From Echinicola strongylocentroti (GTDB lineage: Bacteria; Bacteroidota; Bacteroidia; Cytophagales; Cyclobacteriaceae), in NCBI RefSeq assembly GCF_003260975.1, contig NZ_CP030041.1, positions 124,001-188,000 on the forward strand: DNA of 64,000 nucleotides, read 5' to 3'. The position numbers were made by a program, and so were the translations under genes. The notes beneath the pieces were generated by a model. The model had not been told where the DNA came from. It saw nothing but the letters and a program-made list of their open reading frames with translations, and did no database searches. Each line of letters opens with the position of its first letter. Position 1 is the stretch's first letter. This document shows positions 1-64,000 of the stretch, piece by piece.

Positions 1-1042
1 CTGTAAAAATAAAACCTGTATATCCTTGGCAATGTTGCTTCATGAAATCCCCCATACGCTGATAGGTAGTGACCAGCTCTTCTTCTTCGCCTAGCCTTTC
101 CCCATATTCTGGGTTAAAGAAAACTACGCCTTGCTCTTGATCGGGCACTGTAGTCGCCGCAAAATCAACTTCCTCAAACGAAATATGATCTATCACATTG
201 GCAACAGAAGCATTTTCCTTGGCTGCTTGAAGCGCCCTTTCACTAATATCAGAAGCAACAAACTTTGTGGAGATGTTGTCATTTACTTTAGATTGGAGTT
301 GCTGCTGGAGTTGTTGGTAAATAGAAGGATTATAGCCTTTGATATGCATAAAAGAATAGTGCTCCCTGAACAGTCCAGGATAGCGGTTGGTAGCCATCAA
401 TGCTGCTTCGATGACCAAAGTCCCCGCGCCACACATGGGATTGATAAAAGGCTCTTTGGTATCCCAATTGCTGGCCATAATGGTCGCCGCTGCCAAGTTC
501 TCTACCATTGGAGCTTTCCAAGGCAGTTTTCTATATCCTCTTTTGGAGAGTGTATCACCGGAGGTATTGATAAACAGGGAGGCTTGCTTTTCTTTCCAAA
601 ACAACTGGAAAACGGCTCCATCAAACTCAGCTCCAGAATCAGGCCGCTGGCCAGTATGATCCCTAAAGCGATCCACGATGGCATCTTTCACCTTAACATT
701 GACGATGAGTGGGTTATTCACACTTTCGTTTTCTACATGGCTCACCACTGAAAAGTAAGTATCATTATCGATATAATCTTCCCAGGCAATATTCTTCACA
801 CGTCGGTAGATATCACGGGCGTGATGGAGGTAAAAGGTCTTTATTTCAAAAAGGACATGGCTAGCCACCCTCAAGTGCATATTTAAAAAAATGCATTCAT
901 TCATGGTCGCATGTAGCTCTATGCTGGTCCGATCTACATTTAACGGCTTGAAGCCAAGCGCAATAAGCTCTTGTTCCAGATAGGGTGCAAACCGATCCTT
1001 ACAGGTCACCACGACCTTCCCTTTTTGGTCAAAATTGTTCAT
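1..1042 (-). CDS. THUMP-domain class I RNA methyltransferase (RlmL/YpsC-like), 3' end outside window
   Basis: The minus-strand frame is open from an ATG at 1042 to the window edge, giving 347 residues; family members run to about 380-390, so only the C-terminus is missing. The N-terminus (MNNFDQKGKVVVTCKDRFAP) fits the ferredoxin-like/THUMP region that binds RNA. Residues around 200-225 carry the motif INPMCGAGTLVIEAA, the SAM-binding motif I of this family. The family methylates guanine N2 in 23S rRNA; that is known for RlmL and inferred here. The usual catalytic NPPY motif reads NPEY at residues 310-313. Nothing lies immediately upstream on the same strand, so it is probably monocistronic or first in an operon. 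Confidence 0.85.
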   Translation of the reverse strand, partial: MNNFDQKGKVVVTCKDRFAPYLEQELIALGFKPLNVDRTSIELHATMNECIFLNMHLRVASHVLFEIKTFYLHHARDIYRRVKNIAWEDYIDNDTYFSVVSHVENESVNNPLIVNVKVKDAIVDRFRDHTGQRPDSGAEFDGAVFQLFWKEKQASLFINTSGDTLSKRGYRKLPWKAPMVENLAAATIMASNWDTKEPFINPMCGAGTLVIEAALMATNRYPGLFREHYSFMHIKGYNPSIYQQLQQQLQSKVNDNISTKFVASDISERALQAAKENASVANVIDHISFEEVDFAATTVPDQEQGVVFFNPEYGERLGEEEELVTTYQRMGDFMKQHCQGYTGFIFT

Positions 1043-1256
1043 GGTGACAAAAGTAAGCTTTTTGAGGGAGTTTTTGGTTATCCATTATCGGGTTATTGAT
1101 ACCCGCCAGCGTTCAAGGTGCTGACTTAACTGTACGACCTATTATCCATGATCGAGCGACCATATCCCCAAAACACCGTCATTCCCTGAGCAAAGTCAGC
1201 TACCAGTTAGTGCCAAGTGGGCGTTTCTTCTCTGGCTTAGCATCTTGATGTTCAAT

Positions 1257-1673
1257 TCACCTTGGCTTGACTTCTTTGATCCATTTGGCCAAAGTCTGGT
1301 ATCCAACGTGATGTTCTTCGGCAAACTCCTCTGCATTGGCATTTTCATCATCCATCGTATAATCCATCCATTTGTCCAAAATTTCATCTTTGCTATAGAC
1401 TTTGGGAGAAAAATCTTTTTGTAAATGGTGGCCATTCACGTCCAGTAAATCCAACAGCTTATACAAGTCACTCCTTATGTCTGCTCGGCTAAGATCAAGT
1501 CCTTCCTCTTTGAGTTTTTCTACTGCTTTAGTTTTCACTAAAATGGGTTTGACAGCAGTTCCTTTTTTTGCGGCATCTTCCAAGTGGACCGTCTTTCCCT
1601 TAGAATCAATGTAGATAAACTTCTCTGGATGCTCCTGAATGGTCTTAATGGCTTCTTTGATCAAGCGTTTCAT
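1257..1673 (-). CDS. conserved hypothetical protein, 138 aa
   Basis: I do not recognise a named family. The frame opens upstream at 1721, but the ATG at 1673 gives a better N-terminus (MKRLIKEAIKTIQEHPEK), since the 16 residues before it look like untranslated leader. The protein is soluble, charged and mostly helical, with no signal peptide or membrane segment. Its last 40 residues (EILDKWMDYTMDD followed by AEEHHVGYQTLAKWIKE) read like a small helix-turn-helix or helical hairpin, so nucleic-acid binding is possible but unproven. It is flanked by the methyltransferase downstream and repeat-rich DNA upstream. Confidence 0.6.
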   Translation of the reverse strand: MKRLIKEAIKTIQEHPEKFIYIDSKGKTVHLEDAAKKGTAVKPILVKTKAVEKLKEEGLDLSRADIRSDLYKLLDLLDVNGHHLQKDFSPKVYSKDEILDKWMDYTMDDENANAEEFAEEHHVGYQTLAKWIKEVKPR

Positions 1674-1972
1674 GATGCGTCTTTTTTTGATGTAAAGTAC
1701 TCTTATCAGTGCAATGTCCACACCAAACTAGGTGAACTGGTACACTTATTCTACGGAATATCCACTGTTACCGTTGAGTAATTCATCCTATCGCAAAATT
1801 TTATCGTACTGGCATGGAGTTTTTAACTCAACATTGTGCCTTATGTGGTTGTCAAATAAGTTAGCTACTTTATCTTGATCCTTTTTGATGTCTTAACCTG
1901 AGCTCGACTTATTTTTAGCATTAAAAGCGTCATAGCGAACCCTTTTTAGGAGGATGTGGGTTCGAAAAGGGT

Positions 1973-2000
1973 GTGGCAACTCGCCGCGGCGAGCTGCCAC
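1973..2000. repeat. 28-bp near-perfect palindrome
   Basis: The arms GTGGCAaCTCGCC and GGCGAGcTGCCAC meet at a central CGCGG-type core, with one mismatched position per arm. The hairpin is GC-rich inside AT-rich DNA. It may act as a terminator-like structure or recombination site; no function can be assigned from sequence. Confidence 0.6.
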
Positions 2001-2088
2001 GGCTTCCACCCCTCAAATCTCCCTCTAAGCCTCGCAGTGCATGTTCCGACCACTGTACGGAAACGATTTTATAATCGAACTGAGGTTG

Positions 2089-2411
2089 CGTGTAGTCCGG
2101 TGTATCTTTTGGCCTATCTCTACGTTGCAAAAAGACTTCCTTAGCTACGGCTAGGGGCGTTTTTTGCGCCTTGATCTCGTCCAAAATCCACTACCGCCTT
2201 ACCCGTCATTTAAGCGTTGACTTGCCCCTAGGCTACTGCGGTTTCCAATTTACAAATCGGGACAAAGTGCCAGCGGCACGATAAATTTTGTAACCTGCGG
2301 ATTCAGGAGCTTAAGCTCTCCTCAACCTCCCGAAGGAGTGCCAGCGGCACGGATGATAGCTATGCCTACACGAAAATTGTCTCCCTTCAAAACACTAAAC
2401 GCCTTTGCCCT
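2089..2411 (-). repeat. dispersed repeat R2, inverted copy of 47445-47773
   Basis: Read on the minus strand this segment matches 47445-47773 almost throughout, from the CAGGGCAAA side to the CCGGACTACACG side. Differences are scattered substitutions and small indels, for example GGAGGTTGAGGAGAG against GGAGCTTGAGGAGAC. It contains smaller internal repeats (GTGCCGCTGGCAC twice). Short ORFs crossing it are not conserved between the two copies, so it is probably non-coding. Confidence 0.85.
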
Positions 2412-2427
2412 GTGTTGGATGTATTCA

Positions 2428-2461
2428 TTGACCAATAAAAGGACAATTTTAAGTACCTTTG
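2428..2461 (+). promoter_or_regulatory. predicted Bacteroidota promoter of mnmA
   Basis: TACCTTTG at 2454-2461 matches the TAnnTTTG -7 consensus, and TTG at 2428-2430 serves as the -33 element with a 23-bp spacer, slightly long. Transcription would begin near 2468, leaving a leader of about 118 nt. Confidence 0.55.
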
Positions 2462-2504
2462 TAAATGAGTATTGGAACTAAATTCCAAGCAACGGGTTTA
2501 TTTT

Positions 2505-2571
2505 ACCATCATTGGTTTTTACATGATGGTGAATTCCTATTTACAAAACCTCATGGGCCTTGACCCCATGA
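2505..2571 (+). promoter_or_regulatory. two hairpins in the mnmA leader
   Basis: ACCATCAT (2505-2512) pairs perfectly with ATGATGGT (2523-2530), and TCATGGG (2551-2557) with CCCATGA (2565-2571). Both lie between the predicted promoter and the mnmA ATG at 2586. A 32-codon ORF (2465-2563) runs through the first hairpin and ends inside the second, so leader-peptide control is conceivable but only inferred. Confidence 0.4.
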
Positions 2572-2585
2572 AAAAGTAAGCACAT

Positions 2586-3797
2586 ATGAACGTAAAAAAA
2601 AGAGTGGTCGTGGGACTTTCCGGGGGTGTGGACAGCTCTGTGGCAGCCTATCTCCTTCAAGAGCAAGGCTACGAAGTCATCGGCATGTTTATGAAAAACT
2701 GGCACGATGAATCTGTTACCATTTCCAATGAATGTCCATGGATGGAAGACAGCACGGATGCCATGCTAGTGGCAGAAAAACTGGGAATCCCCTTTCAGGC
2801 TATTGACCTGAGCGAAGAGTACAGGGAACGGATAGTGGACTATATGTTTGCCGAATACAAAGCAGGAAGGACCCCCAATCCGGACATACTTTGCAATCGC
2901 GAAATTAAGTTTGATATTTTCCTTAATGCCGCCCAAAAACTCAAAGCTGACTACGTGGCCACTGGGCATTATTGTCAAAAAGGGGAAATTGAAGTGGACG
3001 GGAAGCCAGTGTACCAACTCCTGGCTGGAGCGGATAACAATAAAGACCAAAGTTATTTTCTTTGTCAACTCAACCAAACCCAACTTGCCAAAGCCCTCTT
3101 CCCCATTGGGCACCTACAAAAGTCGGAAGTAAGAAAGATCGCCAAGGAACAGGACCTGATTACCGCAGATAAAAAAGACAGCCAAGGCCTTTGCTTTATT
3201 GGCAAGGTGAGATTGCCGGATTTTCTACAGCAACAGCTCAAGCCAAAAAAGGGTGATATCATCATCATCCCAGAGGATTTGCCCATTTACCAACAGCAAC
3301 AAATCCCCGCAGGAGTTGATATAGAAGACCTCAGTTTAGAGACGCTGAACCATATCTGTATTCCCATTAACCATGATGCCCAACAGGGCAAAAAAGTAGC
3401 AGAGCACAACGGTGCGCATTACTTCACAGTCGGGCAGCGAAAAGGACTCAATGTGGGCGGTACAGGAAAACCCCTCTTTGTGATAGAAACGAATACTCAG
3501 CAAAATGTCATTTTCACAGGATTGGGAGAGGACCACCCGGGGCTTTTGCGGAGCGGGCTTTTTGTGCCAACAGAAGATGTACACTGGATTAGGGACGATC
3601 TCAGGTTGACTCCTGGTCAATCAAAGAGATACCTTGCCAGGATACGTTACAGGCAGCCATTGAGCGGAGCGACATTGATCATGAAAGAAAATGGTCTTTA
3701 TGTACTGTTTGACCAGCCCCAAAAAGGAGTAGCTGCCGGTCAGTTTGTGGCTTGGTACGAAGGTGAAGAAAGCATAGGATCCGGTGTAATTGCCTGA
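2586..3797 (+). CDS. mnmA: tRNA 2-thiouridine(34) synthase MnmA
   Basis: MnmA uses ATP to adenylate U34 of tRNA Glu/Gln/Lys and replaces the 2-oxygen with sulfur delivered as persulfide. The 403-aa protein carries the PP-loop SGGVDSS at residues 12-18, the first catalytic cysteine in [12 protein letters not shown] (Cys103), and the second in GLCFIGK (Cys203). This is the full arrangement expected, at slightly above the usual 360-380 aa. The downstream domain ([19 protein letters not shown]) is the tRNA-binding beta-barrel region. The ATG at 2586 is preceded by AAGTAAGCACAT. The gene appears monocistronic, with a strong terminator after it at 3821. Assignment is secure. Confidence 0.97.
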
Positions 3798-3820
3798 TAG
3801 ATAGAATATATACTACTTAA

Positions 3821-3868
3821 CATCGGTAGATAATGGGCGCGGGCTAGTTATCTACCGATGTATTTTTA
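3821..3868 (+). terminator. intrinsic terminator after mnmA
   Basis: A perfect 13-bp stem (CATCGGTAGATAA at 3821-3833 with TTATCTACCGATG at 3848-3860) is followed by TATTTTTATT. Confidence 0.85.
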
Positions 3869-3984
3869 TTGCCTCCTCCGATGTGATGGAGTAAATAATA
3901 TCTTTTTGTGTTAATAAATCTTGTCGGTTACCAATGTTTTTCCAGCAGTTTTTAAGTATATTCAAACATAAAAAATCCATAACT

Positions 3985-4503
3985 ATGAAAAAACCAAATA
4001 TTACTCATTACAGTTTTTTATTTGCACTTGCACTGCTGTTCAGTACGGCGGCTTTTGGCCAAGATGAAAAGCCTTTAAGTCCTCCTGCCACTGCTACTGG
4101 CGAAGTCAATGGTGCAAATATCACGATTAACTATTCAAGTCCTGGCGTCAAAGGAAGAACAATATGGGGCGACCTAGTACCCTTCGACAAAGTCTGGAGA
4201 GCTGGTGCTAATGCCGCAACCACTTTCGAAACGGATAAAGATATCAAAGTAGAAGGTAAAAACCTGCCCGCTGGTCGCTATAGCTTCTTTATCATTCCGG
4301 GTCCTGAAGAATCCGTCTTTATTTTTAATTCAGTGCCTGACCAACCGGGAAGTTCAAAATATGACGAGTCAAAAGACGTAATACGCGTAACAGTTCCTTC
4401 TCAAGAAACATCCACAATGGAAGAACGCCTTGTGTACGAAGTCGTGGACGATGGATTTGAGATCCGCTGGGAATACGGAAAAGGAAAAGCCCATATTGAG
4501 TAA
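3985..4503 (+). CDS. secreted DUF2911 protein
   Basis: The frame could begin at 3934, but the ATG at 3985 starts a clean signal peptide (MKKPNITHYSFLFALALLF, cleavage after AAFGQ), so that start is preferred; a weak promoter (TTTTTG at 3903, TACCAATG at 3929) would also place the first ATG too close to the transcript start. The mature part holds the DUF2911 signature (INYSSPGVKGRTIWGDLVPF, VWRAGANAATTFETD, LPAGRYSFFIIPG). The function of DUF2911 is unknown; it is a small beta-sandwich-like protein common in Bacteroidota, probably periplasmic. It stands alone between two terminators. Confidence 0.85.
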   Translation: MKKPNITHYSFLFALALLFSTAAFGQDEKPLSPPATATGEVNGANITINYSSPGVKGRTIWGDLVPFDKVWRAGANAATTFETDKDIKVEGKNLPAGRYSFFIIPGPEESVFIFNSVPDQPGSSKYDESKDVIRVTVPSQETSTMEERLVYEVVDDGFEIRWEYGKGKAHIE

Positions 4504-4530
4504 CCCGCTTCAGAAAAGCCCATTTATATC

Positions 4531-4568
4531 AAAACCGTCTTTCATCAGAAAGACGGTTTTACTTTTTT
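4531..4568 (+). terminator. intrinsic terminator after the DUF2911 gene
   Basis: A 13-bp perfect stem AAAACCGTCTTTC / GAAAGACGGTTTT (4531-4543, 4548-4560) with a 4-nt loop is followed by ACTTTTTTTT. Confidence 0.9.
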
Positions 4569-4587
4569 TTGGGCGTAGCAGAACCCA

Positions 4588-4735
4588 GAATATCCTGTAG
4601 GTCCAAGCCGACTCATGCAGTTTGCCATACCTGTGCGCCGTGCCTAGACAAGCTAATGCATATTACGGGCTCAAGTCTCTCAGACAGCTGTCAAGCGATG
4701 AGGAATCCCAATGCATAAACTGGGTTGAATTAACC
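4588..4735 (-). repeat. degenerate copies of the TIR element R1
   Basis: Read on the minus strand, 4588-4674 resembles the left half of R1 (TAATATGCATTAGC, then the GGCACGGCGCACAGGT block). A right-end-like sequence (GAATCCCAATGCATAAAC then TGGGTT) follows at 4702-4726. Two partial copies therefore abut. The last bases supply the TTG of the predicted hrpB promoter. Confidence 0.6.
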
Positions 4736-4755
4736 ATTTAGGAGCCTTACCTTTG
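4725..4755 (+). promoter_or_regulatory. predicted promoter of hrpB
   Basis: TTG at 4725-4727 and TACCTTTG at 4748-4755 (20-bp spacer) match the Bacteroidota promoter consensus. Transcription would start near 4762, only about 14 nt before the TTG start codon. Confidence 0.5.
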
Positions 4756-4775
4756 ATGTCTAAACTACGTATATC

Positions 4776-7259
4776 TTGGCTTTCGATCCTTATAAAACCA
4801 ATTTGCCGGTCGTGGACATCATTCCACAGGTAAAAAAAGACCTTAACGTAAACAACAGCCTGATCCTTCACGCTCCTCCGGGAGCTGGAAAAAGCACATT
4901 GATTCCCTTGGTCCTGAAAGATGAAACTTGGCTGAAGGGGAAGAAAATCCTTATGCTGGAACCACGACGGCTTGCCGCCAAATCAATTGCCTCCAGAATG
5001 GCAAATTTACTAGGTGAGCCTGTGGGACAAAATGTCGGTTACCGGATACGGTTCGAAAACAAGGCTACAAAAAACACCCAGATAGAAGTCCTTACCGAAG
5101 GTATCATGACACGTATGATCCATCAGGACAACGCCTTGGAGGAAGTGGGTTTGGTGATTTTTGATGAATTTCATGAGCGCAATATCCACGCTGATGTAGC
5201 CATGGCACTCTGTAGGGAAGTACAAGAAATCCTGCGCCCTGACCTGAAAATCCTGGTCATGTCCGCCACCTTGGACATGCCCCAGCTTTCATCACTTCTT
5301 AACGCGCCGATAGCGGAAAGCAAAGGCCGACAATATCCGGTCGAAATCATCCATACCCATGATGCGGACAGCTGGACCTTACCAGAACAAGTGGCACAAA
5401 CCATCAAATTAGCCTCCAAAGAAAAAACGGGGGATATTTTGGCTTTTCTACCTGGTCAGCGTGAAATTAAAAAGACCCAGGAATTACTCCAGCGAATGAT
5501 TCCTGAAGTCAGTATTTTTCCACTATATGGCCAGCTAAGTCCACAAAGGCAACAGCAGGCCATTCTTCCTCACCCAAATGGGAAACGTAAAGTGGTATTG
5601 GCCACCTCTATCGCAGAAACCAGTTTGACGATAGAAGGCGTCAGTATCGTCGTGGATTCCGGATTTGGAAGGACAGCTAAATTTGACCCAAAGTCAGGGC
5701 TAAGCCGATTAGAAACCGTCAAGATATCGAAAGATGCCGCCGATCAGCGAGCAGGAAGAGCAGGAAGGCTAGGTCCCGGTACCTGTTATCGATTATGGAC
5801 CAAAGCAACGGAAGACCGGTTAGCCCCCTTCAGGGTACCCGAGATCTTAGAAGCAGACTTGGCATCACTCTGTCTGGACTTGGTACAGTGGGGCATCAAG
5901 GACATTCCTAATATGACTTGGCTTACCCCACCACCTAATGGTGCACTGTCACAGGCCCAAGATCTATTAGAGCAGTTAGGGGCCATAGCGGATCAAAAAC
6001 TGACCAAGCATGGTGAGGCTTTACGGAATTTGCCCTGTCATCCCAGGATTGCACACATGCTGCTCAAGGCACAATCAGATGGTAATTTGGCTTTAGCAAC
6101 GGACATTGCTGCGATTTTGGAAGAAAAAGACCCTTTGCCACCTAACTCAGGAACCGATATTAATCTTAGAATTGAGGCGCTGAGAAGGCATAGGTCCACC
6201 AACAAACAAGGAAGGGGTTTTGAACGAATAGAGAAAGTCGCAGGAAATTACAGGAGGCTTTTTGATATCCCAGCAGACAATGTGCTGGTAGATAGCTATG
6301 AAAGTGGACTGATCCTTACGTACGCTTATCCTGAGCGCATCGCGCATGCCCGGCCTGGAAATAACGCACAATTCAAGCTGACCAATGGTAAGATCGCCAG
6401 TATGTATCATAAGGATGAACTGGCCCATGAGCCGTGGTTAAGCATAGCACATGTAGATGCACGTGATGGGATGGGGAAAATCTTCATGGCAGCCCCACTA
6501 AACCCAAAAGACTTGGCACCATTGATACAAACCGATGATGTGGTCACTTGGGATTATAAAAATGGAAATTTGGTGGCAGAAAAACAGTGGCGGATAGGCC
6601 ATATCGTGTTACAATCAAAACCACTTCCTACCATCAGCGCTACACAAAAAACAGCGGCGATCGAGAAGGCAATCCAACAGGATGGTAGCCGTTTGCTTGA
6701 TTTTAACGAATCTGTTCAGCAATGGCAAAACCGTGTATTGAGTCTGAGAAAATGGACTCAAAATAACCTTTGGCCAGATGTATCCATCCCATCATTGCTT
6801 CAAAACACCGAATGGATCGCTCCTTACTTGGATGCCGTCACATGTACGGAGGACTTCAGGAAGCTCAATTTGCTCGACATCCTCCATTACAGCTTGGGGA
6901 TGGATCAGCAACAACAACTCGAACACTTGGCACCGAGCAGGATTGAGGTGCCAAGTGGCTCCAAAATAAAGCTCCATTATCATCCAAACGGAGAGCCTCC
7001 CGTGCTAGCAGTAAGGCTCCAAGAGGTATTTGGAATGATGGACACCCCTACCATCCACGAGGGCAAACAAGGCGTCTTGATGCATTTACTTTCTCCTGGT
7101 TTTAAACCTGTACAAGTGACCAGCGATTTAAGAAGCTTCTGGGAAAACACTTATTTCGAAGTGAAAAAGGAACTAAAACGCCGTTACCCAAAACATTATT
7201 GGCCGGATAATCCCTTAGATGCAGAGGCTGTAAGAGGCGTAAAAAGAAAATATCCCTGA
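4776..7259 (+). CDS. hrpB: ATP-dependent helicase HrpB
   Basis: A DEAH/RHA-type helicase of the HrpB family; the family unwinds nucleic acid with NTP but its cellular role is not settled. The 827-aa length is normal. Motif I is APPGAGKS (33-40), motif II is DEFH (130-133), motif III is SAT (163-165), motif VI is QRAGRAGRLGPG near 330, and the C-terminus has the family's WPDNPLDAEAVRG tail. No in-frame ATG exists upstream of motif I: an in-frame stop (TAA) lies at 4761, so the start must be TTG at 4776 or the first ATG far inside. The N-terminus NLPVVDIIPQV aligns with the usual HrpB beginning, which supports TTG. It stands alone. Confidence 0.95.
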   Translation: MAFDPYKTNLPVVDIIPQVKKDLNVNNSLILHAPPGAGKSTLIPLVLKDETWLKGKKILMLEPRRLAAKSIASRMANLLGEPVGQNVGYRIRFENKATKNTQIEVLTEGIMTRMIHQDNALEEVGLVIFDEFHERNIHADVAMALCREVQEILRPDLKILVMSATLDMPQLSSLLNAPIAESKGRQYPVEIIHTHDADSWTLPEQVAQTIKLASKEKTGDILAFLPGQREIKKTQELLQRMIPEVSIFPLYGQLSPQRQQQAILPHPNGKRKVVLATSIAETSLTIEGVSIVVDSGFGRTAKFDPKSGLSRLETVKISKDAADQRAGRAGRLGPGTCYRLWTKATEDRLAPFRVPEILEADLASLCLDLVQWGIKDIPNMTWLTPPPNGALSQAQDLLEQLGAIADQKLTKHGEALRNLPCHPRIAHMLLKAQSDGNLALATDIAAILEEKDPLPPNSGTDINLRIEALRRHRSTNKQGRGFERIEKVAGNYRRLFDIPADNVLVDSYESGLILTYAYPERIAHARPGNNAQFKLTNGKIASMYHKDELAHEPWLSIAHVDARDGMGKIFMAAPLNPKDLAPLIQTDDVVTWDYKNGNLVAEKQWRIGHIVLQSKPLPTISATQKTAAIEKAIQQDGSRLLDFNESVQQWQNRVLSLRKWTQNNLWPDVSIPSLLQNTEWIAPYLDAVTCTEDFRKLNLLDILHYSLGMDQQQQLEHLAPSRIEVPSGSKIKLHYHPNGEPPVLAVRLQEVFGMMDTPTIHEGKQGVLMHLLSPGFKPVQVTSDLRSFWENTYFEVKKELKRRYPKHYWPDNPLDAEAVRGVKRKYP

Positions 7260-7458
7260 TGAAGTTAGTTATACTGCGCTTTTTTGATGACCTTTGACGA
7301 AATATAAACAAGCCGATTCCCCTCCTATTTTCAAAAAAACTATTTCCAAATTTCTATTCGGTTGAATGTTAAGCGATTAGTTCATTTATCTGTCCGATTA
7401 TTTTGTTGAGGTTTTGAATATAGGTGTGGTGCTTGTATGTCAGAACTAAATATCATTT

Positions 7459-7692
7459 ATGGCAAGATCGAACAATAGTTTTATTAAAAAGCAGAAAGCA
7501 GACCGAAAGGCGAAGAAGAAAAAAGAAAAATTGGAAAACAGGCTGGAGAAAAAAAGGCACGAAACCAGCGGGAAACTTGAGGATATGATCGCTTATGTGG
7601 ATGAGTTTGGCAATATCTCCGACACTCCCCCTGAGCCACCTGAAGACAAAGACAAAAAGAAAAAGAATTCCGGTTCTGCTCCAACTGACTAA
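7459..7692 (+). CDS. small lysine-rich conserved protein, 77 aa
   Basis: The first 35 residues are almost all Lys/Arg/Glu (FIKKQKADRKAKKKKEKLE), followed by a conserved-looking LEDMIAYVDEFGNISDTPP segment and a charged tail. From memory, Bacteroidota carry similar short proteins, some annotated with cold-shock proteins; no cold-shock fold is present in this one. A nucleic-acid-binding or ribosome-associated role is a guess. The reading frame and ATG context are clear, and a terminator-like hairpin follows at 7716. Confidence 0.75.
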   Translation: MARSNNSFIKKQKADRKAKKKKEKLENRLEKKRHETSGKLEDMIAYVDEFGNISDTPPEPPEDKDKKKKNSGSAPTD

Positions 7693-7715
7693 CCTACCCA
7701 TTTCTTACAATATTT

Positions 7716-7746
7716 GGCCCTCACAAGCAGTGAATGGGCCTTTTTT
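7716..7746 (+). terminator. probable terminator after the lysine-rich protein gene
   Basis: GGCCCTCAC (7716-7724) pairs with GTGA-AT-GGGCC (7730-7740, 2-nt bulge) and is followed by TTTTTTG. Confidence 0.6.
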
Positions 7747-7825
7747 GATTTATATAGGTCTGTGAGACGCGTGATTTTAGGGGATAAGCCAAAAAGCTGG
7801 CGAGTTGGAGATGGTTCGGATAGAA

Positions 7826-8010
7826 GGCTGATGGCGCAGATGATTATGATTTGCGCTGATTTTTTTCTTAAACCCGGAATATGCATTAGCCTATCTACGC
7901 CACGGCGCACAGGTGTTGCGACCTGAAACTGCTTCAAAATCAGCCGTTTCACTTTAGTTTTCGGCATAACCGTAGCGGTGCTACGCTCACATAGCCATAG
8001 TTTTTTACCA
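7826..8010 (+). repeat. dispersed repeat R4 followed by left half of R1
   Basis: 7826-7868 (CTGATGGCGCAGATGATTAT and on to TTTTTTCTT) recurs on the minus strand at 60846-60893. It is joined to the left end and body of R1 (7868-8010), which matches 49014-49130 closely but lacks the R1 right end. Small ORFs here are artefacts of the repeat. No gene is seen in 7693-8100. Confidence 0.75.
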
Positions 8011-8100
8011 ATGGTCGACAAACAGGTTAAAGCCCCTCAACATTTTGGTGAATACTGTCTATCTTAGTGAGAAGCTAATAATAACCATAACCACCCAACC

Positions 8101-8868
8101 ATGAAACAAAAAGTTACGCTTTTGCTCATTATGATCTTTTTAGGCTCAATGAGCTATGTTTTTTCCCAAAGCCAAGATATTTTTGAAATCAAAATTTACC
8201 ATTTCAGTACGGCTGAACAAGCAAGTAAAACCAATCAGTTTTTGGAAGAATCCTATATTCCTGCGATGCACCGGAAGGGCATCCAGCATATAGGTGTCTA
8301 TGAGCCCTTGGAAACGGATAGCTTGGCCGGGAAGAGGATCTATGTCTTCACTCCTTACCCTTCTGCAAATTCTTATATGGATATCTCGTCCACGCTTCAC
8401 CTAGAAGATCTGCCCAAAGGAAAGCACTACCAAAAGGCTACACACGATGCCCCTCCTTACGACCGTATGGAAGCTATTTTACTAAAAGCCTTCAGTGGAA
8501 TGCCCCACTATGACATTCCCAACTTGGAAGGGGATCAGGAGGAGAGAATTTATGAACTTAGGAGTTATGAAAGTCCCACTGAGCAACTGTTTCACAACAA
8601 GGTAAGCATGTTCAATAATGGCGAAATTGATATTTTTGACCGACTAGATTTCAATGCGGTGTTCTACGGTGAGGTCATCGCTGGGCCAAATATGCCGAAC
8701 CTAATGTACATGACATCCTTTACAAACATGGATGCTGAAAAATCCGCTTGGAAGGCTTTTGGTGCTGACCCAGCTTGGATTGAGCTTAGAGATGATAAAG
8801 CGTACCAAAATAATGTCTCTCACATCGATATTATGCTGCTCAGACCACTCGAATACTCTGAATTGTGA
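8101..8868 (+). CDS. secreted NIPSNAP-family protein
   Basis: A 255-aa protein with a signal peptide (MKQKVTLLLIMIFLGSMSYV, cleavage near FSQS). It is followed by two ferredoxin-like alpha+beta halves. The second, beginning RIYELRSYESPTEQLFHNKV and ending HIDIMLLRPLEYS, is the NIPSNAP signature, and the first half (FEIKIYHFSTAEQASKTNQF) is a degenerate copy. NIPSNAP domains are dimeric alpha/beta-barrel relatives whose bacterial function is unknown; in Bacteroidota they are often secreted, as here. It stands alone with its own terminator at 9023. Confidence 0.85.
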   Translation: MKQKVTLLLIMIFLGSMSYVFSQSQDIFEIKIYHFSTAEQASKTNQFLEESYIPAMHRKGIQHIGVYEPLETDSLAGKRIYVFTPYPSANSYMDISSTLHLEDLPKGKHYQKATHDAPPYDRMEAILLKAFSGMPHYDIPNLEGDQEERIYELRSYESPTEQLFHNKVSMFNNGEIDIFDRLDFNAVFYGEVIAGPNMPNLMYMTSFTNMDAEKSAWKAFGADPAWIELRDDKAYQNNVSHIDIMLLRPLEYSEL

Positions 8869-9022
8869 TCGGGGAAACAAAATGAGCTGGTTTTGCCTGC
8901 TGCGGCAGATCATCAGGCCGCAAAACCTTTGCGCCATGGCGCAGGTAGGCTAATGCCACCTCCGTATTGAACATGATCTCAGCTATTCTAATAATAGTGC
9001 TATCCAACATTAATTGGGAGCT

Positions 9023-9068
9023 TGTCTGGTGTTAATAGTCCTTTCTGCACCAGACATGTTCTTTTTTC
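9023..9068 (+). terminator. terminator downstream of the NIPSNAP gene
   Basis: A perfect 9-bp stem TGTCTGGTG / CACCAGACA (9023-9031, 9048-9056) is followed by TGTTCTTTTTTC. It lies 150 bp after the stop codon; the sequence between shows only short inverted repeats (GGTTTTGC near 8890 opposite GCAAAACC near 8920). Confidence 0.65.
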
Positions 9069-9162
9069 TAAGATGGATTGTAGGGAGAGAGATTGTTCGG
9101 CAAGACACCTTGGCATCCCATCTATCATTCTATCCAAAAAGCCTCCGTAGCCAATGGTCGGT

Positions 9163-9753
9163 TCAGTCCTTAGGGGGAGTGATCATGATGTGGGCACGGT
9201 GTGTTCCCGGATCCATGATCCAAGGCATACCCGGTGCTTCCGGCTTCAATGGAAGCCCCGTACTCTCCACAGTCGCATAGGGAATGTACACCACATACCT
9301 GAAGTTACCGTCCAGCACCTTGCCCTTGCTCCAGTCCACCTCTTTTTCATCGGCAGTTAATACAAAAAGCGTAGCACCATTGTCAGGCATCGTGAGGCTG
9401 CCAGCCTGTACTTCTTCCTCCCTAATATCAAAAATCTCCCGAAAGCTTTTGCCTTCCTTTTTCAATTCCCTCCCCCTCTGCATGAAGGGTTCCAAATCCT
9501 CTTGATAGCAGGCGACACTCAACCCATTTTGCTTAGGGTCATCGCCTATGCAAATCATTTCATTTTCTCCTTCCCTAAGAACAGTGAATTCTCCTTGCGC
9601 ATTATAGCCATAGACTTTTGCTCCTTTTCTATTCTCTTCAGGAGCGGCCAAAACAGCCACTTTGATCTGAATGTCTTTTGGAGGAATGGAACTCTGTCCA
9701 GGGGAATAGCTAAAGCTGGCAAACAATAATAGTATTATCAATCCTGGTCTCAT
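9163..9753 (-). CDS. secreted hypothetical protein, 196 aa
   Basis: The N-terminus MRPGLIILLLFASFSYSPGQ is a signal peptide. The mature protein is one soluble domain with no motif I can name; recurring features are AAPEENRKGAKVYGY, ENEMICIGDDPKQNGLSVACY and a C-terminal block ending PWIMDPGTHRAHIMITPPKD. The two cysteines could pair or bind a ligand. The family is probably conserved (the segments read as structured, not degenerate) but its role is unknown. It is transcribed towards the NIPSNAP terminator, with no partner gene. Confidence 0.7.
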   Translation of the reverse strand: MRPGLIILLLFASFSYSPGQSSIPPKDIQIKVAVLAAPEENRKGAKVYGYNAQGEFTVLREGENEMICIGDDPKQNGLSVACYQEDLEPFMQRGRELKKEGKSFREIFDIREEEVQAGSLTMPDNGATLFVLTADEKEVDWSKGKVLDGNFRYVVYIPYATVESTGLPLKPEAPGMPWIMDPGTHRAHIMITPPKD

Positions 9754-9858
9754 AGCAATTGGTTTACCCCGCTAAATTAATTGCAGGTTTAGTACAAAAT
9801 ACCTATTCAATTTACCATTATTTTTGCTTCAGGCAAAAACAACTGAAGGGATCAGTTA

Positions 9859-10386
9859 TTATTCCTCTTCAAACATGCCTTTTAGATCAGTCATGATGTC
9901 TTCTACTTCCTGCTTTTTGATCTCAAAAGCTTGGTCATTGGCACTGTTGTTCTGGAAGTGGTGCCAGTGTTTTTCTGCTTTTCTGATTACGCGTGGGGTA
10001 ATATCAAATTCTGTATAATCCAAGTATTCCTTAGCCAAGGTAGAGGACTTAAAATTACCAAAAAGGTAGATTCTAAGGATATCCACAAAACTACCACTAA
10101 GGTCAAACCCTTCCAGTGCTTGGACAAAATTCCCATTGCGCATCTTATTGCTTTTATCATGGATTACTTCCAGAAGTGGATCCAGAGCGGCTTCATTTTG
10201 TTCCATTGCCGATAAGCCTCGTGCAGCCAAATAGGCACTTTCATAATCCTCTCCCTTCAATACCTCTATCAGCTTATAAAGCACTTCCTCCCCTCCTATT
10301 TCAGCCAATTTATCGGCATAGATAAAGGCTTCATCCTCTTGTTTGTCACACATTTTTTGGATCAATAAGTCGATATTGTCAGCCAT
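9859..10386 (-). CDS. HEAT-repeat protein, 175 aa
   Basis: The frame is open further upstream to 10548, but the ATG at 10386 (MADNIDLLIQKMCDKQEDEAF) is the plausible start, because the extra 54 residues are hydrophobic nonsense that would overlap the divergent gene. The protein is a stack of helix pairs (EEVLYKLIEVLKGEDYESAYLAARGLSAM, then EAALDPLLEVIHDKSNKM) typical of HEAT/ARM scaffolds, with a helical charged tail. No catalytic motif is expected. Its start is 79 bp from that of the VLRF1-like gene on the other strand, so the two may share a control region. Confidence 0.7.
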   Translation of the reverse strand: MADNIDLLIQKMCDKQEDEAFIYADKLAEIGGEEVLYKLIEVLKGEDYESAYLAARGLSAMEQNEAALDPLLEVIHDKSNKMRNGNFVQALEGFDLSGSFVDILRIYLFGNFKSSTLAKEYLDYTEFDITPRVIRKAEKHWHHFQNNSANDQAFEIKKQEVEDIMTDLKGMFEEE

Positions 10387-10465
10387 GTTTCTTGATTTTT
10401 TCGGTACTTTGACAAAGATAAGGGCTAATTCGACAAGCCTGCACAGAAATGGAAAATTCATCCCC

Positions 10466-11164
10466 ATGCACAAAAAGTTAATCCCTGCCCAAGACTGTCC
10501 TAGATTGATTGAAAAATTCAACGCATCGGCCGAAAAGGTAGAATTCAATAGTAAAAAGAACAGCTTGTACTTTTATAATAGTGAGGTGAAAATAGGCCAA
10601 ATACGCCTACCCATCCATTGGAAATCACCGGATGATATGAGCCAAAACCGATTGGAAGACACCAATTACATCCTCTTAATCATCCGTTCTGGAATAGCCG
10701 CTGTTGGGTATTTTGAGAATGGTGACAATATGGACCACAAGGTGTTTAGGGCATACATGGTGCGGAAGAAGCAAGGGAAAAGCCAAATCAAGCATTTGAA
10801 TACCAAAGGTAAATCCCGTGCGGGTTCTCGGGTCAGACTAGCAGAAACCCTTGAGTTCTTTGAAAACATCAATTCACGGCTCACCAAGTACATTAATGAG
10901 TTTAGAGTTGACAAGATTGGTATAAGTTACGCCACCACGCTAGTCCCTTACCTGTTTGGGTCCAAGGTAAGCACGCCATTTCAGAAAGATGATCCCAGGA
11001 TCTTTAAAATACCCACACACATCTCCCACCCGACATACGATTCTCTCCTAGAGGTCAATGATTTTTTACTGAAAGCTACCGTCCAATACGTGGATAGCCT
11101 TGCGACATTGTTGGATGTGCCTAATGACAACAGCGACAAAGAGGAAGATCTTGAAGATTGGTGA
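10466..11164 (+). CDS. Vms1/VLRF1-like (aeRF1-fold) protein
   Basis: The ATG at 10466 is chosen over 10343, which would overlap the divergent gene's coding start. The 232-aa protein contains LLIIRSGIAAVGYFENGDNMDHKVFRAYMVRKKQGKSQIKHL followed by KGKSRAGSRVRLAETLEFFENI. This matches the VLRF1 domain of eukaryotic Vms1/ANKZF1, including the GxSQ motif whose glutamine is needed for cleaving peptidyl-tRNA on stalled ribosomes. Bacterial VLRF1 members have been described in Bacteroidota by comparative genomics. The biochemical role here is inferred. The acidic C-terminus (DNSDKEEDLEDW) is unusual but short. Confidence 0.7.
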   Translation: MHKKLIPAQDCPRLIEKFNASAEKVEFNSKKNSLYFYNSEVKIGQIRLPIHWKSPDDMSQNRLEDTNYILLIIRSGIAAVGYFENGDNMDHKVFRAYMVRKKQGKSQIKHLNTKGKSRAGSRVRLAETLEFFENINSRLTKYINEFRVDKIGISYATTLVPYLFGSKVSTPFQKDDPRIFKIPTHISHPTYDSLLEVNDFLLKATVQYVDSLATLLDVPNDNSDKEEDLEDW

Positions 11165-11319
11165 TCCTTTTATCAAAACGCTATTCACTTGGACTTTTTG
11201 TCGCCATTATTTATAAATCCTTACACAAACGTGCACGAGATTCTCCCTAATATGATGATTGCAAGGTAATTTTAAAAGTTAACCATAAAGACGGGTGTCA
11301 CTACCTAAATTAGCAACAC

Positions 11320-12759
11320 ATGAAATTATATGTAATTGCCACGTTGGTACTGTGCTTTTTTTATCTGGATAAATCCTATGGCCAAAGCAACCATTACTGG
11401 ACCAGAAACTATGGAAGCGAGTCCATGCTCCTAAACGGCTCTGTGATCGGCGGAGTGACAGATTTGGGTGCAGTATACTATAACCCAGCACGATTGGCAC
11501 TGACTGAAAACCCAGCATTTATCATTAGTGCTGATGTTTATGAACTAAACTCCTATAGGATTGAGGACGCCATTGGAAACCGCAAAGACCTCAAGCAATC
11601 CTCCTTCGGAGGCGCTCCATCCCTAGCTGCTGGAACGATCGATATGAAAGAAAAATCCAGATCAACATTTGCTTACGCGATATTATTAAGATATGACAAT
11701 GACTTTGGGTTTTCCTACAGGGATGAAGTAACCAGGAATGTTTTGCCCAATGTACCTGGAGACGAACTTTTCGAAGGGGAGCTAAACGTGACCAACAACC
11801 TAAAGGATCAATGGTTTGGCGGTAGTTGGGCTTATAAACTAAAAGACAATTTCAGTTTCGGGGTATCTTTATTCGGGTCCAGGACCGAAGGAAGTAAAGG
11901 CAATAAGTTTGACATGACGGCTCTTGACCAGAATAAGGACATTACCAAATATGACTACAGCCGGGGATATTCCTTTCAGAGCTATGGGATCTTGGCCAAA
12001 TTTGGAGCAGCCTACTCTACCGACCATATGGACTTAGGCATGACCATTACCGCACCACGAGCACACCTTTTTGGAAAGGGAAGTTATAATTACCAATTGT
12101 ATTTTGCAGCTCCAGATGACAGCGGTATTGAGGACATATATACCAATGATTATCAAAGTGATCTGGACATCCAGTTAAAGTCACCTTTATCTATAGGTAT
12201 GGGAGCAAGTTACCATTTGGCCGAAAACAAAGTAATTCATTTCAGTGCGGAATATTTTGGCAAAATCTCCACCTACAATATCCTGGAAGCTGCTCCACAT
12301 GAAATGCAGAGCAAACCCGATTCAACTATCTACTTTTCACTGACAGATAGCCGAAAAAGTATCGCAAATGCGGGTGTAGGAGTAGAATGGTTTCTGAGCA
12401 AAAAGGTGAGTTTTTATGGTGGTTTCAGTACTGACTTTAATGCTGCACCAGAGAATACCGTTAGTTTTGTAACCCAAGAATCCAGCGCCAGTAACATTTC
12501 TTTTGATGCCAATTTCTATCATGTGGCCGGAGGGGTTTTGCTTAAGTTCAAGGGGGCTGAATTTACCTTGGGCGCTACCCATACCAGTGGAAATACCGAC
12601 TTCGATAAGCCCGTCAATTTCCCTACAGGCGATAATCCCTCCGATGTAACCATCGCCAATGATGGTAGAATGCTATGGGACCGATGGCAATTTATCGTAT
12701 CCTTCTCCGTGCCTTTCTTAAAAGATTATGTGGATAAGCTAGAGGAAAAGATTTTTTAG
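11320..12759 (+). CDS. outer-membrane transport protein (OMPP1/FadL type)
   Basis: A signal peptide (MKLYVIATLVLCFFYLDKSYGQ) precedes a long chain of alternating amphipathic strands ending in WQFIVSFSVPF, typical of an outer-membrane beta-barrel. The segment GGVTDLGAVYYNPARLALTENPAF near residues 44-67 is the conserved N-terminal hatch signature of FadL/TodX-type porins, which let hydrophobic compounds such as fatty acids pass. The 479-aa length fits. The true substrate cannot be told. The gene is solitary, and its downstream flank runs into a decayed transposase. Confidence 0.8.
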   Translation: MKLYVIATLVLCFFYLDKSYGQSNHYWTRNYGSESMLLNGSVIGGVTDLGAVYYNPARLALTENPAFIISADVYELNSYRIEDAIGNRKDLKQSSFGGAPSLAAGTIDMKEKSRSTFAYAILLRYDNDFGFSYRDEVTRNVLPNVPGDELFEGELNVTNNLKDQWFGGSWAYKLKDNFSFGVSLFGSRTEGSKGNKFDMTALDQNKDITKYDYSRGYSFQSYGILAKFGAAYSTDHMDLGMTITAPRAHLFGKGSYNYQLYFAAPDDSGIEDIYTNDYQSDLDIQLKSPLSIGMGASYHLAENKVIHFSAEYFGKISTYNILEAAPHEMQSKPDSTIYFSLTDSRKSIANAGVGVEWFLSKKVSFYGGFSTDFNAAPENTVSFVTQESSASNISFDANFYHVAGGVLLKFKGAEFTLGATHTSGNTDFDKPVNFPTGDNPSDVTIANDGRMLWDRWQFIVSFSVPFLKDYVDKLEEKIF

Positions 12760-12799
12760 GTATAAGTTAAACCCACAAAGATAAAACCAAAAAGCCGAA

Positions 12800-13534
12800 A
12801 AAGTAACCAATTCAGTAGAAAATATCACACCCTTCGGCGGCTATAATTTTGTTTTCAAGTTTTTCAAAGATTCCGTCCTTTCGGATCTGATAGATAAACA
12901 GCTAGACATGAAAGTGAAGACCTTCGGTTTTTCTTCCAGTGATATTTTCATCAACCATGAATGTCCGTCTATTTTAACGGGGGCAACTGCAGCGAGGACG
13001 TCAACGCCATCATAGAGGCCATCTCCAACATGTCTCAGGCATGCAGGTGTGCAGTGCCGACACCATTCTCAGGGGAATCAAAGAACTGGGCACCGAGACA
13101 GTTTTCATGGAAAACCCCTACAGTTGGGTAAGGCACGGGTTCAACCTGAACGCAAGGCTAAATGAGTCATTGGTGAAGGGGTTAAAACATACCGGACAGC
13201 TCAAAAGCAACCGAATGTACGACCTGGATTACGACAACCAAGTCCAGCCGACCGAAAAGTACGATGCGGAAAAGACATACAAAAATGCCTACGGTTACCA
13301 GCCCGGTATTGCCTCCATTGACAACCTGCCGGTGTACATTGAGGGCAGGAACGGCAACAGCCAAGCGAAATACCTCTAGGAAGAAACCCTGGAAAGGGCG
13401 TTTTCAAACCTGCAGGGCAACAAAATAAAAGTGGGTAGGCCTTCTGCTGACCTGAATAGTTTTTCCATTCTGCAACCGAAAAGTGAACCGAAACAACAAT
13501 GGCGAATCCAAAATGATCACTATAGTGACATTTA
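12800..13534 (+). pseudogene. decayed IS1380-family transposase
   Basis: Three frames together spell the IS1380 DDE transposase. VTNSVENITPFGGYNFVFKF starts at 12803; after a +1 shift near 12960 comes MSVYFNGGNCSEDVNAIIEA; after another near 13040 come MQVCSADTILRGIKELGTE and YDLDYDNQVQPTEKYDAEKTYK. A TAG at 13377-13379 interrupts KYL-(stop)-EETLERAFSNLQGNKIKVGR, and the C-terminal third is missing or scrambled. No terminal inverted repeats are evident. It cannot encode active transposase; it is a remnant at the boundary between core genes and the first glycan locus. Confidence 0.85.
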
Positions 13535-13541
13535 AAACATC

Positions 13542-14864
13542 CTAATTATCTACCTGCGGATTTTGGATAATATCAATTTTTAAGTTCACCCCCAACTCTC
13601 CTGTCAGCTCCTCCAAATATTCCCTAAAATATTCCTCCTGTGAAAACCCAGGGTCTGCCAATTCCCAAGCAGCTACGGCGTAATATTCCAATGGCATACC
13701 TTCTTCGATTTTTACCTTGGCCAAAAAACTATCGGTAAGCTGCCCCCTCTGGGGAGCTTCTGTCCAGCCTTCGTAAATGGTATTCGGAATGATCAGTGCC
13801 AATCCCAAATACCATTCTTTGTCATAGGTTTGCTTATCATGGGTATAGAGCACCGTAAAATCCCCTTTTTTGAAGGTCTGGAGCATTTTGTCCGTATGGA
13901 TATTGACCAAGCCGATCACGCCTGTTTCATCTCCTTGTAGGTTATTAAACACCACCGAATTATGATAACCATACATGCCTGGCCATATCTGAGTGGTTTC
14001 GGTGACCTGATAGGTTCTTCCTGTTTCTTCTGGTGTCCAATCCTGATAAGCATATTTCATCAAGGAAACCAACGGACCACTTTCGACCACCTCAAAAGTC
14101 GTCTCGGCCACATTATTGGCACTGTCTCGCTGGGTGACGCCCAGCCGAACGGCTTGGTCATCTATCAAAAGTGAATAGCCACCAATTCCCACTGAAGTAC
14201 CTACGGACAGGATATCCCTGCCCCAAACCTCCATGACATGGTAGTTATCCTCTGTCACGCCCGCTGCATTAATACCGACATTTCGGGGTGACATGGTACT
14301 TACTTTTTTGCCGAATACATCTTTGGAATTACGGCCATCAAGGTAATGCCGAAAGCCCACCTTGTCATTTTCCCATGATGGGCCATCGGTCTGATAAGGT
14401 TGATAGCCCATTACACCTGGCAATTCCTTGGGATAAAACGTATCCTTCTTGGCAGGACGCACCGTATCTGATTCTGACGGTCTGACCCCAAACCGCACGT
14501 AGGTCCTCTCTTGCCATTCCAGAGCCTCCGTCTTCCAATTAAGGCTTATTTCCTTGGATGCTCCCCGATCCAAATCCAATAAGAAAAATAACTCATCCCA
14601 CTCTCCATCCCCATCCGTATCGACCAATTGGCTCGGAATCGTATCTGATGAGCGCTTATCCATCAGTAGAGGCTGCATTCCTTTTTTAACGGAAATGCCC
14701 AACTTTCCCTTTGGAATGCGTACGGGCTTTTCTGATACATCAACCTGACTTGGATTACTGGCCGAAATCAATACATCATCTTCCATTTTGGTTTCACAAG
14801 CTACCACTAAAAGACAACCTATAAATAAAGAAAACAACCTGTGATTAAAATGTTGGTTAATCAT
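13542..14864 (-). CDS. DUF4861 lipoprotein
   Basis: A lipobox (LLVVAC, Cys23) predicts lipid anchoring. The body matches DUF4861: DTDGDGEWDELFFLLDL near 85-100, then a beta-rich domain with FGVRPSESDT, GFRHYLDGRNSKDVFGKK and MEVWGRDILSVGTSVGIGGY. DUF4861 proteins are frequent in Bacteroidota glycan loci for acidic polysaccharides; their activity is not established to my knowledge, and a carbohydrate-active role is inferred. Its ATG overlaps the stop of the upstream putative lyase gene by 4 nt (ATGA), so the two are translationally coupled and probably act on the same glycan. It is the last gene of the operon that begins with susC. Confidence 0.8.
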   Translation of the reverse strand: MINQHFNHRLFSLFIGCLLVVACETKMEDDVLISASNPSQVDVSEKPVRIPKGKLGISVKKGMQPLLMDKRSSDTIPSQLVDTDGDGEWDELFFLLDLDRGASKEISLNWKTEALEWQERTYVRFGVRPSESDTVRPAKKDTFYPKELPGVMGYQPYQTDGPSWENDKVGFRHYLDGRNSKDVFGKKVSTMSPRNVGINAAGVTEDNYHVMEVWGRDILSVGTSVGIGGYSLLIDDQAVRLGVTQRDSANNVAETTFEVVESGPLVSLMKYAYQDWTPEETGRTYQVTETTQIWPGMYGYHNSVVFNNLQGDETGVIGLVNIHTDKMLQTFKKGDFTVLYTHDKQTYDKEWYLGLALIIPNTIYEGWTEAPQRGQLTDSFLAKVKIEEGMPLEYYAVAAWELADPGFSQEEYFREYLEELTGELGVNLKIDIIQNPQVDN

Positions 14865-16642
14865 TGAAATGTTAGTTTATGGGTAAATGGTGTAATGCCC
14901 GTAAGGTAAACATGATTGCCTTTTGTACGCAAGGAGCCAAAGTGCACACTGTATTTTTCACCATCCAAACGTCGAATCCGATCGTGTTTTTTAATGCCCG
15001 GCCCAAAGGTGATCTTATCCCCATCTTTCTCAAACACTCCTTGACCATCAGTCAAAAAGTAATTGTCCTCACCATCATTCGCTGATTCCACACCTTTCAA
15101 TTGCCCTGTCTGATCAAAACACATTTCCACGGTAACACTCACGCCCTCTAATCCAGTAACCTCAAAAAGCAAATCCACTATTCCATTGTTTTCTTCCACA
15201 GTTACTTTACTTTCCAATGTCTTTACATTGCTCACAGGGCGCTTGTCAAAGGCCATCTTGCTCCAAAACCTTCCGTCCACACTCGGGCTAAGCTCGTAAT
15301 CTCCATCTTTATGTTGAAGGGATTTTGGTAGTGGTTGGTAATAGGGTGCTTCCAACTTTTGGTAAAGGTGATATTCGCCATTTTCATGACGAAGTCCCTG
15401 GCTCCTGAAATGTCCCATACTGAAAAAATTAGCAGACATCCGCATGTACCAAAGAATGGCATTGCCTTTACGGTAACTGAAAAAGTTAGGACTTACAGAT
15501 CGGCCTGAGGCAATGATCAAAGGCCAATCCACCCCGCCAAAAATGGTGGCAGTGGTACTCTCCCTCCTGATGCGGGCAAGGCTACTGGTGGTAAACAGTT
15601 TTTCGAAATCCACCGGAACCTGTTCACCGGCCGGAAGGTCCTTTCGAAGCATTTCATCCTCCATAAAATGGAAAAATGCTTCCTCGACTATCATCCGGTC
15701 AAAACCAGGAAAGCCCTCGATCATCTGGCAGATTTTAGCAAAGCGTCCATTTTGATCATAGTTGGCCAAGTAACGATAATGAAGGTACTGCACCACAATA
15801 CTACGGTGGGAATATTGGTCTTGACGTCTGCTGTCTGTCGTTACCAGATCACCGTTTGGTTCCATGTAATAATAGGTCATCTCCAAACTCTTCCGTGGGG
15901 CTGCATATAGCTCTGGCCGCCCCAACAACCTTCCCAAAGCAATAAAAGCGTTGTTTTCCACGTCCGAATAGTTCATGCTTCGCTCTGGATAATGCCCGTC
16001 TTTGTCCAAGTAAATGCCTTCGCTTAGCCATTCATCAATGCGTTTCACATATTGCTGATCAGGGTAAAGCTGGTTGATCCTGGCCAGTGCATGGCACACC
16101 ACCCAGCGGTGATTTGGGGTATGAACCCCTCCTACTACCAGTGCATCGCCTGTTTTAAGCACAAATCCCTTGATCTTTTTCTTTACCGGATCCAGTCGAC
16201 CATCAGCCTTTTGGCTCAAAATATAGACTCCCGCACAAAGTGGCTCCATGATAAAAGCCGTATCGGGAGGAGATTCTAAGTTACCGGCATTGATGGTTCC
16301 GTCTGGGCGTTGATTCTCGATCAGTTTGTCCGCAGTATAGTCCAGTAAGCCTACCACCTCAGCGGCCTCATAAAACCGAGAATCGGCACAGCAATAGGCA
16401 GATGCCAACATCGCAAAATTATAGCCATAGCTTCGGCCTCCATGCTTATTGGCTTGATCTCCCTTATCAAGAAGATTTTCCACATGCTGGTCGTTGGCCT
16501 TTACCATATCTTGCCATAGCTGCGCTGTACCTTTATACCTTGGATGCTTGGCAATTGAAAAACCGAGTGTTGGCATCAGGTACATGGCTGAGCTCAAGCT
16601 AAAAGTCTGCTTCAGAAAAGTACTCCTGCTTATTTTTTTCAT
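14861..16642 (-). CDS. secreted putative polysaccharide lyase, (alpha/alpha)-toroid type
   Basis: Residues 1-30 form an export signal (KKISRSTFLKQTFSLSSAMYL); only one Arg is present in the twin-arginine position, so Sec export is likelier. Residues 40-400 look like repeated helical hairpins (FAMLASAYCCADSRFYEAAEVVGLLDY, HRWVVCHALARINQLYP, YSDVENNAFIALGRLLGRP) of a toroid fold, and the C-terminal 200 residues are beta-sheet-rich, the plan of heparinase/alginate-lyase-type enzymes. Candidate active-site residues are in YSHRSIVVQYLHYRYL (Tyr/His). I cannot place it in a numbered lyase family. It lies between susD and the DUF4861 gene, so a lyase or hydrolase role in that locus is inferred. Confidence 0.65.
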   Translation of the reverse strand: MKKISRSTFLKQTFSLSSAMYLMPTLGFSIAKHPRYKGTAQLWQDMVKANDQHVENLLDKGDQANKHGGRSYGYNFAMLASAYCCADSRFYEAAEVVGLLDYTADKLIENQRPDGTINAGNLESPPDTAFIMEPLCAGVYILSQKADGRLDPVKKKIKGFVLKTGDALVVGGVHTPNHRWVVCHALARINQLYPDQQYVKRIDEWLSEGIYLDKDGHYPERSMNYSDVENNAFIALGRLLGRPELYAAPRKSLEMTYYYMEPNGDLVTTDSRRQDQYSHRSIVVQYLHYRYLANYDQNGRFAKICQMIEGFPGFDRMIVEEAFFHFMEDEMLRKDLPAGEQVPVDFEKLFTTSSLARIRRESTTATIFGGVDWPLIIASGRSVSPNFFSYRKGNAILWYMRMSANFFSMGHFRSQGLRHENGEYHLYQKLEAPYYQPLPKSLQHKDGDYELSPSVDGRFWSKMAFDKRPVSNVKTLESKVTVEENNGIVDLLFEVTGLEGVSVTVEMCFDQTGQLKGVESANDGEDNYFLTDGQGVFEKDGDKITFGPGIKKHDRIRRLDGEKYSVHFGSLRTKGNHVYLTGITPFTHKLTFQ

Positions 16643-16675
16643 TTTTTCTCTTATTTAGTGGAAAGGCAGAAAACA

Positions 16676-16702
16676 GGAGATGCTCCCAGAAGGAGCATCT
16701 CC
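16676..16702 (-). promoter_or_regulatory. hairpin between susD and the putative lyase gene
   Basis: A perfect 11-bp stem, GGAGATGCTCC (16676-16686) with GGAGCATCTCC (16692-16702), lies in the 83-bp gap after susD. On the coding strand it is followed by TGTTTTCTG. It probably acts as a partial terminator or mRNA stabiliser that sets expression of susCD above the downstream enzymes. Confidence 0.65.
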
Positions 16703-16725
16703 CTTACAATCAAACCCCCAACAAT

Positions 16726-18324
16726 TTAATATCCGTCGTTTTGTGTGATACTGTTTCCAGTGACATCCACTTCGCTTTGCGGAATGGGTCTAAGGCTATG
16801 AAAAGGCTTAATGGCATTGTTCAGAGCGGCATGAGGGTTGTACTCGAGTACTCTTTCCTGCAGCTTGCCCGTACGTTTGAGGTCCATCCATCGGCTGATC
16901 TCTCCTGCCATTTCGATCGCACTTTCATCCAAGATCACATCAATGTTCATGTCAACAGCTTCCAACATCATCTCTAGCCCAGCACGATCGCGAAGTGCGT
17001 TGATATGTTCAGCTGCTTTGTCAGCATCGCCAGCCTGGAGGTAAGCCTCTGCTGCGATCAACCTGGTTTCCCCAGAGCGGATCAAGATCGCGTCCCGCTC
17101 ACCATCTGGATTGATCCCTGGATTGGTATAAGGTACCCCCGGATCGTCAAATTTCTTGAACATCGGAAAATGAACCTGAGTCAATCCATCAGGAGTAAAA
17201 TATTCATCTGGATTGAAAACTACGTAGTCCTTACTGCTGATGACAGCATCCGCCCAAGCTGACTTAGGGAAATAGATGCTGGTATCTCCTTCTTGAATGA
17301 TCCCATCTGGCCCATTCACTTCCGCAATCATCAACCTTCTGATCGTAGCTTCCTCCCTTTCGTCACCTTCTTCAAACAAGCTGAAGAAATAAGGTGTGGG
17401 AGCCCTACCTAACCCTCTATGGTAAAGCGTAGAGCGTGTCTGGCCTGGATATACATCGTACACAAACTTAAACAGTAAATGGCGATAGTTTCCAAGACCT
17501 CTTGATACGGGGTTGTCTCCATATAGCAAAGAAAAGATGACTTCTTCGTTCCGTTGGTTTTCGATGGACATCAATGACCCAAAGTCATCCACCAAAGGAT
17601 GCTTGTCGATCACTGTTTCGGCCAATGTCGCCGCCTCAGAAAAATCAGTTGCACTGCCAAAATCCTTATAGCCTCTTGTCAAAAGTACTTTGGCCTTTAG
17701 GTGCCTTACGGCATCCTTTGATACTTTTCCATATTGAGTCGGGGATTCGGCCACAGCTGTCAAGGCATCATCCAGATCAGCCATTATCTGACCATAAACA
17801 TCCGCCTCACTTGCTCGTACAAAGTCATTTTGGGCAGTTTTAATTTCTTCCAGCACCAAGGGCACCCCTCCAAAGTTCTCTACCAGATGGAAATAAGCAA
17901 AAGCCCGTAAAAACTTGGCCTCACCCACTCCCACTGCTCGGTCTGCATCACTCAATCCCTGCACCTGGTCTGCCCTACTGATGGCTGTATTGGTCGCGGC
18001 CACAACATTGTAATAATTGGTCCAGTATGTTTGCAAAGCGCCATTTACTGGCCGGAGGTTAACATAGTCATTCAACTCACTGATCCCGGCAATGATATCC
18101 CTTCGGGTAAATATATCCGTACCCTGATGGTCAAGGTCATAGAAAGTAGTTGCCAAACGCATTTTGTCATAAGCATTGGCCACCATTTGGTCCAGTGCGG
18201 TGGGATCGCTGAGCAGGATCTCATCGGACAGGTAATTTCTGTTTTCTTCTTCCAGAAAATCCGAGCAAGAGGACAAGCCCATGATTCCGAGGATACTTAC
18301 GATTAATATAATATAGTTCTTCAT
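16726..18324 (-). CDS. SusD/RagB-family glycan-binding lipoprotein (locus 1)
   Basis: The lipobox GLSSC (Cys20) is followed by SDFLEEENRNYLSDEILLSDPTALDQMVANAYDKM, the typical SusD N-terminus, and the RagB/SusD C-terminal domain ends with RPIPQSEVDVTGNSITQNDGY. TPR-like helical segments (GVGEAKFLRAFAYFHLVENFGGVPLV) form the SusC-contacting face. SusD proteins cap the SusC barrel and bind oligosaccharide at the cell surface. It is 12 bp downstream of susC in the same operon; the downstream enzymes imply an acidic polysaccharide substrate. Confidence 0.95.
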   Translation of the reverse strand: MKNYIILIVSILGIMGLSSCSDFLEEENRNYLSDEILLSDPTALDQMVANAYDKMRLATTFYDLDHQGTDIFTRRDIIAGISELNDYVNLRPVNGALQTYWTNYYNVVAATNTAISRADQVQGLSDADRAVGVGEAKFLRAFAYFHLVENFGGVPLVLEEIKTAQNDFVRASEADVYGQIMADLDDALTAVAESPTQYGKVSKDAVRHLKAKVLLTRGYKDFGSATDFSEAATLAETVIDKHPLVDDFGSLMSIENQRNEEVIFSLLYGDNPVSRGLGNYRHLLFKFVYDVYPGQTRSTLYHRGLGRAPTPYFFSLFEEGDEREEATIRRLMIAEVNGPDGIIQEGDTSIYFPKSAWADAVISSKDYVVFNPDEYFTPDGLTQVHFPMFKKFDDPGVPYTNPGINPDGERDAILIRSGETRLIAAEAYLQAGDADKAAEHINALRDRAGLEMMLEAVDMNIDVILDESAIEMAGEISRWMDLKRTGKLQERVLEYNPHAALNNAIKPFHSLRPIPQSEVDVTGNSITQNDGY

Positions 18325-18336
18325 GATGCTTTCTGA

Positions 18337-21300
18337 TTAAAATTTGACATTGATACCACCCATAAATATTCTGGACATATAAGCTGACCCCCAGCTGTTT
18401 CGGGCGGCATTTTCAGGATCCCATCCCTCATAATTAGTAAAGGTAAATGGGTTCTGTGCAGTGAAATACAGTCTCAAATTCTGGATCTTCAGGGCATCCA
18501 GCACATCTTGCTTAAAATTATACCCCAATGTGATATAGCCTACTTTCACGAATGACACATCATGGTAAGTAAGTGGCTCGGAGAAAGGCCCGTTATTGCT
18601 CGGTTGGTACCATTCATTGGACGGATTGTCAGGGGTCCAGTAGTTGGTCTGGAGGCTATTGAAGCGCGCAGGTGTGGAGTCAAATCCCCCAGAGTGGGAA
18701 ATATGAAAATAACTGGCCGATACCGCTCCCTGATTGGTCCTTACAAAGAAGGTGAAGTCCCAATTTTTATAATTAAAGGTATTGGCTATACCGCCAGTCC
18801 ATTTAGGCATATTAGAGCCGATCACCGTACGGTCATCTGCGTCAATGGCACCATCATCATTAAGATCTCTCACTTTTACCTGACCGGGCTGCTGGCCATA
18901 GGCTTGGGCTTCGTCCGCTTCATCCAGCTGCCAGATCCCGTCAAACTCATAAGTATAGATCGATCCAACAGCCTCTCCCACTTTATGTACATAGGAGCCC
19001 GCCTGGACACCAAAGAGGATTTGGTCCAAATCCCCATAAAGTTTGGTGATCTTGTTGTTGTTTTTGGCAAAATTCAAAGACGTGGTCCATTTGAAATCTC
19101 CCGTGTGGATGTTCACGGAATTTAGGCCCAGTTCTATCCCTTTGTTTTCGGCCTCTCCTACATTTTCAAATACTCCCGAAAAACCAGAAACTGTCGATAT
19201 TGGCCTAAAAAAGATAATGCCCGTGTTCTTCCGATGATAAATATCCAATGAGCCATACAGACGGTTATTGAAGAAGCCAAAATCCAGCCCAAAATTAAAT
19301 TCCTTTGTCTTCTCCCAGGTCAAGTCCTGGTTGGCCAGGTTGGTGACAAAAGCCGTTTGGTTAATTTGATTGCCAATATTGGTAAAGTTATTGCCGATCA
19401 ATGAAAGTGATCCCAACGGTGCCAAACCGCCCCCGCCACCGTTATTGCCGGTCTCACCGTAGCTCAACCTCAATTTCAAATCAGCAATGACGTTTTGGTC
19501 TTTCATAAACTCTTCATCGATAATACGCCATGCGAAGGCTGCGGAAGGGAAAAATGCCCACTTGTTTTGCTCGGACAAGATGGATGATCCATCGTACCGA
19601 CCTGTCAGGGTAAACAGGTATTTGTCCCTGAAGGCATAATTTACCCTTGCCGTATAGGATTCCAATGTCTGCTTGGAAAAACCTCCCTCTGCCGTCCTCA
19701 AGTCAGAACCTGCATCAATATTATAAAACAAGAACTCATCAGTACTATAGTTACGACGTTGCATCAGGTAATTCTCATAGCGATCCATAAACAATGAGTA
19801 CACAAATGTGGTATTCAGTCGATGATCACTACCAAACTCAAGGTTATAGTTGACAATATTATCCCACGTATAGGAAATACGGTTACGGTTATTGACTTCC
19901 GCACGGGTGTTGCCTTGCTGTCCACTGGTGGATTTTGCATACCTTCCCCTGTACTCACCATATCTGGTAAATTCAATATTAGGTGAGAAATTAGAGCTGA
20001 TCTTAAGGTTTTCTACCGGTGTGAAGGCAAGTGACAAGTTGCTCAGGTAATTAAGGGTTCTTGACTCCCTGGTAATGTTATCAGGTTCAAACAACGGATT
20101 GGTGATGAAGGTCTCTCCCTGCAAAGGGAAAAACTGAGGATCTCCATTTTCGTCAAAAGGAGTACCAGTAGGACGTAAACGATAGGCACTTCTTAGTCCT
20201 TCACGGCTGCCTTCATTCCTTAGTGCAAAGGAGGCATAATTATTAAAGGAAATAGAAAAAAGTTCGGACAACTTGCTGCTCAAGTTACCACGAATCGTGT
20301 ACCGTTCGTAATCTTCCCCTTCAAAAGTCCCTTCATCCTGAGTATAGGCCACCCCGATGCCGTAGACCGTTTTATCATTACCGCCATTGAGGCTCAAGGT
20401 GTGGTTTTGCTGCATGCCATTGTGCTGCACAAGGTCAATCCAATTGGCATAATCACCGTCGGCTATATTTTCCAGTTCATTGGGTCGCATATAATCGGCA
20501 AGATTGACATCACCAGCGGATACACTAAAATCTCCGGAAGAATAAAAGTTACCCACCACGGCATCTCTGAAGTATTGTACAAACTCCTCGCCTTGGAGCA
20601 TATCTGGTAGATTATAAGCTTCTTTTACACCAATGTAATTGTCGTATTGAACGGTCATTTTTCCTTTACTGCCTTTTTTGGTCTCGATGATCACTACACC
20701 GTTACTTCCCCTAGAACCGTAAATGGCTGTAGCTGAAGCATCTTTCAGGACATCCATCCGCTCAATATCTGCGGGATTTAGAAATGAAATGTCATTCACA
20801 AATATTCCATCCACGACAAAAAGCGGATTCTGACCGGGGCTAAATCCACCCTGTTCCACCGTTTCACTGGCATTGATGGTGTTTGATCCTCGGATCCGGA
20901 CATTGAACCCTCCACCGGGCTTGTTGTCAGCCGCTTGGATATTCACCCCAGCCACTTGACCTTGTAGCGATTGAAAGGCATTGACCTTATTGGCTTCTTG
21001 GATATTTTTGGAATCCATCGACACCACTGATCCAGTCAGGTCTTTACGTTTGGTCTCACCATAACCGACCACCACGACTTCATCCAGCTGGGCAACATCG
21101 GGCTCAAGCTCGACATCGACTACCGTTTGATTGCTAACAGGGATTTCTTGGGTAATATACCCTACAAATGAAATGGACAGTACCGCATCTGAAGGTGCGG
21201 CTACGTTAATGGAGTATTTACCATCAAGATCTGTTACCGTTCCTGTACTAGAACCTTTGATCAGCACTGTGGCACCTGGAATGGGCTGTTGGTCTTCTCC

Positions 21301-21483
21301 TGAAATGACCGTACCGGTAATTTCTGTGGATTGGGCGAAAACCAAATTAGTATAAACTAACATCAAGAGCAGAAACGCTGCACTTGAATAACATTTTGAG
21401 CGCGATACATAAATGTTGGTTTGAAATAAATTCGAAACCGACACGATGAATCGCTTAAGGGTTTTTAGAGAAAGGTGCTTCAT
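18337..21483 (-). CDS. SusC/RagA TonB-linked outer-membrane transporter without STN domain (locus 1)
   Basis: The 1048-aa protein starts with a signal peptide (hydrophobic stretch near residues 33-50, ending VFAQ). A carboxypeptidase-regulatory-like domain follows (TGTVISGEDQQPIPGATVLIKG), then the TonB-box/plug region (LDEVVVVGYGETKRKDLTGSV, NPADIERMDVLKDASATAIYGSRGSNGVV) and the 22-strand barrel ending MSRIFMGGINVKF. There is no STN domain, so it should not signal through an anti-sigma factor. In agreement, no sigma/FecR pair lies in the locus, and a LacI-type operator is found about 150 bp upstream. It imports oligosaccharides with energy from TonB. Confidence 0.95.
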   Translation of the reverse strand: MKHLSLKTLKRFIVSVSNLFQTNIYVSRSKCYSSAAFLLLMLVYTNLVFAQSTEITGTVISGEDQQPIPGATVLIKGSSTGTVTDLDGKYSINVAAPSDAVLSISFVGYITQEIPVSNQTVVDVELEPDVAQLDEVVVVGYGETKRKDLTGSVVSMDSKNIQEANKVNAFQSLQGQVAGVNIQAADNKPGGGFNVRIRGSNTINASETVEQGGFSPGQNPLFVVDGIFVNDISFLNPADIERMDVLKDASATAIYGSRGSNGVVIIETKKGSKGKMTVQYDNYIGVKEAYNLPDMLQGEEFVQYFRDAVVGNFYSSGDFSVSAGDVNLADYMRPNELENIADGDYANWIDLVQHNGMQQNHTLSLNGGNDKTVYGIGVAYTQDEGTFEGEDYERYTIRGNLSSKLSELFSISFNNYASFALRNEGSREGLRSAYRLRPTGTPFDENGDPQFFPLQGETFITNPLFEPDNITRESRTLNYLSNLSLAFTPVENLKISSNFSPNIEFTRYGEYRGRYAKSTSGQQGNTRAEVNNRNRISYTWDNIVNYNLEFGSDHRLNTTFVYSLFMDRYENYLMQRRNYSTDEFLFYNIDAGSDLRTAEGGFSKQTLESYTARVNYAFRDKYLFTLTGRYDGSSILSEQNKWAFFPSAAFAWRIIDEEFMKDQNVIADLKLRLSYGETGNNGGGGGLAPLGSLSLIGNNFTNIGNQINQTAFVTNLANQDLTWEKTKEFNFGLDFGFFNNRLYGSLDIYHRKNTGIIFFRPISTVSGFSGVFENVGEAENKGIELGLNSVNIHTGDFKWTTSLNFAKNNNKITKLYGDLDQILFGVQAGSYVHKVGEAVGSIYTYEFDGIWQLDEADEAQAYGQQPGQVKVRDLNDDGAIDADDRTVIGSNMPKWTGGIANTFNYKNWDFTFFVRTNQGAVSASYFHISHSGGFDSTPARFNSLQTNYWTPDNPSNEWYQPSNNGPFSEPLTYHDVSFVKVGYITLGYNFKQDVLDALKIQNLRLYFTAQNPFTFTNYEGWDPENAARNSWGSAYMSRIFMGGINVKF

Positions 21484-21596
21484 AGATTATCACTTTGGGT
21501 TTTAGAAAATATTAGGTTTTAAACATTGACATTGTAAATCATTTAGTTTGGTAAAAAGATATTTTTCCAGTACTAAATTTTAAACATCGTATACAC

Positions 21597-21629
21597 CAAA
21601 GTAAAAGTGTTATGAGAACACTTCCAAAA
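21597..21629 (-). promoter_or_regulatory. predicted promoter of the locus-1 susC operon
   Basis: On the minus strand TTTTG (21629-21625) and TTACTTTG (21604-21597), with a 20-bp spacer, approximate the Bacteroidota promoter (one mismatch in TAnnTTTG). The leader to the susC ATG would be about 105 nt. Confidence 0.4.
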
Positions 21630-21635
21630 CATAAT

Positions 21636-21651
21636 ATGCAAACGTTTGCAT
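21636..21651. promoter_or_regulatory. LacI-family operator upstream of locus-1 susC
   Basis: ATGCAAACGTTTGCAT is a perfect 16-bp palindrome with the central CG typical of LacI/GalR operators. It sits just upstream of the predicted -33 element. The rest of 21484-21881 is AT-rich and holds no gene. Confidence 0.75.
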
Positions 21652-21853
21652 CGAAATGCATGTGGTTTTTTTTACTCAATCATTGATAAATCCACAATTA
21701 AAAGTCGCTTTCAATATCAATAAAAACTTCCCTTAAAATACTGTTTACCAATTAAATATATATTTCATCAAGAATTTAGCTTTAACTTATACATATTTGG
21801 TCTGATGTTATTAGTAGCCCCACCCATGAGGCGCTACATCATGCAGTACAATG

Positions 21854-21887
21854 TCGTGATAAGCTAATGCATAAATCGGGTTTAAAT
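21854..21887 (-). repeat. R1 left-end fragment
   Basis: GATAAGCTAATGCATAAATC followed by GGGTTTAAA is the reverse complement of the R1 left terminus. It lies directly after the symporter gene's stop codon, whose last codons and TAA begin at 21882, so the repeat end overlaps the gene's 3' end. Confidence 0.6.
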
Positions 21888-23465
21888 ATTCCCTAGTAAA
21901 ATATAAATCACCACAGTGATGATGACTAGAATCGCAGAAAGTAAACGCGCGTGTTTCCATCGAGTGGTGGGAATAATGGATTCCAATGATGGAACATTCG
22001 ACCTCACCACTTTTGGCCCAAAATGGGACACTAAAAACATTATCAGGACATTCAGCACAAATTCTATCCCCCAAATGTGGACAAAATGGATATCAATAGC
22101 CAAAATAAAAGTGGTCAGCACATAAAAAGCCAGCCCCGTCACCAAGGCTACCTTGGCCGCCAATGGCGTGACCCACTTGGTAAAAAATCCTGCCAGCATA
22201 ATCGAGGCAATCGGAATAAAGAAGATGCCATTTAGCTGCTGAAGCAGTTGGAACAACCCTTCAGGAGCATTGGCTACCATCGGCGCAGCCAGAATGGAGG
22301 TAATGGCCAAGACAGTAGCGGAAAGTTTACCGGCTTTTACCAAATGGCTTGAGCTGGCACTGGGCTTGATCAGCCTTTTGTAAATATCAATACTGAAAAT
22401 TGTCGAGGCACTGTTCAGTACGCTGTTAAACGTACTGAGCACCGCCCCCATGATCACGGCAGCAAATACACCAGTCAACCCAACAGGGAGCACTTTCTTT
22501 ACCAGCTCGGGATAGACCATGTCCTGCTGATCATACATGCTATCGCCAAAATAATAATAACCGATCACCCCGGGCAACACAATGATAAAAGGGACGAGAA
22601 GCTTTAAAACACCGGTGTAGAGCAGCCCTTTTTGGGCCTCCTTAAGGTTTTTGGCACCAAGTGCACGCTGAACGATGGTCTGGTTCATGCACCAGAAATA
22701 CAGCTGATTGATAATCAAACCCGTAAAGAGCGTGCTGAAGGGCAATACGGAATCCTTCGCTCCCACGACATTAAACTTTTCGGGACTGTGTTCAAAAACC
22801 TTTTCCATTCCCGTGAGCGGATTGCCATCGCCAATCATAAAAAGCGCAATCAAAGGCACCATAAGCCCCGCCAAGAGCAAACCATAACCATTGATGGTAT
22901 CCGATACGGCCACGGCTTTCAAGCCTCCAAAAATAGCATAAATGGAGCCTAGCCCGCCCACTGCCAAAACGGTATACCAAAGCCCTTGCTCCTGACTTAC
23001 GCCTAACACTTCTGACACATTAAATAGGCTCTCTAGGTTAATGGCTCCGGTATAAAGTACGATGGGAAGTAACGTGATCGCAAAGGACACCAACAGGAAA
23101 AAAGCCACCATTGACCTTATGCCAGCGTCAAAGCGATTTTCTAAGTATTGGGGGATGGTCGTCAAGCCCATTTTAAGGTAACGGGGAACAAAATACAATG
23201 CCGCCACGATCAGCGCCAAAGCAGAAGTCACTTCCCAAGCCACAATCACAAAACCGTTTTTATAGGACGAACCGTTCATGCCTACCAGGTGCTCGGTAGA
23301 AATATTGGTCATGATCATAGAGCCTGCAATAACGACCCCCGTAAGGCTCCTGCCTCCCAAAAAATAGCCGTCTTCCGAATCGAGGTTCTCTTTCCGGGTT
23401 TTCAGCCATGCATAAATGGCCACAAAAAGTGTAAAACCAACAAATGATAAAACAGTCAAGTTCAT
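21882..23465 (-). CDS. sodium/solute symporter (SSS/SGLT family)
   Basis: The 527-aa protein has about 14 membrane segments and SSS signatures: SEDGYFLGGRSLTGVVIAGSMIMTNISTEHLVGMNGSSYKNG near residues 30-70 and GGLGSIYAIFGGLKAVAVSDTINGYGL near 170-200. The family couples Na+ entry to import of sugars, sialic acid, amino acids and similar solutes. SSS transporters of this subtype commonly serve uronic-acid or sugar uptake in glycan loci, which suits the neighbouring putative lyase; the substrate is inferred. It is on the same strand as susC but upstream of it and separated by about 400 bp, so it has its own promoter. Confidence 0.9.
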   Translation of the reverse strand: MNLTVLSFVGFTLFVAIYAWLKTRKENLDSEDGYFLGGRSLTGVVIAGSMIMTNISTEHLVGMNGSSYKNGFVIVAWEVTSALALIVAALYFVPRYLKMGLTTIPQYLENRFDAGIRSMVAFFLLVSFAITLLPIVLYTGAINLESLFNVSEVLGVSQEQGLWYTVLAVGGLGSIYAIFGGLKAVAVSDTINGYGLLLAGLMVPLIALFMIGDGNPLTGMEKVFEHSPEKFNVVGAKDSVLPFSTLFTGLIINQLYFWCMNQTIVQRALGAKNLKEAQKGLLYTGVLKLLVPFIIVLPGVIGYYYFGDSMYDQQDMVYPELVKKVLPVGLTGVFAAVIMGAVLSTFNSVLNSASTIFSIDIYKRLIKPSASSSHLVKAGKLSATVLAITSILAAPMVANAPEGLFQLLQQLNGIFFIPIASIMLAGFFTKWVTPLAAKVALVTGLAFYVLTTFILAIDIHFVHIWGIEFVLNVLIMFLVSHFGPKVVRSNVPSLESIIPTTRWKHARLLSAILVIITVVIYILLGNI

Positions 23466-23560
23466 AGGTATTTTGGGTTATTTGGTTTTTAGGTGATTGA
23501 GCTACTAGGTTATTGGTTATTTGGTTGTAACAAGGGCTATTTCCATTGTCCGTTATGTCC
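23466..23560 (-). other. symporter upstream region with short direct repeats
   Basis: The motif GGTTATTTGGTT occurs twice (near 23473 and 23511), with related GGTTATTGG between. A degenerate start of the tandem unit described at 23561 (TTGTAACAAGGGCTAT) is also present. Confidence 0.4.
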
Positions 23561-24265
23561 GTTGTGACGAGGGCTATGCCCCGGCACCGCGAAAATTGAG
23601 TTTATTAACTCAATACATCATACCAACACTACGTCCACCAACCCCTTCATTACTTATTCATTTCCGATACGGTGAAGACAACCTAAATCTGCAGTTCGTG
23701 TTATTGAGCTGCAAGCTCAAGGCTACTTCGTACCGGGGCACAGCCCTCGGTACAACCGGCGAATGGGTACAACGAGCTTGGTCGTTACTCCTTATGCGGT
23801 TGTGACGAGGGCTATGCCCCGGCACCGCAAAAATTGAGTTTATTAACTCATTACATCAAACCAACACTACGTCCACAAAACCCTTCATTACTTATCCATA
23901 TCCGCTACGGTGAAGGTAACTTAATCTGCAGTTCGTGTTATTGAGCTGCAAGCTCAAGGCTACTTCGTACCGGGGCACAGCCCTCGGTACAACCGGCGAG
24001 TGGGTACAACGAGCTTGGTCGTTACTCCTAAAGCGGTTGTGACGAGGGCTATGCCCCGGCACTGCGAAAATTGAGTTTATTAACTCAATACATCAAACCA
24101 GCACTACCTCCACCAGGCCCCTTCATTACTTATCCATATCCGCTACGGTGAAGGTAACCTAATCTGCAGTTCGTGTTATTGAGCTGCAAGCTCAAGGCTA
24201 CTTCGTACCGGGGCACAGCCCTCGGTACAACCGGCGGGTGGGTACAACGAGCTTGGTCGTTACAC
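23561..24265. repeat. tandem array T1: three units of about 237 bp
   Basis: Units start at 23561, 23799 and 24036 with GTTGTGACGAGGGCTATGCC and end with GAGCTTGGTCGTTAC. Copies differ by only a few substitutions. Each unit carries inverted ends (GAGGGCTATGCCCCGG near the start, CCGGGGCACAGCCCTC near the end) and two inner palindromes (TTGAGTTTATTAACTCAA-like and TTGAGCTGCAAGCTCAA). No frame stays open across units. Confidence 0.9.
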
Positions 24266-24321
24266 TTTTTCAATAATCCAATTATTTACACTATTTAAAA
24301 AACTTTATCCACTATATCATT

Positions 24322-24337
24322 ATGCAAAGGTTTGCAT
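24322..24337. promoter_or_regulatory. LacI-family operator upstream of the metallophosphoesterase gene
   Basis: ATGCAAAGGTTTGCAT differs from the susC-upstream palindrome at one base only. It lies 152 bp before the start codon. The sequence between (24338-24489) is AT-rich and holds no other recognised element. Confidence 0.7.
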
Positions 24338-24489
24338 TGCTGAAACAATATTTTAATTGCTTTTCACTATGCTATTTAAACTAATAATTATTAATTTTAT
24401 TAATCAATTGTTTAATGTCTTTACTGAACTAAAAAAAGGCTATTAAACCATCTACTATTTAAGCACGCCAACTCAACAATTAACGCACC

Positions 24490-26403
24490 ATGCTTTCTTT
24501 AACAGCATATGGAAAAGCTGCTTTTCATTCCTATATATTTTTTTCATATTTATTGATACTCCTATTGGGGTCAAATCAAGCTTTCGGCCAGAAAAACGAC
24601 GATACGAAGATCGCTTTTCTGGCCGATGTGCATTTACAGGATGTCTACGCTGATTTAGGTAAGGGAGAATTTAAGGGGATCTATCATCCCCAAACGGACA
24701 AATATGCCACCATCCGAACGATGAAAGCGCAGATCAACTCTACCAGACTTTTTAATGAAAACTATTTTGCGTTCCATGAAGCACTGAAGAAAGTGGTCGC
24801 ACAAGGTATAAAAATAGTCGTATTGCCGGGGGATTTCAGCGATGATGGCCAACCGATGAACCTAAAAGCACTAAACAGCATTCTTTCCGAGTTTAGTGAA
24901 GCATACGGCCTACGTTTTTACCTTACCACGGGAAATCACGATCCCGTCACCGCTACAAGGAGCCCTGGCGGTAAATATGATTTTATGGGACCTGGAGGCA
25001 AACCACAAGCATTGGTCAGTGATACTAGCTACCTAAGACACCGCCTTCCAGCAGACTTGCCCGTGGCTTTTTCGGATCAAATTGCCTATGGTGGTTATCT
25101 GGACGTTTTGGAAGAGCTGGGAGCCTTTGGCTTTTATCCTTCAGAGGAAGACGTTTTTTGGACGCATCCATTCGAAGCACTGGACTATGAAGCCTATAGT
25201 TTCCAAAAAGCCGAAAAAAATGCAGTATTGGCCAATCGGTACTTTGATGCCTCTGCTGCTGACTCCCTTCCGGATCTCAGTTATTTGGTCGAACCTGTCG
25301 AAGGAATTTGGCTACTGGGCATCGACGCCAACGTTTATTTTCCTGCGGGAGGAACGGGGATTTTTAAAGGATCAAGTGTAGGCTTTAACTTGGCAAAAGA
25401 CCATAAAAGCCACCAATTGCAGTGGATCAATGAGATCGCCACAGAGGCTGAAGAAAGAGGGAAAACTTTGATTTCGTTTAGTCATTACCCGCTTGTCGAA
25501 TTCAATGATGGCAGCGATGACTTGTTAAAAAAGACTTTTGGTCCGAATAAATTCCAATTGGCACGTAGTCCGCTGCCTTCCATCTCTACCGCCTACGCCG
25601 ATGCAGGCATCAAAGTACACGTGGCCGGACATATGCACATCAATGACACCGGCATCTTTACGTCTGAAAACGACAACACCTTGGTCAATGTCCAAGTGCC
25701 TTCCTTAGCGGCCTATCCACCTGCTTTTAAAGTATTGACTTTTGGTCAACCCGGTAAAATAGAAGTGGCGACCCACCGTCTCCGAGACGTCCAAAGAATG
25801 GATGAGTTCTTCCCGCTGTATAAAATGGAACACGACTATTTGACGAAACAACATGATCCTGCTATCTGGAAAGAGGACATTCTTAGCGCTCCTACTTACC
25901 TGGATTACACCAGCCATCATCTAAGTGAACTGGTCAGGCTGCGGTTTATTCCCAGTGACTGGCCCGAACAGCACACAGCGCAATTGTTAGCACTTAATGG
26001 ATTGGAATTGGCATATTGGGCCAGCCTTGAAAACAGTGATCTTCGAAATGATTTTTTGACCGATAGGTCGCTCCCTTCCAAAGCCCTAAAGCAGCTCTCA
26101 AAAAACCTCAAACAACAAAGGATCCGAAAATCATGGTTGGTTAATATGAGTGGACAGGAGCTGATCACCACTTTTTATTTTGTCAAGAACGGAGACCAAT
26201 TGGCACAAGATGATATGGATAGGGACAGATGGAAAGCTGCGGAACATTTGATGCAGACCATAGGGGAATTGACTCCAGGTCAAAACGAGTCCTTTGCACA
26301 CTTCATGGTCAATTTTGCCAAGATCTTTACCGCCATGGCCAAGGATACCCCATCAGACCATTTTATGATCGACCTAAAGGAAGGGACGGTAGAAAGTCTT
26401 TAG
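24490..26403 (+). CDS. secreted calcineurin-like metallophosphoesterase
   Basis: The 637-aa protein has a signal peptide (hydrophobic core SYIFFSYLLILLLG, cleavage near AFGQ). All metal-binding motifs are in order: DVH (46-48), GDFSDDG (114-120), GNHD (148-151), SHYPL near 337 and GHMH near 379. About 230 extra C-terminal residues form a helical domain I do not recognise. The family hydrolyses phosphomono- or phosphodiesters using two metal ions; the substrate here is unknown. The upstream LacI-type operator ties it to the susC operon, which is unusual for a glycan locus and hints at a phosphorylated or phosphodiester-decorated substrate. Confidence 0.85.
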   Translation: MLSLTAYGKAAFHSYIFFSYLLILLLGSNQAFGQKNDDTKIAFLADVHLQDVYADLGKGEFKGIYHPQTDKYATIRTMKAQINSTRLFNENYFAFHEALKKVVAQGIKIVVLPGDFSDDGQPMNLKALNSILSEFSEAYGLRFYLTTGNHDPVTATRSPGGKYDFMGPGGKPQALVSDTSYLRHRLPADLPVAFSDQIAYGGYLDVLEELGAFGFYPSEEDVFWTHPFEALDYEAYSFQKAEKNAVLANRYFDASAADSLPDLSYLVEPVEGIWLLGIDANVYFPAGGTGIFKGSSVGFNLAKDHKSHQLQWINEIATEAEERGKTLISFSHYPLVEFNDGSDDLLKKTFGPNKFQLARSPLPSISTAYADAGIKVHVAGHMHINDTGIFTSENDNTLVNVQVPSLAAYPPAFKVLTFGQPGKIEVATHRLRDVQRMDEFFPLYKMEHDYLTKQHDPAIWKEDILSAPTYLDYTSHHLSELVRLRFIPSDWPEQHTAQLLALNGLELAYWASLENSDLRNDFLTDRSLPSKALKQLSKNLKQQRIRKSWLVNMSGQELITTFYFVKNGDQLAQDDMDRDRWKAAEHLMQTIGELTPGQNESFAHFMVNFAKIFTAMAKDTPSDHFMIDLKEGTVESL

Positions 26404-27047
26404 GATATTTTTACCAGAATTGCTTTAACCCGATTTCAATGCCGTTTAGTTAAGGGTATTTCCCCCTTTTTATGTACCTAAGAGCCTTTTTTTTGATTGA
26501 CTTCGGCTAGGAAGGTGGTCATATGTGTGGATTTTATCCTTTTCCTTTTTTCCATTGATGAAAAAAGAAAGAAAAAAAACTAGCCATACCAAGGGCCGTT
26601 ATGATAAAAAGGACAATTGATTAATTCGATTTCCAAAAACTATCCCGTCTTCTGAAGGCCTAATCAGAAAGTCCCCTTTAGGGGATTTAGGGGTAGATAA
26701 GCTAATGCATATTTCGGGTTTAATTAAATGTAAAATAAGTATATCCGCAATGATACCAGTAATCACAGAGATATGAAATAGGTCCTCACAGAAACCACGG
26801 AAATCTCAGAAAAGCGTTGTTTCATTCTGGGTGTTCTGTGCGTTCCGTGAGAAATAAAACCTACTGGCAAGAAAGCGTATTATCAGAATGTAGGATAATC
26901 AGAAGTGTTGGAGCTAATTAACTTTGTTTTTTTTGATGGAACGCAGATCACACGGATTGGACTGATTTTCACTGATTTATTTTTTCTATATTTTCACAAA
27001 ACTTGGAAAGGAACATGGCATAGATCAAAAAGATTTTATGATAAAAC
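26404..27047. other. gene-free stretch with R1 fragment and repeat R3
   Basis: 26691-26724 (GATAAGCTAATGCATATTTC, then GGGTTTAA) is an R1 left end on the minus strand. 26741-26890 is a copy of repeat R3, listed separately. A short sequence with GATGGAACGCAGATCACACGG at 26934 belongs to the same general class of intergenic repeat. No gene is seen. Confidence 0.6.
26741..26890 (+). repeat. dispersed repeat R3, copy 1
   Basis: The block running from ATATCCGCAATGATACCAGT through AATCTCAGAAAAGCGTTGTT and on past TCTGTGCGTTCCGTGAG is shared with 48706-48850 (same strand) and 58340-58488 (opposite strand). CTCACAGAAACC near its start and GTTCCGTGAG near its end form an imperfect inverted pair. Confidence 0.8.
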
Positions 27048-28076
27048 TCAGGGTAATGGCTTAGAAGAATTTCTAATGATCAATTCCGGTTTTAGCAGCT
27101 CGTACCGGTATTGGGTCACATCAAGGTCTGATGCCAAATGATTCATCAAAATCTTGGAGGAAAGCATGCCCAGTCCATAAACGGGTTGCCACACAGAGGT
27201 CAGCGATGGGTGGAAATATTTACTATAAGGTTCATCGTCAAATCCCACAATGGAAATATCCGCAGGAATAGTCAAACCCATTTCCCTGATGATGGACATC
27301 GCTCCTATGGCCACCGCATCATTGATGGCAAAGATAGCATCTGGTCGTACTGGGTTTTCCAGTAACTTCTTGGCAGCCTCTTCCCCATCTTCCGAGGTAA
27401 AGCCCTCTACCCATTGGACCAAACTTTCATCCACAGCCATTTGGTGCTTCTGAAGGGCTTTGGTATAGCCGTCCATTCGGTGTTGACAGGTAGTCAGGTT
27501 TTTGGGGCCTGCAATGTGGGCAATACGTCGGCATCCCGTTTTGATCAGGTACTCCACCGCCTGAAAGGCCCCATCAAAGTCATCCACCAGCACCCTGTCC
27601 GCATCGAATCCAGGACAATCCCTATCAAAAACCACCACGGGGACACCAGATGACCGTAAGCGCTCTAGATGGGGAAATTTCATGGTTTTGGAAGCCGGGG
27701 AAATCAGAAAACCATCTACCCTGTTCAGGGCGAGTGTTTCGATCAGCTTTTGTTCCTCTTCGAAGGACTCATTGGATTGGCAGATCACCAGCTTGTAGCC
27801 TGCTTCATTGACCATATCCTGCACACCACTGATGACCGTGGAGAAAAAATAACTGGTAATCTCTGGGACGATCACTCCAATGGTCTTGGTCCTTTTGCTC
27901 AAGAGGCTAACGGCAAGCATATTGGGTTGATAATCCATTTGCTTGGCCATTTTGATTACCGCTTGCTTGGTTTCCTTGCTGATGGACGGACTATCGTGCA
28001 AAGCCCGGGAAACGGTGGAGGCGGCGATATTCAATGCCTTGGCAATGTCGGTTATGGTGCTGGGTCTTTTTTTCAT
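27048..28076 (-). CDS. LacI/GalR-family transcriptional regulator
   Basis: Residues 7-26 (TITDIAKALNIAASTVSRAL) form the LacI helix-turn-helix and hinge start; IGVIVPEITSYFFSTVISGVQ near 66-86 begins the periplasmic-binding-protein-like sensor domain, which ends normally (ISIVGFDDEPYSKYFHPSLTSV). The length of 342 aa is standard. Two palindromes in the window, at 21636 and 24322, have the CG/GG-centred TGCAAA-TTTGCA form bound by this family, so this protein probably controls the susC operon and the phosphoesterase gene, released by a sugar. No such operator is seen at its own promoter, so autoregulation is not supported. Confidence 0.9.
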   Translation of the reverse strand: MKKRPSTITDIAKALNIAASTVSRALHDSPSISKETKQAVIKMAKQMDYQPNMLAVSLLSKRTKTIGVIVPEITSYFFSTVISGVQDMVNEAGYKLVICQSNESFEEEQKLIETLALNRVDGFLISPASKTMKFPHLERLRSSGVPVVVFDRDCPGFDADRVLVDDFDGAFQAVEYLIKTGCRRIAHIAGPKNLTTCQHRMDGYTKALQKHQMAVDESLVQWVEGFTSEDGEEAAKKLLENPVRPDAIFAINDAVAIGAMSIIREMGLTIPADISIVGFDDEPYSKYFHPSLTSVWQPVYGLGMLSSKILMNHLASDLDVTQYRYELLKPELIIRNSSKPLP

Positions 28077-28315
28077 ACAGCTATGAAGATATCAAATTTC
28101 CTGATGATGATTACCGAATACCCTTCTAAAACCATTTCCCATACAATAACTAACTGATAAATAATGGGTTACCACAAATATTTATTTATAACACATTATC
28201 AAATACATTTTTAAGTTATTTATATACAATAAAATTAATTTTATAGTAAAAAAGTATTATAGTAAGTAATTTTAACTAATCAATTTTTAAAGAAACTACT
28301 TAATTCCAATTTGTT

Positions 28316-29566
28316 ATGAATAAACCCAGTTACTACTACCTGTTGTTTTTAAGTCTATTGGCTTTTGCCTGCGTGCAGGAAAGCATCGAAGAACCCAAAA
28401 TGGGAACGGTCACTTTCTCCAAGGTCGCTTTTGTACATTTTGGGAATATGTCGCCAAACGGCCGAATAGCGGCTGAATCCGAATGGAAGCACATCTTCAC
28501 CGAATCCGCCACGCTGCTCATCACCAACAAGGCCACTGGACAGGAATATACGTTGGAGTACGATCCCAATGACTTCACGGAAGCCTATCAGATCCAGCTG
28601 CCCTTTGGAGAATATACCGTGTTCTCGGCAGTGGAAGGCGGGGACTTTGAAACCTTCTTGCCCTTCACCATTTCCGGAGAATTTACCCTTGACGAAACCA
28701 GTCTCGACATCAGCCTTCAAGGCAGCACCGAATACGGATTGGTGACCGTAAAGAAGGAATTTGTCCAATCTGCCAATCTGGATGGAGAACATGAACTGGT
28801 GATCTGCGAGCATGGAGAGACCCTTTACCTCTATGTGAAAGAAGGCCTATCGCCCACCCTGACCATCTATGAAAGCTTCAATGGACAAGCCCTGCAAAAA
28901 GAGCTGGACATTTCAGCTTACAATCATTATCACCACTACCTCAAACTGACCGAAAGTCAAGGAATGGTAAACTTCATCGAACTGGCCATTGGGCCGTTTG
29001 AATATCATGAGGAGTACTTCGATGTGGGAGAAAAACCATTGCTAACAGTGACGGATGAGGAAGGCAGAACCTATGATGTGGTCAAAATCGGCGATCAGTA
29101 TTGGATGGCAGAAAACCTTATGTCTACTACTTTTTGTAATGGAGATGAACTCGAATCGATGTCCTGGGGTGTGATTCCTCCCTATTACGCTTCTTCTGTA
29201 CTTTCCGAGTCCAGAAATATCTGTCCTTGCAATTGGCACATTTCAACAGATGAAGACTGGCATACCCTCGAATCCTATTTGGGTCTACCGGATAGTGAAC
29301 TCTATGCACTTAACACCGAAAGAGGAAAGGGAACAAATACAGGATACATTTTAGGAATGGACTTTTATGGCTTTGGGCTTAGTTATTATGGATATATGCA
29401 ATGGGATCAAAGGTTCGAATCAGGCCTTTCAGCATATTTTTGGAGTGCTTCAAACGATGAAACAGGAGCCGTCGATACACTTTTGGCAAGAAATGTCGAT
29501 TATGGAATTTGGAGAAACTCAGTTGAATCGTGGTATGCGGTACCTATACGGTGTGTAAAAAATTAA
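28316..29566 (+). CDS. FISUMP-domain lipoprotein, paralogue 1
   Basis: Lipobox LAFAC (Cys19) is followed by VQESIEEPKMGTVTFSKV. Residues 20-240 form a beta-rich region; the last 170 residues match the Fibrobacter succinogenes major paralogous (FISUMP) domain: YDVVKIGDQYWMAENL, WHISTDEDWHTLESYLGL and the terminal VPIRCVKN. The domain's function is unknown; it is a disulfide-rich C-type-lectin-like fold predicted to be at the surface. This is the first of three tandem paralogues, 27 bp before the next, so they are likely cotranscribed. It diverges from the LacI gene across a 239-bp AT-rich region. Confidence 0.85.
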   Translation: MNKPSYYYLLFLSLLAFACVQESIEEPKMGTVTFSKVAFVHFGNMSPNGRIAAESEWKHIFTESATLLITNKATGQEYTLEYDPNDFTEAYQIQLPFGEYTVFSAVEGGDFETFLPFTISGEFTLDETSLDISLQGSTEYGLVTVKKEFVQSANLDGEHELVICEHGETLYLYVKEGLSPTLTIYESFNGQALQKELDISAYNHYHHYLKLTESQGMVNFIELAIGPFEYHEEYFDVGEKPLLTVTDEEGRTYDVVKIGDQYWMAENLMSTTFCNGDELESMSWGVIPPYYASSVLSESRNICPCNWHISTDEDWHTLESYLGLPDSELYALNTERGKGTNTGYILGMDFYGFGLSYYGYMQWDQRFESGLSAYFWSASNDETGAVDTLLARNVDYGIWRNSVESWYAVPIRCVKN

Positions 29567-29593
29567 ATTATTATCCCATTTACTCCTTTTATT

Positions 29594-30853
29594 ATGAAAA
29601 GTCTAATATTTCTTTCTTCTTTTCTTCTGCTCTTAATGGGCAGTTGTGTCCAAGAGAACCACGAAAAGCCTCAAATGGGGATGTTAACCATATCCGATAT
29701 TGTTTTACAGGATTTTGGAAATTATGCACTCAATAGCCGGATGTCCGAAGTATCGGAATGGAAACATATCTTCCCAGAATCGGCCACATTGCTCATTACC
29801 AACAAAGCCACTGGTCAGGAATATACCCTCGAATACAATCCAAATGATTTCACCGAGTCCTATCAGATACAATTACCCTTTGGGAAATATATCGTGTATT
29901 CAGAAGTGGAAGGCAGGGAACTAGAAGCCTTCCTGCCTTTTGTAGTCACTGGAGAATTTGCCCTGGACAATACCAGCTTAGATATCAGTCTCCAAGCCAA
30001 CACTGAATATGGATTGGTAACAGTGGCAAAGTCACCTCTCATCCTTGGGGCTGAATTAGGAGGGGATTATGGTCTATTTGATCTAAAGGACAGCCCATTT
30101 CTATATAGCTATTCTAAAGAAAGACAAACAAGACTTATAATCTCTTTGGTTGATAACGAATTTTACAAGGAAATTGGAAAAGGCCTGACCATTGACGCCT
30201 ATAACCATTACCACTTTTACCTTAAAGAAACAGAAAGTCAAGGAATGGTAAACTTCATTGAACTGGCCATTGGGCCGTTTGAATATCATGAGGAGTACTT
30301 CGATGTGGGAGAAAAACCATTGCTAACAGTGACGGATGAGGGAGGCAGAACCTATGATGTGGTCAAAATCGGCGATCAGTATTGGATGGCAGAAAACCTT
30401 ATGTCTACTACTTTTTGTAATGGAGATGAACTCGAATCGATGTCCTGGGGTGTGATTCCTCCCTATTATGCTTCTTCTGTACTTTCTGAATCCAGAAATA
30501 TCTGTCCGTGCGATTGGCATATTCCAACAGATGAAGATTGGCAAACCTTGGAATCCTATCTAGGCTTACCCGATAATGAACTTTATGCACTTAACACCGA
30601 AAGAGGCCGCGGAACCAGCACCGGATACATTTTACACAGTGATTATATTGGCCTCGCGCTTGAATATTCAGGATATATGAATTGGGACCAAAGATTCCAA
30701 ACAGGTCAGGCAGGCTATTTCTGGAGTGCCTCATTCGATGAAATGGGCGCAGTCGATAGCTTATTGGTCAGAAATATTGATGGTGGATCAGGAATTTGGA
30801 GAAGTTCCGTGGAATCATCGTATGCGGTGCCTATTAGATGCGTAAAAGATTGA
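29594..30853 (+). CDS. FISUMP-domain lipoprotein, paralogue 2
   Basis: Lipobox LMGSC (Cys18), then VQENHEKPQMGMLTISDI. Domain order is as in paralogue 1 and the length is nearly the same (419 aa). The block coding for ESQGMVNFIELAIGPFEYHE through SSVLSESRNICPC is almost base-for-base identical to paralogue 1 (30236-30510 against 28956-29230), while the central part around residues 150-195 has diverged and is more like paralogue 3. This mosaic pattern indicates duplication with gene conversion. Function is unknown. Confidence 0.85.
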   Translation: MKSLIFLSSFLLLLMGSCVQENHEKPQMGMLTISDIVLQDFGNYALNSRMSEVSEWKHIFPESATLLITNKATGQEYTLEYNPNDFTESYQIQLPFGKYIVYSEVEGRELEAFLPFVVTGEFALDNTSLDISLQANTEYGLVTVAKSPLILGAELGGDYGLFDLKDSPFLYSYSKERQTRLIISLVDNEFYKEIGKGLTIDAYNHYHFYLKETESQGMVNFIELAIGPFEYHEEYFDVGEKPLLTVTDEGGRTYDVVKIGDQYWMAENLMSTTFCNGDELESMSWGVIPPYYASSVLSESRNICPCDWHIPTDEDWQTLESYLGLPDNELYALNTERGRGTSTGYILHSDYIGLALEYSGYMNWDQRFQTGQAGYFWSASFDEMGAVDSLLVRNIDGGSGIWRSSVESSYAVPIRCVKD

Positions 30854-30881
30854 ACAATTGTCCCACTCAAAACTATCTATC

Positions 30882-32309
30882 ATGAAAAATTCAATTCTTG
30901 TTTATGCCTTCTTGGTACTTTTGATGAACAGTTGTGTGCAAGAAAACCACGAAGAACCCAAAATGGGTTTAGTGACTTTTTCAAATGTTGTTTTACAGGA
31001 TTTTGATAATTACTCGCCCAATAGTAGGGTATCGGAAGTGTCAGAATGGAACCATATTTTTAAAGACCAAGCTACCCTGATATTTACCGATAAAGCCACA
31101 GGAAATGAATACACACTGGAATATAATCCCAATGACTTCTCGGATGCTTATCAAATCCAGCTGCCCTTTGGGGAATACACCGTGTTTTCGGAAGTGACTG
31201 GTAGAAGTTACGACGAATTCCTTCCGTTTACTATTGAGGGAGAGTTTGACTTAGATGAAACCAGTCTTGACCTTACACTTCAAGGAACCACCGATTATGG
31301 ATTGGTAACAGTAGCAAAATCTCCTCTTATCAGAGCAGTCGGCATTGGAGGTGAGTACGATTTCTTTGACCTAGAAGGCAGTCCATTACTGTACATCTAT
31401 GCCAAGAAAGACCGGTCTACCTCTCTTTTTATCTATTTGACTGATGATCAACCTTTCGGTGAAATTGGAAAAGGCCTGACAATTGACGCCTATAACCATT
31501 ACCACTTTTACCTTAAAGAAACAGAAAGTCAAGGAATGGTAAACTTCATTGAACTGGCCATTGGGCCGTTTGAGTATCATGAGGACTATTTTGAGATCGG
31601 CGGGAACGAAGAAATCACCAGCGTGACCGATGTGGATGGCAACGAATACAAGGTGGTAAAAATCGGTGATCAATATTGGATGGCGGAAAATCTCCGTGCA
31701 ACCACCTACTGTGACGGAACACCGTTGGAAACATTTATGCCCCCTGGCATTACTATGCCCTATGGCTTTAACGAACAGCCTGACTATGCTTTCATAAAAG
31801 CGGATAGATACACCTTCGAAAACAATTATTACTACAATCGAGAAGTAGCTAGGAATGAGAAGAATATTTGCCCATGCAATTGGCATGTATCGACAGATGA
31901 GGATTGGATGGAACTCGAGCGCTACCTAGGTACACCCGAGTCTGACCTCTATAACCGCCGAAGAGGCTACGACCAAGAAGCAGCCGACCAACTCATGGCA
32001 CTGGACTGGCCTGACATCTATGGTGAAGTACCTCCCGAATTGAATATCACCAACTCCACGGGATTTACTGCTTACCCAAACGGCCGCTGGATTTATGACA
32101 TTGACGAAACTGGCGAAGGACTTCGCTGGAATGCTTTTTCGTCCAATGCCTGGTGGTGGTCTCCCAAAGAAGATTCGCTAAGAATGAGAAGTGTACAATC
32201 TGGAGACTTCTCAGTGTCACCTGAAGAACCTTCCGCAATTTACCGAATGGGTAGCTCCGATGGATTACAAGATGGCCATGTGTTGAGTATCCGTTGTGTC
32301 AAGGATTAA
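30882..32309 (+). CDS. FISUMP-domain lipoprotein, paralogue 3
   Basis: A TTG at 30858 is in frame, but the ATG at 30882 gives a standard lipoprotein signal (MKNSILVYAFLVLLMNSC, Cys18), so the latter is used. The N-terminal and middle regions match the other two copies (FSNVVLQDFDNYSPNSR, GKGLTIDAYNHYHFYLKETESQG). The FISUMP domain is longer and divergent, with DVDGNEYKVVKIGDQYWMAENLRATTY and the ending HVLSIRCVKD, closer to the canonical domain. It could be the ancestral form or one that has gained a new binding specificity. It ends 33 bp before the convergent permease gene. Confidence 0.85.
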   Translation: MKNSILVYAFLVLLMNSCVQENHEEPKMGLVTFSNVVLQDFDNYSPNSRVSEVSEWNHIFKDQATLIFTDKATGNEYTLEYNPNDFSDAYQIQLPFGEYTVFSEVTGRSYDEFLPFTIEGEFDLDETSLDLTLQGTTDYGLVTVAKSPLIRAVGIGGEYDFFDLEGSPLLYIYAKKDRSTSLFIYLTDDQPFGEIGKGLTIDAYNHYHFYLKETESQGMVNFIELAIGPFEYHEDYFEIGGNEEITSVTDVDGNEYKVVKIGDQYWMAENLRATTYCDGTPLETFMPPGITMPYGFNEQPDYAFIKADRYTFENNYYYNREVARNEKNICPCNWHVSTDEDWMELERYLGTPESDLYNRRRGYDQEAADQLMALDWPDIYGEVPPELNITNSTGFTAYPNGRWIYDIDETGEGLRWNAFSSNAWWWSPKEDSLRMRSVQSGDFSVSPEEPSAIYRMGSSDGLQDGHVLSIRCVKD

Positions 32310-32342
32310 TTAAAATCCATATGCCCTTGGAGAGAAAAACCA

Positions 32343-33365
32343 CTATACCAAAAACAGCAAGGTCAGCACATAAGCCATCAAGAATGCAAAAACCGGAGCC
32401 ACCGCCCATACCAGAAAAAACTTTCTGACGGTAGGTTTTTGGAAAGTCGTCTTTGTGCCATCCTTACTAATGCTCAGCGCAATAAAAGCCGCGCCATTCA
32501 GCTGCACCAATGAGGTGGGAATGCCCTGCATGATGGAGGCATACAGCAGCAAACTGGCCACGATCATCGCAATCACCGTCGCATGGAAAGGTGTGGGCTC
32601 CACAATGCCCTTTCCAGTAGCTTTGGTCACTTTGTGACCCATCAGTGAACTCCCGATCGCAAAGCATGGCGCCACGATCAACACTGACAAAATGATAATG
32701 GGCAAGAAGTTTTCGATGGCCTCACCCCCAATTTCATTGGCAGTAAGTGAGGCAATCGGTGCGGCGGCATTGGCCACGTTATTGGCGCCAATGGAAAAGG
32801 CTACGTAAAGTGAGGAAAAAATCAAAAGGCCCTTTAGCACTGGATGCGTGGACAATTGTTTGTAATCGGAAGTGAGCATCTTTTTCTGGACTAATGGAAA
32901 CACCCATCTGCTCAGCACCAGCATCAATCCAAAAGCGACCACCGGTAAAATCAACCAAGTAGGCAAAATCACATAGAAAAATTGTCGACTGTCAAAAACA
33001 CCCAACGCTGTCGCCGCACCTGCAATGGACAAAACCGTCGACTGGCTGGTGGACTGGGGCACGCCAAGTAAATTGGCAATCAAAAGCGAAAGGCTAATGG
33101 ACAGCAAAATCAAAGAAGTGGCTTCTGGTGTAAAAAAAGAAGGATCCAACAAGCCCTTTCCCAAGGTCAAAGATACTTCCTTTCCCGCTAGCAAGGCTCC
33201 CACCAGCACCATAATGCCAAATAATCCAGGAATCAGGCTCCGACGGATGACACTCGCCCCATAGGCCGCCGAAAAAGCCGGTGCCGTACCACTTCCTCCC
33301 ATATTGACGGCCAAAAACATCGCCAACAAAAAAGGAATAGTAAGGGAATTAAACAGCTCTGACAT
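32343..33365 (-). CDS. PiT/PHO4-family inorganic anion permease (CysP-like)
   Basis: The 340-aa protein has 10-11 membrane segments and the two inverted PHO4 repeats: AVNMGGSGTAPAFSAAYGA near residue 19 and SIGANNVANAAAPIA near 191. The family takes up phosphate or sulfate with protons or sodium. Its short length and the first repeat's GGSGTAP-AYGA form resemble Bacillus CysP, a sulfate permease, more than classical phosphate PitA; substrate therefore stays open. A sulfate role would fit a marine sulfated-glycan degrader, a phosphate role would fit the phosphoesterases nearby. An interrupted palindrome sits in its promoter region at 33423-33447. Confidence 0.85.
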   Translation of the reverse strand: MSELFNSLTIPFLLAMFLAVNMGGSGTAPAFSAAYGASVIRRSLIPGLFGIMVLVGALLAGKEVSLTLGKGLLDPSFFTPEATSLILLSISLSLLIANLLGVPQSTSQSTVLSIAGAATALGVFDSRQFFYVILPTWLILPVVAFGLMLVLSRWVFPLVQKKMLTSDYKQLSTHPVLKGLLIFSSLYVAFSIGANNVANAAAPIASLTANEIGGEAIENFLPIIILSVLIVAPCFAIGSSLMGHKVTKATGKGIVEPTPFHATVIAMIVASLLLYASIMQGIPTSLVQLNGAAFIALSISKDGTKTTFQKPTVRKFFLVWAVAPVFAFLMAYVLTLLFLV

Positions 33366-33409
33366 AATACCGTCGTGAAAACAGGTGTGAATATTAATTT
33401 AACAAGTGG

Positions 33410-33447
33410 CAAAAATAGCAAATAAACACATAAACCCTATGTGTTTA
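33410..33447 (-). promoter_or_regulatory. promoter and interrupted palindrome of the permease gene
   Basis: TAAACACATA (33423-33432) and TATGTGTTTA (33438-33447) form perfect 10-bp arms around a 5-bp spacer. On the minus strand TATTTTTG (33417-33410) fits the TAnnTTTG -7 element directly downstream. A regulator bound at the palindrome would block RNA polymerase. Confidence 0.5.
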
Positions 33448-33552
33448 ATAGGGATTTTAATTTTTCACCAATTCCCGTTCAAAAAATCTACACAGCTCAG
33501 TCATGGACAATCGCCTCCTACTTTGTAGGGAAACAATTTTCGTAAAGAACAA

Positions 33553-35258
33553 CTATCAACTGAGTTAAAAACTCAATGCCAGTAGTTCCGCAGCACAGCT
33601 GTCGGAACAACCGTTTTTTTTCACAAACACCTTCGTGCCTTAGCGACTTAGTGGCTTATTATTTTGCCACAAAGACACGAAGGCACCAAGGGAATTTTAG
33701 TGATGAATATGCTCCAACTTGCCCCATTTTTTTCACAAAAGGCTTCGTGTCTTGGCGACTTAGTGGCTTTCTTTTTTGCCACAAAGACCCGAAGGCACCA
33801 AGAAAACCCTCGTCCTGAAATCATGGTTTGATTAGGGATAATACCATCTAACATCGAAGAGCTGAAAGTGCAATAAAACCAGTAAATGGGTACTTGATTT
33901 CATTGGTTCTTTTGGATTTACCAGTGCGTAACAGCAGCAGGGATGCTCCGCTAGGAGCAATAGCTTGGTAACAGAAAGTGGATAAAGTACTAACAGTACC
34001 GTAGGTACTGAACAGGATAAAGCAAATGCATAGTTGAAAAGTCTAATCGACCCAAAGTGATGTACCTACGGCACATGATAGAGGACTGATGGTCATAGCT
34101 GTTACCAAGATTTCATACCTACGGCATGAGGTTCTTAAGCAAATGGTAGAGATTTGGTGGTACTCGGTAGCAGGTTTATCAAAAAGCCACACAATTGGTG
34201 GTGGTGGTGAGTTAAAAACTCAATGCCAGTGGTTCCGCAGCACAGCTGTCGGAACAACCGTTTTTTTTCACAAACAACTTCGCGTCTTGGCGACTTAGTG
34301 GCTTCCTTTTTTTGCCACAAAGACCCGAAGGCACCAAGGGAATTTTGGTAATGAATATGCTCCAACTTGCCCCATTTTTTTACAAAAGGCTTCGTGCCTT
34401 GGCGACTTAGTGGCTTATCATCTTGCCACAAAGACCCGAAGGCACCAGGGGAATTTTAGTGATGACTATGCTCCAACTTGCCCCATTTTTTTTACAAACA
34501 ACTTCGTTCCTTGGCGACTTAGTGGCTTATTATCTTGCCACAAAGACCCGAAGGCACCAAGAAAACCCTTGTCCTGGAATCATGGTTTGATCAGGGATAA
34601 TTCCAACCAACATCGAAACGCTGAAAGTGCAATAGAACCAGTAAATGGGTACTTGATTTCATAGGTTCTTTTGGATTTACCAGTGCGTAACAACAGCAGC
34701 AGGGATGCTCCGCTAGGAGCAATAGCTTGGTAACAGAAAGTGGATAAAGTACTAACAGTGCCGTAGGTACTGAACAGGTTAAGCATGCATAGCCCTATCG
34801 GATTTTGAAAAGTCTAATCGACCCAAAGTGATGTACCTACGGCACATGATAGAGGACTGATGGTCGTAGCTGTTACCAAGATTTCATACCTACGGCATGA
34901 GGTTCTTAAGCAAATAGTAGATATTTGGTGATACTACGTAGCAGGTTTATCATAAAACCACACAATTGGTGGTGGTGAGTTAAAAACTCAATGCCAGTGG
35001 TTCCGCAGCACAGCTGTCGGAACAACCGTTTTTTTTCACAAACAACTTCGTGCCTTAGCGACTTAGTGGCTTATTATCTTGCCACAAAGACCCGAAGGCA
35101 CCAAGGGAATTTTGGTGATGACTATGCTCCAACTTGCCCCATTTTTTTCACAAAAGGCTTCGTGTCTTGGCGACTTAGTGGCTTATCATCTTGCCACAAA
35201 GACCCGAAGACACCAAGAAAACCCTTGTCCTGGAATCATGGTTTGATTAGGGGTTAAT
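33553..35258. repeat. tandem array T2: two long units plus a partial unit
   Basis: Units start at about 33553, 34206 and 34977 with GAGTTAAAAACTCAATGCCAG, each followed by the imperfect hairpin GTTCCG-CAGCACAGCTGT-CGGAAC. Inside are 2-3 sub-units of about 135 bp (CTTCGTGCCTTAGCGACTTA ... GACCCGAAGGCACCAAG), which are themselves imperfect inverted repeats. A further block follows with GATGCTCCGCTAGGAGCA and three TACCGTAGGTA-type palindromes. Unit 2 has three sub-units, unit 1 has two, and unit 3 stops after two. Short ORFs are not kept between copies; no gene is seen between 33448 and 35292. Confidence 0.85.
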
Positions 35259-35292
35259 CCTGCTCGTCAGATAAAAGTTATGGAAGACGGAC

Positions 35293-35691
35293 TTACTTGC
35301 CTTCACAATAGTCCTTCAGCCGTTTTAAAAACATTGCCCAGTGGTAATTGCAGAACCTGTAAAAATCTGTCAATTCCCGCCAGTCATAGTGCTTTAACAC
35401 CACATCGGTAATCCCATCTTTTTCGATGAGCTCAAAACTGATCTTGGTACCGATCCACTCTTCATCCGAATCCACGCATTCCCAAAGCACCCTTTCATTC
35501 TCACTCAGCTCCAAGACCTTCATTTTGGTGATGTAGCCTTCATCAAAATCAAATTCATTAATGGCACCCACCTCTGGGCGCACGGACAGTTTTGGAGTCC
35601 ATACTTTGCCTAGTCCCTCTTGGGAGATCAGCGCCTGATAGACTATTTCTTTGGGGGCTTTGATGGGGTTCAGGTGTTCTATACTGGTCAT
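35293..35691 (-). CDS. SRPBCC/AHSA1-type ligand-binding protein
   Basis: A 132-aa cytoplasmic protein. The pattern LNPIKAPKEIVYQALISQEGLGKVWTP, then INEFDFDEGYITKMKVLELSENERVLWECVDSDEEWIGTKISFEL and a C-terminal helix (YHWAMFLKRLKDYCEGK) is that of the START/Bet v1-like AHSA1 family. Members bind small hydrophobic ligands or act as stress-related cofactors. No substrate is implied by context: it stands alone between repeat block T2 and a further repeat-rich gap. Confidence 0.85.
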   Translation of the reverse strand: MTSIEHLNPIKAPKEIVYQALISQEGLGKVWTPKLSVRPEVGAINEFDFDEGYITKMKVLELSENERVLWECVDSDEEWIGTKISFELIEKDGITDVVLKHYDWRELTDFYRFCNYHWAMFLKRLKDYCEGK

Positions 35692-35779
35692 TTCAGGAAT
35701 AAATTAGGTAAATTTCTCATCTAAGATAAACGCCTCGAATGAAATAAATGGCATTATTATAGGAATTTTAACGGGGCTT

Positions 35780-36140
35780 CCTAATAAATTGTTCTGTGAA
35801 TTAGCCTATCCACGCGGCGATAGCCGTCAGTTAAAACTGCTATCAGCACACCAACTGTCACAAATACGAATTTAGCTGTCTTAGCTGTTCGGGATTTGTA
35901 ATCCCGAACCGGGATAAGGGGGATTTGAAATCCCCCTAGGCTATTTGTGAATAGCGGAAACATCAATTAGAATTTAGATTTTCAGCAACTTACAGACGAT
36001 AGCCTGACGGCTATGATCTACGTGGCAGCCGCTTACACCGCAAAACTAACTGATTTTCTTACACTTTCAGCTTTTTCCGACATCTGTCGGGACAGTCTAT
36101 TACGATTCCTAATGAATAAGCTGGGTTCAAAATTGTTAGG
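35780..36140. repeat. R1-related mosaic with two perfect hairpins
   Basis: The left part (AATTAGCCTATCCACG at 35799) and right part (AAACTAACTGATTTTCTTAC at 36044, then ATTCCTAATGAATAAGC and TGGGTT by 36126) match the ends of R1 at 49014-49206. Between them lie GTTCGGGATT/AATCCCGAAC (35887-35909) and AGGGGGATTT/AAATCCCCCT (35917-35937). The 61-codon ORF crossing this part is not credible. No gene lies in 35692-36160. Confidence 0.6.
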
Positions 36141-36160
36141 AAGCCCCATTTAGTTAGTTA

Positions 36161-38122
36161 TTAGTTCCCTACTATTTTTCTGATTACGTGATTGCCATAA
36201 TCCGCAAAGATTATTTCATCCCCATTCACGAGTACATCAGTTGGGCTATTTATTTTACTGGCAGTAGATGGACCATCAATATAACCTTCGCTATTGCTTC
36301 CTATGATAGTATTAACGTATTGTCCATTGATTTCCCTTATTAGATTATTGTCCAACTCTGCCACAAAAACCTTTCCATCTAGCCCCACTGCAACTCCATA
36401 AGGATCATCAAATTTCGCCACAGCAATATCACCATTTTCCATTCCTTCTCCATTTCCACCAGCGATAGTGGACACATTATTATAGCTATCTATTTTCCTT
36501 ATTGCGTGGTTTTTTCTATCTGCGACAAATACATTACCATTAGTATCTGTATCTATCCCCGAAGGATAGTAAAATTGAGCTTGAGAACCGGCTCCATCCA
36601 CATGTCCTACATTTCCGGTACCCACTATGGTCGAAACCTGTCCTGAGGAATCAATCATCCTAATGCAGTGGTTTCTATTATCTGCAATCACTATATTTCC
36701 ATTAGGCAATACCGCTACATCTGTAGGCTGGTCGAATTTCGCATGAGTACCACTTCCATCTTGATATCCGCTCGTAGTTCCTGCCAGGGTACTTACCGTG
36801 CCACCAGGTGTTATTTTCCTAATGGAATGGTTACCTCGATCCGCAACTATTACATTTCCCTGATTGTCCACAGCTACTTTCCAAGGACTGTTAAATTTTG
36901 CAACTCCAGCTAACCCGTCGGCAAAACCAGCTACTCCTGTCCCAGCAAATGTTGAGACATCTCCTGACGGACTTATTTTTCTTATCACATTATTGTCGCG
37001 ATCGGCTACGAAGATATTTCCTTGTTGATCAATAGCTATCCCTTCAGGATTATCAAACTTGGCTGTGCTACTGGAGCCATTTTGAAATCCTGCTATTCCG
37101 GTACCTGCGATGGTTTCGGTCTCATAAGGACACATATATACTAACCAAGAATTGACCAATTCTCGGTGGGAATTATTGGGGTTCCCGGGTAAATTCCTAA
37201 CCAATAGTTCATTGATTCCATAAGTTTTTGTCACAAAGGTGGAAGAACCTCCCCCGTCTAAATTAATTGCATTTTCTGCTCCCAAGGCGTAAAACACACT
37301 GGCCATTTCAGTATATTTCATTCCTGTGGACCCTGTATTATAGTTGGAATCGCGTCCATCCACCACAAACATAATCACTGTTCCGTCAGTCCTATACCCT
37401 ATGCCCGTCCTAGGATGAATGGAGTGTATGGTTTGACTTTGTATCTGGCCATTCTTTACCAAAAACACCCCTCCACCAGTTGCATTGAAGAGCTGACCAG
37501 ATGCCGCTGCATAATCATCTCTTCCACCTATCGTAGGCTCTTTGTTCTTATCTAATCCAAAAAAGGTAAGTCCTTGCTGTGGCTTTTCGGCGGTATGGGT
37601 ATAAACATCCTTAATGACTACTCCATTTTTATGAACAATCCCATGCGGAGGCCTTGGCAAGGTTTCATATTGGTTATCAATAAAGTCACCGTTAATAGCA
37701 GCGATGACTTGGTGATGTGTCGCATTCACTTCTTCTGCTTGGTTTTTAATAGTTTGAAGCCCATATCCATGTTGATTAAATGGTGTGCCCACTTCCATGT
37801 ATAGCCCAGGTATATTGAGATCGACCTCTAAGAAAAATACACGCATAGGATCTCCTGAAGGATCGACATACCTGATAATGGTTTCCGTTACACCAGTAGC
37901 TACCATCCTCTGTGACTCATCCACCACAGAATCGATTAGACTGGTGTTTTCTTTGAGTATTTGTGTTAAGTTATATTGACATGTACTTTGAGCTGACAAT
38001 GAAGCAACTTCTCCCTCATCGATCAAGCCTTTAGGGTCATCAAATGTGGTGCATGATAACATGGATACAAATGAAATTCCCAAAAGGACAATGAGTTTTA
38101 GGGTATTATTTATTCTTCTCAA
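36161..38122 (-). CDS. NAGPA phosphodiester glycosidase fused to NHL propeller, lipoprotein
   Basis: Lipobox MLSC (Cys24). Residues 70-330 are the NAGPA domain: AAINGDF (141-147), HPRTGIG (236-242), VDGR (254-257) and the signature NLDGGGSSTFV (287-297). Human NAGPA cleaves GlcNAc from a sugar phosphodiester; bacterial members act on phosphodiester-linked sugars, with exact substrates mostly unknown. Residues 336-653 hold about six NHL repeats of the form GNIFVADRDNNVIRKI, each preceded by an AGTGxAGFxDG loop, giving a six-bladed propeller likely to bind ligand. The two halves correspond to the separate NAGPA and TIG-NHL genes just upstream. Base composition appears AT-richer than in those genes, hinting at separate acquisition. 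Confidence 0.9.
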   Translation of the reverse strand: MRRINNTLKLIVLLGISFVSMLSCTTFDDPKGLIDEGEVASLSAQSTCQYNLTQILKENTSLIDSVVDESQRMVATGVTETIIRYVDPSGDPMRVFFLEVDLNIPGLYMEVGTPFNQHGYGLQTIKNQAEEVNATHHQVIAAINGDFIDNQYETLPRPPHGIVHKNGVVIKDVYTHTAEKPQQGLTFFGLDKNKEPTIGGRDDYAAASGQLFNATGGGVFLVKNGQIQSQTIHSIHPRTGIGYRTDGTVIMFVVDGRDSNYNTGSTGMKYTEMASVFYALGAENAINLDGGGSSTFVTKTYGINELLVRNLPGNPNNSHRELVNSWLVYMCPYETETIAGTGIAGFQNGSSSTAKFDNPEGIAIDQQGNIFVADRDNNVIRKISPSGDVSTFAGTGVAGFADGLAGVAKFNSPWKVAVDNQGNVIVADRGNHSIRKITPGGTVSTLAGTTSGYQDGSGTHAKFDQPTDVAVLPNGNIVIADNRNHCIRMIDSSGQVSTIVGTGNVGHVDGAGSQAQFYYPSGIDTDTNGNVFVADRKNHAIRKIDSYNNVSTIAGGNGEGMENGDIAVAKFDDPYGVAVGLDGKVFVAELDNNLIREINGQYVNTIIGSNSEGYIDGPSTASKINSPTDVLVNGDEIIFADYGNHVIRKIVGN

Positions 38123-38163
38123 GATTTAGCAATATCTAGATGGATGTTAATGTAGTTATTGGG

Positions 38164-38225
38164 AGTAACCCGTAATATGCATTGGCCTATCTAGTAGGAT
38201 TCCTAATGCATCAACCAGGTTTTAA
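38164..38225 (+). repeat. minimal R1 derivative, both ends joined
   Basis: TAACCCGTAATATGCATTGG followed by CCTATCTAG, joined directly to TAGGATTCCTAATGCATC and AACCAGGTTTTA, is the left and right end of R1 with the interior gone: about 62 bp against 193 bp for the full copy. Confidence 0.7.
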
Positions 38226-38250
38226 GAATCCCAAGGATCCTCAATGAAAA

Positions 38251-38344
38251 AAACCGTCATTGCACATGTAATGAAAACGAAGTGAAACAGACCTGTTATA
38301 CTGGAAACAAGGTTGCTCAACGACTTACATAGCAATGACGGTTT
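38251..38344. repeat. long-range inverted repeat downstream of the TIG-NHL gene
   Basis: AAACCGTCATTGC (38251-38263) and GCAATGACGGTTT (38332-38344) are perfect 13-bp arms 68 bp apart; the second arm ends 16 bp before the TIG-NHL stop codon. It may form a terminator-like stem-loop on the minus strand. Confidence 0.55.
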
Positions 38345-38360
38345 ACCATTAATTCCTACC

Positions 38361-39704
38361 TTATTCCCGTTCAATTATCCTTATCCTGTGGTTTCCTAGG
38401 TCGGCCACATAAATGACACCATCGTGGAAAGTCACATCGGTAGGGTTGTAAAACTGAGCGGTCACTCCTACTCCATCGAGGAAGCCACTTATCGATCCGG
38501 CAATTGTGATCACTTCCTCATTATTGATCAACCTGATCTTGTGATTGGACAGATCTGCTACGATCAGTTCACCGCCATTTCCCACGCTAATCCCATAAGG
38601 GTTGTTAAACTGGGCATTTGCAGGTTGGCCATCTCGTGTACCTTGTGAGCCGTCGCCAGCCACTGTGGTGACTTGACCAGTATTCAACTCTATTTTTCTG
38701 ATCAAATGATTGATCCGGTCGGCTACGAAAATGTTGCCTTGTGCATCGATGTCCAAACCAGAAGGGTACCTGAAAGTCGCTTCTTCCAATGTACCATTTT
38801 GATCTCCTTGCTCACTTCCAGCGATCGTACTGACCGTTCCATCCACATCGATTTTCCGAATGCGGTGGTTACGATTGTCTGCGACATAGAGCACCCCTTC
38901 CTCGGTCACGACTACATCCAGTGGCTGGTCAAACTGCGCTTCACCAGCGGCACCGTCATTATATCCGGCCTCACCAGTCCCTGCGACGGTACTTACCGTG
39001 CCTTGGGTATCTATTTTTCTGATGACGTGATTATCCCGGTCTGCGACATAGATATTGCCTTCCTGATCCACACAGGACTTCCAGGGATAATCCAACATCG
39101 CACCTGCCACCGGGCCATCCAAATAGCCCCTTTGACCAGTTCCCAGCACTGTGGTCACTGTCCCATCCAAGGTCACTTGGCGAATACTACTATTGCTCCT
39201 GTCCGTGACGATAAGAGAGCCATCAGGATGAACCGCCACCCCTTCGGGATTCCTGAAGGAAGCTCCATTGCCAACGCCGTCTACCAGGCCATAGTCACTG
39301 CTCCCTGCCAGCGTCGAAACCTTATAATTGGCAGGTCTGACCACATGGTTAAATTCAAGCGAAGCGCCATCGGCACTGACACCGTTTATGCTCAGCTCTA
39401 TCGTTTGCAGTCCCTCACCTTCGGGGACCACCACCTGAAGCCTACTGTTTGTTGCTTCCAAAACCGTGGCCGAAACCCCGTTGAAGGAAACGGCATTTGC
39501 TTCCCTGTTACCACTGAAATTCCTTCCTTGGATAGTTACCACATCCTTCGCATTACCTTCCTCAGGGCTCATGGCGTATATAAAAGGAGCCGAGCTGCTC
39601 TGGGGTGTCACATCGTCATTGTCACAGCCAAGAACAACCAAGGCCGAAAGGATGATGGCCAACAATGGAAATCTATACACACTTTTCATTTTTATATCCA
39701 TCAT
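38361..39704 (-). CDS. TIG-NHL lipoprotein, probable surface glycan-binding protein
   Basis: Lipobox VVLGC (Cys27). Residues 40-118 form an IPT/TIG immunoglobulin-like domain (PFIYAMSPEEGNAKDVVTIQGRNF). Residues 128-447 contain about six NHL repeats (GNIYVADRDNHVIRKIDTQGTVSTVAGTGEAGYNDG and similar), a beta-propeller. TIG plus NHL lipoproteins after susCD usually serve as surface glycan-binding proteins; that is inferred here. The stop of the upstream NAGPA gene is immediately followed by this ATG (TAGATGATG), so the genes are coupled. A second in-frame Met (MKSVYRF) could also be the start. The same propeller type is fused to NAGPA in the next gene. Confidence 0.85.
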   Translation of the reverse strand: MMDIKMKSVYRFPLLAIILSALVVLGCDNDDVTPQSSSAPFIYAMSPEEGNAKDVVTIQGRNFSGNREANAVSFNGVSATVLEATNSRLQVVVPEGEGLQTIELSINGVSADGASLEFNHVVRPANYKVSTLAGSSDYGLVDGVGNGASFRNPEGVAVHPDGSLIVTDRSNSSIRQVTLDGTVTTVLGTGQRGYLDGPVAGAMLDYPWKSCVDQEGNIYVADRDNHVIRKIDTQGTVSTVAGTGEAGYNDGAAGEAQFDQPLDVVVTEEGVLYVADNRNHRIRKIDVDGTVSTIAGSEQGDQNGTLEEATFRYPSGLDIDAQGNIFVADRINHLIRKIELNTGQVTTVAGDGSQGTRDGQPANAQFNNPYGISVGNGGELIVADLSNHKIRLINNEEVITIAGSISGFLDGVGVTAQFYNPTDVTFHDGVIYVADLGNHRIRIIERE

Positions 39705-40628
39705 CTATTCGTTTTCGTTTACCAAAATTGCCCAGCCATTTGCCACAGGACGTGGTGTCCCATCAGATGGACGGTTACGTACATGAAATACATCTTCTAA
39801 ACTGTGCAAGGTCACAAAAGTAGAAGAGCCGCCCCCATCGAGGTTTGTGGCATCCCGTACACCCAGTGCCTGAAATACCTCGGCCACTTCTGATAGTGAC
39901 AGCCCGTTGGAGTAATCAAACAGACGGCCGTCCACTACCATAAAATAAACCTCTTCGGCATCGGTAATACCGACCGCTGTCCTTGGATGGATGTCTTCGC
40001 TCGGGATAGGCACCAAATTATAATCCTTGATCAACAAGTCTCCAGCGCCCAAGGCATCGTACAATCCGTCCTGGAATTCGGGATAATCATCGGAATGCTC
40101 GATCACCAATCTCCCGTTTTCATCCACGCCAAAGAAGGACCTCCCTACCATTGGGGTCGTCTTGATGGCCTCTCCGTGGAGATGGACTACACCACGGGGC
40201 TCTCCGGTATCCATATTGAAAAAATCGGCATTGACACCGCCCACGACTTTCTTTCCGGGCACATCCACCCATTCCATCATTTCAGGAATCGGCTGCATTC
40301 CAAAACCACTACTCGCAAATGGCGTCAGCGGAAACAGTTCAACGCCCTCCTCTTTCAGGTCTATCTTAACTACAAACATCCGCATGGTAAGTCCCTTCAT
40401 GGACAAATAATGGATATCTGTCTCCTCCACCCCAGGAGCCACCGTAAAGGTCGTGTCCCAAAATACTTCGCTGACCAACTCAGTACTGTCGGCTAGTCTT
40501 TGGGTGATGGGGCTCAGTTCTTGGTCCAGCACTGCCGGCTGGGTATCGTCGTTTTTACAGCTGGCGGCCATCAAAACCATAGAGGTCGCCAACAGAAATG
40601 TATAGTAGTAATTGATGTATTTTTTCAT
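39705..40628 (-). CDS. NAGPA phosphodiester glycosidase lipoprotein
   Basis: The frame runs from 40682, but the ATG at 40628 gives a proper lipoprotein signal (MKKYINYYYTFLLATSMVLM, Cys24 in AASC), so the shorter 307-aa form is chosen. The NAGPA motifs are all present: GGVNADFF (130-137), HPRTAVG (214-220), VDGR (232-235), NLDGGGSSTFV (262-272). It should hydrolyse a sugar-1-phosphodiester bond at the cell surface or in the periplasm. It lies 22 bp after susD and is followed without gap by the TIG-NHL gene, all in one operon. The aligned region shares motif order with the fused protein at 36161 but the two are clearly diverged. Confidence 0.9.
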   Translation of the reverse strand: MKKYINYYYTFLLATSMVLMAASCKNDDTQPAVLDQELSPITQRLADSTELVSEVFWDTTFTVAPGVEETDIHYLSMKGLTMRMFVVKIDLKEEGVELFPLTPFASSGFGMQPIPEMMEWVDVPGKKVVGGVNADFFNMDTGEPRGVVHLHGEAIKTTPMVGRSFFGVDENGRLVIEHSDDYPEFQDGLYDALGAGDLLIKDYNLVPIPSEDIHPRTAVGITDAEEVYFMVVDGRLFDYSNGLSLSEVAEVFQALGVRDATNLDGGGSSTFVTLHSLEDVFHVRNRPSDGTPRPVANGWAILVNENE

Positions 40629-40650
40629 CGTTTTTTTGCCTTTTTGGGGA

Positions 40651-41949
40651 TCAATATCCCGGGTTTTGTTCCAGTTTTTCATTTAACAACAACTCCGTCT
40701 CCGGTATGGGCATGAGGGTTTCGCGCTGCTGTATGCCCAATTCTTCCACGGCCTTTCCCGTCCGTACCAAGTCCACCCATCTGAAGCCTTCGGCAAAAAG
40801 CTCCCTTCTCCTCTCTTCCAAAACCAGCTCAAGGTAGTCCTCCTCGTTGGAAGGTGACACCGGCGTTAGTCCGCGGGCTTCCCGAAGTTCATTGAGCCGA
40901 TCGAGTCCTGCCAGTCCCTGCGCCTCTGCACTGATCAAGTACATCTCGGCCAGCCTGCTCACGTTGAGCTGGTCTGTACCGGTCTGGCCACTGGGGTATT
41001 TATTGACCACGTCCAGTCCATCATAGGTATCCACAGAAACTTCCGCCCGTAAATCCGATCCGGAGAACATTTCCATCGCCCAAGGGTTGGGCTTGAAAAC
41101 ATACGAACCACTCTGGGGATGGGCATAGGTGTAAAACAGCGTGGAAAGGTTGATGCTGGACTCAATGGTGAGATTTACAAAAGCAAAAATCAACTCACTG
41201 TTATCCTGTCTCCTGAACATTTTATCAAAACTATCCAAGCTGAGATAGGGCGAATTGATCAGTTCTTCGGCCAAGGTAGCCGCTTCGTCCATTTTTCCCT
41301 GCCCCAGCTTGGCACGGGCCATCAGGGCTTTGGCTGCTTGGCTGGACACATAGTTGAAATCACCGCCCAGTTCACCGTTGAAATCCGGAGCTTGTTCGAT
41401 GGCCACTGACAGGTCCTCCTCGATAAATTGCCAAACCTCCTCGGCCGAATTCCTTGGCAACTTTTCTTGGGTATTTTCCCTGATGATCGGTACACCGCCA
41501 AATTTGATCAATAAATTATAATAGATATAGGCCCTGAAGTAGTGCGCCGTTCCGTTTACCTGATTGATCCTATCGGAAGGAGTCATCTCCTTGACATTGG
41601 CGATCAGGGTATTTACCTGATAGAGTGCCTCGTAGTATCCTTTCCAGGAACTGTTGACATACCCGTGCTCTGGGCGAAGGATATTGCTGATAAAGGCATT
41701 GGTACCGCCGCCATTGGTAGACCCGGCAGAATTGAGGTCTCCCCCCACCAGATCGGGCAAAATGTACGATTCTCTTCCAGGATCGTTCTGAACAGACTGA
41801 TAGACACCGATCAGGAACGATTCCACATCATCTTCGGTAAGGTCAGATTCCGAAGAGACGGCCGACCGCGGATAAAGGTCCAACTGATTACCACAGGCAC
41901 TGGCAAGCATAAGTACCAGCAGGCCTAGGGACATTATTTTTATATTCAT
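40651..41949 (-). CDS. SusD/RagB-family lipoprotein (locus 2)
   Basis: Lipobox ASAC (Cys19), then GNQLDLYPRSAVSSESDLTEDDVESFLIGVYQSV, the usual SusD beginning, and the RagB/SusD ending RETLMPIPETELLLNEKLEQNPGY. At 432 aa it is shorter than the other two SusD proteins here (531-532). It is 21 bp downstream of susC and 22 bp upstream of the NAGPA gene. It should hold the oligosaccharide released at the surface and pass it to SusC. Substrate is unknown but the only enzymes in the operon are phosphodiester glycosidases. Confidence 0.95.
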   Translation of the reverse strand: MNIKIMSLGLLVLMLASACGNQLDLYPRSAVSSESDLTEDDVESFLIGVYQSVQNDPGRESYILPDLVGGDLNSAGSTNGGGTNAFISNILRPEHGYVNSSWKGYYEALYQVNTLIANVKEMTPSDRINQVNGTAHYFRAYIYYNLLIKFGGVPIIRENTQEKLPRNSAEEVWQFIEEDLSVAIEQAPDFNGELGGDFNYVSSQAAKALMARAKLGQGKMDEAATLAEELINSPYLSLDSFDKMFRRQDNSELIFAFVNLTIESSINLSTLFYTYAHPQSGSYVFKPNPWAMEMFSGSDLRAEVSVDTYDGLDVVNKYPSGQTGTDQLNVSRLAEMYLISAEAQGLAGLDRLNELREARGLTPVSPSNEEDYLELVLEERRRELFAEGFRWVDLVRTGKAVEELGIQQRETLMPIPETELLLNEKLEQNPGY

Positions 41950-41970
41950 GATTTTCTTCTTTTTTTGGTT

Positions 41971-44900
41971 CTAGAAAGCCGCATTGAGCCCCAATCGGAT
42001 TGTTCTGGGCTGGGGCAGGTTCATGTTGTCATCTGCCATAAAGCGGGCATCGTAATTTTTGGATACCTCAGGATCCAGTCCTGAATAGTTGCTGAACAGG
42101 TACAGGTTTTCACCTTGGACAAAAACACGTAGCTTGCTCATCTGAAGCTTATCCAAAATGGACTGGGGCAAAGAATAACCCAAACTCAAGGTCCTCAACC
42201 GCAAGAAAGATGCGTCTTCGAGAAACCGGGAAGAGTTATACGTATTGTATCCAGTGCCGTGTATGGCCCTAGGGACTTCATTGCTGGTACCTGGTCCCGT
42301 CCATCGCTCTAGGGCAGGCTCCTCTCTAAATCCTTGTCTTCCACTACCCAATCGATCCGTCGTAATCCTCCAAGTGGCATAGATCTCCGACCCTTGGGAG
42401 AATGTCAGGAAGGCACTGAGGTCAAAATTCTTGTACTGGAACGTATTGGACCAGCCACCGTAAAAGTCGGGGTTGGAAGTACCGATGATCTGGCGGTCGT
42501 CCACATTGATGATCCCGTCGCCATTGACATCTTCATAATGCACATCTCCTGCACGGACTCCCTGGTCGTACAATTGTTCCGGCACTTCCTCGTCTGTCTG
42601 GAAGATTCCCAGCATTTTGTACATATAAAAACTGCCCACTTCTTCTCCCACCTGTAGGGTCCTATTGGCGCCGATCAGCAGGGGATCGTCACCCAGCAGC
42701 GAGGTGAGTTCATTTTGGATAAAGGAAATATTAAAGCTGGACTGCCATTGCAATTCACCAAATTGTTGATTGTAATCAAACAGAAATTCCAACCCTGTAT
42801 TCCTCATAGAACCGATATTACTGGTCACACTGCTAAATCCACTGGTCGCATGGATGGGCATATTGTACAGCAGGTTTTCGGTGTTTTTAATAAAGTAGTC
42901 AGCCGAAATATTGGCCTTTCCGCTCCACAGTCCCAGATCTATCCCCACATCAAACTGATTGGCCGTCTCCCAAGTAAGGTTGGGGTTTCCAAAAGTGGAA
43001 ATGGACAGGCCACTGTTTCCACCATAATTGGCACCTCCACTCATCAGGGCTTGGTAGGCATAGCTCCCGATGCCATCTTGATTACCCGTAGCGCCATAAC
43101 TTGCGCGCAGCTTTAGGTCCGTTTGGGAAAATTTCCAGAAGTCCTCATCCGACACGTTCCATCCGGCAGAAATGGACGGGAAAGAACCATAGCGTTTTTC
43201 GGGCGAGAACTTGGAAGACCCATCCGCTCGGATGGATAGTGAAAGCAGGTACTTGTCCTCCCAGCTCAGGTTGGCACGGCTGTAATAGGATTCAAGGGCA
43301 TTTTCTCCAAATCCCGAGGTGGCATTGGCAATCTCACTGGCCACAGACAGCACATCAAAAGAAGGCGAAGGAAATCCCCTACCATCGATGTAGTTGGTGC
43401 TGGTGGTCACTTTTTGGTAGGAATGCCCCACCAGTGCATTCACGGTAAGCTTCCCAAATGTGTGGTCAAAATACAGGGTGTTTTCGATCAGTCCATTGGT
43501 CATCATCCTTCGCTCGTCCAGTAGACGCCCCTGCCCTGCCCCATAAGGATGCTCATCAGTGTAATACAGGTAATCTTCCGTATAAATGGCATCAAGACCA
43601 AAGGTGTTTTTCAGGTGAAACGAAGGACTGAACTTGATGTCGGCATAGGCATTTCCCAGCATTCTATAATTGTCCAATTTCGTATTTTGCTCATTGATGA
43701 TCTGCATGTTGTTATGGTATACCAACTCATCGGTTCCGCCTACATAATATTCCCCGTTGGGCTTATATGGCCTGTCAAACGGCCGCTGTCCCATGCTTCG
43801 CAGAAAAATAGATGATCCATAGGTACCATTTGGTACGCGGTGGTTTCTCGAAAAACTCAGGTTGGTATTCGTCCCGATTTCCAGCCAATTTACCGCTTGG
43901 TGGGTCACATTGATCTTGGCATTGTACTTCTTGTAATCATTGGTCTTGAGTACCCCTTCTTGGTTTAGGTAACCACCAGAAATGTAAAGTTTCGTTTTCT
44001 CACTCCCACTGGAAAAGGAGACGTTGACATTGGAAACCAAGGCATCCCTCAGCACCAAGTCCAGCCAATCAGTATCCGGCAGTCCGGGATAGGGGTCCTC
44101 CATATAATCCACGAAATTCCCGTCTCCAGGTGAATAGCCATTTTGCTCGTTATAGTTATAACGGGCTTCATTGAGCACCTCTAGGTACAGGTCCGAATCG
44201 GCCATTTTTAACTTATCCAAGTTCGGAAGATACTGGACGCCAAAATTGGTCTGGATATTTAGGCTTGATTGTCCCACTTTTCCGGACTTGGTGGTGATGA
44301 TGACTACACCGTTGGTGGCTCGTGAACCGTAAATGGCCGCAGATGCGGCATCTTTAAGCACTTCGATGGATTCGATGTCATTCGGATTAAGCTCGGACAG
44401 CGGGTTCATGCCTTCTCCGAGGTTAAAAAGCGCTGCATTATGGTTGACCAACGGAATACCATCTACTACATAGAGGGGTTCATTTTGTCCACTTAAGGAA
44501 CCTATACCGCGAATACTCACACGGATATTACTACCGGGTGTGCCCGCTCCAGCACCGACATGGACTCCCGGCATCCTTCCCTGCATCATCTGATCTGGCC
44601 CCATTACCTGTCTGAAGTTCTTTTCATCTGGCCGGAAGTTGGAGATGGCACTGGTCACTTCCTTTCTGTCCTGCTGACCATAGCCAATGACCACGATTTC
44701 TGAGAGATCGTTTTCTGAGGGCCGAAGGGTAACCGCTAGTTTACTACGGCCATTTACAGGGATTTCCTGGGGATCATACCCGATAAAGGAAATGACCAAT
44801 ATGGCATTTTCGGACAACCCATTGAAGGTGAATTTCCCATCCAAATCAGTGACTGTTCCTTTAGAGCCTCCCTTCACCCGAACGGTCGCACCGGGCAGCG

Positions 44901-45321
44901 GCTCTCCATCCGTGCTGATTACCGTACCAGTAACCGTTATAGCTGCTGGATCATCAGTGGTCTTTGGCTTGATGACAATATAGGTATCCACCAGCTGGTA
45001 GGTAAAAGGTTGGTTGCTGAAGACCTTCGTCAGTGTGGTTTCGAGGGATCCGCTCTTCACGTCCACATACACGGGGCGGGATTGGCTTACTGTTTCATCA
45101 TTGAACACAAACCGGTATTCGGATTGCGATTCTATCATTTCCATCACTTCTATCAGTGGAAGCCCTTGGGCTTTTAGCGTCAAATCCTGGGAATGGACCT
45201 TGGCCGTTACCTGAAAGACGAGTGATAAGCATAAGATTAGTGTCCATTTCATAACCAAAAGGTAATTGGGTGGAGCAAAAGATACCCCGTGTCCACCTTG
45301 TCTTAAGTGGGTTAATTTCAT
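41971..45321 (-). CDS. SusC TonB-linked transporter with STN signalling domain (locus 2)
   Basis: The 1116-aa protein has a signal peptide ending near VHSQ, then an STN (secretin/TonB N-terminal) domain at about 45-120 (LTLKAQGLPLIEVMEMIESQ). A carboxypeptidase-like domain (ITVTGTVISTDGEPLPGATVRVKGG) follows, then the plug (NDIESIEVLKDAASAAIYGSRATNGVVIITT) and the barrel, ending PRTIRLGLNAAF. The STN domain contacts the periplasmic part of FecR to report substrate binding, and the fecR gene is directly upstream. This gives a trans-envelope circuit SusC-FecR-sigma that switches on the locus when its glycan is present. Confidence 0.95.
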   Translation of the reverse strand: MKLTHLRQGGHGVSFAPPNYLLVMKWTLILCLSLVFQVTAKVHSQDLTLKAQGLPLIEVMEMIESQSEYRFVFNDETVSQSRPVYVDVKSGSLETTLTKVFSNQPFTYQLVDTYIVIKPKTTDDPAAITVTGTVISTDGEPLPGATVRVKGGSKGTVTDLDGKFTFNGLSENAILVISFIGYDPQEIPVNGRSKLAVTLRPSENDLSEIVVIGYGQQDRKEVTSAISNFRPDEKNFRQVMGPDQMMQGRMPGVHVGAGAGTPGSNIRVSIRGIGSLSGQNEPLYVVDGIPLVNHNAALFNLGEGMNPLSELNPNDIESIEVLKDAASAAIYGSRATNGVVIITTKSGKVGQSSLNIQTNFGVQYLPNLDKLKMADSDLYLEVLNEARYNYNEQNGYSPGDGNFVDYMEDPYPGLPDTDWLDLVLRDALVSNVNVSFSSGSEKTKLYISGGYLNQEGVLKTNDYKKYNAKINVTHQAVNWLEIGTNTNLSFSRNHRVPNGTYGSSIFLRSMGQRPFDRPYKPNGEYYVGGTDELVYHNNMQIINEQNTKLDNYRMLGNAYADIKFSPSFHLKNTFGLDAIYTEDYLYYTDEHPYGAGQGRLLDERRMMTNGLIENTLYFDHTFGKLTVNALVGHSYQKVTTSTNYIDGRGFPSPSFDVLSVASEIANATSGFGENALESYYSRANLSWEDKYLLSLSIRADGSSKFSPEKRYGSFPSISAGWNVSDEDFWKFSQTDLKLRASYGATGNQDGIGSYAYQALMSGGANYGGNSGLSISTFGNPNLTWETANQFDVGIDLGLWSGKANISADYFIKNTENLLYNMPIHATSGFSSVTSNIGSMRNTGLEFLFDYNQQFGELQWQSSFNISFIQNELTSLLGDDPLLIGANRTLQVGEEVGSFYMYKMLGIFQTDEEVPEQLYDQGVRAGDVHYEDVNGDGIINVDDRQIIGTSNPDFYGGWSNTFQYKNFDLSAFLTFSQGSEIYATWRITTDRLGSGRQGFREEPALERWTGPGTSNEVPRAIHGTGYNTYNSSRFLEDASFLRLRTLSLGYSLPQSILDKLQMSKLRVFVQGENLYLFSNYSGLDPEVSKNYDARFMADDNMNLPQPRTIRLGLNAAF

Positions 45322-45387
45322 AACTTTACAAATTAGATGTTGATCGATAAAATTTTAATGTGAGGTTAAAAGGCATTGATCAGCCTG

Positions 45388-45420
45388 GCCGGTGGTTTTG
45401 CGAGAACCACTGGCTTTTTT
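45388..45420 (-). promoter_or_regulatory. hairpin between fecR and susC (locus 2)
   Basis: GCCGGTGGTT (45388-45397) pairs with AACCACTGGC (45405-45414, one wobble). T8 follows on the plus strand, so the coding strand reads A8-hairpin just after the fecR stop. The same arrangement occurs at the fecR-susC junction of locus 3. It works as an intrinsic terminator only for plus-strand transcripts; for the operon it may be an attenuator or processing site. Confidence 0.55.
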
Positions 45421-46611
45421 TTAGTGAGTGGTGTTTTTTACATAGACTGTTCCGTTTTTAAGTTCAAAATCAATTGCCCCAGACATTTCCAGCATGCCCA
45501 ATACCTTGGACAGATTGGTATCCATCGATATGGTGCCACTAAAATGCTTTTCGGGAATATCTCCATCAAAAGAGACCTTGATGGCATACCATCGTTCCAA
45601 TTGCCTCAAAATATCCTCAAGCTTGGTACGCTTGAACATAAATAGGCCATCCTTCCAAGCCACCACCTGTCGAGTGTCTATCTTACTTACCGAAAGCTGG
45701 CCATTTGAGAGCGCTTGTTCTCCAGGTGAGATGACCTTGCTCTTATCTTTATGGGAAACCTCGACGCTCCCTTCCAATAAGGTGGTCTTTGTCAAGGGCT
45801 CGTTTTCATAGGTGTTGATGTTAAAATGCGTGCCCAGTACCTTCACTTCAGTATCGTTGGCCTGGACGATAAAAGGTACTTCAGGATCGTGGGCGACTTC
45901 AAAATAACCTTCTCCCTTAAGCGTCACTGTTCGGGATGATCCGGTAAAATTGGACGGAAAAGCCAAGGACGAGGCACTGTTAAGCCAGACCTTGGTCCCG
46001 TCTGCCAACACCACTTGGTATTTGCCTCCCTTTGGCACAAAAATCTTATTTACTTTGCTTTCGGGAGTGGTATAGTCTTTCCTTACATTAAATATCACTT
46101 GATCAAGCCGTTTGTCGACAGTGATGCCATTATCCTCCTTTAACGTCCCTTCTGCAGCTCCTTCAAGAAGGATCTCTTCCCCATCTGGGAGGATCAAAAT
46201 GGCTTTGTCCGTTCCCGGCTCCACATCTACGGTAGCCAGCGTTCCTTGGTCGGTAGGCGGCGCAATGGACAACCATCCACCGTATATCCCCCAGCCCATT
46301 ATCACCACTGCCAACATCGCTGCCGCTGCTGCATAGCGGATCCACCATTTTTTCTCTTGATTTTCTCTCTTGCCGCTGGATGGAAGGTGCTGCTTCAGCT
46401 TGCCAAAGGCCCCTTTGGAATCTATGGAAGAGAAGAAAGCCATCTCTTCTTCCAGTAAATGCTCTTGGCTGATACGCTCATAAAAATCCCTGTTCTCTTG
46501 GCTCTGGGAAAGCCAATCCTCCAAACGGTCGCGCTCGACTTCCTCCAGTGTTCCCTTAAGGCTCTTTAGGATAAGCTGAGTATATATATGAATATAATCT
46601 TGCTCGTTCAT
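45421..46611 (-). CDS. FecR-family anti-sigma factor (locus 2)
   Basis: Residues 1-90 form the cytoplasmic sigma-binding part; a membrane span follows (WWIRYAAAAAMLAVVIMGWGIYGGWL). Then come the FecR domain (VFVPKGGKYQVVLADGTKVWLNSASSLAFPSNF near 195-225) and a C-terminal DUF4974 secretin-like domain (MFKRTKLEDILRQLERWYAIKVSFDGDIPE) that contacts the STN domain. It holds the partner sigma factor until SusC signals. The length of 396 aa is normal. It is 101 bp after the sigma gene. Confidence 0.95.
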   Translation of the reverse strand: MNEQDYIHIYTQLILKSLKGTLEEVERDRLEDWLSQSQENRDFYERISQEHLLEEEMAFFSSIDSKGAFGKLKQHLPSSGKRENQEKKWWIRYAAAAAMLAVVIMGWGIYGGWLSIAPPTDQGTLATVDVEPGTDKAILILPDGEEILLEGAAEGTLKEDNGITVDKRLDQVIFNVRKDYTTPESKVNKIFVPKGGKYQVVLADGTKVWLNSASSLAFPSNFTGSSRTVTLKGEGYFEVAHDPEVPFIVQANDTEVKVLGTHFNINTYENEPLTKTTLLEGSVEVSHKDKSKVISPGEQALSNGQLSVSKIDTRQVVAWKDGLFMFKRTKLEDILRQLERWYAIKVSFDGDIPEKHFSGTISMDTNLSKVLGMLEMSGAIDFELKNGTVYVKNTTH

Positions 46612-46712
46612 TTCAGTGTATTTGTCCTTATTACACAGAAATGGAAGAAACGGGTGAAAGAAAATATGGGTTTTTTATAAAAAAATATTAATTAATATTG
46701 AGGTAACACCGA

Positions 46713-47282
46713 TTAACAATTAATTAACAAAACAAGAACGTATAAGACTTCCGGATTTAGGCGTAACCGCAAGAGTTTAAGTCCCCGTTGCTTTTGGGTT
46801 TTTACGGTATTGATAGATACCCCGAGTTGGTCGGCTATTTCCTGGTTGGACTTCCCTTCCAAAAAACCTAAAGTGGAAATTCTCCTGCATCCTTCAGGAA
46901 GTGCTTCCATCGCAGCATAGAGCTCATTCAACACCTCTGAGTGGATCATCCGCTGGACGATGGACTGGTCTTGGTTCGATATCTCCGCCATTCCATCATC
47001 TATTCCCAAATTGTGTTTTTGATCACGAAGGGCATTGATACTCCTGTTCTTGACAGCTTTAAAAAGGTAGTTTTGGATATACGGTATTTCATGCTCCAGA
47101 AGCTCCTCCTTTTGCGCAAACTGGATAAATACTTCCTGCACGATGTCCTCAGCGAGATCTTTGTCTTGGACAAATTGAAAACAAAAATAGACCAGTTTCT
47201 TATGAAAATTATAAAACACCTCTTCCAGTGTAGGCTTGGGGCCTATTGGAAATATACTGGTCTGGTCATTCATTTTTTTCAT
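46713..47282 (-). CDS. FecI-like ECF sigma-70 factor (locus 2)
   Basis: Region 2 is seen in DLAEDIVQEVFIQFAQKEEL (near 40-60), and region 4 in FLEGKSNQEIADQLGVSINTVKTQKQRGLKLLR near 138-172, the helix-turn-helix that reads the -35 element. The 189-aa length and absence of further domains fit the ECF group, Bacteroidota FecI branch. The start may be the second Met (MNDQT). Released from FecR, it is expected to transcribe the susCD operon. Confidence 0.93.
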   Translation of the reverse strand: MKKMNDQTSIFPIGPKPTLEEVFYNFHKKLVYFCFQFVQDKDLAEDIVQEVFIQFAQKEELLEHEIPYIQNYLFKAVKNRSINALRDQKHNLGIDDGMAEISNQDQSIVQRMIHSEVLNELYAAMEALPEGCRRISTLGFLEGKSNQEIADQLGVSINTVKTQKQRGLKLLRLRLNPEVLYVLVLLINC

Positions 47283-47444
47283 CGAGGTAATTTATCAGAT
47301 AAGCATTAAGCTGTGCATCGGATGAATCAAAATTAAAGAATAACTGTCCGAAGTTATTTTCTTTAGGTGTTATCAATTTATTAAAAACCCTTAACAGGTT
47401 CACTATCTAAGCAAAAAAAGCCTACGAATTAGCGGCTTTTTATC

Positions 47445-47773
47445 CAGGGCAAACGCGTTTAGTGTTTTGAAAGGAAACAATTTTCGTGTAGGCATAGCTA
47501 TCATCCGTGCCGCTGGCACTCCTTCGGGAGCTTGAGGAGACCTTAAGCTCCTGCGGATGAATCCGCAGGTTACTAAATTTATCGTGCCGCTGGCACTTTG
47601 CCCCGATTTGTACATTGGAAACCGCAGTAGCCTAGGGTCAAGTCAACGCTTAAATGACGGGTAAGGCGGTAGTGGATTTTGGACGAGATCAAGGCGCAAA
47701 AACGCCCCTAGCCGTAGCTAAGGAAGTCTTTTTGCAACGTAGAGATAGGCCAAAAGACACACCGGACTACACG
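47445..47773 (+). repeat. dispersed repeat R2, direct copy
   Basis: Matches the reverse complement of 2089-2411 over its whole length, 45 kb away. Both copies contain GTGCCGCTGGCAC twice and the block AAATGACGGGTAAGGCGGTA. Confidence 0.85.
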
Positions 47774-47937
47774 TAGGTTTAGGTTTGGCTTGACACTAGA
47801 TTACCGAATGGCGGGATAGGCTGAAAGAATGATTAGTTGATTTGGATCGTACAAGCCGTCCCAGCTATCTGCTCATGTATAGTGGTTGGCTTGGTTGAGG
47901 TAAACCCTGAATAGGCGTTAGCAACTGAGCATCCTGC

Positions 47938-48044
47938 CTCATCCGCCTTTGGCGGAAGGTTATATAGAAGGTGCAGGTGACCACCTGCACCAAAAATGAT
48001 TACACACAAAAGTGTAAGTTCCGTAGGAACGGCAGATATAAATG
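47938..48044 (-). repeat. dispersed repeat R5, copy 1
   Basis: On the minus strand, CATTTATATCTGCCGTTCCT through CCGCCAAAGGCGGAT matches 60659-60746 with scattered changes. It holds the palindromes TTCCGTAGGAA and GTGCAGGTGGTCACCTGCAC. Confidence 0.65.
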
Positions 48045-48110
48045 CAAATAGGAACATTTTTTTTAAATGCCTTTCCCCTGGCTTTTTATCTTTTATGGCA
48101 TGACCGAAAA

Positions 48111-48665
48111 CTAGGATTGCTCACTAAATGTCCCATGTTTAAGATCAACCGTAAACCGCTGTCCATCAACAGTATTAATAACTAAAAAGGCCTCACCTGC
48201 TGCATCCACCTCATAAGCATATGGACTCCCGGTTTCTGTCAACCAAAAATAATGCAACTCACCTTTCTTAAGCTTTCTCCGCGGTATGTCCAAGGATCTG
48301 CCATTAATGGGAGAATGTACTTTCTGACCATTTTTATAGATTTGGATCAGTGGGTTTTCCTTATTATACCAATCTTCGACATAAGTAAAATACTGGCCGT
48401 CATTGGACAATAGACCAGATGACTTTCCTGAATAATTGTAGTCTGCTTGCCAAAGCAGTTTTTCAACTCCATCAACCACTTCAAATACGTTGACTTTCCA
48501 ATCCGACCGATAATCACCCTCCCCTTTTTTAGCGTCTACCGCCTGAATCTTTGCGATGTACTGGCCATTCTCTGATGAAACCTCAAAGGCACACCAGCAC
48601 ACCTCTTTGGCAGATAATTGGTGAAAAGAAAATAGCACCAATAAAGCAATTAGTAGATTTTTCAT
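48111..48665 (-). CDS. secreted hypothetical protein, 184 aa
   Basis: MKNLLIALLVLFSFHQLSAK is a signal peptide. The mature part has strand-rich segments (WKVNVFEVVDGVEKLLWQADYNYSGKSSGLLSNDGQYFTYVEDWY) that resemble single blades of a beta-propeller or a WG-type domain; SNDGQYFTYVED reads like the YVTN/Tolb-type blade motif. No family can be assigned. It stands alone within repeat-rich DNA between loci 2 and 3 with no obvious partner. The frame is uninterrupted and its signal peptide convincing, so it is a real gene. Confidence 0.7.
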   Translation of the reverse strand: MKNLLIALLVLFSFHQLSAKEVCWCAFEVSSENGQYIAKIQAVDAKKGEGDYRSDWKVNVFEVVDGVEKLLWQADYNYSGKSSGLLSNDGQYFTYVEDWYNKENPLIQIYKNGQKVHSPINGRSLDIPRRKLKKGELHYFWLTETGSPYAYEVDAAGEAFLVINTVDGQRFTVDLKHGTFSEQS

Positions 48666-48705
48666 AAAAATGAATCGTTAAGTAAATAAAAGACTTTCAC
48701 ATCTA

Positions 48706-48850
48706 TATATCCGCAATGACACCCGTAATCGCAGCAATAGTAAAATAGGTTATCACAGAAAGCACCAAAATCTCAGAAAAGCCTTATTTCATTCTGGGTA
48801 TTCTGTGCGTTCGGTGAGCAATAAACTGTACTGCTAAAAAGTGTATAGTC
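48706..48850 (+). repeat. dispersed repeat R3, copy 2
   Basis: TATCCGCAATGACACCCGTA to TCTGTGCGTTCGGTGAG, followed by a 3' tail ending near AAAGTGTATAGTC. It matches 26741-26890 in the same orientation and lies just upstream of the hypothetical secreted protein's start. Confidence 0.8.
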
Positions 48851-48946
48851 ATGCTTCCTTAAACCTAACTAACCGCCTATAAATAAACAATTTAACTGGA
48901 TAAAGTTTATGTTATGTAGGAGGAATACCAAGAAGCGAGAAAATAA

Positions 48947-48994
48947 AGCAACCCGTCCAACAGCCTGTACTTCCAAGGCGCTGAACGGGTTGCT
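48947..48994. repeat. inverted repeat with 10-bp arms
   Basis: AGCAACCCGT (48947-48956) and ACGGGTTGCT (48985-48994) are perfect arms 28 bp apart. It stands alone next to R1 and may be a terminator remnant. Confidence 0.5.
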
Positions 48995-49013
48995 ACTATT
49001 TATGATCTACTTA

Positions 49014-49206
49014 TTAAACCCGGAATATGCATTAGCCTATCTACGCCACGGCGCACAGGTATTGCGACCTGAAACTGCTTCAAAATCAGCCGTTTCACTT
49101 TAGTTTTCGGCATAACCGTAGCGGTGCTACGCTAATGCCTCCAAACTAACTGATTTTCTTGCAATTTCAGCTCTCACTACGATTCCTAACGCATAATCCG
49201 GGTTAA
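49014..49206 (+). repeat. full-length copy of the TIR element R1
   Basis: About 193 bp. The left end is TTAAACCCGGAATATGCATT, then AGCCTATC; the right end is GATTCCTAACGCATAATCCG, then GGTTAA. The ends are imperfect inverted repeats of one another over some 25 bp. The interior has CACGGCGCACAGGTATTGCG and GCCGTTTCACTTTAGTTTTC, shared with 7868-8010. It contains no ORF able to code for a transposase and lies directly downstream of locus-3 susD. Confidence 0.75.
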
Positions 49207-49222
49207 AACCAGATTGGATTTA

Positions 49223-50818
49223 TCAATACCCGGGATTCTGACGTAAGCCTGGGTTTACTTTTAAGCTACTTTCAGGAAATGGCCATTGGTACTGATGGTT
49301 GGAAAACGTCCTGTCTTCAATCTTGAGACTGGTCACCTGTCCATTTTCTTTTCGTGTATGGCCTAATGCTGACTCGTTCAGCACCTCTTCGGCTATTCTC
49401 CACCGCAGAATGTCTGCGTAGCGCAAGCCTTCTCCTGCAAACTCAACCCTTCTTTCATTCCGTACCAAGTCGATCCATTCCTCTTGGCCATAGCTGCTAA
49501 AGGTAGGAAGGGTCACATTGGCCACACTCATGTCCAGTCCAGCTCGCTCCCTGACTTGATTGATGCATTCTTTGGTCAATGCATCCACTTCCCCCATCAT
49601 GATCTTGGCTTCCGCATAGGTCAACAGTACTTCCGCATACCTCAATAAACCGTATTCCATGTTGCCATTTCTGAATGCATCATTTTCAGAAACAAACTTC
49701 TTAAACCAATAGCCCGATTTACTAGCCCTTTGGTTTTCGTAAAACATCGGATTATTGGAGTTGTAGATATCGATGGTTTCCCCGTAGAATTCATCCCCAT
49801 GCCCCATGATAGAAGCTTGATAGCGTGGGTCCCTGTTCAGGTCTGGGTCTAGCTCATACTCTTCCTTGGTGTGAAGTGGGCAGTTCTCGATAGTCCTTCC
49901 TTGCTTGGTCCAGTAGCTGTCCACCAGGGATTTCAACGGCACGCAATAGGACTGGCCATTGCCTGTACGGAAGTGCGGCCCCAAATCCCTGAAGGAATAA
50001 GAAGTGCTTCCGCTGTGGCTCTCTTCGTCCAAGTGCACAATAAATTCATCGTTGTTGGAGGCCGCTTCATACTGGAAAAGATCCCCGTAATTTGGGTGCA
50101 AGCTATAGTTTCCACTGTCCATAATTTCCTTGGCCATTCGGGCGGCCAGCTCATACCGTCCGTGGTACAGGGCATAACGCATGATCACGGCTTTCAGGGA
50201 CAATTGGTTAAACATATATTTGTTGGAGGTGTATTCATCCATGGGGAGCTGATTGGCTATTTCCTCTGCCATAGGAAAGATGGTTTCCAAAATTTCCTCC
50301 TTGGGCATCGCTGGCTGCCTGGCATCATCGAGGTCAGCCGGCTCCAGCGTAAAGGGCACATCTCCCCAGTAGAACGTGAGTCTAAAGTAATGCCACATCC
50401 TCAGACCTTTCAGGATATTTTCATATCGGGTCCTGATGCTTTCATCTTCTACATAGGGTTCGCTGATATTATCGATATACGTGTTGAGCCGGCCCACATG
50501 CTTCATATAGGTCGCATAATAATACTCCATCCCAACGTTACTGGCATTCAGGGTTCCATTGGCGATGGCTTGGTGGTGGTCGCTAAAATCCCTGGCGTAT
50601 GCATTGTCAGATCGACCATCCAGCATATACAGTAAGCTCCTTCTATTGCTGTGATGGGTAAAGACGTCATAAAAACTACTATAGGTAACCCTTCTGAGGT
50701 CGTCTTCATCATTGAAGAATTCCGTAAATGAGGTAGCCGTTGGATCGGTCTTGTCCAGAAAGGTTTCACACCCCGAAAGGATAAAAACGGAAACGATTAT
50801 ACAAATTACTTTTTTCAT
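49223..50818 (-). CDS. SusD/RagB-family lipoprotein (locus 3)
   Basis: Lipobox LSGC (Cys17), then ETFLDKTDPTATSFTEFFNDEDDLRRVTYSSFYDVF; the C-terminus ends FPESSLKVNPGLRQNPGY, the typical SusD tail. Helical TPR-like segments (ILKGLRMWHYFRLTFYWGDVPFTLEP) support the SusC interface. At 531 aa it is of usual size. It follows susC by 13 bp and closes the operon on R1. With a pectate lyase nearby, pectin-derived oligosaccharides are the likely ligand (inferred). Confidence 0.95.
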   Translation of the reverse strand: MKKVICIIVSVFILSGCETFLDKTDPTATSFTEFFNDEDDLRRVTYSSFYDVFTHHSNRRSLLYMLDGRSDNAYARDFSDHHQAIANGTLNASNVGMEYYYATYMKHVGRLNTYIDNISEPYVEDESIRTRYENILKGLRMWHYFRLTFYWGDVPFTLEPADLDDARQPAMPKEEILETIFPMAEEIANQLPMDEYTSNKYMFNQLSLKAVIMRYALYHGRYELAARMAKEIMDSGNYSLHPNYGDLFQYEAASNNDEFIVHLDEESHSGSTSYSFRDLGPHFRTGNGQSYCVPLKSLVDSYWTKQGRTIENCPLHTKEEYELDPDLNRDPRYQASIMGHGDEFYGETIDIYNSNNPMFYENQRASKSGYWFKKFVSENDAFRNGNMEYGLLRYAEVLLTYAEAKIMMGEVDALTKECINQVRERAGLDMSVANVTLPTFSSYGQEEWIDLVRNERRVEFAGEGLRYADILRWRIAEEVLNESALGHTRKENGQVTSLKIEDRTFSNHQYQWPFPESSLKVNPGLRQNPGY

Positions 50819-50831
50819 GGTCTTTTCTTGA

Positions 50832-53800
50832 TTAGAGAATTGTGAATTTTACACCCAAACTGTAACTGGCCATTCTTGGGTAATTGCCAGTGCCCCCGTT
50901 TCTTTCTGGCTCCAGCCCTTCCCAGTTGGTAAAGGTGAAGGCATCTTGGGCATTGATATACACCCGCATGTTCTTAACTCCCTTGGTGATCCGAGGGAAA
51001 GTATATCCTAGCTGCAAGGTCTTGATCCTGAAAAAGGAAGCATCACCAAGCCAGACATCGCTGAGCTCGGAATTAGGAGTGGTTCCGGTCCACACCCGTG
51101 GAAAACGGCTGTTGGGATTGTCCGGTGTCCATCTATTGTCCATATAGTATTGTCGGGGAGCACCGAGGTCATTGTTTTCTCCATCCATAAAGATTGGAAA
51201 TCCTTCTTGTCCTCCAAGCCTACCGGTCCTTCTCCCTACACCATGTCCGAGGAAGCTAAAATCCCAGCGCTTGTACCGCAGGTCCAGGGTGATCGAATAG
51301 TTCATATGGGGAAAGGGATCACCGAGATCTACACGGTCCTTATCATTGATGACACCATCACCATTTTGATCCACGTATCGAATATCGCCTGGGCGGGTGT
51401 TAGGAAGCTTAGCAGAAGTTTCTTCTACCTCTTGCTCGTTTTGGAAATACCCATCGCTTTCGAAGCCATAGTAATTGTCCAAGGCAATTCCGCGATACCA
51501 GATTTTTTCGTTATTGTCCTTAAAGATCAAGGTATCCGATTCATTGTACCCTGCCTTGAGCACTTTATTGTTGTTTTCAAACAGCATCCCGCCCACGGTA
51601 TAGGACAGTTCACCGATATTGTCACTCCAAGATCCCGATAGTTCCCAGCCTTTGTTTTCTACCTCTCCAACATTGACGGCTGATTCCAAACTGTGTGATC
51701 CCGTCAAAGGTGGTACAGGAAACTCAGAATAGATCAGGTCAAAGGAATGTTTCTTATACACTTCGGCTGTAAAGCGAAAACGGTTGTCAAACATCGCCAA
51801 GTCCACGCCGATATTGCCCTGTCGTTGCTTCTCCCAGCTAAAGCTCGGATTGGGAACCCTCATCGTCCAGCCCCAGTTGTTTACCACTTCCTGCCACAGG
51901 TAGGGATCCACATTTTCATTTCCGATCAACCCATAGGAAAGTCGGATTTTCAGGTTACTGATCAGCCCATTCTGAGTGACCCCGGACAGAAACTTTTCGT
52001 TGTGGGCATTCCATGCCAAAGCCCCAGAAGGGAAAAATCCCCACTGATGGTCTGGCGCAAACTTACTGCTTCCATCACCACGGGCGGTCACCTCCAAGAG
52101 GTAGCGGTCATCAAAGGAATAATTGAGTTTTGTATAAAATGAAGCCTTGGCTATTTCCCTGTAATCGGTGTAATTATAGTTCATGATTTCGGTACCTGCC
52201 ACGAGGTAGAGTTTATCCTGTTCTTTCCTCAGGTCGCGCTCATAATTGATATTAGCCCTTGCGGTGAGTTGGCTGACGCTGACGCCCTGATCCGAATCCA
52301 CGGCATTTGCCCAAGTAGTCACAGGGATACCGTCTCCATCAAAAAACTTAAAAGTCTCCCGCTTGTATTTATTGGCGGATTTATTGATCATATAGGAAAT
52401 GTTACCATTGATGTGCAAGTTGTCATTAATGTGGTAACGCGGCCGCAAGTTGATGGTACTTCTGTCGTATAAGTTGTTTCGCTCACCTCCATGGTTAATG
52501 GATGCTACAGGGTTCATCTCATTGTGAAGGATATAGTGGTCGGGAAGATCCGAATCATAGAACACAGGCTGCGTAGGGTTCATCCTCCAGGCTATTTTAT
52601 ACAGCCCATGACCATCAGAATTGGCTTGTAGCCTGTTTACCTGTAACCTTCTTGCATAAAAATCCGCAAGAAGGACAAACTTGTCATCAATATGGATATC
52701 GGTATTGAATCGGGCACTGAACTTTTCGGACCCCTCATAGGTGTTCAGTCCATTTTCTTTCAGATAGCCGAGCATCAGGTTAAAGGTCCCGACCCCTCCA
52801 CCACCGGAAATATTGGTGGACATGTTATAGGAATAGGCCCTTCTTTCCATTACCTCATCGAGCCAGTCAGTGTCCGTGGAGTTGCCATTGGCGGCATTGG
52901 TAATATCTTCGTCGGTAAACTGTGGCGTCTGGCCTTGGTATTCCCTTGCTTCGTTGTTCAGGCGCATATAATCAGCTGAATTCACGAAAGTAGGCAAATC
53001 GATAGGGTCATTGATAGCTGCCCAAGAATGAAGGTCTACCTTAAACTTCCCCGTTGTACCTCTGTTGGTCGTGATGATGATGACACCATTGGCACCTCTG
53101 GATCCGTACATGGCAGCAGAGGCAGCATCCTTGAGGACACTAATGCTCTTTACTTCATTGGGATCAATATCAGTAAGAGACTGCTCCATGCCATCCACGA
53201 TTACCAACGGGTCGGCGTTTTGCAGCGTGCTGATACCTCGGATGTTGATGGTTCCGGGCACACTTCCGGGGAGGTTGCTTCCTTGGAGCATCGTCACGCC
53301 TGGCAGCGTACCGCTAAAAGCCTCTTGCAGCTTAAAAATAGGACGCATCTTTGCTCTTTTCATGTCCAATTCTGCTATAGACGAAGCCACATGCTGCTTC
53401 TCTATGGTATTGTAGCCCATGACCACGACCTCATCCAAGGCGGTGCTTTCTTCCTGAAGGGTCACATTGACCTCGCTCCGTCCATCAATAGGGATTTCCA
53501 GGTTTTTATAACCAAGCATATTGAAGATCAATGTCCCCGCTTCTTCTGCACTGATGCGGTAGTAGCCATCTATATCAGTCACGGTTCCCACATTGGATCC
53601 CTTGATCAGGATGGTCGCCCCCGGCAATGGCTCCCCGTTTTCACTGGTGACTCTTCCGGTGATCTCTCTTTTGGCATACTTCTCTGCCACCTTCTTCACG
53701 GAAATATTATCTCCGTCTTTCCTGAAATTAAGCCCCCTGCGCTCTAGCATCTCCATTAGTTCGCTTAAGCTAATATTGTCCCGGTGAAGGCTGAACCGGT

Positions 53801-54038
53801 CCTTGCTCTCGGCAATTTGTTTGTCATAGAGAAATACTAAATCAGTCTTGGTCTCTACTTGATGAAAAACATCCGTAAATGCCGCCTCATTGGCATATAG
53901 GGAAAAGGTGATCTGCTCCGGTTCCTGGCCATTGGATGAATTGGCCAGAAGCACCTGCATCACAAATAACTGAACCATAAAGGCATAAAATAGTCGCTTC
54001 GATATCAAAATCGATTGTTTTAAGATGATGGAATACAT
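50832..54038 (-). CDS. SusC TonB-linked transporter with STN signalling domain (locus 3)
   Basis: The frame extends to 54095, but that would start inside a strong hairpin (54079-54107); the ATG at 54038 gives a sensible signal peptide (MYSIILKQSILISKRLFYAF ... LLANSSNG), so 1068 aa is preferred. After it come the STN domain (ITFSLYANEAAFTDVFHQVETKTDLVFLYDKQI), a carboxypeptidase-like domain (ITGRVTSENGEPLPGATILIKG), the plug (NEVKSISVLKDAASAAMYGSRGANGVIIITT) and the barrel ending MASYSLGVKFTIL. It should import oligosaccharide and signal to the FecR encoded upstream. Confidence 0.95.
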   Translation of the reverse strand: MYSIILKQSILISKRLFYAFMVQLFVMQVLLANSSNGQEPEQITFSLYANEAAFTDVFHQVETKTDLVFLYDKQIAESKDRFSLHRDNISLSELMEMLERRGLNFRKDGDNISVKKVAEKYAKREITGRVTSENGEPLPGATILIKGSNVGTVTDIDGYYRISAEEAGTLIFNMLGYKNLEIPIDGRSEVNVTLQEESTALDEVVVMGYNTIEKQHVASSIAELDMKRAKMRPIFKLQEAFSGTLPGVTMLQGSNLPGSVPGTINIRGISTLQNADPLVIVDGMEQSLTDIDPNEVKSISVLKDAASAAMYGSRGANGVIIITTNRGTTGKFKVDLHSWAAINDPIDLPTFVNSADYMRLNNEAREYQGQTPQFTDEDITNAANGNSTDTDWLDEVMERRAYSYNMSTNISGGGGVGTFNLMLGYLKENGLNTYEGSEKFSARFNTDIHIDDKFVLLADFYARRLQVNRLQANSDGHGLYKIAWRMNPTQPVFYDSDLPDHYILHNEMNPVASINHGGERNNLYDRSTINLRPRYHINDNLHINGNISYMINKSANKYKRETFKFFDGDGIPVTTWANAVDSDQGVSVSQLTARANINYERDLRKEQDKLYLVAGTEIMNYNYTDYREIAKASFYTKLNYSFDDRYLLEVTARGDGSSKFAPDHQWGFFPSGALAWNAHNEKFLSGVTQNGLISNLKIRLSYGLIGNENVDPYLWQEVVNNWGWTMRVPNPSFSWEKQRQGNIGVDLAMFDNRFRFTAEVYKKHSFDLIYSEFPVPPLTGSHSLESAVNVGEVENKGWELSGSWSDNIGELSYTVGGMLFENNNKVLKAGYNESDTLIFKDNNEKIWYRGIALDNYYGFESDGYFQNEQEVEETSAKLPNTRPGDIRYVDQNGDGVINDKDRVDLGDPFPHMNYSITLDLRYKRWDFSFLGHGVGRRTGRLGGQEGFPIFMDGENNDLGAPRQYYMDNRWTPDNPNSRFPRVWTGTTPNSELSDVWLGDASFFRIKTLQLGYTFPRITKGVKNMRVYINAQDAFTFTNWEGLEPERNGGTGNYPRMASYSLGVKFTIL

Positions 54039-54078
54039 AAATTTGTAAATGTTAACTGATGTTAATGAAATCGATATG

Positions 54079-54114
54079 GCCCGTACCTGCTGCAATCAGG
54101 TAGGGGCTTTTTTT
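54079..54114 (-). promoter_or_regulatory. hairpin between fecR and susC (locus 3)
   Basis: GCCCGTACCTG (54079-54089) pairs with CAGGTAGGGGC (54097-54107, one mismatch) and is flanked by T7 on the plus strand. Its position and orientation match the hairpin at 45388-45420 of locus 2. Confidence 0.55.
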
Positions 54115-54147
54115 GTGTGAGGTTTGACAACGTGTTACATAGGCATA

Positions 54148-55110
54148 TTAGTTACAAGGGTTTCCTTTAAATACTACGGTGTTTTCTTCTGTTATTTGCC
54201 AGTCAATTTCCTTTATGAACTTGATTTGATTGAGCAAAACTTCCAATTCGCCCATCTTTAGTTTGCCCGAAAAGGCGCAGTTTTCCAGCGCCATCGGTTC
54301 AAAACGAACCTCATAACCATACCATCTATCGATGAGCGTAGCCAGTTCTTTCAGTGATGTACCATCCAAAAAGCACATCTGGTTTCTCCACGCACCGGCC
54401 ATTTTCAGGTTGACAGGATGTTTAAGGAGTATTCCCTTTGCGTCAATAGACGCTGCTTGATTTATTACTAGCAGTTCTTCCTGCTGGCTGTCCTTGGTGA
54501 CATGGACGTTAACTTTTCCTTCAAACACACTGACTTGGGAGTCATCGGCAGGATAGGCACTTATATTGAACTGCGTACCCAGCACTTCTGTAGATAGCTC
54601 GCCTGCAACTACTCTAAAAGGCCTTTCAGGGTCTGAGACCACGTCAAAAAAAGCCTCTCCGGAAAGCGCTATTTCCCTGCTGTCATCACCAAAATCTTTT
54701 GGATAACGAATCTCTGAAGCGACATTGAGCATTACATGGGAACCATCCGGGAGAGTGATGTTAAGTTGCTCACCTTTGCCTGTTGATTGGGTGATCCAAT
54801 CCTCTTGCTGCGAATGGGCTGTAAACATCCAATATCCTCCAGCTAGAATAAGCAATGCGGCCGCGGTTGCCTTCCACCAATGGGAAATTTGCTGGATGGA
54901 GTAGTGCTTTGTTTTTTCCTCCTTTTCTTTCTTTGCTTTTATCCGATTCAAAATCTCCTTTTTAAGGATTAAAAGATCCTGATCGGAATCTTCAGCTTTC
55001 TCGGAAAAATGTTTTTCAAACCACTGATCCACCAAAATGCTTTCATCGGCGCTGGCCTTACCTTTTAGGTATCGCGTCAATAAATCATTGAATTGTTTTT
55101 TATCCACCAT
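54148..55110 (-). CDS. FecR-family anti-sigma factor (locus 3)
   Basis: The cytoplasmic N-terminus (FNDLLTRYLKGKASADESILVDQWFEKH) is followed by a membrane segment (WWKATAAALLILAGGYWMFTA), the FecR domain (GEQLNITLPDGSHVMLNVASEIRYPKDF) and a DUF4974-like end (FLDGTSLKELATLIDRWYGYEVRFEPMALENC). It is shorter than its locus-2 relative (320 against 396 aa) mainly in the N-terminal and periplasmic linker regions. It lies 111 bp after the sigma gene and should pass the SusC signal to it. Confidence 0.94.
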   Translation of the reverse strand: MVDKKQFNDLLTRYLKGKASADESILVDQWFEKHFSEKAEDSDQDLLILKKEILNRIKAKKEKEEKTKHYSIQQISHWWKATAAALLILAGGYWMFTAHSQQEDWITQSTGKGEQLNITLPDGSHVMLNVASEIRYPKDFGDDSREIALSGEAFFDVVSDPERPFRVVAGELSTEVLGTQFNISAYPADDSQVSVFEGKVNVHVTKDSQQEELLVINQAASIDAKGILLKHPVNLKMAGAWRNQMCFLDGTSLKELATLIDRWYGYEVRFEPMALENCAFSGKLKMGELEVLLNQIKFIKEIDWQITEENTVVFKGNPCN

Positions 55111-55221
55111 TCATTGTGTCCTTTGACCTGATAGTGGAAATTATTGGGGGGTGCACCTATAAAAAATTGAGGTTATAGGTGGATTTAACGATTATATAAC
55201 ACTGATAAAAATAGGGTAACA

Positions 55222-55800
55222 CTAAAACGTATCGGCCAAGGAAGCGGCAATGATAAATGCCATCTTCACCTCAGGAGAATTTCTGAGATGGTTCAGCGCC
55301 TTATTGATCTGGTTTTCTACGGTACTTTTGGAAATTTTCAGTTGTTGGGCGATTTCCTGATTGGAGAGGTGATCGTATCGGCTGAGGTAAAAAATCCTCT
55401 TACACTTGGGGGACAGTGCTTCCAGGCACTCCTTGATTCTAGCGTCTAGCTCTTTATAATGCAATAAATCCTCAATGGGACTGTCCACAAGGATATGGTT
55501 AAATTCATCTATAAAATGCTCCTGCTGCTCTAGTTTCCGGATATGGTCCATCAATCGGTATTTGGAGGCCTGGTACAGGTAAGCATACAGGTTTTTGATT
55601 TGGAGTTTTTCCCTTCTATTCCACAAATCCAAAAAGATTTCTTGGACGAAATCTTTGCTGAGTTCTTCATCTTTGGTAAACGACCTGCTCACTAGAAAAA
55701 TTTTTTCCCAGTAACGTTCATATAACTCTTCAAAGGCCTCCCAAGATCCCAACCTTAACTCGTCTAATAGCGTGGTGTCTGTTTTATGACAGCTGTCCAT
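55222..55800 (-). CDS. FecI-like ECF sigma-70 factor (locus 3)
   Basis: Region 2 is DEELSKDFVQEIFLDLWNRRE (about 43-63); region 4 is YDHLSNQEIAQQLKISKSTVENQINKALNHLR (about 142-173). At 192 aa it is a minimal ECF sigma factor. It differs clearly from the locus-2 sigma, so each locus probably has its own specificity. Upstream (55801-56003) nothing recognisable is present before the tandem array T3. Confidence 0.93.
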   Translation of the reverse strand: MDSCHKTDTTLLDELRLGSWEAFEELYERYWEKIFLVSRSFTKDEELSKDFVQEIFLDLWNRREKLQIKNLYAYLYQASKYRLMDHIRKLEQQEHFIDEFNHILVDSPIEDLLHYKELDARIKECLEALSPKCKRIFYLSRYDHLSNQEIAQQLKISKSTVENQINKALNHLRNSPEVKMAFIIAASLADTF

Positions 55801-56003
55801 TTCTTATTGGTTTTCACATTTGGCATTCCACTGCCCTGGATAGTCCTATCTGCTGTCTCTACCCATCTTCTACTACCCCATTACAAAACCACGAAATTAT
55901 ATAAGCTATCCCCAAATTCCATCAGTATTAAAATAAGTTATTGTTAAGCTTTTACCAAAAACAGGTATAAACGTACCTAATAATGTCAATTCGATATTAA
56001 GCC

Positions 56004-56744
56004 CGGATTTCAAGACATCGGAAAAAAATAACGTAAAGTAGCCTATTTATTAGACCACCACATTAGGCACATAGGGCACAATAGGGGAATTTACGTATTT
56101 AATTTACCCTGCACTTTTAGGTGGAATCTTTAGCTGGTGGAATGTAACGAAGGGCCTTCTAAACGAGTTTTATTTTAATCGGAATCGCATTTGGTCATTA
56201 TGGCTGAAGGCCTTTATCATAGACGGATTTCAAGACATCGAAAAGGATAACGTAAAGTAGCCTATTTATTAGACCACCACATTAGGCACATAGGGCACAA
56301 TAGGGGAATTTACGTATTTAATTTACCCTGCACTTTTAGGTGGAATCTTTAGCTGGTGGAATGTAACGAAGGGCCTTCTAAACGAGTTTTATTTTAATTG
56401 GAATCGCATTTGGTCATTATGGCTGAAGGCCTTTATCATAGACGGATTTCAAGACATCGAAAAGGATAACGTAAAGTAGCCTATTTATTAGACCACCACA
56501 TTAGGTACATAGGGCACAATAGGGGAATTTACGTATTTAATTTACCCTGCACTTTTAGGTGGGATCTTCAGCTGGTGGAATGTAACGAAGGGCCTTCTAA
56601 ACGAGTTTTATTTTAATTGGAATCGCATTTGGTCATTATGGCTGAAGGCCTTTATCATAGACGGATTTCAAGACATCGAAAAGGATAACGTAAAGTAGCC
56701 TATTTATTAGACCACCACATTAGGTACATAGGGCACAATAGGGG
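56004..56744. repeat. tandem array T3: about 3.4 units of 219 bp
   Basis: Units begin with CGGATTTCAAGACATCG at 56004, 56224, 56443 and 56662; the last stops after about 83 bp. Spacings are 220, 219 and 219 bp. Units 2-4 differ by one to three bases (GGCACA/GGTACA; GGAATCTTTA/GGGATCTTCA); unit 1 has a slightly altered start. Each unit contains TAGGGCACAATAGGGGAATT and CGAAGGGCCTTCTAAACGAG. No ORF runs through. The rest of the 55801-56778 gap holds no gene. Confidence 0.93.
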
Positions 56745-56778
56745 AAATCCCCTTAACCAAACGGCTTTGATTCTGGCT

Positions 56779-58311
56779 TCAGCTGATCTTATCTATATTG
56801 TTTCCCAAATTTCTGTAGTTGATTTTTTTATTGGGGTCAGTGCCATTGAGAAATTCTTCCACATTGGTGTAGCCATCTCCATCACTGTCCAAGGATCCAT
56901 CTTTGGGATCGTCTGGATCAAGCTGAAATTTAGTTTCCCAATCATCGGGCATTCCATCCCCATCACTGTCAGCTGGTACTTTATCAGCATCAAACGTTAG
57001 ATTGGGATAGCCTCCCACTTCTGAAATATCCTTGAGAATGCCTGTAGGGGTCGTGGTTATACCTGTACGTACCATATTGGCTACCCGTTGGTCCACTTTA
57101 TCGCGTTTTGGCAAAGTAGCTCCTGCTTTTTCAAGTACCGATAGAAAGGCCTCATCAGCGGATTGGTGGGGAGCTACTGGCCATCCCACAAAAGGGGTAT
57201 TCACCCGCGCAAGGTCTTCTGGCCCCCGCATGCCCTTCCAGTTATCTTTGGTGATTTCTTGGTTACCATCCATAATATTGCCAGCCACATACCACTTTCC
57301 TGGTCGGTCTTCTTGTTTTGAATACCATTCACCGGCAGCCCAAGCACTTCCTGGAGAATACATACTTCGTGACTCGATCCGGGCAAAAACAGCCTTCATG
57401 TTCTCATTTGTAGCAGGCCCAGCTTTATAGTAATTATTGATGACATTGATTTGTGAGGTTTCGTCTCCTCCATCCATGGTTCTGTGCTGCCAATTATAAA
57501 TGACATTGTTCCGAAAATCAAAGTCTCCCGACATCCCAATAGATGGATTCCTAGCCGTATTGCATGCAAATAGATTATGGTGAAATGTAGATGGATTTCC
57601 TCCCCATGTCCCGCCAAATGCATGGCCCTTGGCGTTTAGGGCTTCACTGGAAATCGTCCACTGGATCGTAATGTGCTTTGCTGGATCCTTTATCCTCTCT
57701 TTCCCATCCAGTGAAGACCGCATGTGTCTATAAAGCGATATATTTTCGTCCATCCCCCAACTAGTGGAGCAATGGTCGATAATAATATGGTGCTCGGGAT
57801 TGCCACCGATATTATCATCACCTTGGCCACCCTCTGGAATTCCCCGGCGGACACGGACATGCCTAACAATTACATTGTGCGTATTGATGTTTAACGTCCC
57901 CTTAATACACACCCCATCACCAGGGGCAGACTGTCCCGCAATGGTAATGTGCGGATGGTCAATATTGATATCATCAGATACATCAATCGTTCCCGCCACT
58001 CTGAACACCACTATTCGTGGCCCTTCAGCCTCTAAAGCTGCGCGTAAACTACCTATTCCTTGGTCATTTAAGTTGGTGACGGCGATCACTTTTCCTCCAC
58101 GGCCACCAGTGGTGAACATCCCACCTCCCCAAGCCCCGGGAAAAGCGGGTATTACACCTTCCGGTAAACGGGGCGGGTGCGGAGGGATTTGTCCTATTGA
58201 GGGAGAATTCCCTGCGGTGCCTTTATCCTGTGCCAAGCAATGCAAGGATGTGCCAAAAATGGAAATTATAAGCAGGCTTTTAGCTATTTTGATGATGGTT
58301 TTTGAGTTCAT
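56779..58311 (-). CDS. pectate lyase, PL1-type right-handed beta-helix
   Basis: A signal peptide (MNSKTIIKIAKSLLIISIFG, cleavage near CLAQ) precedes the PL1-like region: FPGAWGGGMFTTGGRGGKVIAVTNLNDQGIGSLRAAL, IVVFRVAGTID, IAGQSAPGDGVCIKG and HHIIIDHCSTSWGMDEN, the strands and asparagine ladders of a pectate-lyase beta-helix. Two EF-hand-like calcium loops, DSDGDG at 448-453 and 475-480, form a thrombospondin-type-3-like C-terminus. The enzyme should cleave polygalacturonate by beta-elimination. It lies upstream of the locus-3 sigma gene across array T3, so it is adjacent rather than cotranscribed. Confidence 0.88.
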   Translation of the reverse strand: MNSKTIIKIAKSLLIISIFGTSLHCLAQDKGTAGNSPSIGQIPPHPPRLPEGVIPAFPGAWGGGMFTTGGRGGKVIAVTNLNDQGIGSLRAALEAEGPRIVVFRVAGTIDVSDDINIDHPHITIAGQSAPGDGVCIKGTLNINTHNVIVRHVRVRRGIPEGGQGDDNIGGNPEHHIIIDHCSTSWGMDENISLYRHMRSSLDGKERIKDPAKHITIQWTISSEALNAKGHAFGGTWGGNPSTFHHNLFACNTARNPSIGMSGDFDFRNNVIYNWQHRTMDGGDETSQINVINNYYKAGPATNENMKAVFARIESRSMYSPGSAWAAGEWYSKQEDRPGKWYVAGNIMDGNQEITKDNWKGMRGPEDLARVNTPFVGWPVAPHQSADEAFLSVLEKAGATLPKRDKVDQRVANMVRTGITTTPTGILKDISEVGGYPNLTFDADKVPADSDGDGMPDDWETKFQLDPDDPKDGSLDSDGDGYTNVEEFLNGTDPNKKINYRNLGNNIDKIS

Positions 58312-58720
58312 TTATCGTGCAGTATCTCGTTTTATTTTGTAAGATTTGATTATACGCTTTCTTGCCAGTAGCTTTTATAGCTCACAGAATGCACAGAGCC
58401 CCCAGAATGAAATAAAGCTTTTCTGAGATTTCCGTGGTTTCTGTGAGAACCTATTTACTGTTTCTATGATTACTGGTGTCAGTGCGCATAAACATATTGT
58501 GATATCAATAATTGTAAAATACTGCATTTAGTTTTTTTTTGACTGCTATTTTCCATCGCTGAACGATTATATAAATCAAGGATTGACCCGTGTTCAACCT
58601 CATAAGTCGGGAGCAATAATAGCTTCTGATCAGGAGCATTTATTGATCCCTTCTGAAGGGAAACAGTATAGAGCAAAACCGTGATTTTCTTATCAAATCT
58701 TGGGGTCAAAAGTAAGAATA
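58312..58720. other. gene-free stretch with repeat R3
   Basis: 58340-58488 is the third copy of repeat R3, on the minus strand. 58489-58720 contains only a non-conserved short ORF; nothing else is seen. Confidence 0.55.
58340..58488 (-). repeat. dispersed repeat R3, copy 3
   Basis: On the minus strand it reads CACCAGTAATCATAGAAACA through AATCTCAGAAAAGCTTTATT to a tail ending CTTGCCAGTAG on the plus strand. It is most similar to copy 1, sharing TACTGGCAAGAAAGCGTAT. Confidence 0.8.
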
Positions 58721-59302
58721 TCACCCCCTACCCTCCATCAACTGTCGCCTGATCCTGCTGAGGGATTACGGCGTGATTTTTAGATATGAAGCAATGTACT
58801 GCAGGGGAACCTGATGGGCCAAATCAGGATATCTACGCAGAAACTCCACATATTTGGTTTTCGAACTACCGTAATTCAAAAAATCTCCATCTGTGATTTT
58901 ATTCAACAAATGTGCTTCTGATACTGCCTTGAAATAAATAAACAGATTAGGAATTTTTTCCAACAACTGCTGAAAGGCATTCTGATGGATAATATACACT
59001 TCGGTGGGTATCACAGCCTGAATACCGTCCTTCCCTACCTGCCTGGAATAATAACTTTCAAGTTCCACCGCAAACTGATTGGGCCTGACGAAATATTTAG
59101 TGACCTCTGTCCCGTTGGCTTCTGCGGCATACACGCGTATCGCTCCATGGTCCACAAATGCTATTTCATTAGCTACCTTCCCAATTCGGTGAAAATGATC
59201 GCCAGGATTGAGCATTTTCAGCTGGAAGGAGCCTGCTACGGTATCAATATCATCCTTAGAAAGGATGCCTCCAAATTCCAATGCATGCTTTAGCTTTTCC
59301 AT
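58721..59302 (-). pseudogene. Crp/Fnr-family regulator with premature stop in the DNA-binding helix
   Basis: The reading frame gives a cNMP-binding-like domain (PGDHFHRIGKVANEIAFVDHGAIRVYAAEANGTEVTKYFV near 34-73) and ends at TAA (58766-58768) after IASYLKITP. The next in-frame codons read SLSRIRRQLMEGRG and then TGA at 58721. Family members read ITPESLSRIRR at this point, so a single GAA to TAA change explains the stop. The truncated 178-aa product lacks the recognition helix and would not bind DNA normally. The downstream reductase gene begins 1 bp from the intact start side, in the same operon. It could also be a sequencing error. Confidence 0.75.
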
Positions 59303-59303
59303 T

Positions 59304-60323
59304 TTATTTCACTATTCCCTTTTCCATAACACTTTGGGCACAAGAAACAATCGCCTCTTCAACGGATTTAGGCTCCCACCCAAGTTGTCGAACAGCTTTT
59401 TGGTTATTGACTTTTCTTTTTTTTCCCAAATCCACTAATATCGGAGCTACTGAGGGATCTATTGTGGCAAACACCTTGACCAAAAAATTGGGCATTTCCC
59501 ATGATGGTAGCTTCCGGTCGGGAAAGTTTTCCTTTAGCACTTTAGCCATTTCACTGAACATTCGATATCCTGCCGAAGCCAGGTAACGATTATGGGCAGC
59601 TTGTTTCTTTTCCATTGCCAATATAAGCAAATCTGCCACTGATCTTACATCGATGATATCAAAACCGATCTTTGGTAAGGCAGGAGTACTACCATCCAGT
59701 AGCTTGATCACGATATTGGCCGATGTTCCAAAATCATCTTCCAATACCGGCCCCAAAATCGCCCCTGGTAATACGGTCACCAATTCCATTTCAGGGTGCT
59801 TAGAAGCAAAGTCCCAAGCAGCCTTTTCGGCAATGGTCTTGCTTCGAAAATAAGGTGTGGTGTCTTTACGAAGAGAGAGGTCCGTCCAGTCTGTTTCATC
59901 CATGGTTTTGGTTAGCGCATCGGATGACTTCCCATAGACTATCGCAGCAATGGATGAGGTCACCACTACCCGCTTCACCCCATTGGCTTGGGCTGCACGT
60001 AAAACGTTCAGGGTTCCTTCTTTGGCAGGGTGGATAAGTTCTTCCTCGTGTTTTGGGATGTTTCTGGGAAATGGAGATGCTATGTGTTGAACGAAATCAA
60101 CATCCTGAGTCAGTGTTTTCCAAATTACCGCATCATTCAGATCGGCCACTTCCAGTGTAAGGTAGGCGGTCTTATCAGTATGGGAGGCAATGACCTTTCT
60201 AATGGAACTGGCTCTGCTCTGGCTCCGCAATGTCCCTGTAACGGCATAACCCTTTTCCAACAATCGAATGGCCGTATGCGCCCCCAAAAATCCTGTAATT
60301 CCTGTTAGCAATACTTTTTTCAT
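59304..60323 (-). CDS. NAD(P)-dependent reductase, extended SDR (dihydroflavonol-reductase type)
   Basis: The ATG at 60323 is used instead of 60377 because the Rossmann motif must follow closely: KKVLLTGITGFLGAHTAIRLLEKGY (TGxxGxxG at 7-14). The catalytic YxxxK is YFRSKT near residue 165, and the substrate domain ends with VRQLGWEPKSVEEAIVSCAQSV. The family reduces aldehydes, ketones or flavonoid-like compounds; the substrate cannot be told. Its stop lies 1 bp upstream of the Crp/Fnr gene's ATG, so the two are cotranscribed and the regulator probably belonged to this reductase. Confidence 0.85.
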   Translation of the reverse strand: MKKVLLTGITGFLGAHTAIRLLEKGYAVTGTLRSQSRASSIRKVIASHTDKTAYLTLEVADLNDAVIWKTLTQDVDFVQHIASPFPRNIPKHEEELIHPAKEGTLNVLRAAQANGVKRVVVTSSIAAIVYGKSSDALTKTMDETDWTDLSLRKDTTPYFRSKTIAEKAAWDFASKHPEMELVTVLPGAILGPVLEDDFGTSANIVIKLLDGSTPALPKIGFDIIDVRSVADLLILAMEKKQAAHNRYLASAGYRMFSEMAKVLKENFPDRKLPSWEMPNFLVKVFATIDPSVAPILVDLGKKRKVNNQKAVRQLGWEPKSVEEAIVSCAQSVMEKGIVK

Positions 60324-60462
60324 CTTTTTGTTCTTTTCTCCAAAAATCGGAAAGCAGCAGAAGACCTCTATTACCATTTGGTAAGTAATGAATAAAATGA
60401 TGATACCACTTGTTTAAATCCCTTGATATCACTTATTTGACATTAAAACTATAGAGGTCAAC

Positions 60463-60618
60463 ATGTCCAAACAACGAAAAAAGAAAGATGTCCCGACACC
60501 TATCCCAACAACGCAACTCTCCTCTCCCGTCTGCTATCAAAACAGTCCGGAAATAAGAGCTGAATATAAAATCCCCACTACCAAAAAAGCTGGCAAGGAC
60601 GATGACCAGTCCACATAA
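60463..60618 (+). CDS. possible small protein, 51 aa
   Basis: An ATG with AGAGG five bases before it opens MSKQRKKKDVPTPIPTTQLS and ends IPTTKKAGKDDDQST. The product is basic and proline/threonine-rich, with no motif. Its start diverges from the reductase gene with 139 bp between. I have no family evidence; it could be chance. Confidence 0.3.
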   Translation: MSKQRKKKDVPTPIPTTQLSSPVCYQNSPEIRAEYKIPTTKKAGKDDDQST

Positions 60619-60658
60619 AATTCATCAAAGCATTAACTCCTATTTCAACAGGGCAAAC

Positions 60659-60893
60659 GCATTTATATCAGCGGTTCCTATGGAACTTTACTTTTCGTGA
60701 GTTACCATTTTTGGTGCATGTGATCCTCCGCCAAAGGCGGATTGGACAGCCGCTAAAACAATGAGATTTTTTTATTGTTCATCAGGAGCCTTGGCCATGG
60801 CTAAGGACGTTATGCCCTTTCAGGACTTTTCCAGTTCAAGAAAAAAATCAGCGCAAATCATCATCATCTGCGTCATCAGCGTTCTATCAGCCC
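60659..60893. repeat. repeats R5 (copy 2) and R4 (copy 2)
   Basis: 60659-60746 matches the reverse complement of 47938-48044, including the GGTTCCTATGGAAC and CCGCCAAAGGCGG palindromes. 60846-60893 is the reverse complement of 7826-7868. The 60747-60845 stretch holds nothing recognisable, and no gene is seen between 60619 and 60914. Confidence 0.65.
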
Positions 60894-60914
60894 CCAGCTT
60901 TTCCGCTTGCCCCT

Positions 60915-61763
60915 TTACTTATCTGAATCATTCCTAACACCAACCCAAAATTCAGGCAAGTCAGTTTGAACCATATTGGCTCCCTTATGTACCCATTCCA
61001 TTTGGTCGTTCACATTGGGGCTGGACTTGATGCTTTCATCCCTATCTCCCAAACTATTGATCCAAATGCGCAAACCGAATTTTTCCGCTGTTTCTATGGT
61101 TTTGGGGGTATAAAAACTTGGGTCTATGTGAATGACCTCCGGATCAAGACGTTTTACGGCTTTCTTTATGTGTCTTTTATTATGTGCCCGCGGCATTAGG
61201 TAAGCCTGTGGATATTTCCGTTTAATTTCTGCCAGGACATCCCAATCACCATCATAAAACAGCAATTGGTCTCCTACTCCTACCAAATCTACCGTTTCCA
61301 AAACAGCCTCTACTTGGTCCGTCTTCATGTCCATGTCTATCATCATCCTGTCTTTACAGACTTCCAACGCTTCTTTCAAGGTTGGGATTTTAAAAGTGGA
61401 AGCCTGGTCTCTTTTGTCCAACAGAAACATTTCCTTGATTTCAGCGTAGCTAAGTTGCTCAACATCCCCTGAGCCAGTAGTGGTTCTGTCCACTGTCCCA
61501 TCGTGCATGATGACGGGCACACCATCAGCGGTCACACGAATGTCCAGTTCGACCATGTCCACGCCTAAGTCGATAGCTTCTTGTATTGCTGGAATGCTGT
61601 TTTCGGGATATTGTTGATGTGAAGCCCTGTGTGCAATCACCATCAAGGACTTACCTTCTAAAAATTCTTTTCTTATTTCATCTACTTGGGCTTGTACCAG
61701 TGGCGCCAGACACAGCCCCAACAAACTCAATAGTAAACATTTTTGTATCTTTTTTAAATTCAT
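60915..61763 (-). CDS. secreted glycerophosphodiester phosphodiesterase (GDPD)
   Basis: GDPDs hydrolyse glycerophosphodiesters to glycerol-3-phosphate and an alcohol. A GTG at 61766 is in frame, but the ATG at 61763 is used; its first base is the last base of the upstream gene's TGA stop (TGATG), so translation is coupled. Residues 1-26 form a signal peptide (CLLLSLLGLCLAPLVQA). The catalytic set is complete: AHRASHQQYPENS (44-56; His45, Arg46, Glu54, Asn55), VELDIR (Glu72, Asp74) and MHD (His87, Asp88). At 282 aa it is a complete single-domain enzyme, acting outside the cytoplasm. Confidence 0.93.
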   Translation of the reverse strand: MNLKKIQKCLLLSLLGLCLAPLVQAQVDEIRKEFLEGKSLMVIAHRASHQQYPENSIPAIQEAIDLGVDMVELDIRVTADGVPVIMHDGTVDRTTTGSGDVEQLSYAEIKEMFLLDKRDQASTFKIPTLKEALEVCKDRMMIDMDMKTDQVEAVLETVDLVGVGDQLLFYDGDWDVLAEIKRKYPQAYLMPRAHNKRHIKKAVKRLDPEVIHIDPSFYTPKTIETAEKFGLRIWINSLGDRDESIKSSPNVNDQMEWVHKGANMVQTDLPEFWVGVRNDSDK

Positions 61764-63115
61764 CACTTTTGGATCCTTTCTTTTATCGTTGGAATTTGGT
61801 TTATTAATTCATTTTGACCTTGATCGTTTTTCTTCAGCTGGAAAGCATCATATAGCTCACCAGTGGCCGTAAGCGCTTGGTATTCCAGCTGGTCTCCATC
61901 GATATTGATCCATTGGAAAAGCTGGGTCATATAGGCCCTTCTGTCCATCCAAGGATCATCCCCAATATCATACATTTTGGGCCCACTTACCGACACCACA
62001 TACATGGGGCCTTCTCCCAAAACTTCCTCGCCGTTTTTAGTGGTCACACGGCCACGCGCATAGGCATGGTCATGGCCTTGGAGCACCATATCGACATCAT
62101 ATTCCTCGAGCACTGGCTTGATATACTCGAGCATGTCTTCATTGATGCGGTTGGGTTTGGTAGAGTAAATCGGATAATGAAACGTAATGATCGTCCACTT
62201 TTTGGGATTATTTTCCAGGATATCCCTTAGCCATTTCACTTGGGCCATCTTCTGGGCTGGAATCTCATCTATTTGCTCCGCATCCAATGAAATCACCTTT
62301 AACTCGGGATAATTCACTTCATAAGCCATTTCTTCCAAGCCTTCAGGCCCATTTTCTGGCAAGTTAAATTGGGGTTTCCAGTGTTTGGAAAGGATCACTC
62401 CTTTGGCATATTCATGGTTTCCGGGAGTCATCATGACCGGAACAGAAGCATGGACAAAACCTCCAGCTTCAAACCATCCGCCCCACTCAAAGTCGGCGTC
62501 TTCGTGATTGATCAGGTCTCCCGCATACAGCATAAAATCTACCCGTGGGAATTGGAAACTGGCTTCTCGGATGACCCGGCTCCACTTGGAAGACACGTCG
62601 TTTTGCGCATCTCCAAAATAGAACAAGCTAACGGGGCCTTCTTGCTTGGGCATCTTAAACTGAAACCATTCACTCCAAGCTTTATCTGATCCCACTCGGT
62701 ACACATAAGTTTGACCTGGAGTCAAACCGGTCAAATCCACTTCGTGGTAATGGGCTTTGATCACAGGCTCATCGTCTTGTTGTGTTTCCAAAAAAGTGGT
62801 CTTAGCAGTTACATTTTCAGCCTTTTCGCTAAATGCTGGCCCCGCCGTAGCCACGGCAAACTGCAGGTAAGAAGTGGATTCGGACGTAGCTGTCCGCCAG
62901 TTGATGCCTACTTCCTCCAGTGGATTGGCAGCTAAATTCAGGATAATCCGGTCTGGCTTTGCTGTAGGCATCAAATGGGCTTTATCCGGAAAACGGACCG
63001 TATCCTGATCCCAGATGACCTTGCCAAATGACTCCTGTTGGAATCCACTTATAAGACACAACATTAAAGCGCTCAAAATCAGTGCTTTTGAGTTAATCAT
63101 ATTTTTAATTTTCAC
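61763..63115 (-). CDS. secreted purple-acid-phosphatase-like metallophosphoesterase
   Basis: A signal peptide (ALILSALMLCLISG, cleavage near ESFG) precedes a fibronectin-III-like purple-acid-phosphatase N-terminal domain (PDRIILNLAANPLEEVGINWRT and YHEVDLTGLTPGQTYVYRVGSD). The metallophosphoesterase core follows with FGDAQND, YAGDLIN, PGNHEY, FHYPIYS and GHDHAYARG, all metal ligands present. It should release phosphate from monoesters or diesters outside the cell. The coupled GDPD gene downstream suggests the two work on the same phosphodiester (diester cleavage, then dephosphorylation). At 450 aa it is of usual size for bacterial members. Confidence 0.92.
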   Translation of the reverse strand: MKIKNMINSKALILSALMLCLISGFQQESFGKVIWDQDTVRFPDKAHLMPTAKPDRIILNLAANPLEEVGINWRTATSESTSYLQFAVATAGPAFSEKAENVTAKTTFLETQQDDEPVIKAHYHEVDLTGLTPGQTYVYRVGSDKAWSEWFQFKMPKQEGPVSLFYFGDAQNDVSSKWSRVIREASFQFPRVDFMLYAGDLINHEDADFEWGGWFEAGGFVHASVPVMMTPGNHEYAKGVILSKHWKPQFNLPENGPEGLEEMAYEVNYPELKVISLDAEQIDEIPAQKMAQVKWLRDILENNPKKWTIITFHYPIYSTKPNRINEDMLEYIKPVLEEYDVDMVLQGHDHAYARGRVTTKNGEEVLGEGPMYVVSVSGPKMYDIGDDPWMDRRAYMTQLFQWINIDGDQLEYQALTATGELYDAFQLKKNDQGQNELINQIPTIKERIQK

Positions 63116-63227
63116 TTGTGGTTTATACTTTTTTACGTAATTTTAATCGTCTTCTTCTTTTTAAAGCTGTTACACTAATTAAACTTTGGATCGGCCCTTA
63201 TGGGCTATTGTTAGTTGTTAATTTTAT

Positions 63228-64000
63228 ATGAAGATGCATCAATTACGTCATAGCTTACTGGTCATGTTGATGACTGGAGCCTTCGTTGTTTCTGCCTTTG
63301 CTCAGGAAAAAAACGAACCCATCACCCATTTTCTATCCTCCCCTTCGCCGGAATTTACCGTGGAGTTAGTGGATAAAATCACCTCCGCCCACCAAACACA
63401 ATACGAGCTGTTGCTGACTTCCCAAAAATGGAAAGGCTATACCTGGAAACACCGTTTGGTGATGCTGGTGCCTGACCAAGTCAAGTACGACCAAGCCATG
63501 CTCTATATCGGTGGCGGACGACTGGAAGACAACCTACCAAAGCAACGGGACCGTGATGATGCCGTCGTTAAGGGTCTTGAAAATTTGGCAGTCGATAACG
63601 AAGCCATCGTAGCGGCTATCTTCCAAGTACCCAACCAACCGATTTTTGATGGAAAAGTAGAAGATGAAATCATCTCTTACACCCTTCACCAATACCAAGA
63701 AACGGGAGATGAAACGTGGCCGCTGCTATTTCCCATGGTAAAATCCGTCCAACGGGCCATGGATGCCGTCACGGTTTTTTCTAAAGATGAAATTGGCCAT
63801 ACCCTTAATCATTTTCTATTGACAGGTTTATCCAAAAGGGGCTGGACCACGTGGTTGACCGGAAGTCAGGATGACCGTGTCAATGCCATTGCACCGATGG
63901 TGATCGACGTGCTGAACATGCCCGTCAGCTTGCAGTATCAAATAGAGATGTGGCAGGATTATAGTCCAGAAATCCAAGACTATGTGGACTTGGGCATCCC
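63228..64000 (+). CDS. PhoPQ-activated pathogenicity-related (PqaA-like) hydrolase, partial
   Basis: The ATG at 63228 starts a signal peptide (MKMHQLRHSLLVMLMTGAFV, cleavage near AFAQ); the frame is open to the window end, giving 257 residues. The sequence matches PqaA-type proteins: YELLLTSQKWKGYTWKHRLVMLVPDQV, AIVAAIFQVPNQPIF, GLSKRGWTTWLTGSQDDRVNAIAPMVIDVLNM. The GLSKRGW stretch is the nucleophile elbow of an alpha/beta-hydrolase fold with Ser in GxSxxG. The substrate is unknown. It diverges from the phosphatase gene across 112 bp. Confidence 0.9.
   Translation, partial: MKMHQLRHSLLVMLMTGAFVVSAFAQEKNEPITHFLSSPSPEFTVELVDKITSAHQTQYELLLTSQKWKGYTWKHRLVMLVPDQVKYDQAMLYIGGGRLEDNLPKQRDRDDAVVKGLENLAVDNEAIVAAIFQVPNQPIFDGKVEDEIISYTLHQYQETGDETWPLLFPMVKSVQRAMDAVTVFSKDEIGHTLNHFLLTGLSKRGWTTWLTGSQDDRVNAIAPMVIDVLNMPVSLQYQIEMWQDYSPEIQDYVDLGI

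Follow-up and report, generated by a model that had tools for sequence, protein, structure and literature searches.

A SusCD-type locus of Echinicola strongylocentroti carries NAGPA and NHL propeller domains both as separate genes and as a fusion

In a stretch of 64,000 nucleotides of the Echinicola strongylocentroti genome (contig NZ_CP030041.1, positions 124,001 to 188,000; hereafter the window, meaning the whole of the DNA analysed), a NAGPA domain and an NHL β-propeller are encoded by neighbouring separate genes and, next to these, by a single fused gene, all three within a SusC–SusD locus. With a probability of roughly 0.6, this locus is a SusCD-type capture and uptake system that combines a surface phosphodiester glycosidase with an exchangeable NHL binding module, the two being joined in the fusion. 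For this system we infer the surface location, ligand binding at the propeller rim, the catalysis, the hand-over and a substrate that would be a phosphate-linked sugar, possibly α-GlcNAc. It is the SusC–SusD–ECF–FecR context that points to this as the most likely role for the NAGPA/NHL pair: the TIG-NHL lipoprotein would take the SusE-type surface binding slot and use its propeller rim to hold a sugar-phosphodiester, NAGPA as a lipoprotein would cleave the sugar-1-phosphate link at the cell surface, SusCD would bring in the cleavage product, and the ECF/FecR pair would sense the uptake. The fused protein may then duplicate this pair, with a NAGPA domain and a propeller from the same clade that are joined without a linker and would act as one rigid body for capture and cutting.

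Gene order in the locus

All genes of the locus lie on the minus strand, in order from 47282 down to 36161. An ECF sigma factor (189 aa, 46713..47282; Pfam Sigma70_r2/r4_2) and a FecR-type anti-sigma factor (396 aa, 45421..46611; Pfam FecR, FecR_C) are followed by a SusC-type TonB-dependent transporter with an STN domain (1116 aa, 41971..45321; Pfam Plug, CarbopepD_reg_2, TonB_dep_Rec_b-barrel, STN) and a SusD-type lipoprotein (432 aa, 40651..41949; Pfam SusD-like_3, SusD_RagB), so that the locus has the adjoining SusC and SusD genes and the dedicated ECF/FecR regulator of a PUL of the SusCD type. Behind SusD come the separate NAGPA lipoprotein, termed NAG1 (~307 aa, 39705..40628; PF09992, E 7.4e-39), the IPT/TIG-NHL lipoprotein (447 aa, 38361..39704; PF01833, PF01436) and the fused NAGPA-NHL lipoprotein (653 aa, 36161..38122; PF09992, then PF01436). 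Pfam confirms the fused protein and the two separate modules that the earlier note had recognized from the DNA; the TIG domain and the SusC–SusD–ECF–FecR context are absent from that note. For the NAG1 reading frame the start at 40628 was taken; a start at 40682 is possible, and the closest homologues among the matches listed, at 304–312 aa, fit 40628.

The TIG-NHL gene starts one base past the NAGPA stop codon, and the fused gene, which has a TTG start codon, lies 238 bp downstream of the TIG-NHL gene. Between the two genes lies a T-run hairpin (38235–38365, minus strand) whose minimum free energy of −40.3 kcal/mol (z −4.60) was equalled by 0 of 200 shuffles, and a 14-bp counterpart is found at the identical place in L033, the closest relative with a fusion. 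A simple terminator scan did not list this hairpin, the loop being too long, and found no excess of terminators; the hairpin is a possible terminator or attenuator. Given the gap and the strong hairpin ahead of it, the fused gene may be transcribed separately. A PiT-type phosphate transporter gene (32343–33365) lies past the fused gene; among the mapped loci elsewhere it recurs only in L033, and it is therefore not taken as evidence of function.

Domains, export signals and predicted structures

The fused protein consists of a NAGPA domain (PF09992, E 1.9e-36, residues 138–329) followed by NHL repeats (PF01436, E 6.3e-38), encoded at ~37127–37987 and ~36164–37126, respectively. In the TIG-NHL protein the NHL repeats (E 2e-42) are preceded by an IPT/TIG domain (residues 40–110, E 1.4e-10); here the TIG part is encoded at ~39375–39587 and the six-bladed propeller, its blades placed by alignment, at ~38364–39320. 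The repeats close a six-bladed propeller, as is characteristic of an NHL β-propeller. The two NAGPA domains of the window score 126.3 and 134.1 bits against PF09992, for which the curated cut-off is 25, and the motif residues N, D, PR, DGR, NxDGGGS, T, N and R, which we take to be catalytic, are intact in 34 of 34 NAG1 and 7 of 7 fused proteins. Both are predicted to be phosphodiester glycosidases that cleave sugar–phosphate links.

The N-terminus of NAG1 carries a lipobox followed by CKNDD. By pattern matching (as distinct from a signal-peptide program), a lipobox is found in 24/27 NAG1, 3/3 fused and 11/15 NHL proteins, and by the same matching the nine NAG2 and NAGecf proteins yield a single doubtful match. 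NAG1 and the fused proteins thus look like lipoproteins, and NAG2 and NAGecf like soluble exported proteins, a division that would suit one step at the surface and another in the periplasm. The TIG-NHL protein has the features expected at the SusE position, namely a lipoprotein gene behind SusD, an N-terminal Ig-like (TIG) spacer and, at the level of the pattern, a cysteine after the signal.

The predicted structure of the fused protein has two confident domains with no linker between them, strand 325–330 being followed by strand 333–339; this model comes from a run with 74 sequences and replaced that of an earlier run with six (pLDDT 68.1, NAGPA half poor). The fused reading frame is no artefact of a single assembly, since it has homologues: P0001 is 92% identical over 97% of the protein, and P0016, P0020, P0041 and P0059 are 47–49% identical over 92–100% of it. 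When a plasmid collection was queried with the fused protein, 0 of the 60 records covered 80% of the query, the matches being to NHL only.

Occurrence and gene neighbourhoods

Across the organism's own genome (6,252,144 bp), PF09992 has 2 matches and PF01436 has 10 repeat matches (E ≤ 0.001; a 28-position model that weaker NHL repeats could escape), all of them inside the three reading frames of the window. As both domains are confined genome-wide to these three frames, chance is no fair explanation of their grouping. PF09992 was found in 109/296 sampled genomes of the phylum and in 46/245 genomes of the window's family, and a closer NAGPA profile (A1) in 26/201 genomes of a second family, that of G002 (taken as Sphingobacteriaceae). 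In a random sample of the class, a close NAGPA is present in 3/395 genomes, the window's own included. A contig search with patterns drawn from one NAGPA sequence returned one locus, L003 of Echinicola arenosa. For comparison of neighbourhoods the best-scoring 100 NAGPA sites of the phylum were taken with their flanks, and 30 of the 46 family genomes with NAGPA (own genome included) were mapped; L001–L032, which were short or duplicate, were excluded from the final maps. The mapped NAGPA loci number 161.

In 35/161 mapped loci a NAGPA gene lies within 1.3 kb behind SusD. The earlier note had expected NHL proteins to neighbour NAGPA in other genomes, and this holds: NHL is present in 13 of the 35 SusD-associated loci, as against 1 of the 126 others, and in two families. 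These 13 loci (eight from Echinicola, one other from the window's family and four from the G002 family) are not independent, since 8/13 come from one genus. Comparison of protein clusters is in line with this, in that 13 of 34 close NAGPA clusters pair with a TIG-NHL cluster by equal size of the longest contigs. The likeness extends to whole loci: L175, from the G002 family, has the order FecR-SusC-SusD-NAGPA-TIG-NHL-fusion identical to that of the window, with an ECF gene close by but separated from FecR by an opposite-strand gene of 351 aa, and with a type I phosphodiesterase gene past the fusion.

A profile of the TIG-NHL protein (A4) gave concordant results. Among the 245 genomes of the window's family it scores at least 714 bits in 9, and in all of these the matching gene immediately follows a SusD-adjacent NAGPA; below them the score drops to 448 bits. 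Among the 201 G002-family genomes its top four matches (at least 524 bits) are the NAGPA neighbours in L173, L175, L181 and L177. The fifth, at 504 bits, belongs to L195, a locus with, in this order, SusC, SusD, two EEP phosphodiesterases, TIG-NHL and an α-N-acetylglucosaminidase (NAGLU); no NAGPA was found in the 10 kb examined there, and the L195 genome is outside the 26/201 with an A1 match.

In the 27/161 loci where NAGPA directly follows SusD, the next gene encodes an NHL protein in 13, a BACON-type protein in 10 and neither in 4 (L174, L176, L178 and L180, all with a second NAGPA between ECF and FecR). Nine of the BACON-type ten form one homologous group; of the four that were Pfam-scanned, L182 (with an additional β-helix match), L187 and L069 contain BACON, and L185 gave no match in that scan. 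NAGPA and NHL can thus each do without the other, as seen from the 10/27 BACON-type loci, the 4/27 with neither and the TIG-NHL of L195 that stands without NAGPA. Our reading is that the gene slot after NAGPA can be filled by at least two interchangeable modules, NHL here and the BACON type elsewhere. The proposal of the earlier note that the two domains act as one unit keeps its plausibility from the shared clade, the shared rim and the recurrence of the pair, but not in the form of a fixed partnership. The propeller may also, as that note proposed, present a phosphodiester glycan to the glycosidase.

A shared rim signature on the propellers

The possibility that the fused and separate NHL halves belong to unrelated subfamilies is not borne out. 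The window's two propellers are 48% identical (151/315), and a tree groups the NHL propellers of such loci (25 TIG, 8 fused and 2 others) in a single clade, apart from 45 generic NHL rows (SH-aLRT 98). These 45 were drawn at random from 104 generic rows, and 12 TIG rows likewise from 30 listed separately. In a careful tree of fewer rows the operon clade has 99/94 against 6 generic rows. The generic rows are sequences that our queries matched (60 of 120 and 79 of 120 listed) rather than a random sample of NHL proteins. The clade is also marked by eight residues, E154, W208, D263, N277, S315, R330, Y370 and L385 in the TIG-NHL protein and E360, W414, D468, N482, S521, R536, Y575 and L590 in the fused one. 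All eight are present in 35/37 separate TIG and 6/6 fused propellers, whereas the 104 generic propellers have at most 3/8. The exceptions beside NAGPA are L181 (1/8) and L177 (2/8); the TIG-NHL of L195, in its SusCD locus without NAGPA, has 6/8. In the predicted models each of these residues is found where strand A begins or just after strand B, ends which share one face of the propeller. More generally, of the 12 positions that both kinds conserve but that are rare elsewhere, 10 are at a strand A start or strand B end, places that make up 24 of 319 positions (p 4.6e-11, a descriptive value, as the strand-end places were picked after the list was seen). The conserved rim is taken as a putative ligand site, and it suggests, but does not prove, that the propellers grip the same phosphate-bearing sugar that NAGPA cuts.

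The propeller might instead be a docking or spacer part that anchors the enzyme on SusCD without binding any glycan; the fusion would then serve only to fix the position of the enzyme in the complex. NHL propellers often bind proteins, BACON-type proteins can occupy the propeller's slot, and the fused protein has no linker, all of which would suit such a part. However, what is conserved is a rim of polar and aromatic residues (E, W, D, N, S, R, Y and others) rather than a single outer surface patch, and this rim is kept in fused and separate propellers alike, despite the tether of the fused one to its own enzyme. Furthermore, the rim differs in the TIG-NHL proteins of other SusCD loci, reading NYGATRWL in L196 and L179, as would be expected of ligand specificity. 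Docking without glycan binding is rather improbable, though the likeliest of the alternatives to a binding module that serves the glycosidase.

Substrate and direction of the system

The genes around these loci give hints of phosphate and of N-acetylglucosamine: EEP, GH20 and GDPD lie near L177, L182 has GH20, GDPD and alkaline phosphatase, and L195 contributes the EEP and NAGLU genes described above. Counts over the SusD-associated and the other NAGPA loci (all p values uncorrected) are 3/35 versus 2/126 for GH20 (p 0.07) and likewise for GDPD (3/35 versus 2/126, p 0.07), 2/35 versus 0/126 for EEP (p 0.046), 1/35 versus 0/126 for alkaline phosphatase (p 0.22) and 1/35 versus 2/126 for type I phosphodiesterase (p 0.52). 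As these enrichments are weak and mostly non-significant, the substrate is not argued from them; a phosphate-linked amino sugar is our guess. The α-GlcNAc link in particular is drawn from the NAGPA family name and from one locus, L195, where much the same rim accompanies NAGLU and two EEP phosphodiesterases. We hold more tentatively, and with the odds against it, a wider generalization, namely that a class of SusCD loci imports glycans joined by sugar-1-phosphate (perhaps α-GlcNAc-1-phosphate), that NHL is a new kind of carbohydrate-binding module in them, that the rim residues E-W-D-N-S-R-Y-L mark a phosphodiester or α-GlcNAc ligand, and that the fusion is a capture-and-cut enzyme.

It is improbable that the system remodels or recycles a phosphate-containing surface polymer of the cell itself instead of taking in foreign nutrients: NAGPA families in several bacteria do target cell-envelope or secreted polymers, and the window's own operon contains no glycan-degrading enzyme beyond NAGPA, but systems that import external substrates usually have this combination of ECF/FecR and SusCD. 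A search of the own genome for PF11380 (Stealth), a sugar-1-phosphate polymer synthase, gave 0 matches, as it did in the control genomes, so that its result weighs on neither side.

Relation to known systems

Within this enzyme family, the mannose-6-phosphate uncovering enzyme takes GlcNAc off GlcNAc-1-phospho-6-mannose in the secretory pathway. Its structures (PDB 6pki, 6pkg, 6pku and 6pky) are homologous to the window's catalytic domain (E 2.5e-18 for 6pki, with NxDGGGS aligned); it uses GlcNAc, whereas for the bacterial NAGPAs GlcNAc is a putative substrate. BACOVA_00430 of Bacteroides ovatus (PDB 3ohg, DUF2233/NAGPA), reportedly the subject of a paper by Das et al. in JBC in 2013, is in its entry a separate single-domain protein without NHL. 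On the propeller side, the IPT/TIG-NHL protein of Bacteroides thetaiotaomicron (PDB 3hrp; also 3tc9 and 4hw6) resembles the window's propeller little in sequence (21% by structural alignment), and the entries give no function. To our knowledge, few bacterial NAGPA domains have a known physiological role in nutrient use, and among the titles listed by one open-access literature library none deals with the combination of NAGPA and NHL.

SusCD serves as a platform on which enzymes and surface binding proteins come together, and in SusE/SusF and other surface glycan-binding proteins and in utilisomes, too, the gene for a lipoprotein follows SusCD and neighbours that for a surface enzyme (PMC7618045). 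The locus described here differs from these in that the binding part is an NHL propeller and the enzyme a predicted phosphodiester glycosidase, and its complex would be a putative one. A second likeness is to BtuG, a β-propeller surface lipoprotein that partners a TonB-dependent transporter, which it caps, and that holds its ligand in a central cavity (PMC10404256). BtuG has seven blades, is itself the lid and binds vitamin B12, whereas in the window the part of the lid would fall to SusD, and the propeller is six-bladed. The conserved SusCD system around NAGPA offers a physiological setting and a testable substrate class for a widespread bacterial domain, and the separate and fused pairs are ready material for learning how a binding module aids a phosphodiester glycosidase. 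If the reading as a capture system is true, the NHL propeller joins the modules that Bacteroidota use for glycan capture.

History of the fusion

The NAGPA tree unites its seven fused rows in one clade (99), which lies inside the SusD-adjacent clade and groups with NAG1 of L175, L181 and L177 (SH-aLRT 98). The best NHL tree does not unite the fused rows in this way (a one-clade alternative has p-AU 0.093 and is not rejected), and it places the L175 TIG-NHL among them (84/67). These placements are those of a duplicated NAGPA/NHL gene pair, and the domain order of the fusion is also the gene order, yet a chance product of such a duplication that carries no functional message is very improbable, as fusions persist in two families at 47–49% identity with the rim kept in 6/6 and the NAGPA motif in 7/7.

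The stand-alone third-gene NAGPA of other Echinicola (NAG2; four Echinicola loci) and that of L044 were considered as the split form of the fused NAGPA. This was rejected: together with the ECF-FecR NAGPAs they lie on another, distant branch (97), so a third gene that is fused in some loci and unfused in others cannot be regarded as two forms of a single gene. A second NAGPA occurs in 12 of the 27 loci, being fused in 3, NAG2 in 5 and located between ECF and FecR in 4, and the tree placements indicate that it entered the locus several times.

Variation among related loci

A second NAGPA (predicted phosphodiester glycosidase), distantly related to the first, is found in each of L034-L037, L044, L174, L176, L178 and L180, all of them loci mapped in other genomes, where it is apparently an exported, non-lipoprotein form. 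This second NAGPA has been gained by the locus several times, at two different positions. In L182-L190, the place of the NHL beta-propeller protein behind NAGPA is occupied by BACON-type lipoproteins, one of which also has a beta-helix match. The SusCD locus L195 (391-9978) encodes two EEP phosphodiesterases, a TIG-NHL protein whose eight rim positions read EWDYCRYL, and a NAGLU alpha-N-acetylglucosaminidase.

Surroundings of the operon

Between the TIG-NHL and fused NAGPA-NHL genes lies a strong hairpin with a T-run (window 38235-38365, minus strand), which is also present in L033, a close relative with the fusion. The PiT-type phosphate transporter gene (PF01384) downstream of the fused gene (32343-33365, minus strand) recurs, among the mapped loci, in L033 only. 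Immediately upstream of the operon, ORF reading revealed a second SusD/SusC/FecR-like/ECF-like set (49223-55800, minus strand). At 28316-32309 (plus strand) there are three successive, mutually similar lipoprotein-like ORFs of 416, 419 and 483 aa: the first matches Fib_succ_major (PF09603), and the resemblance of the second and third was judged by eye.
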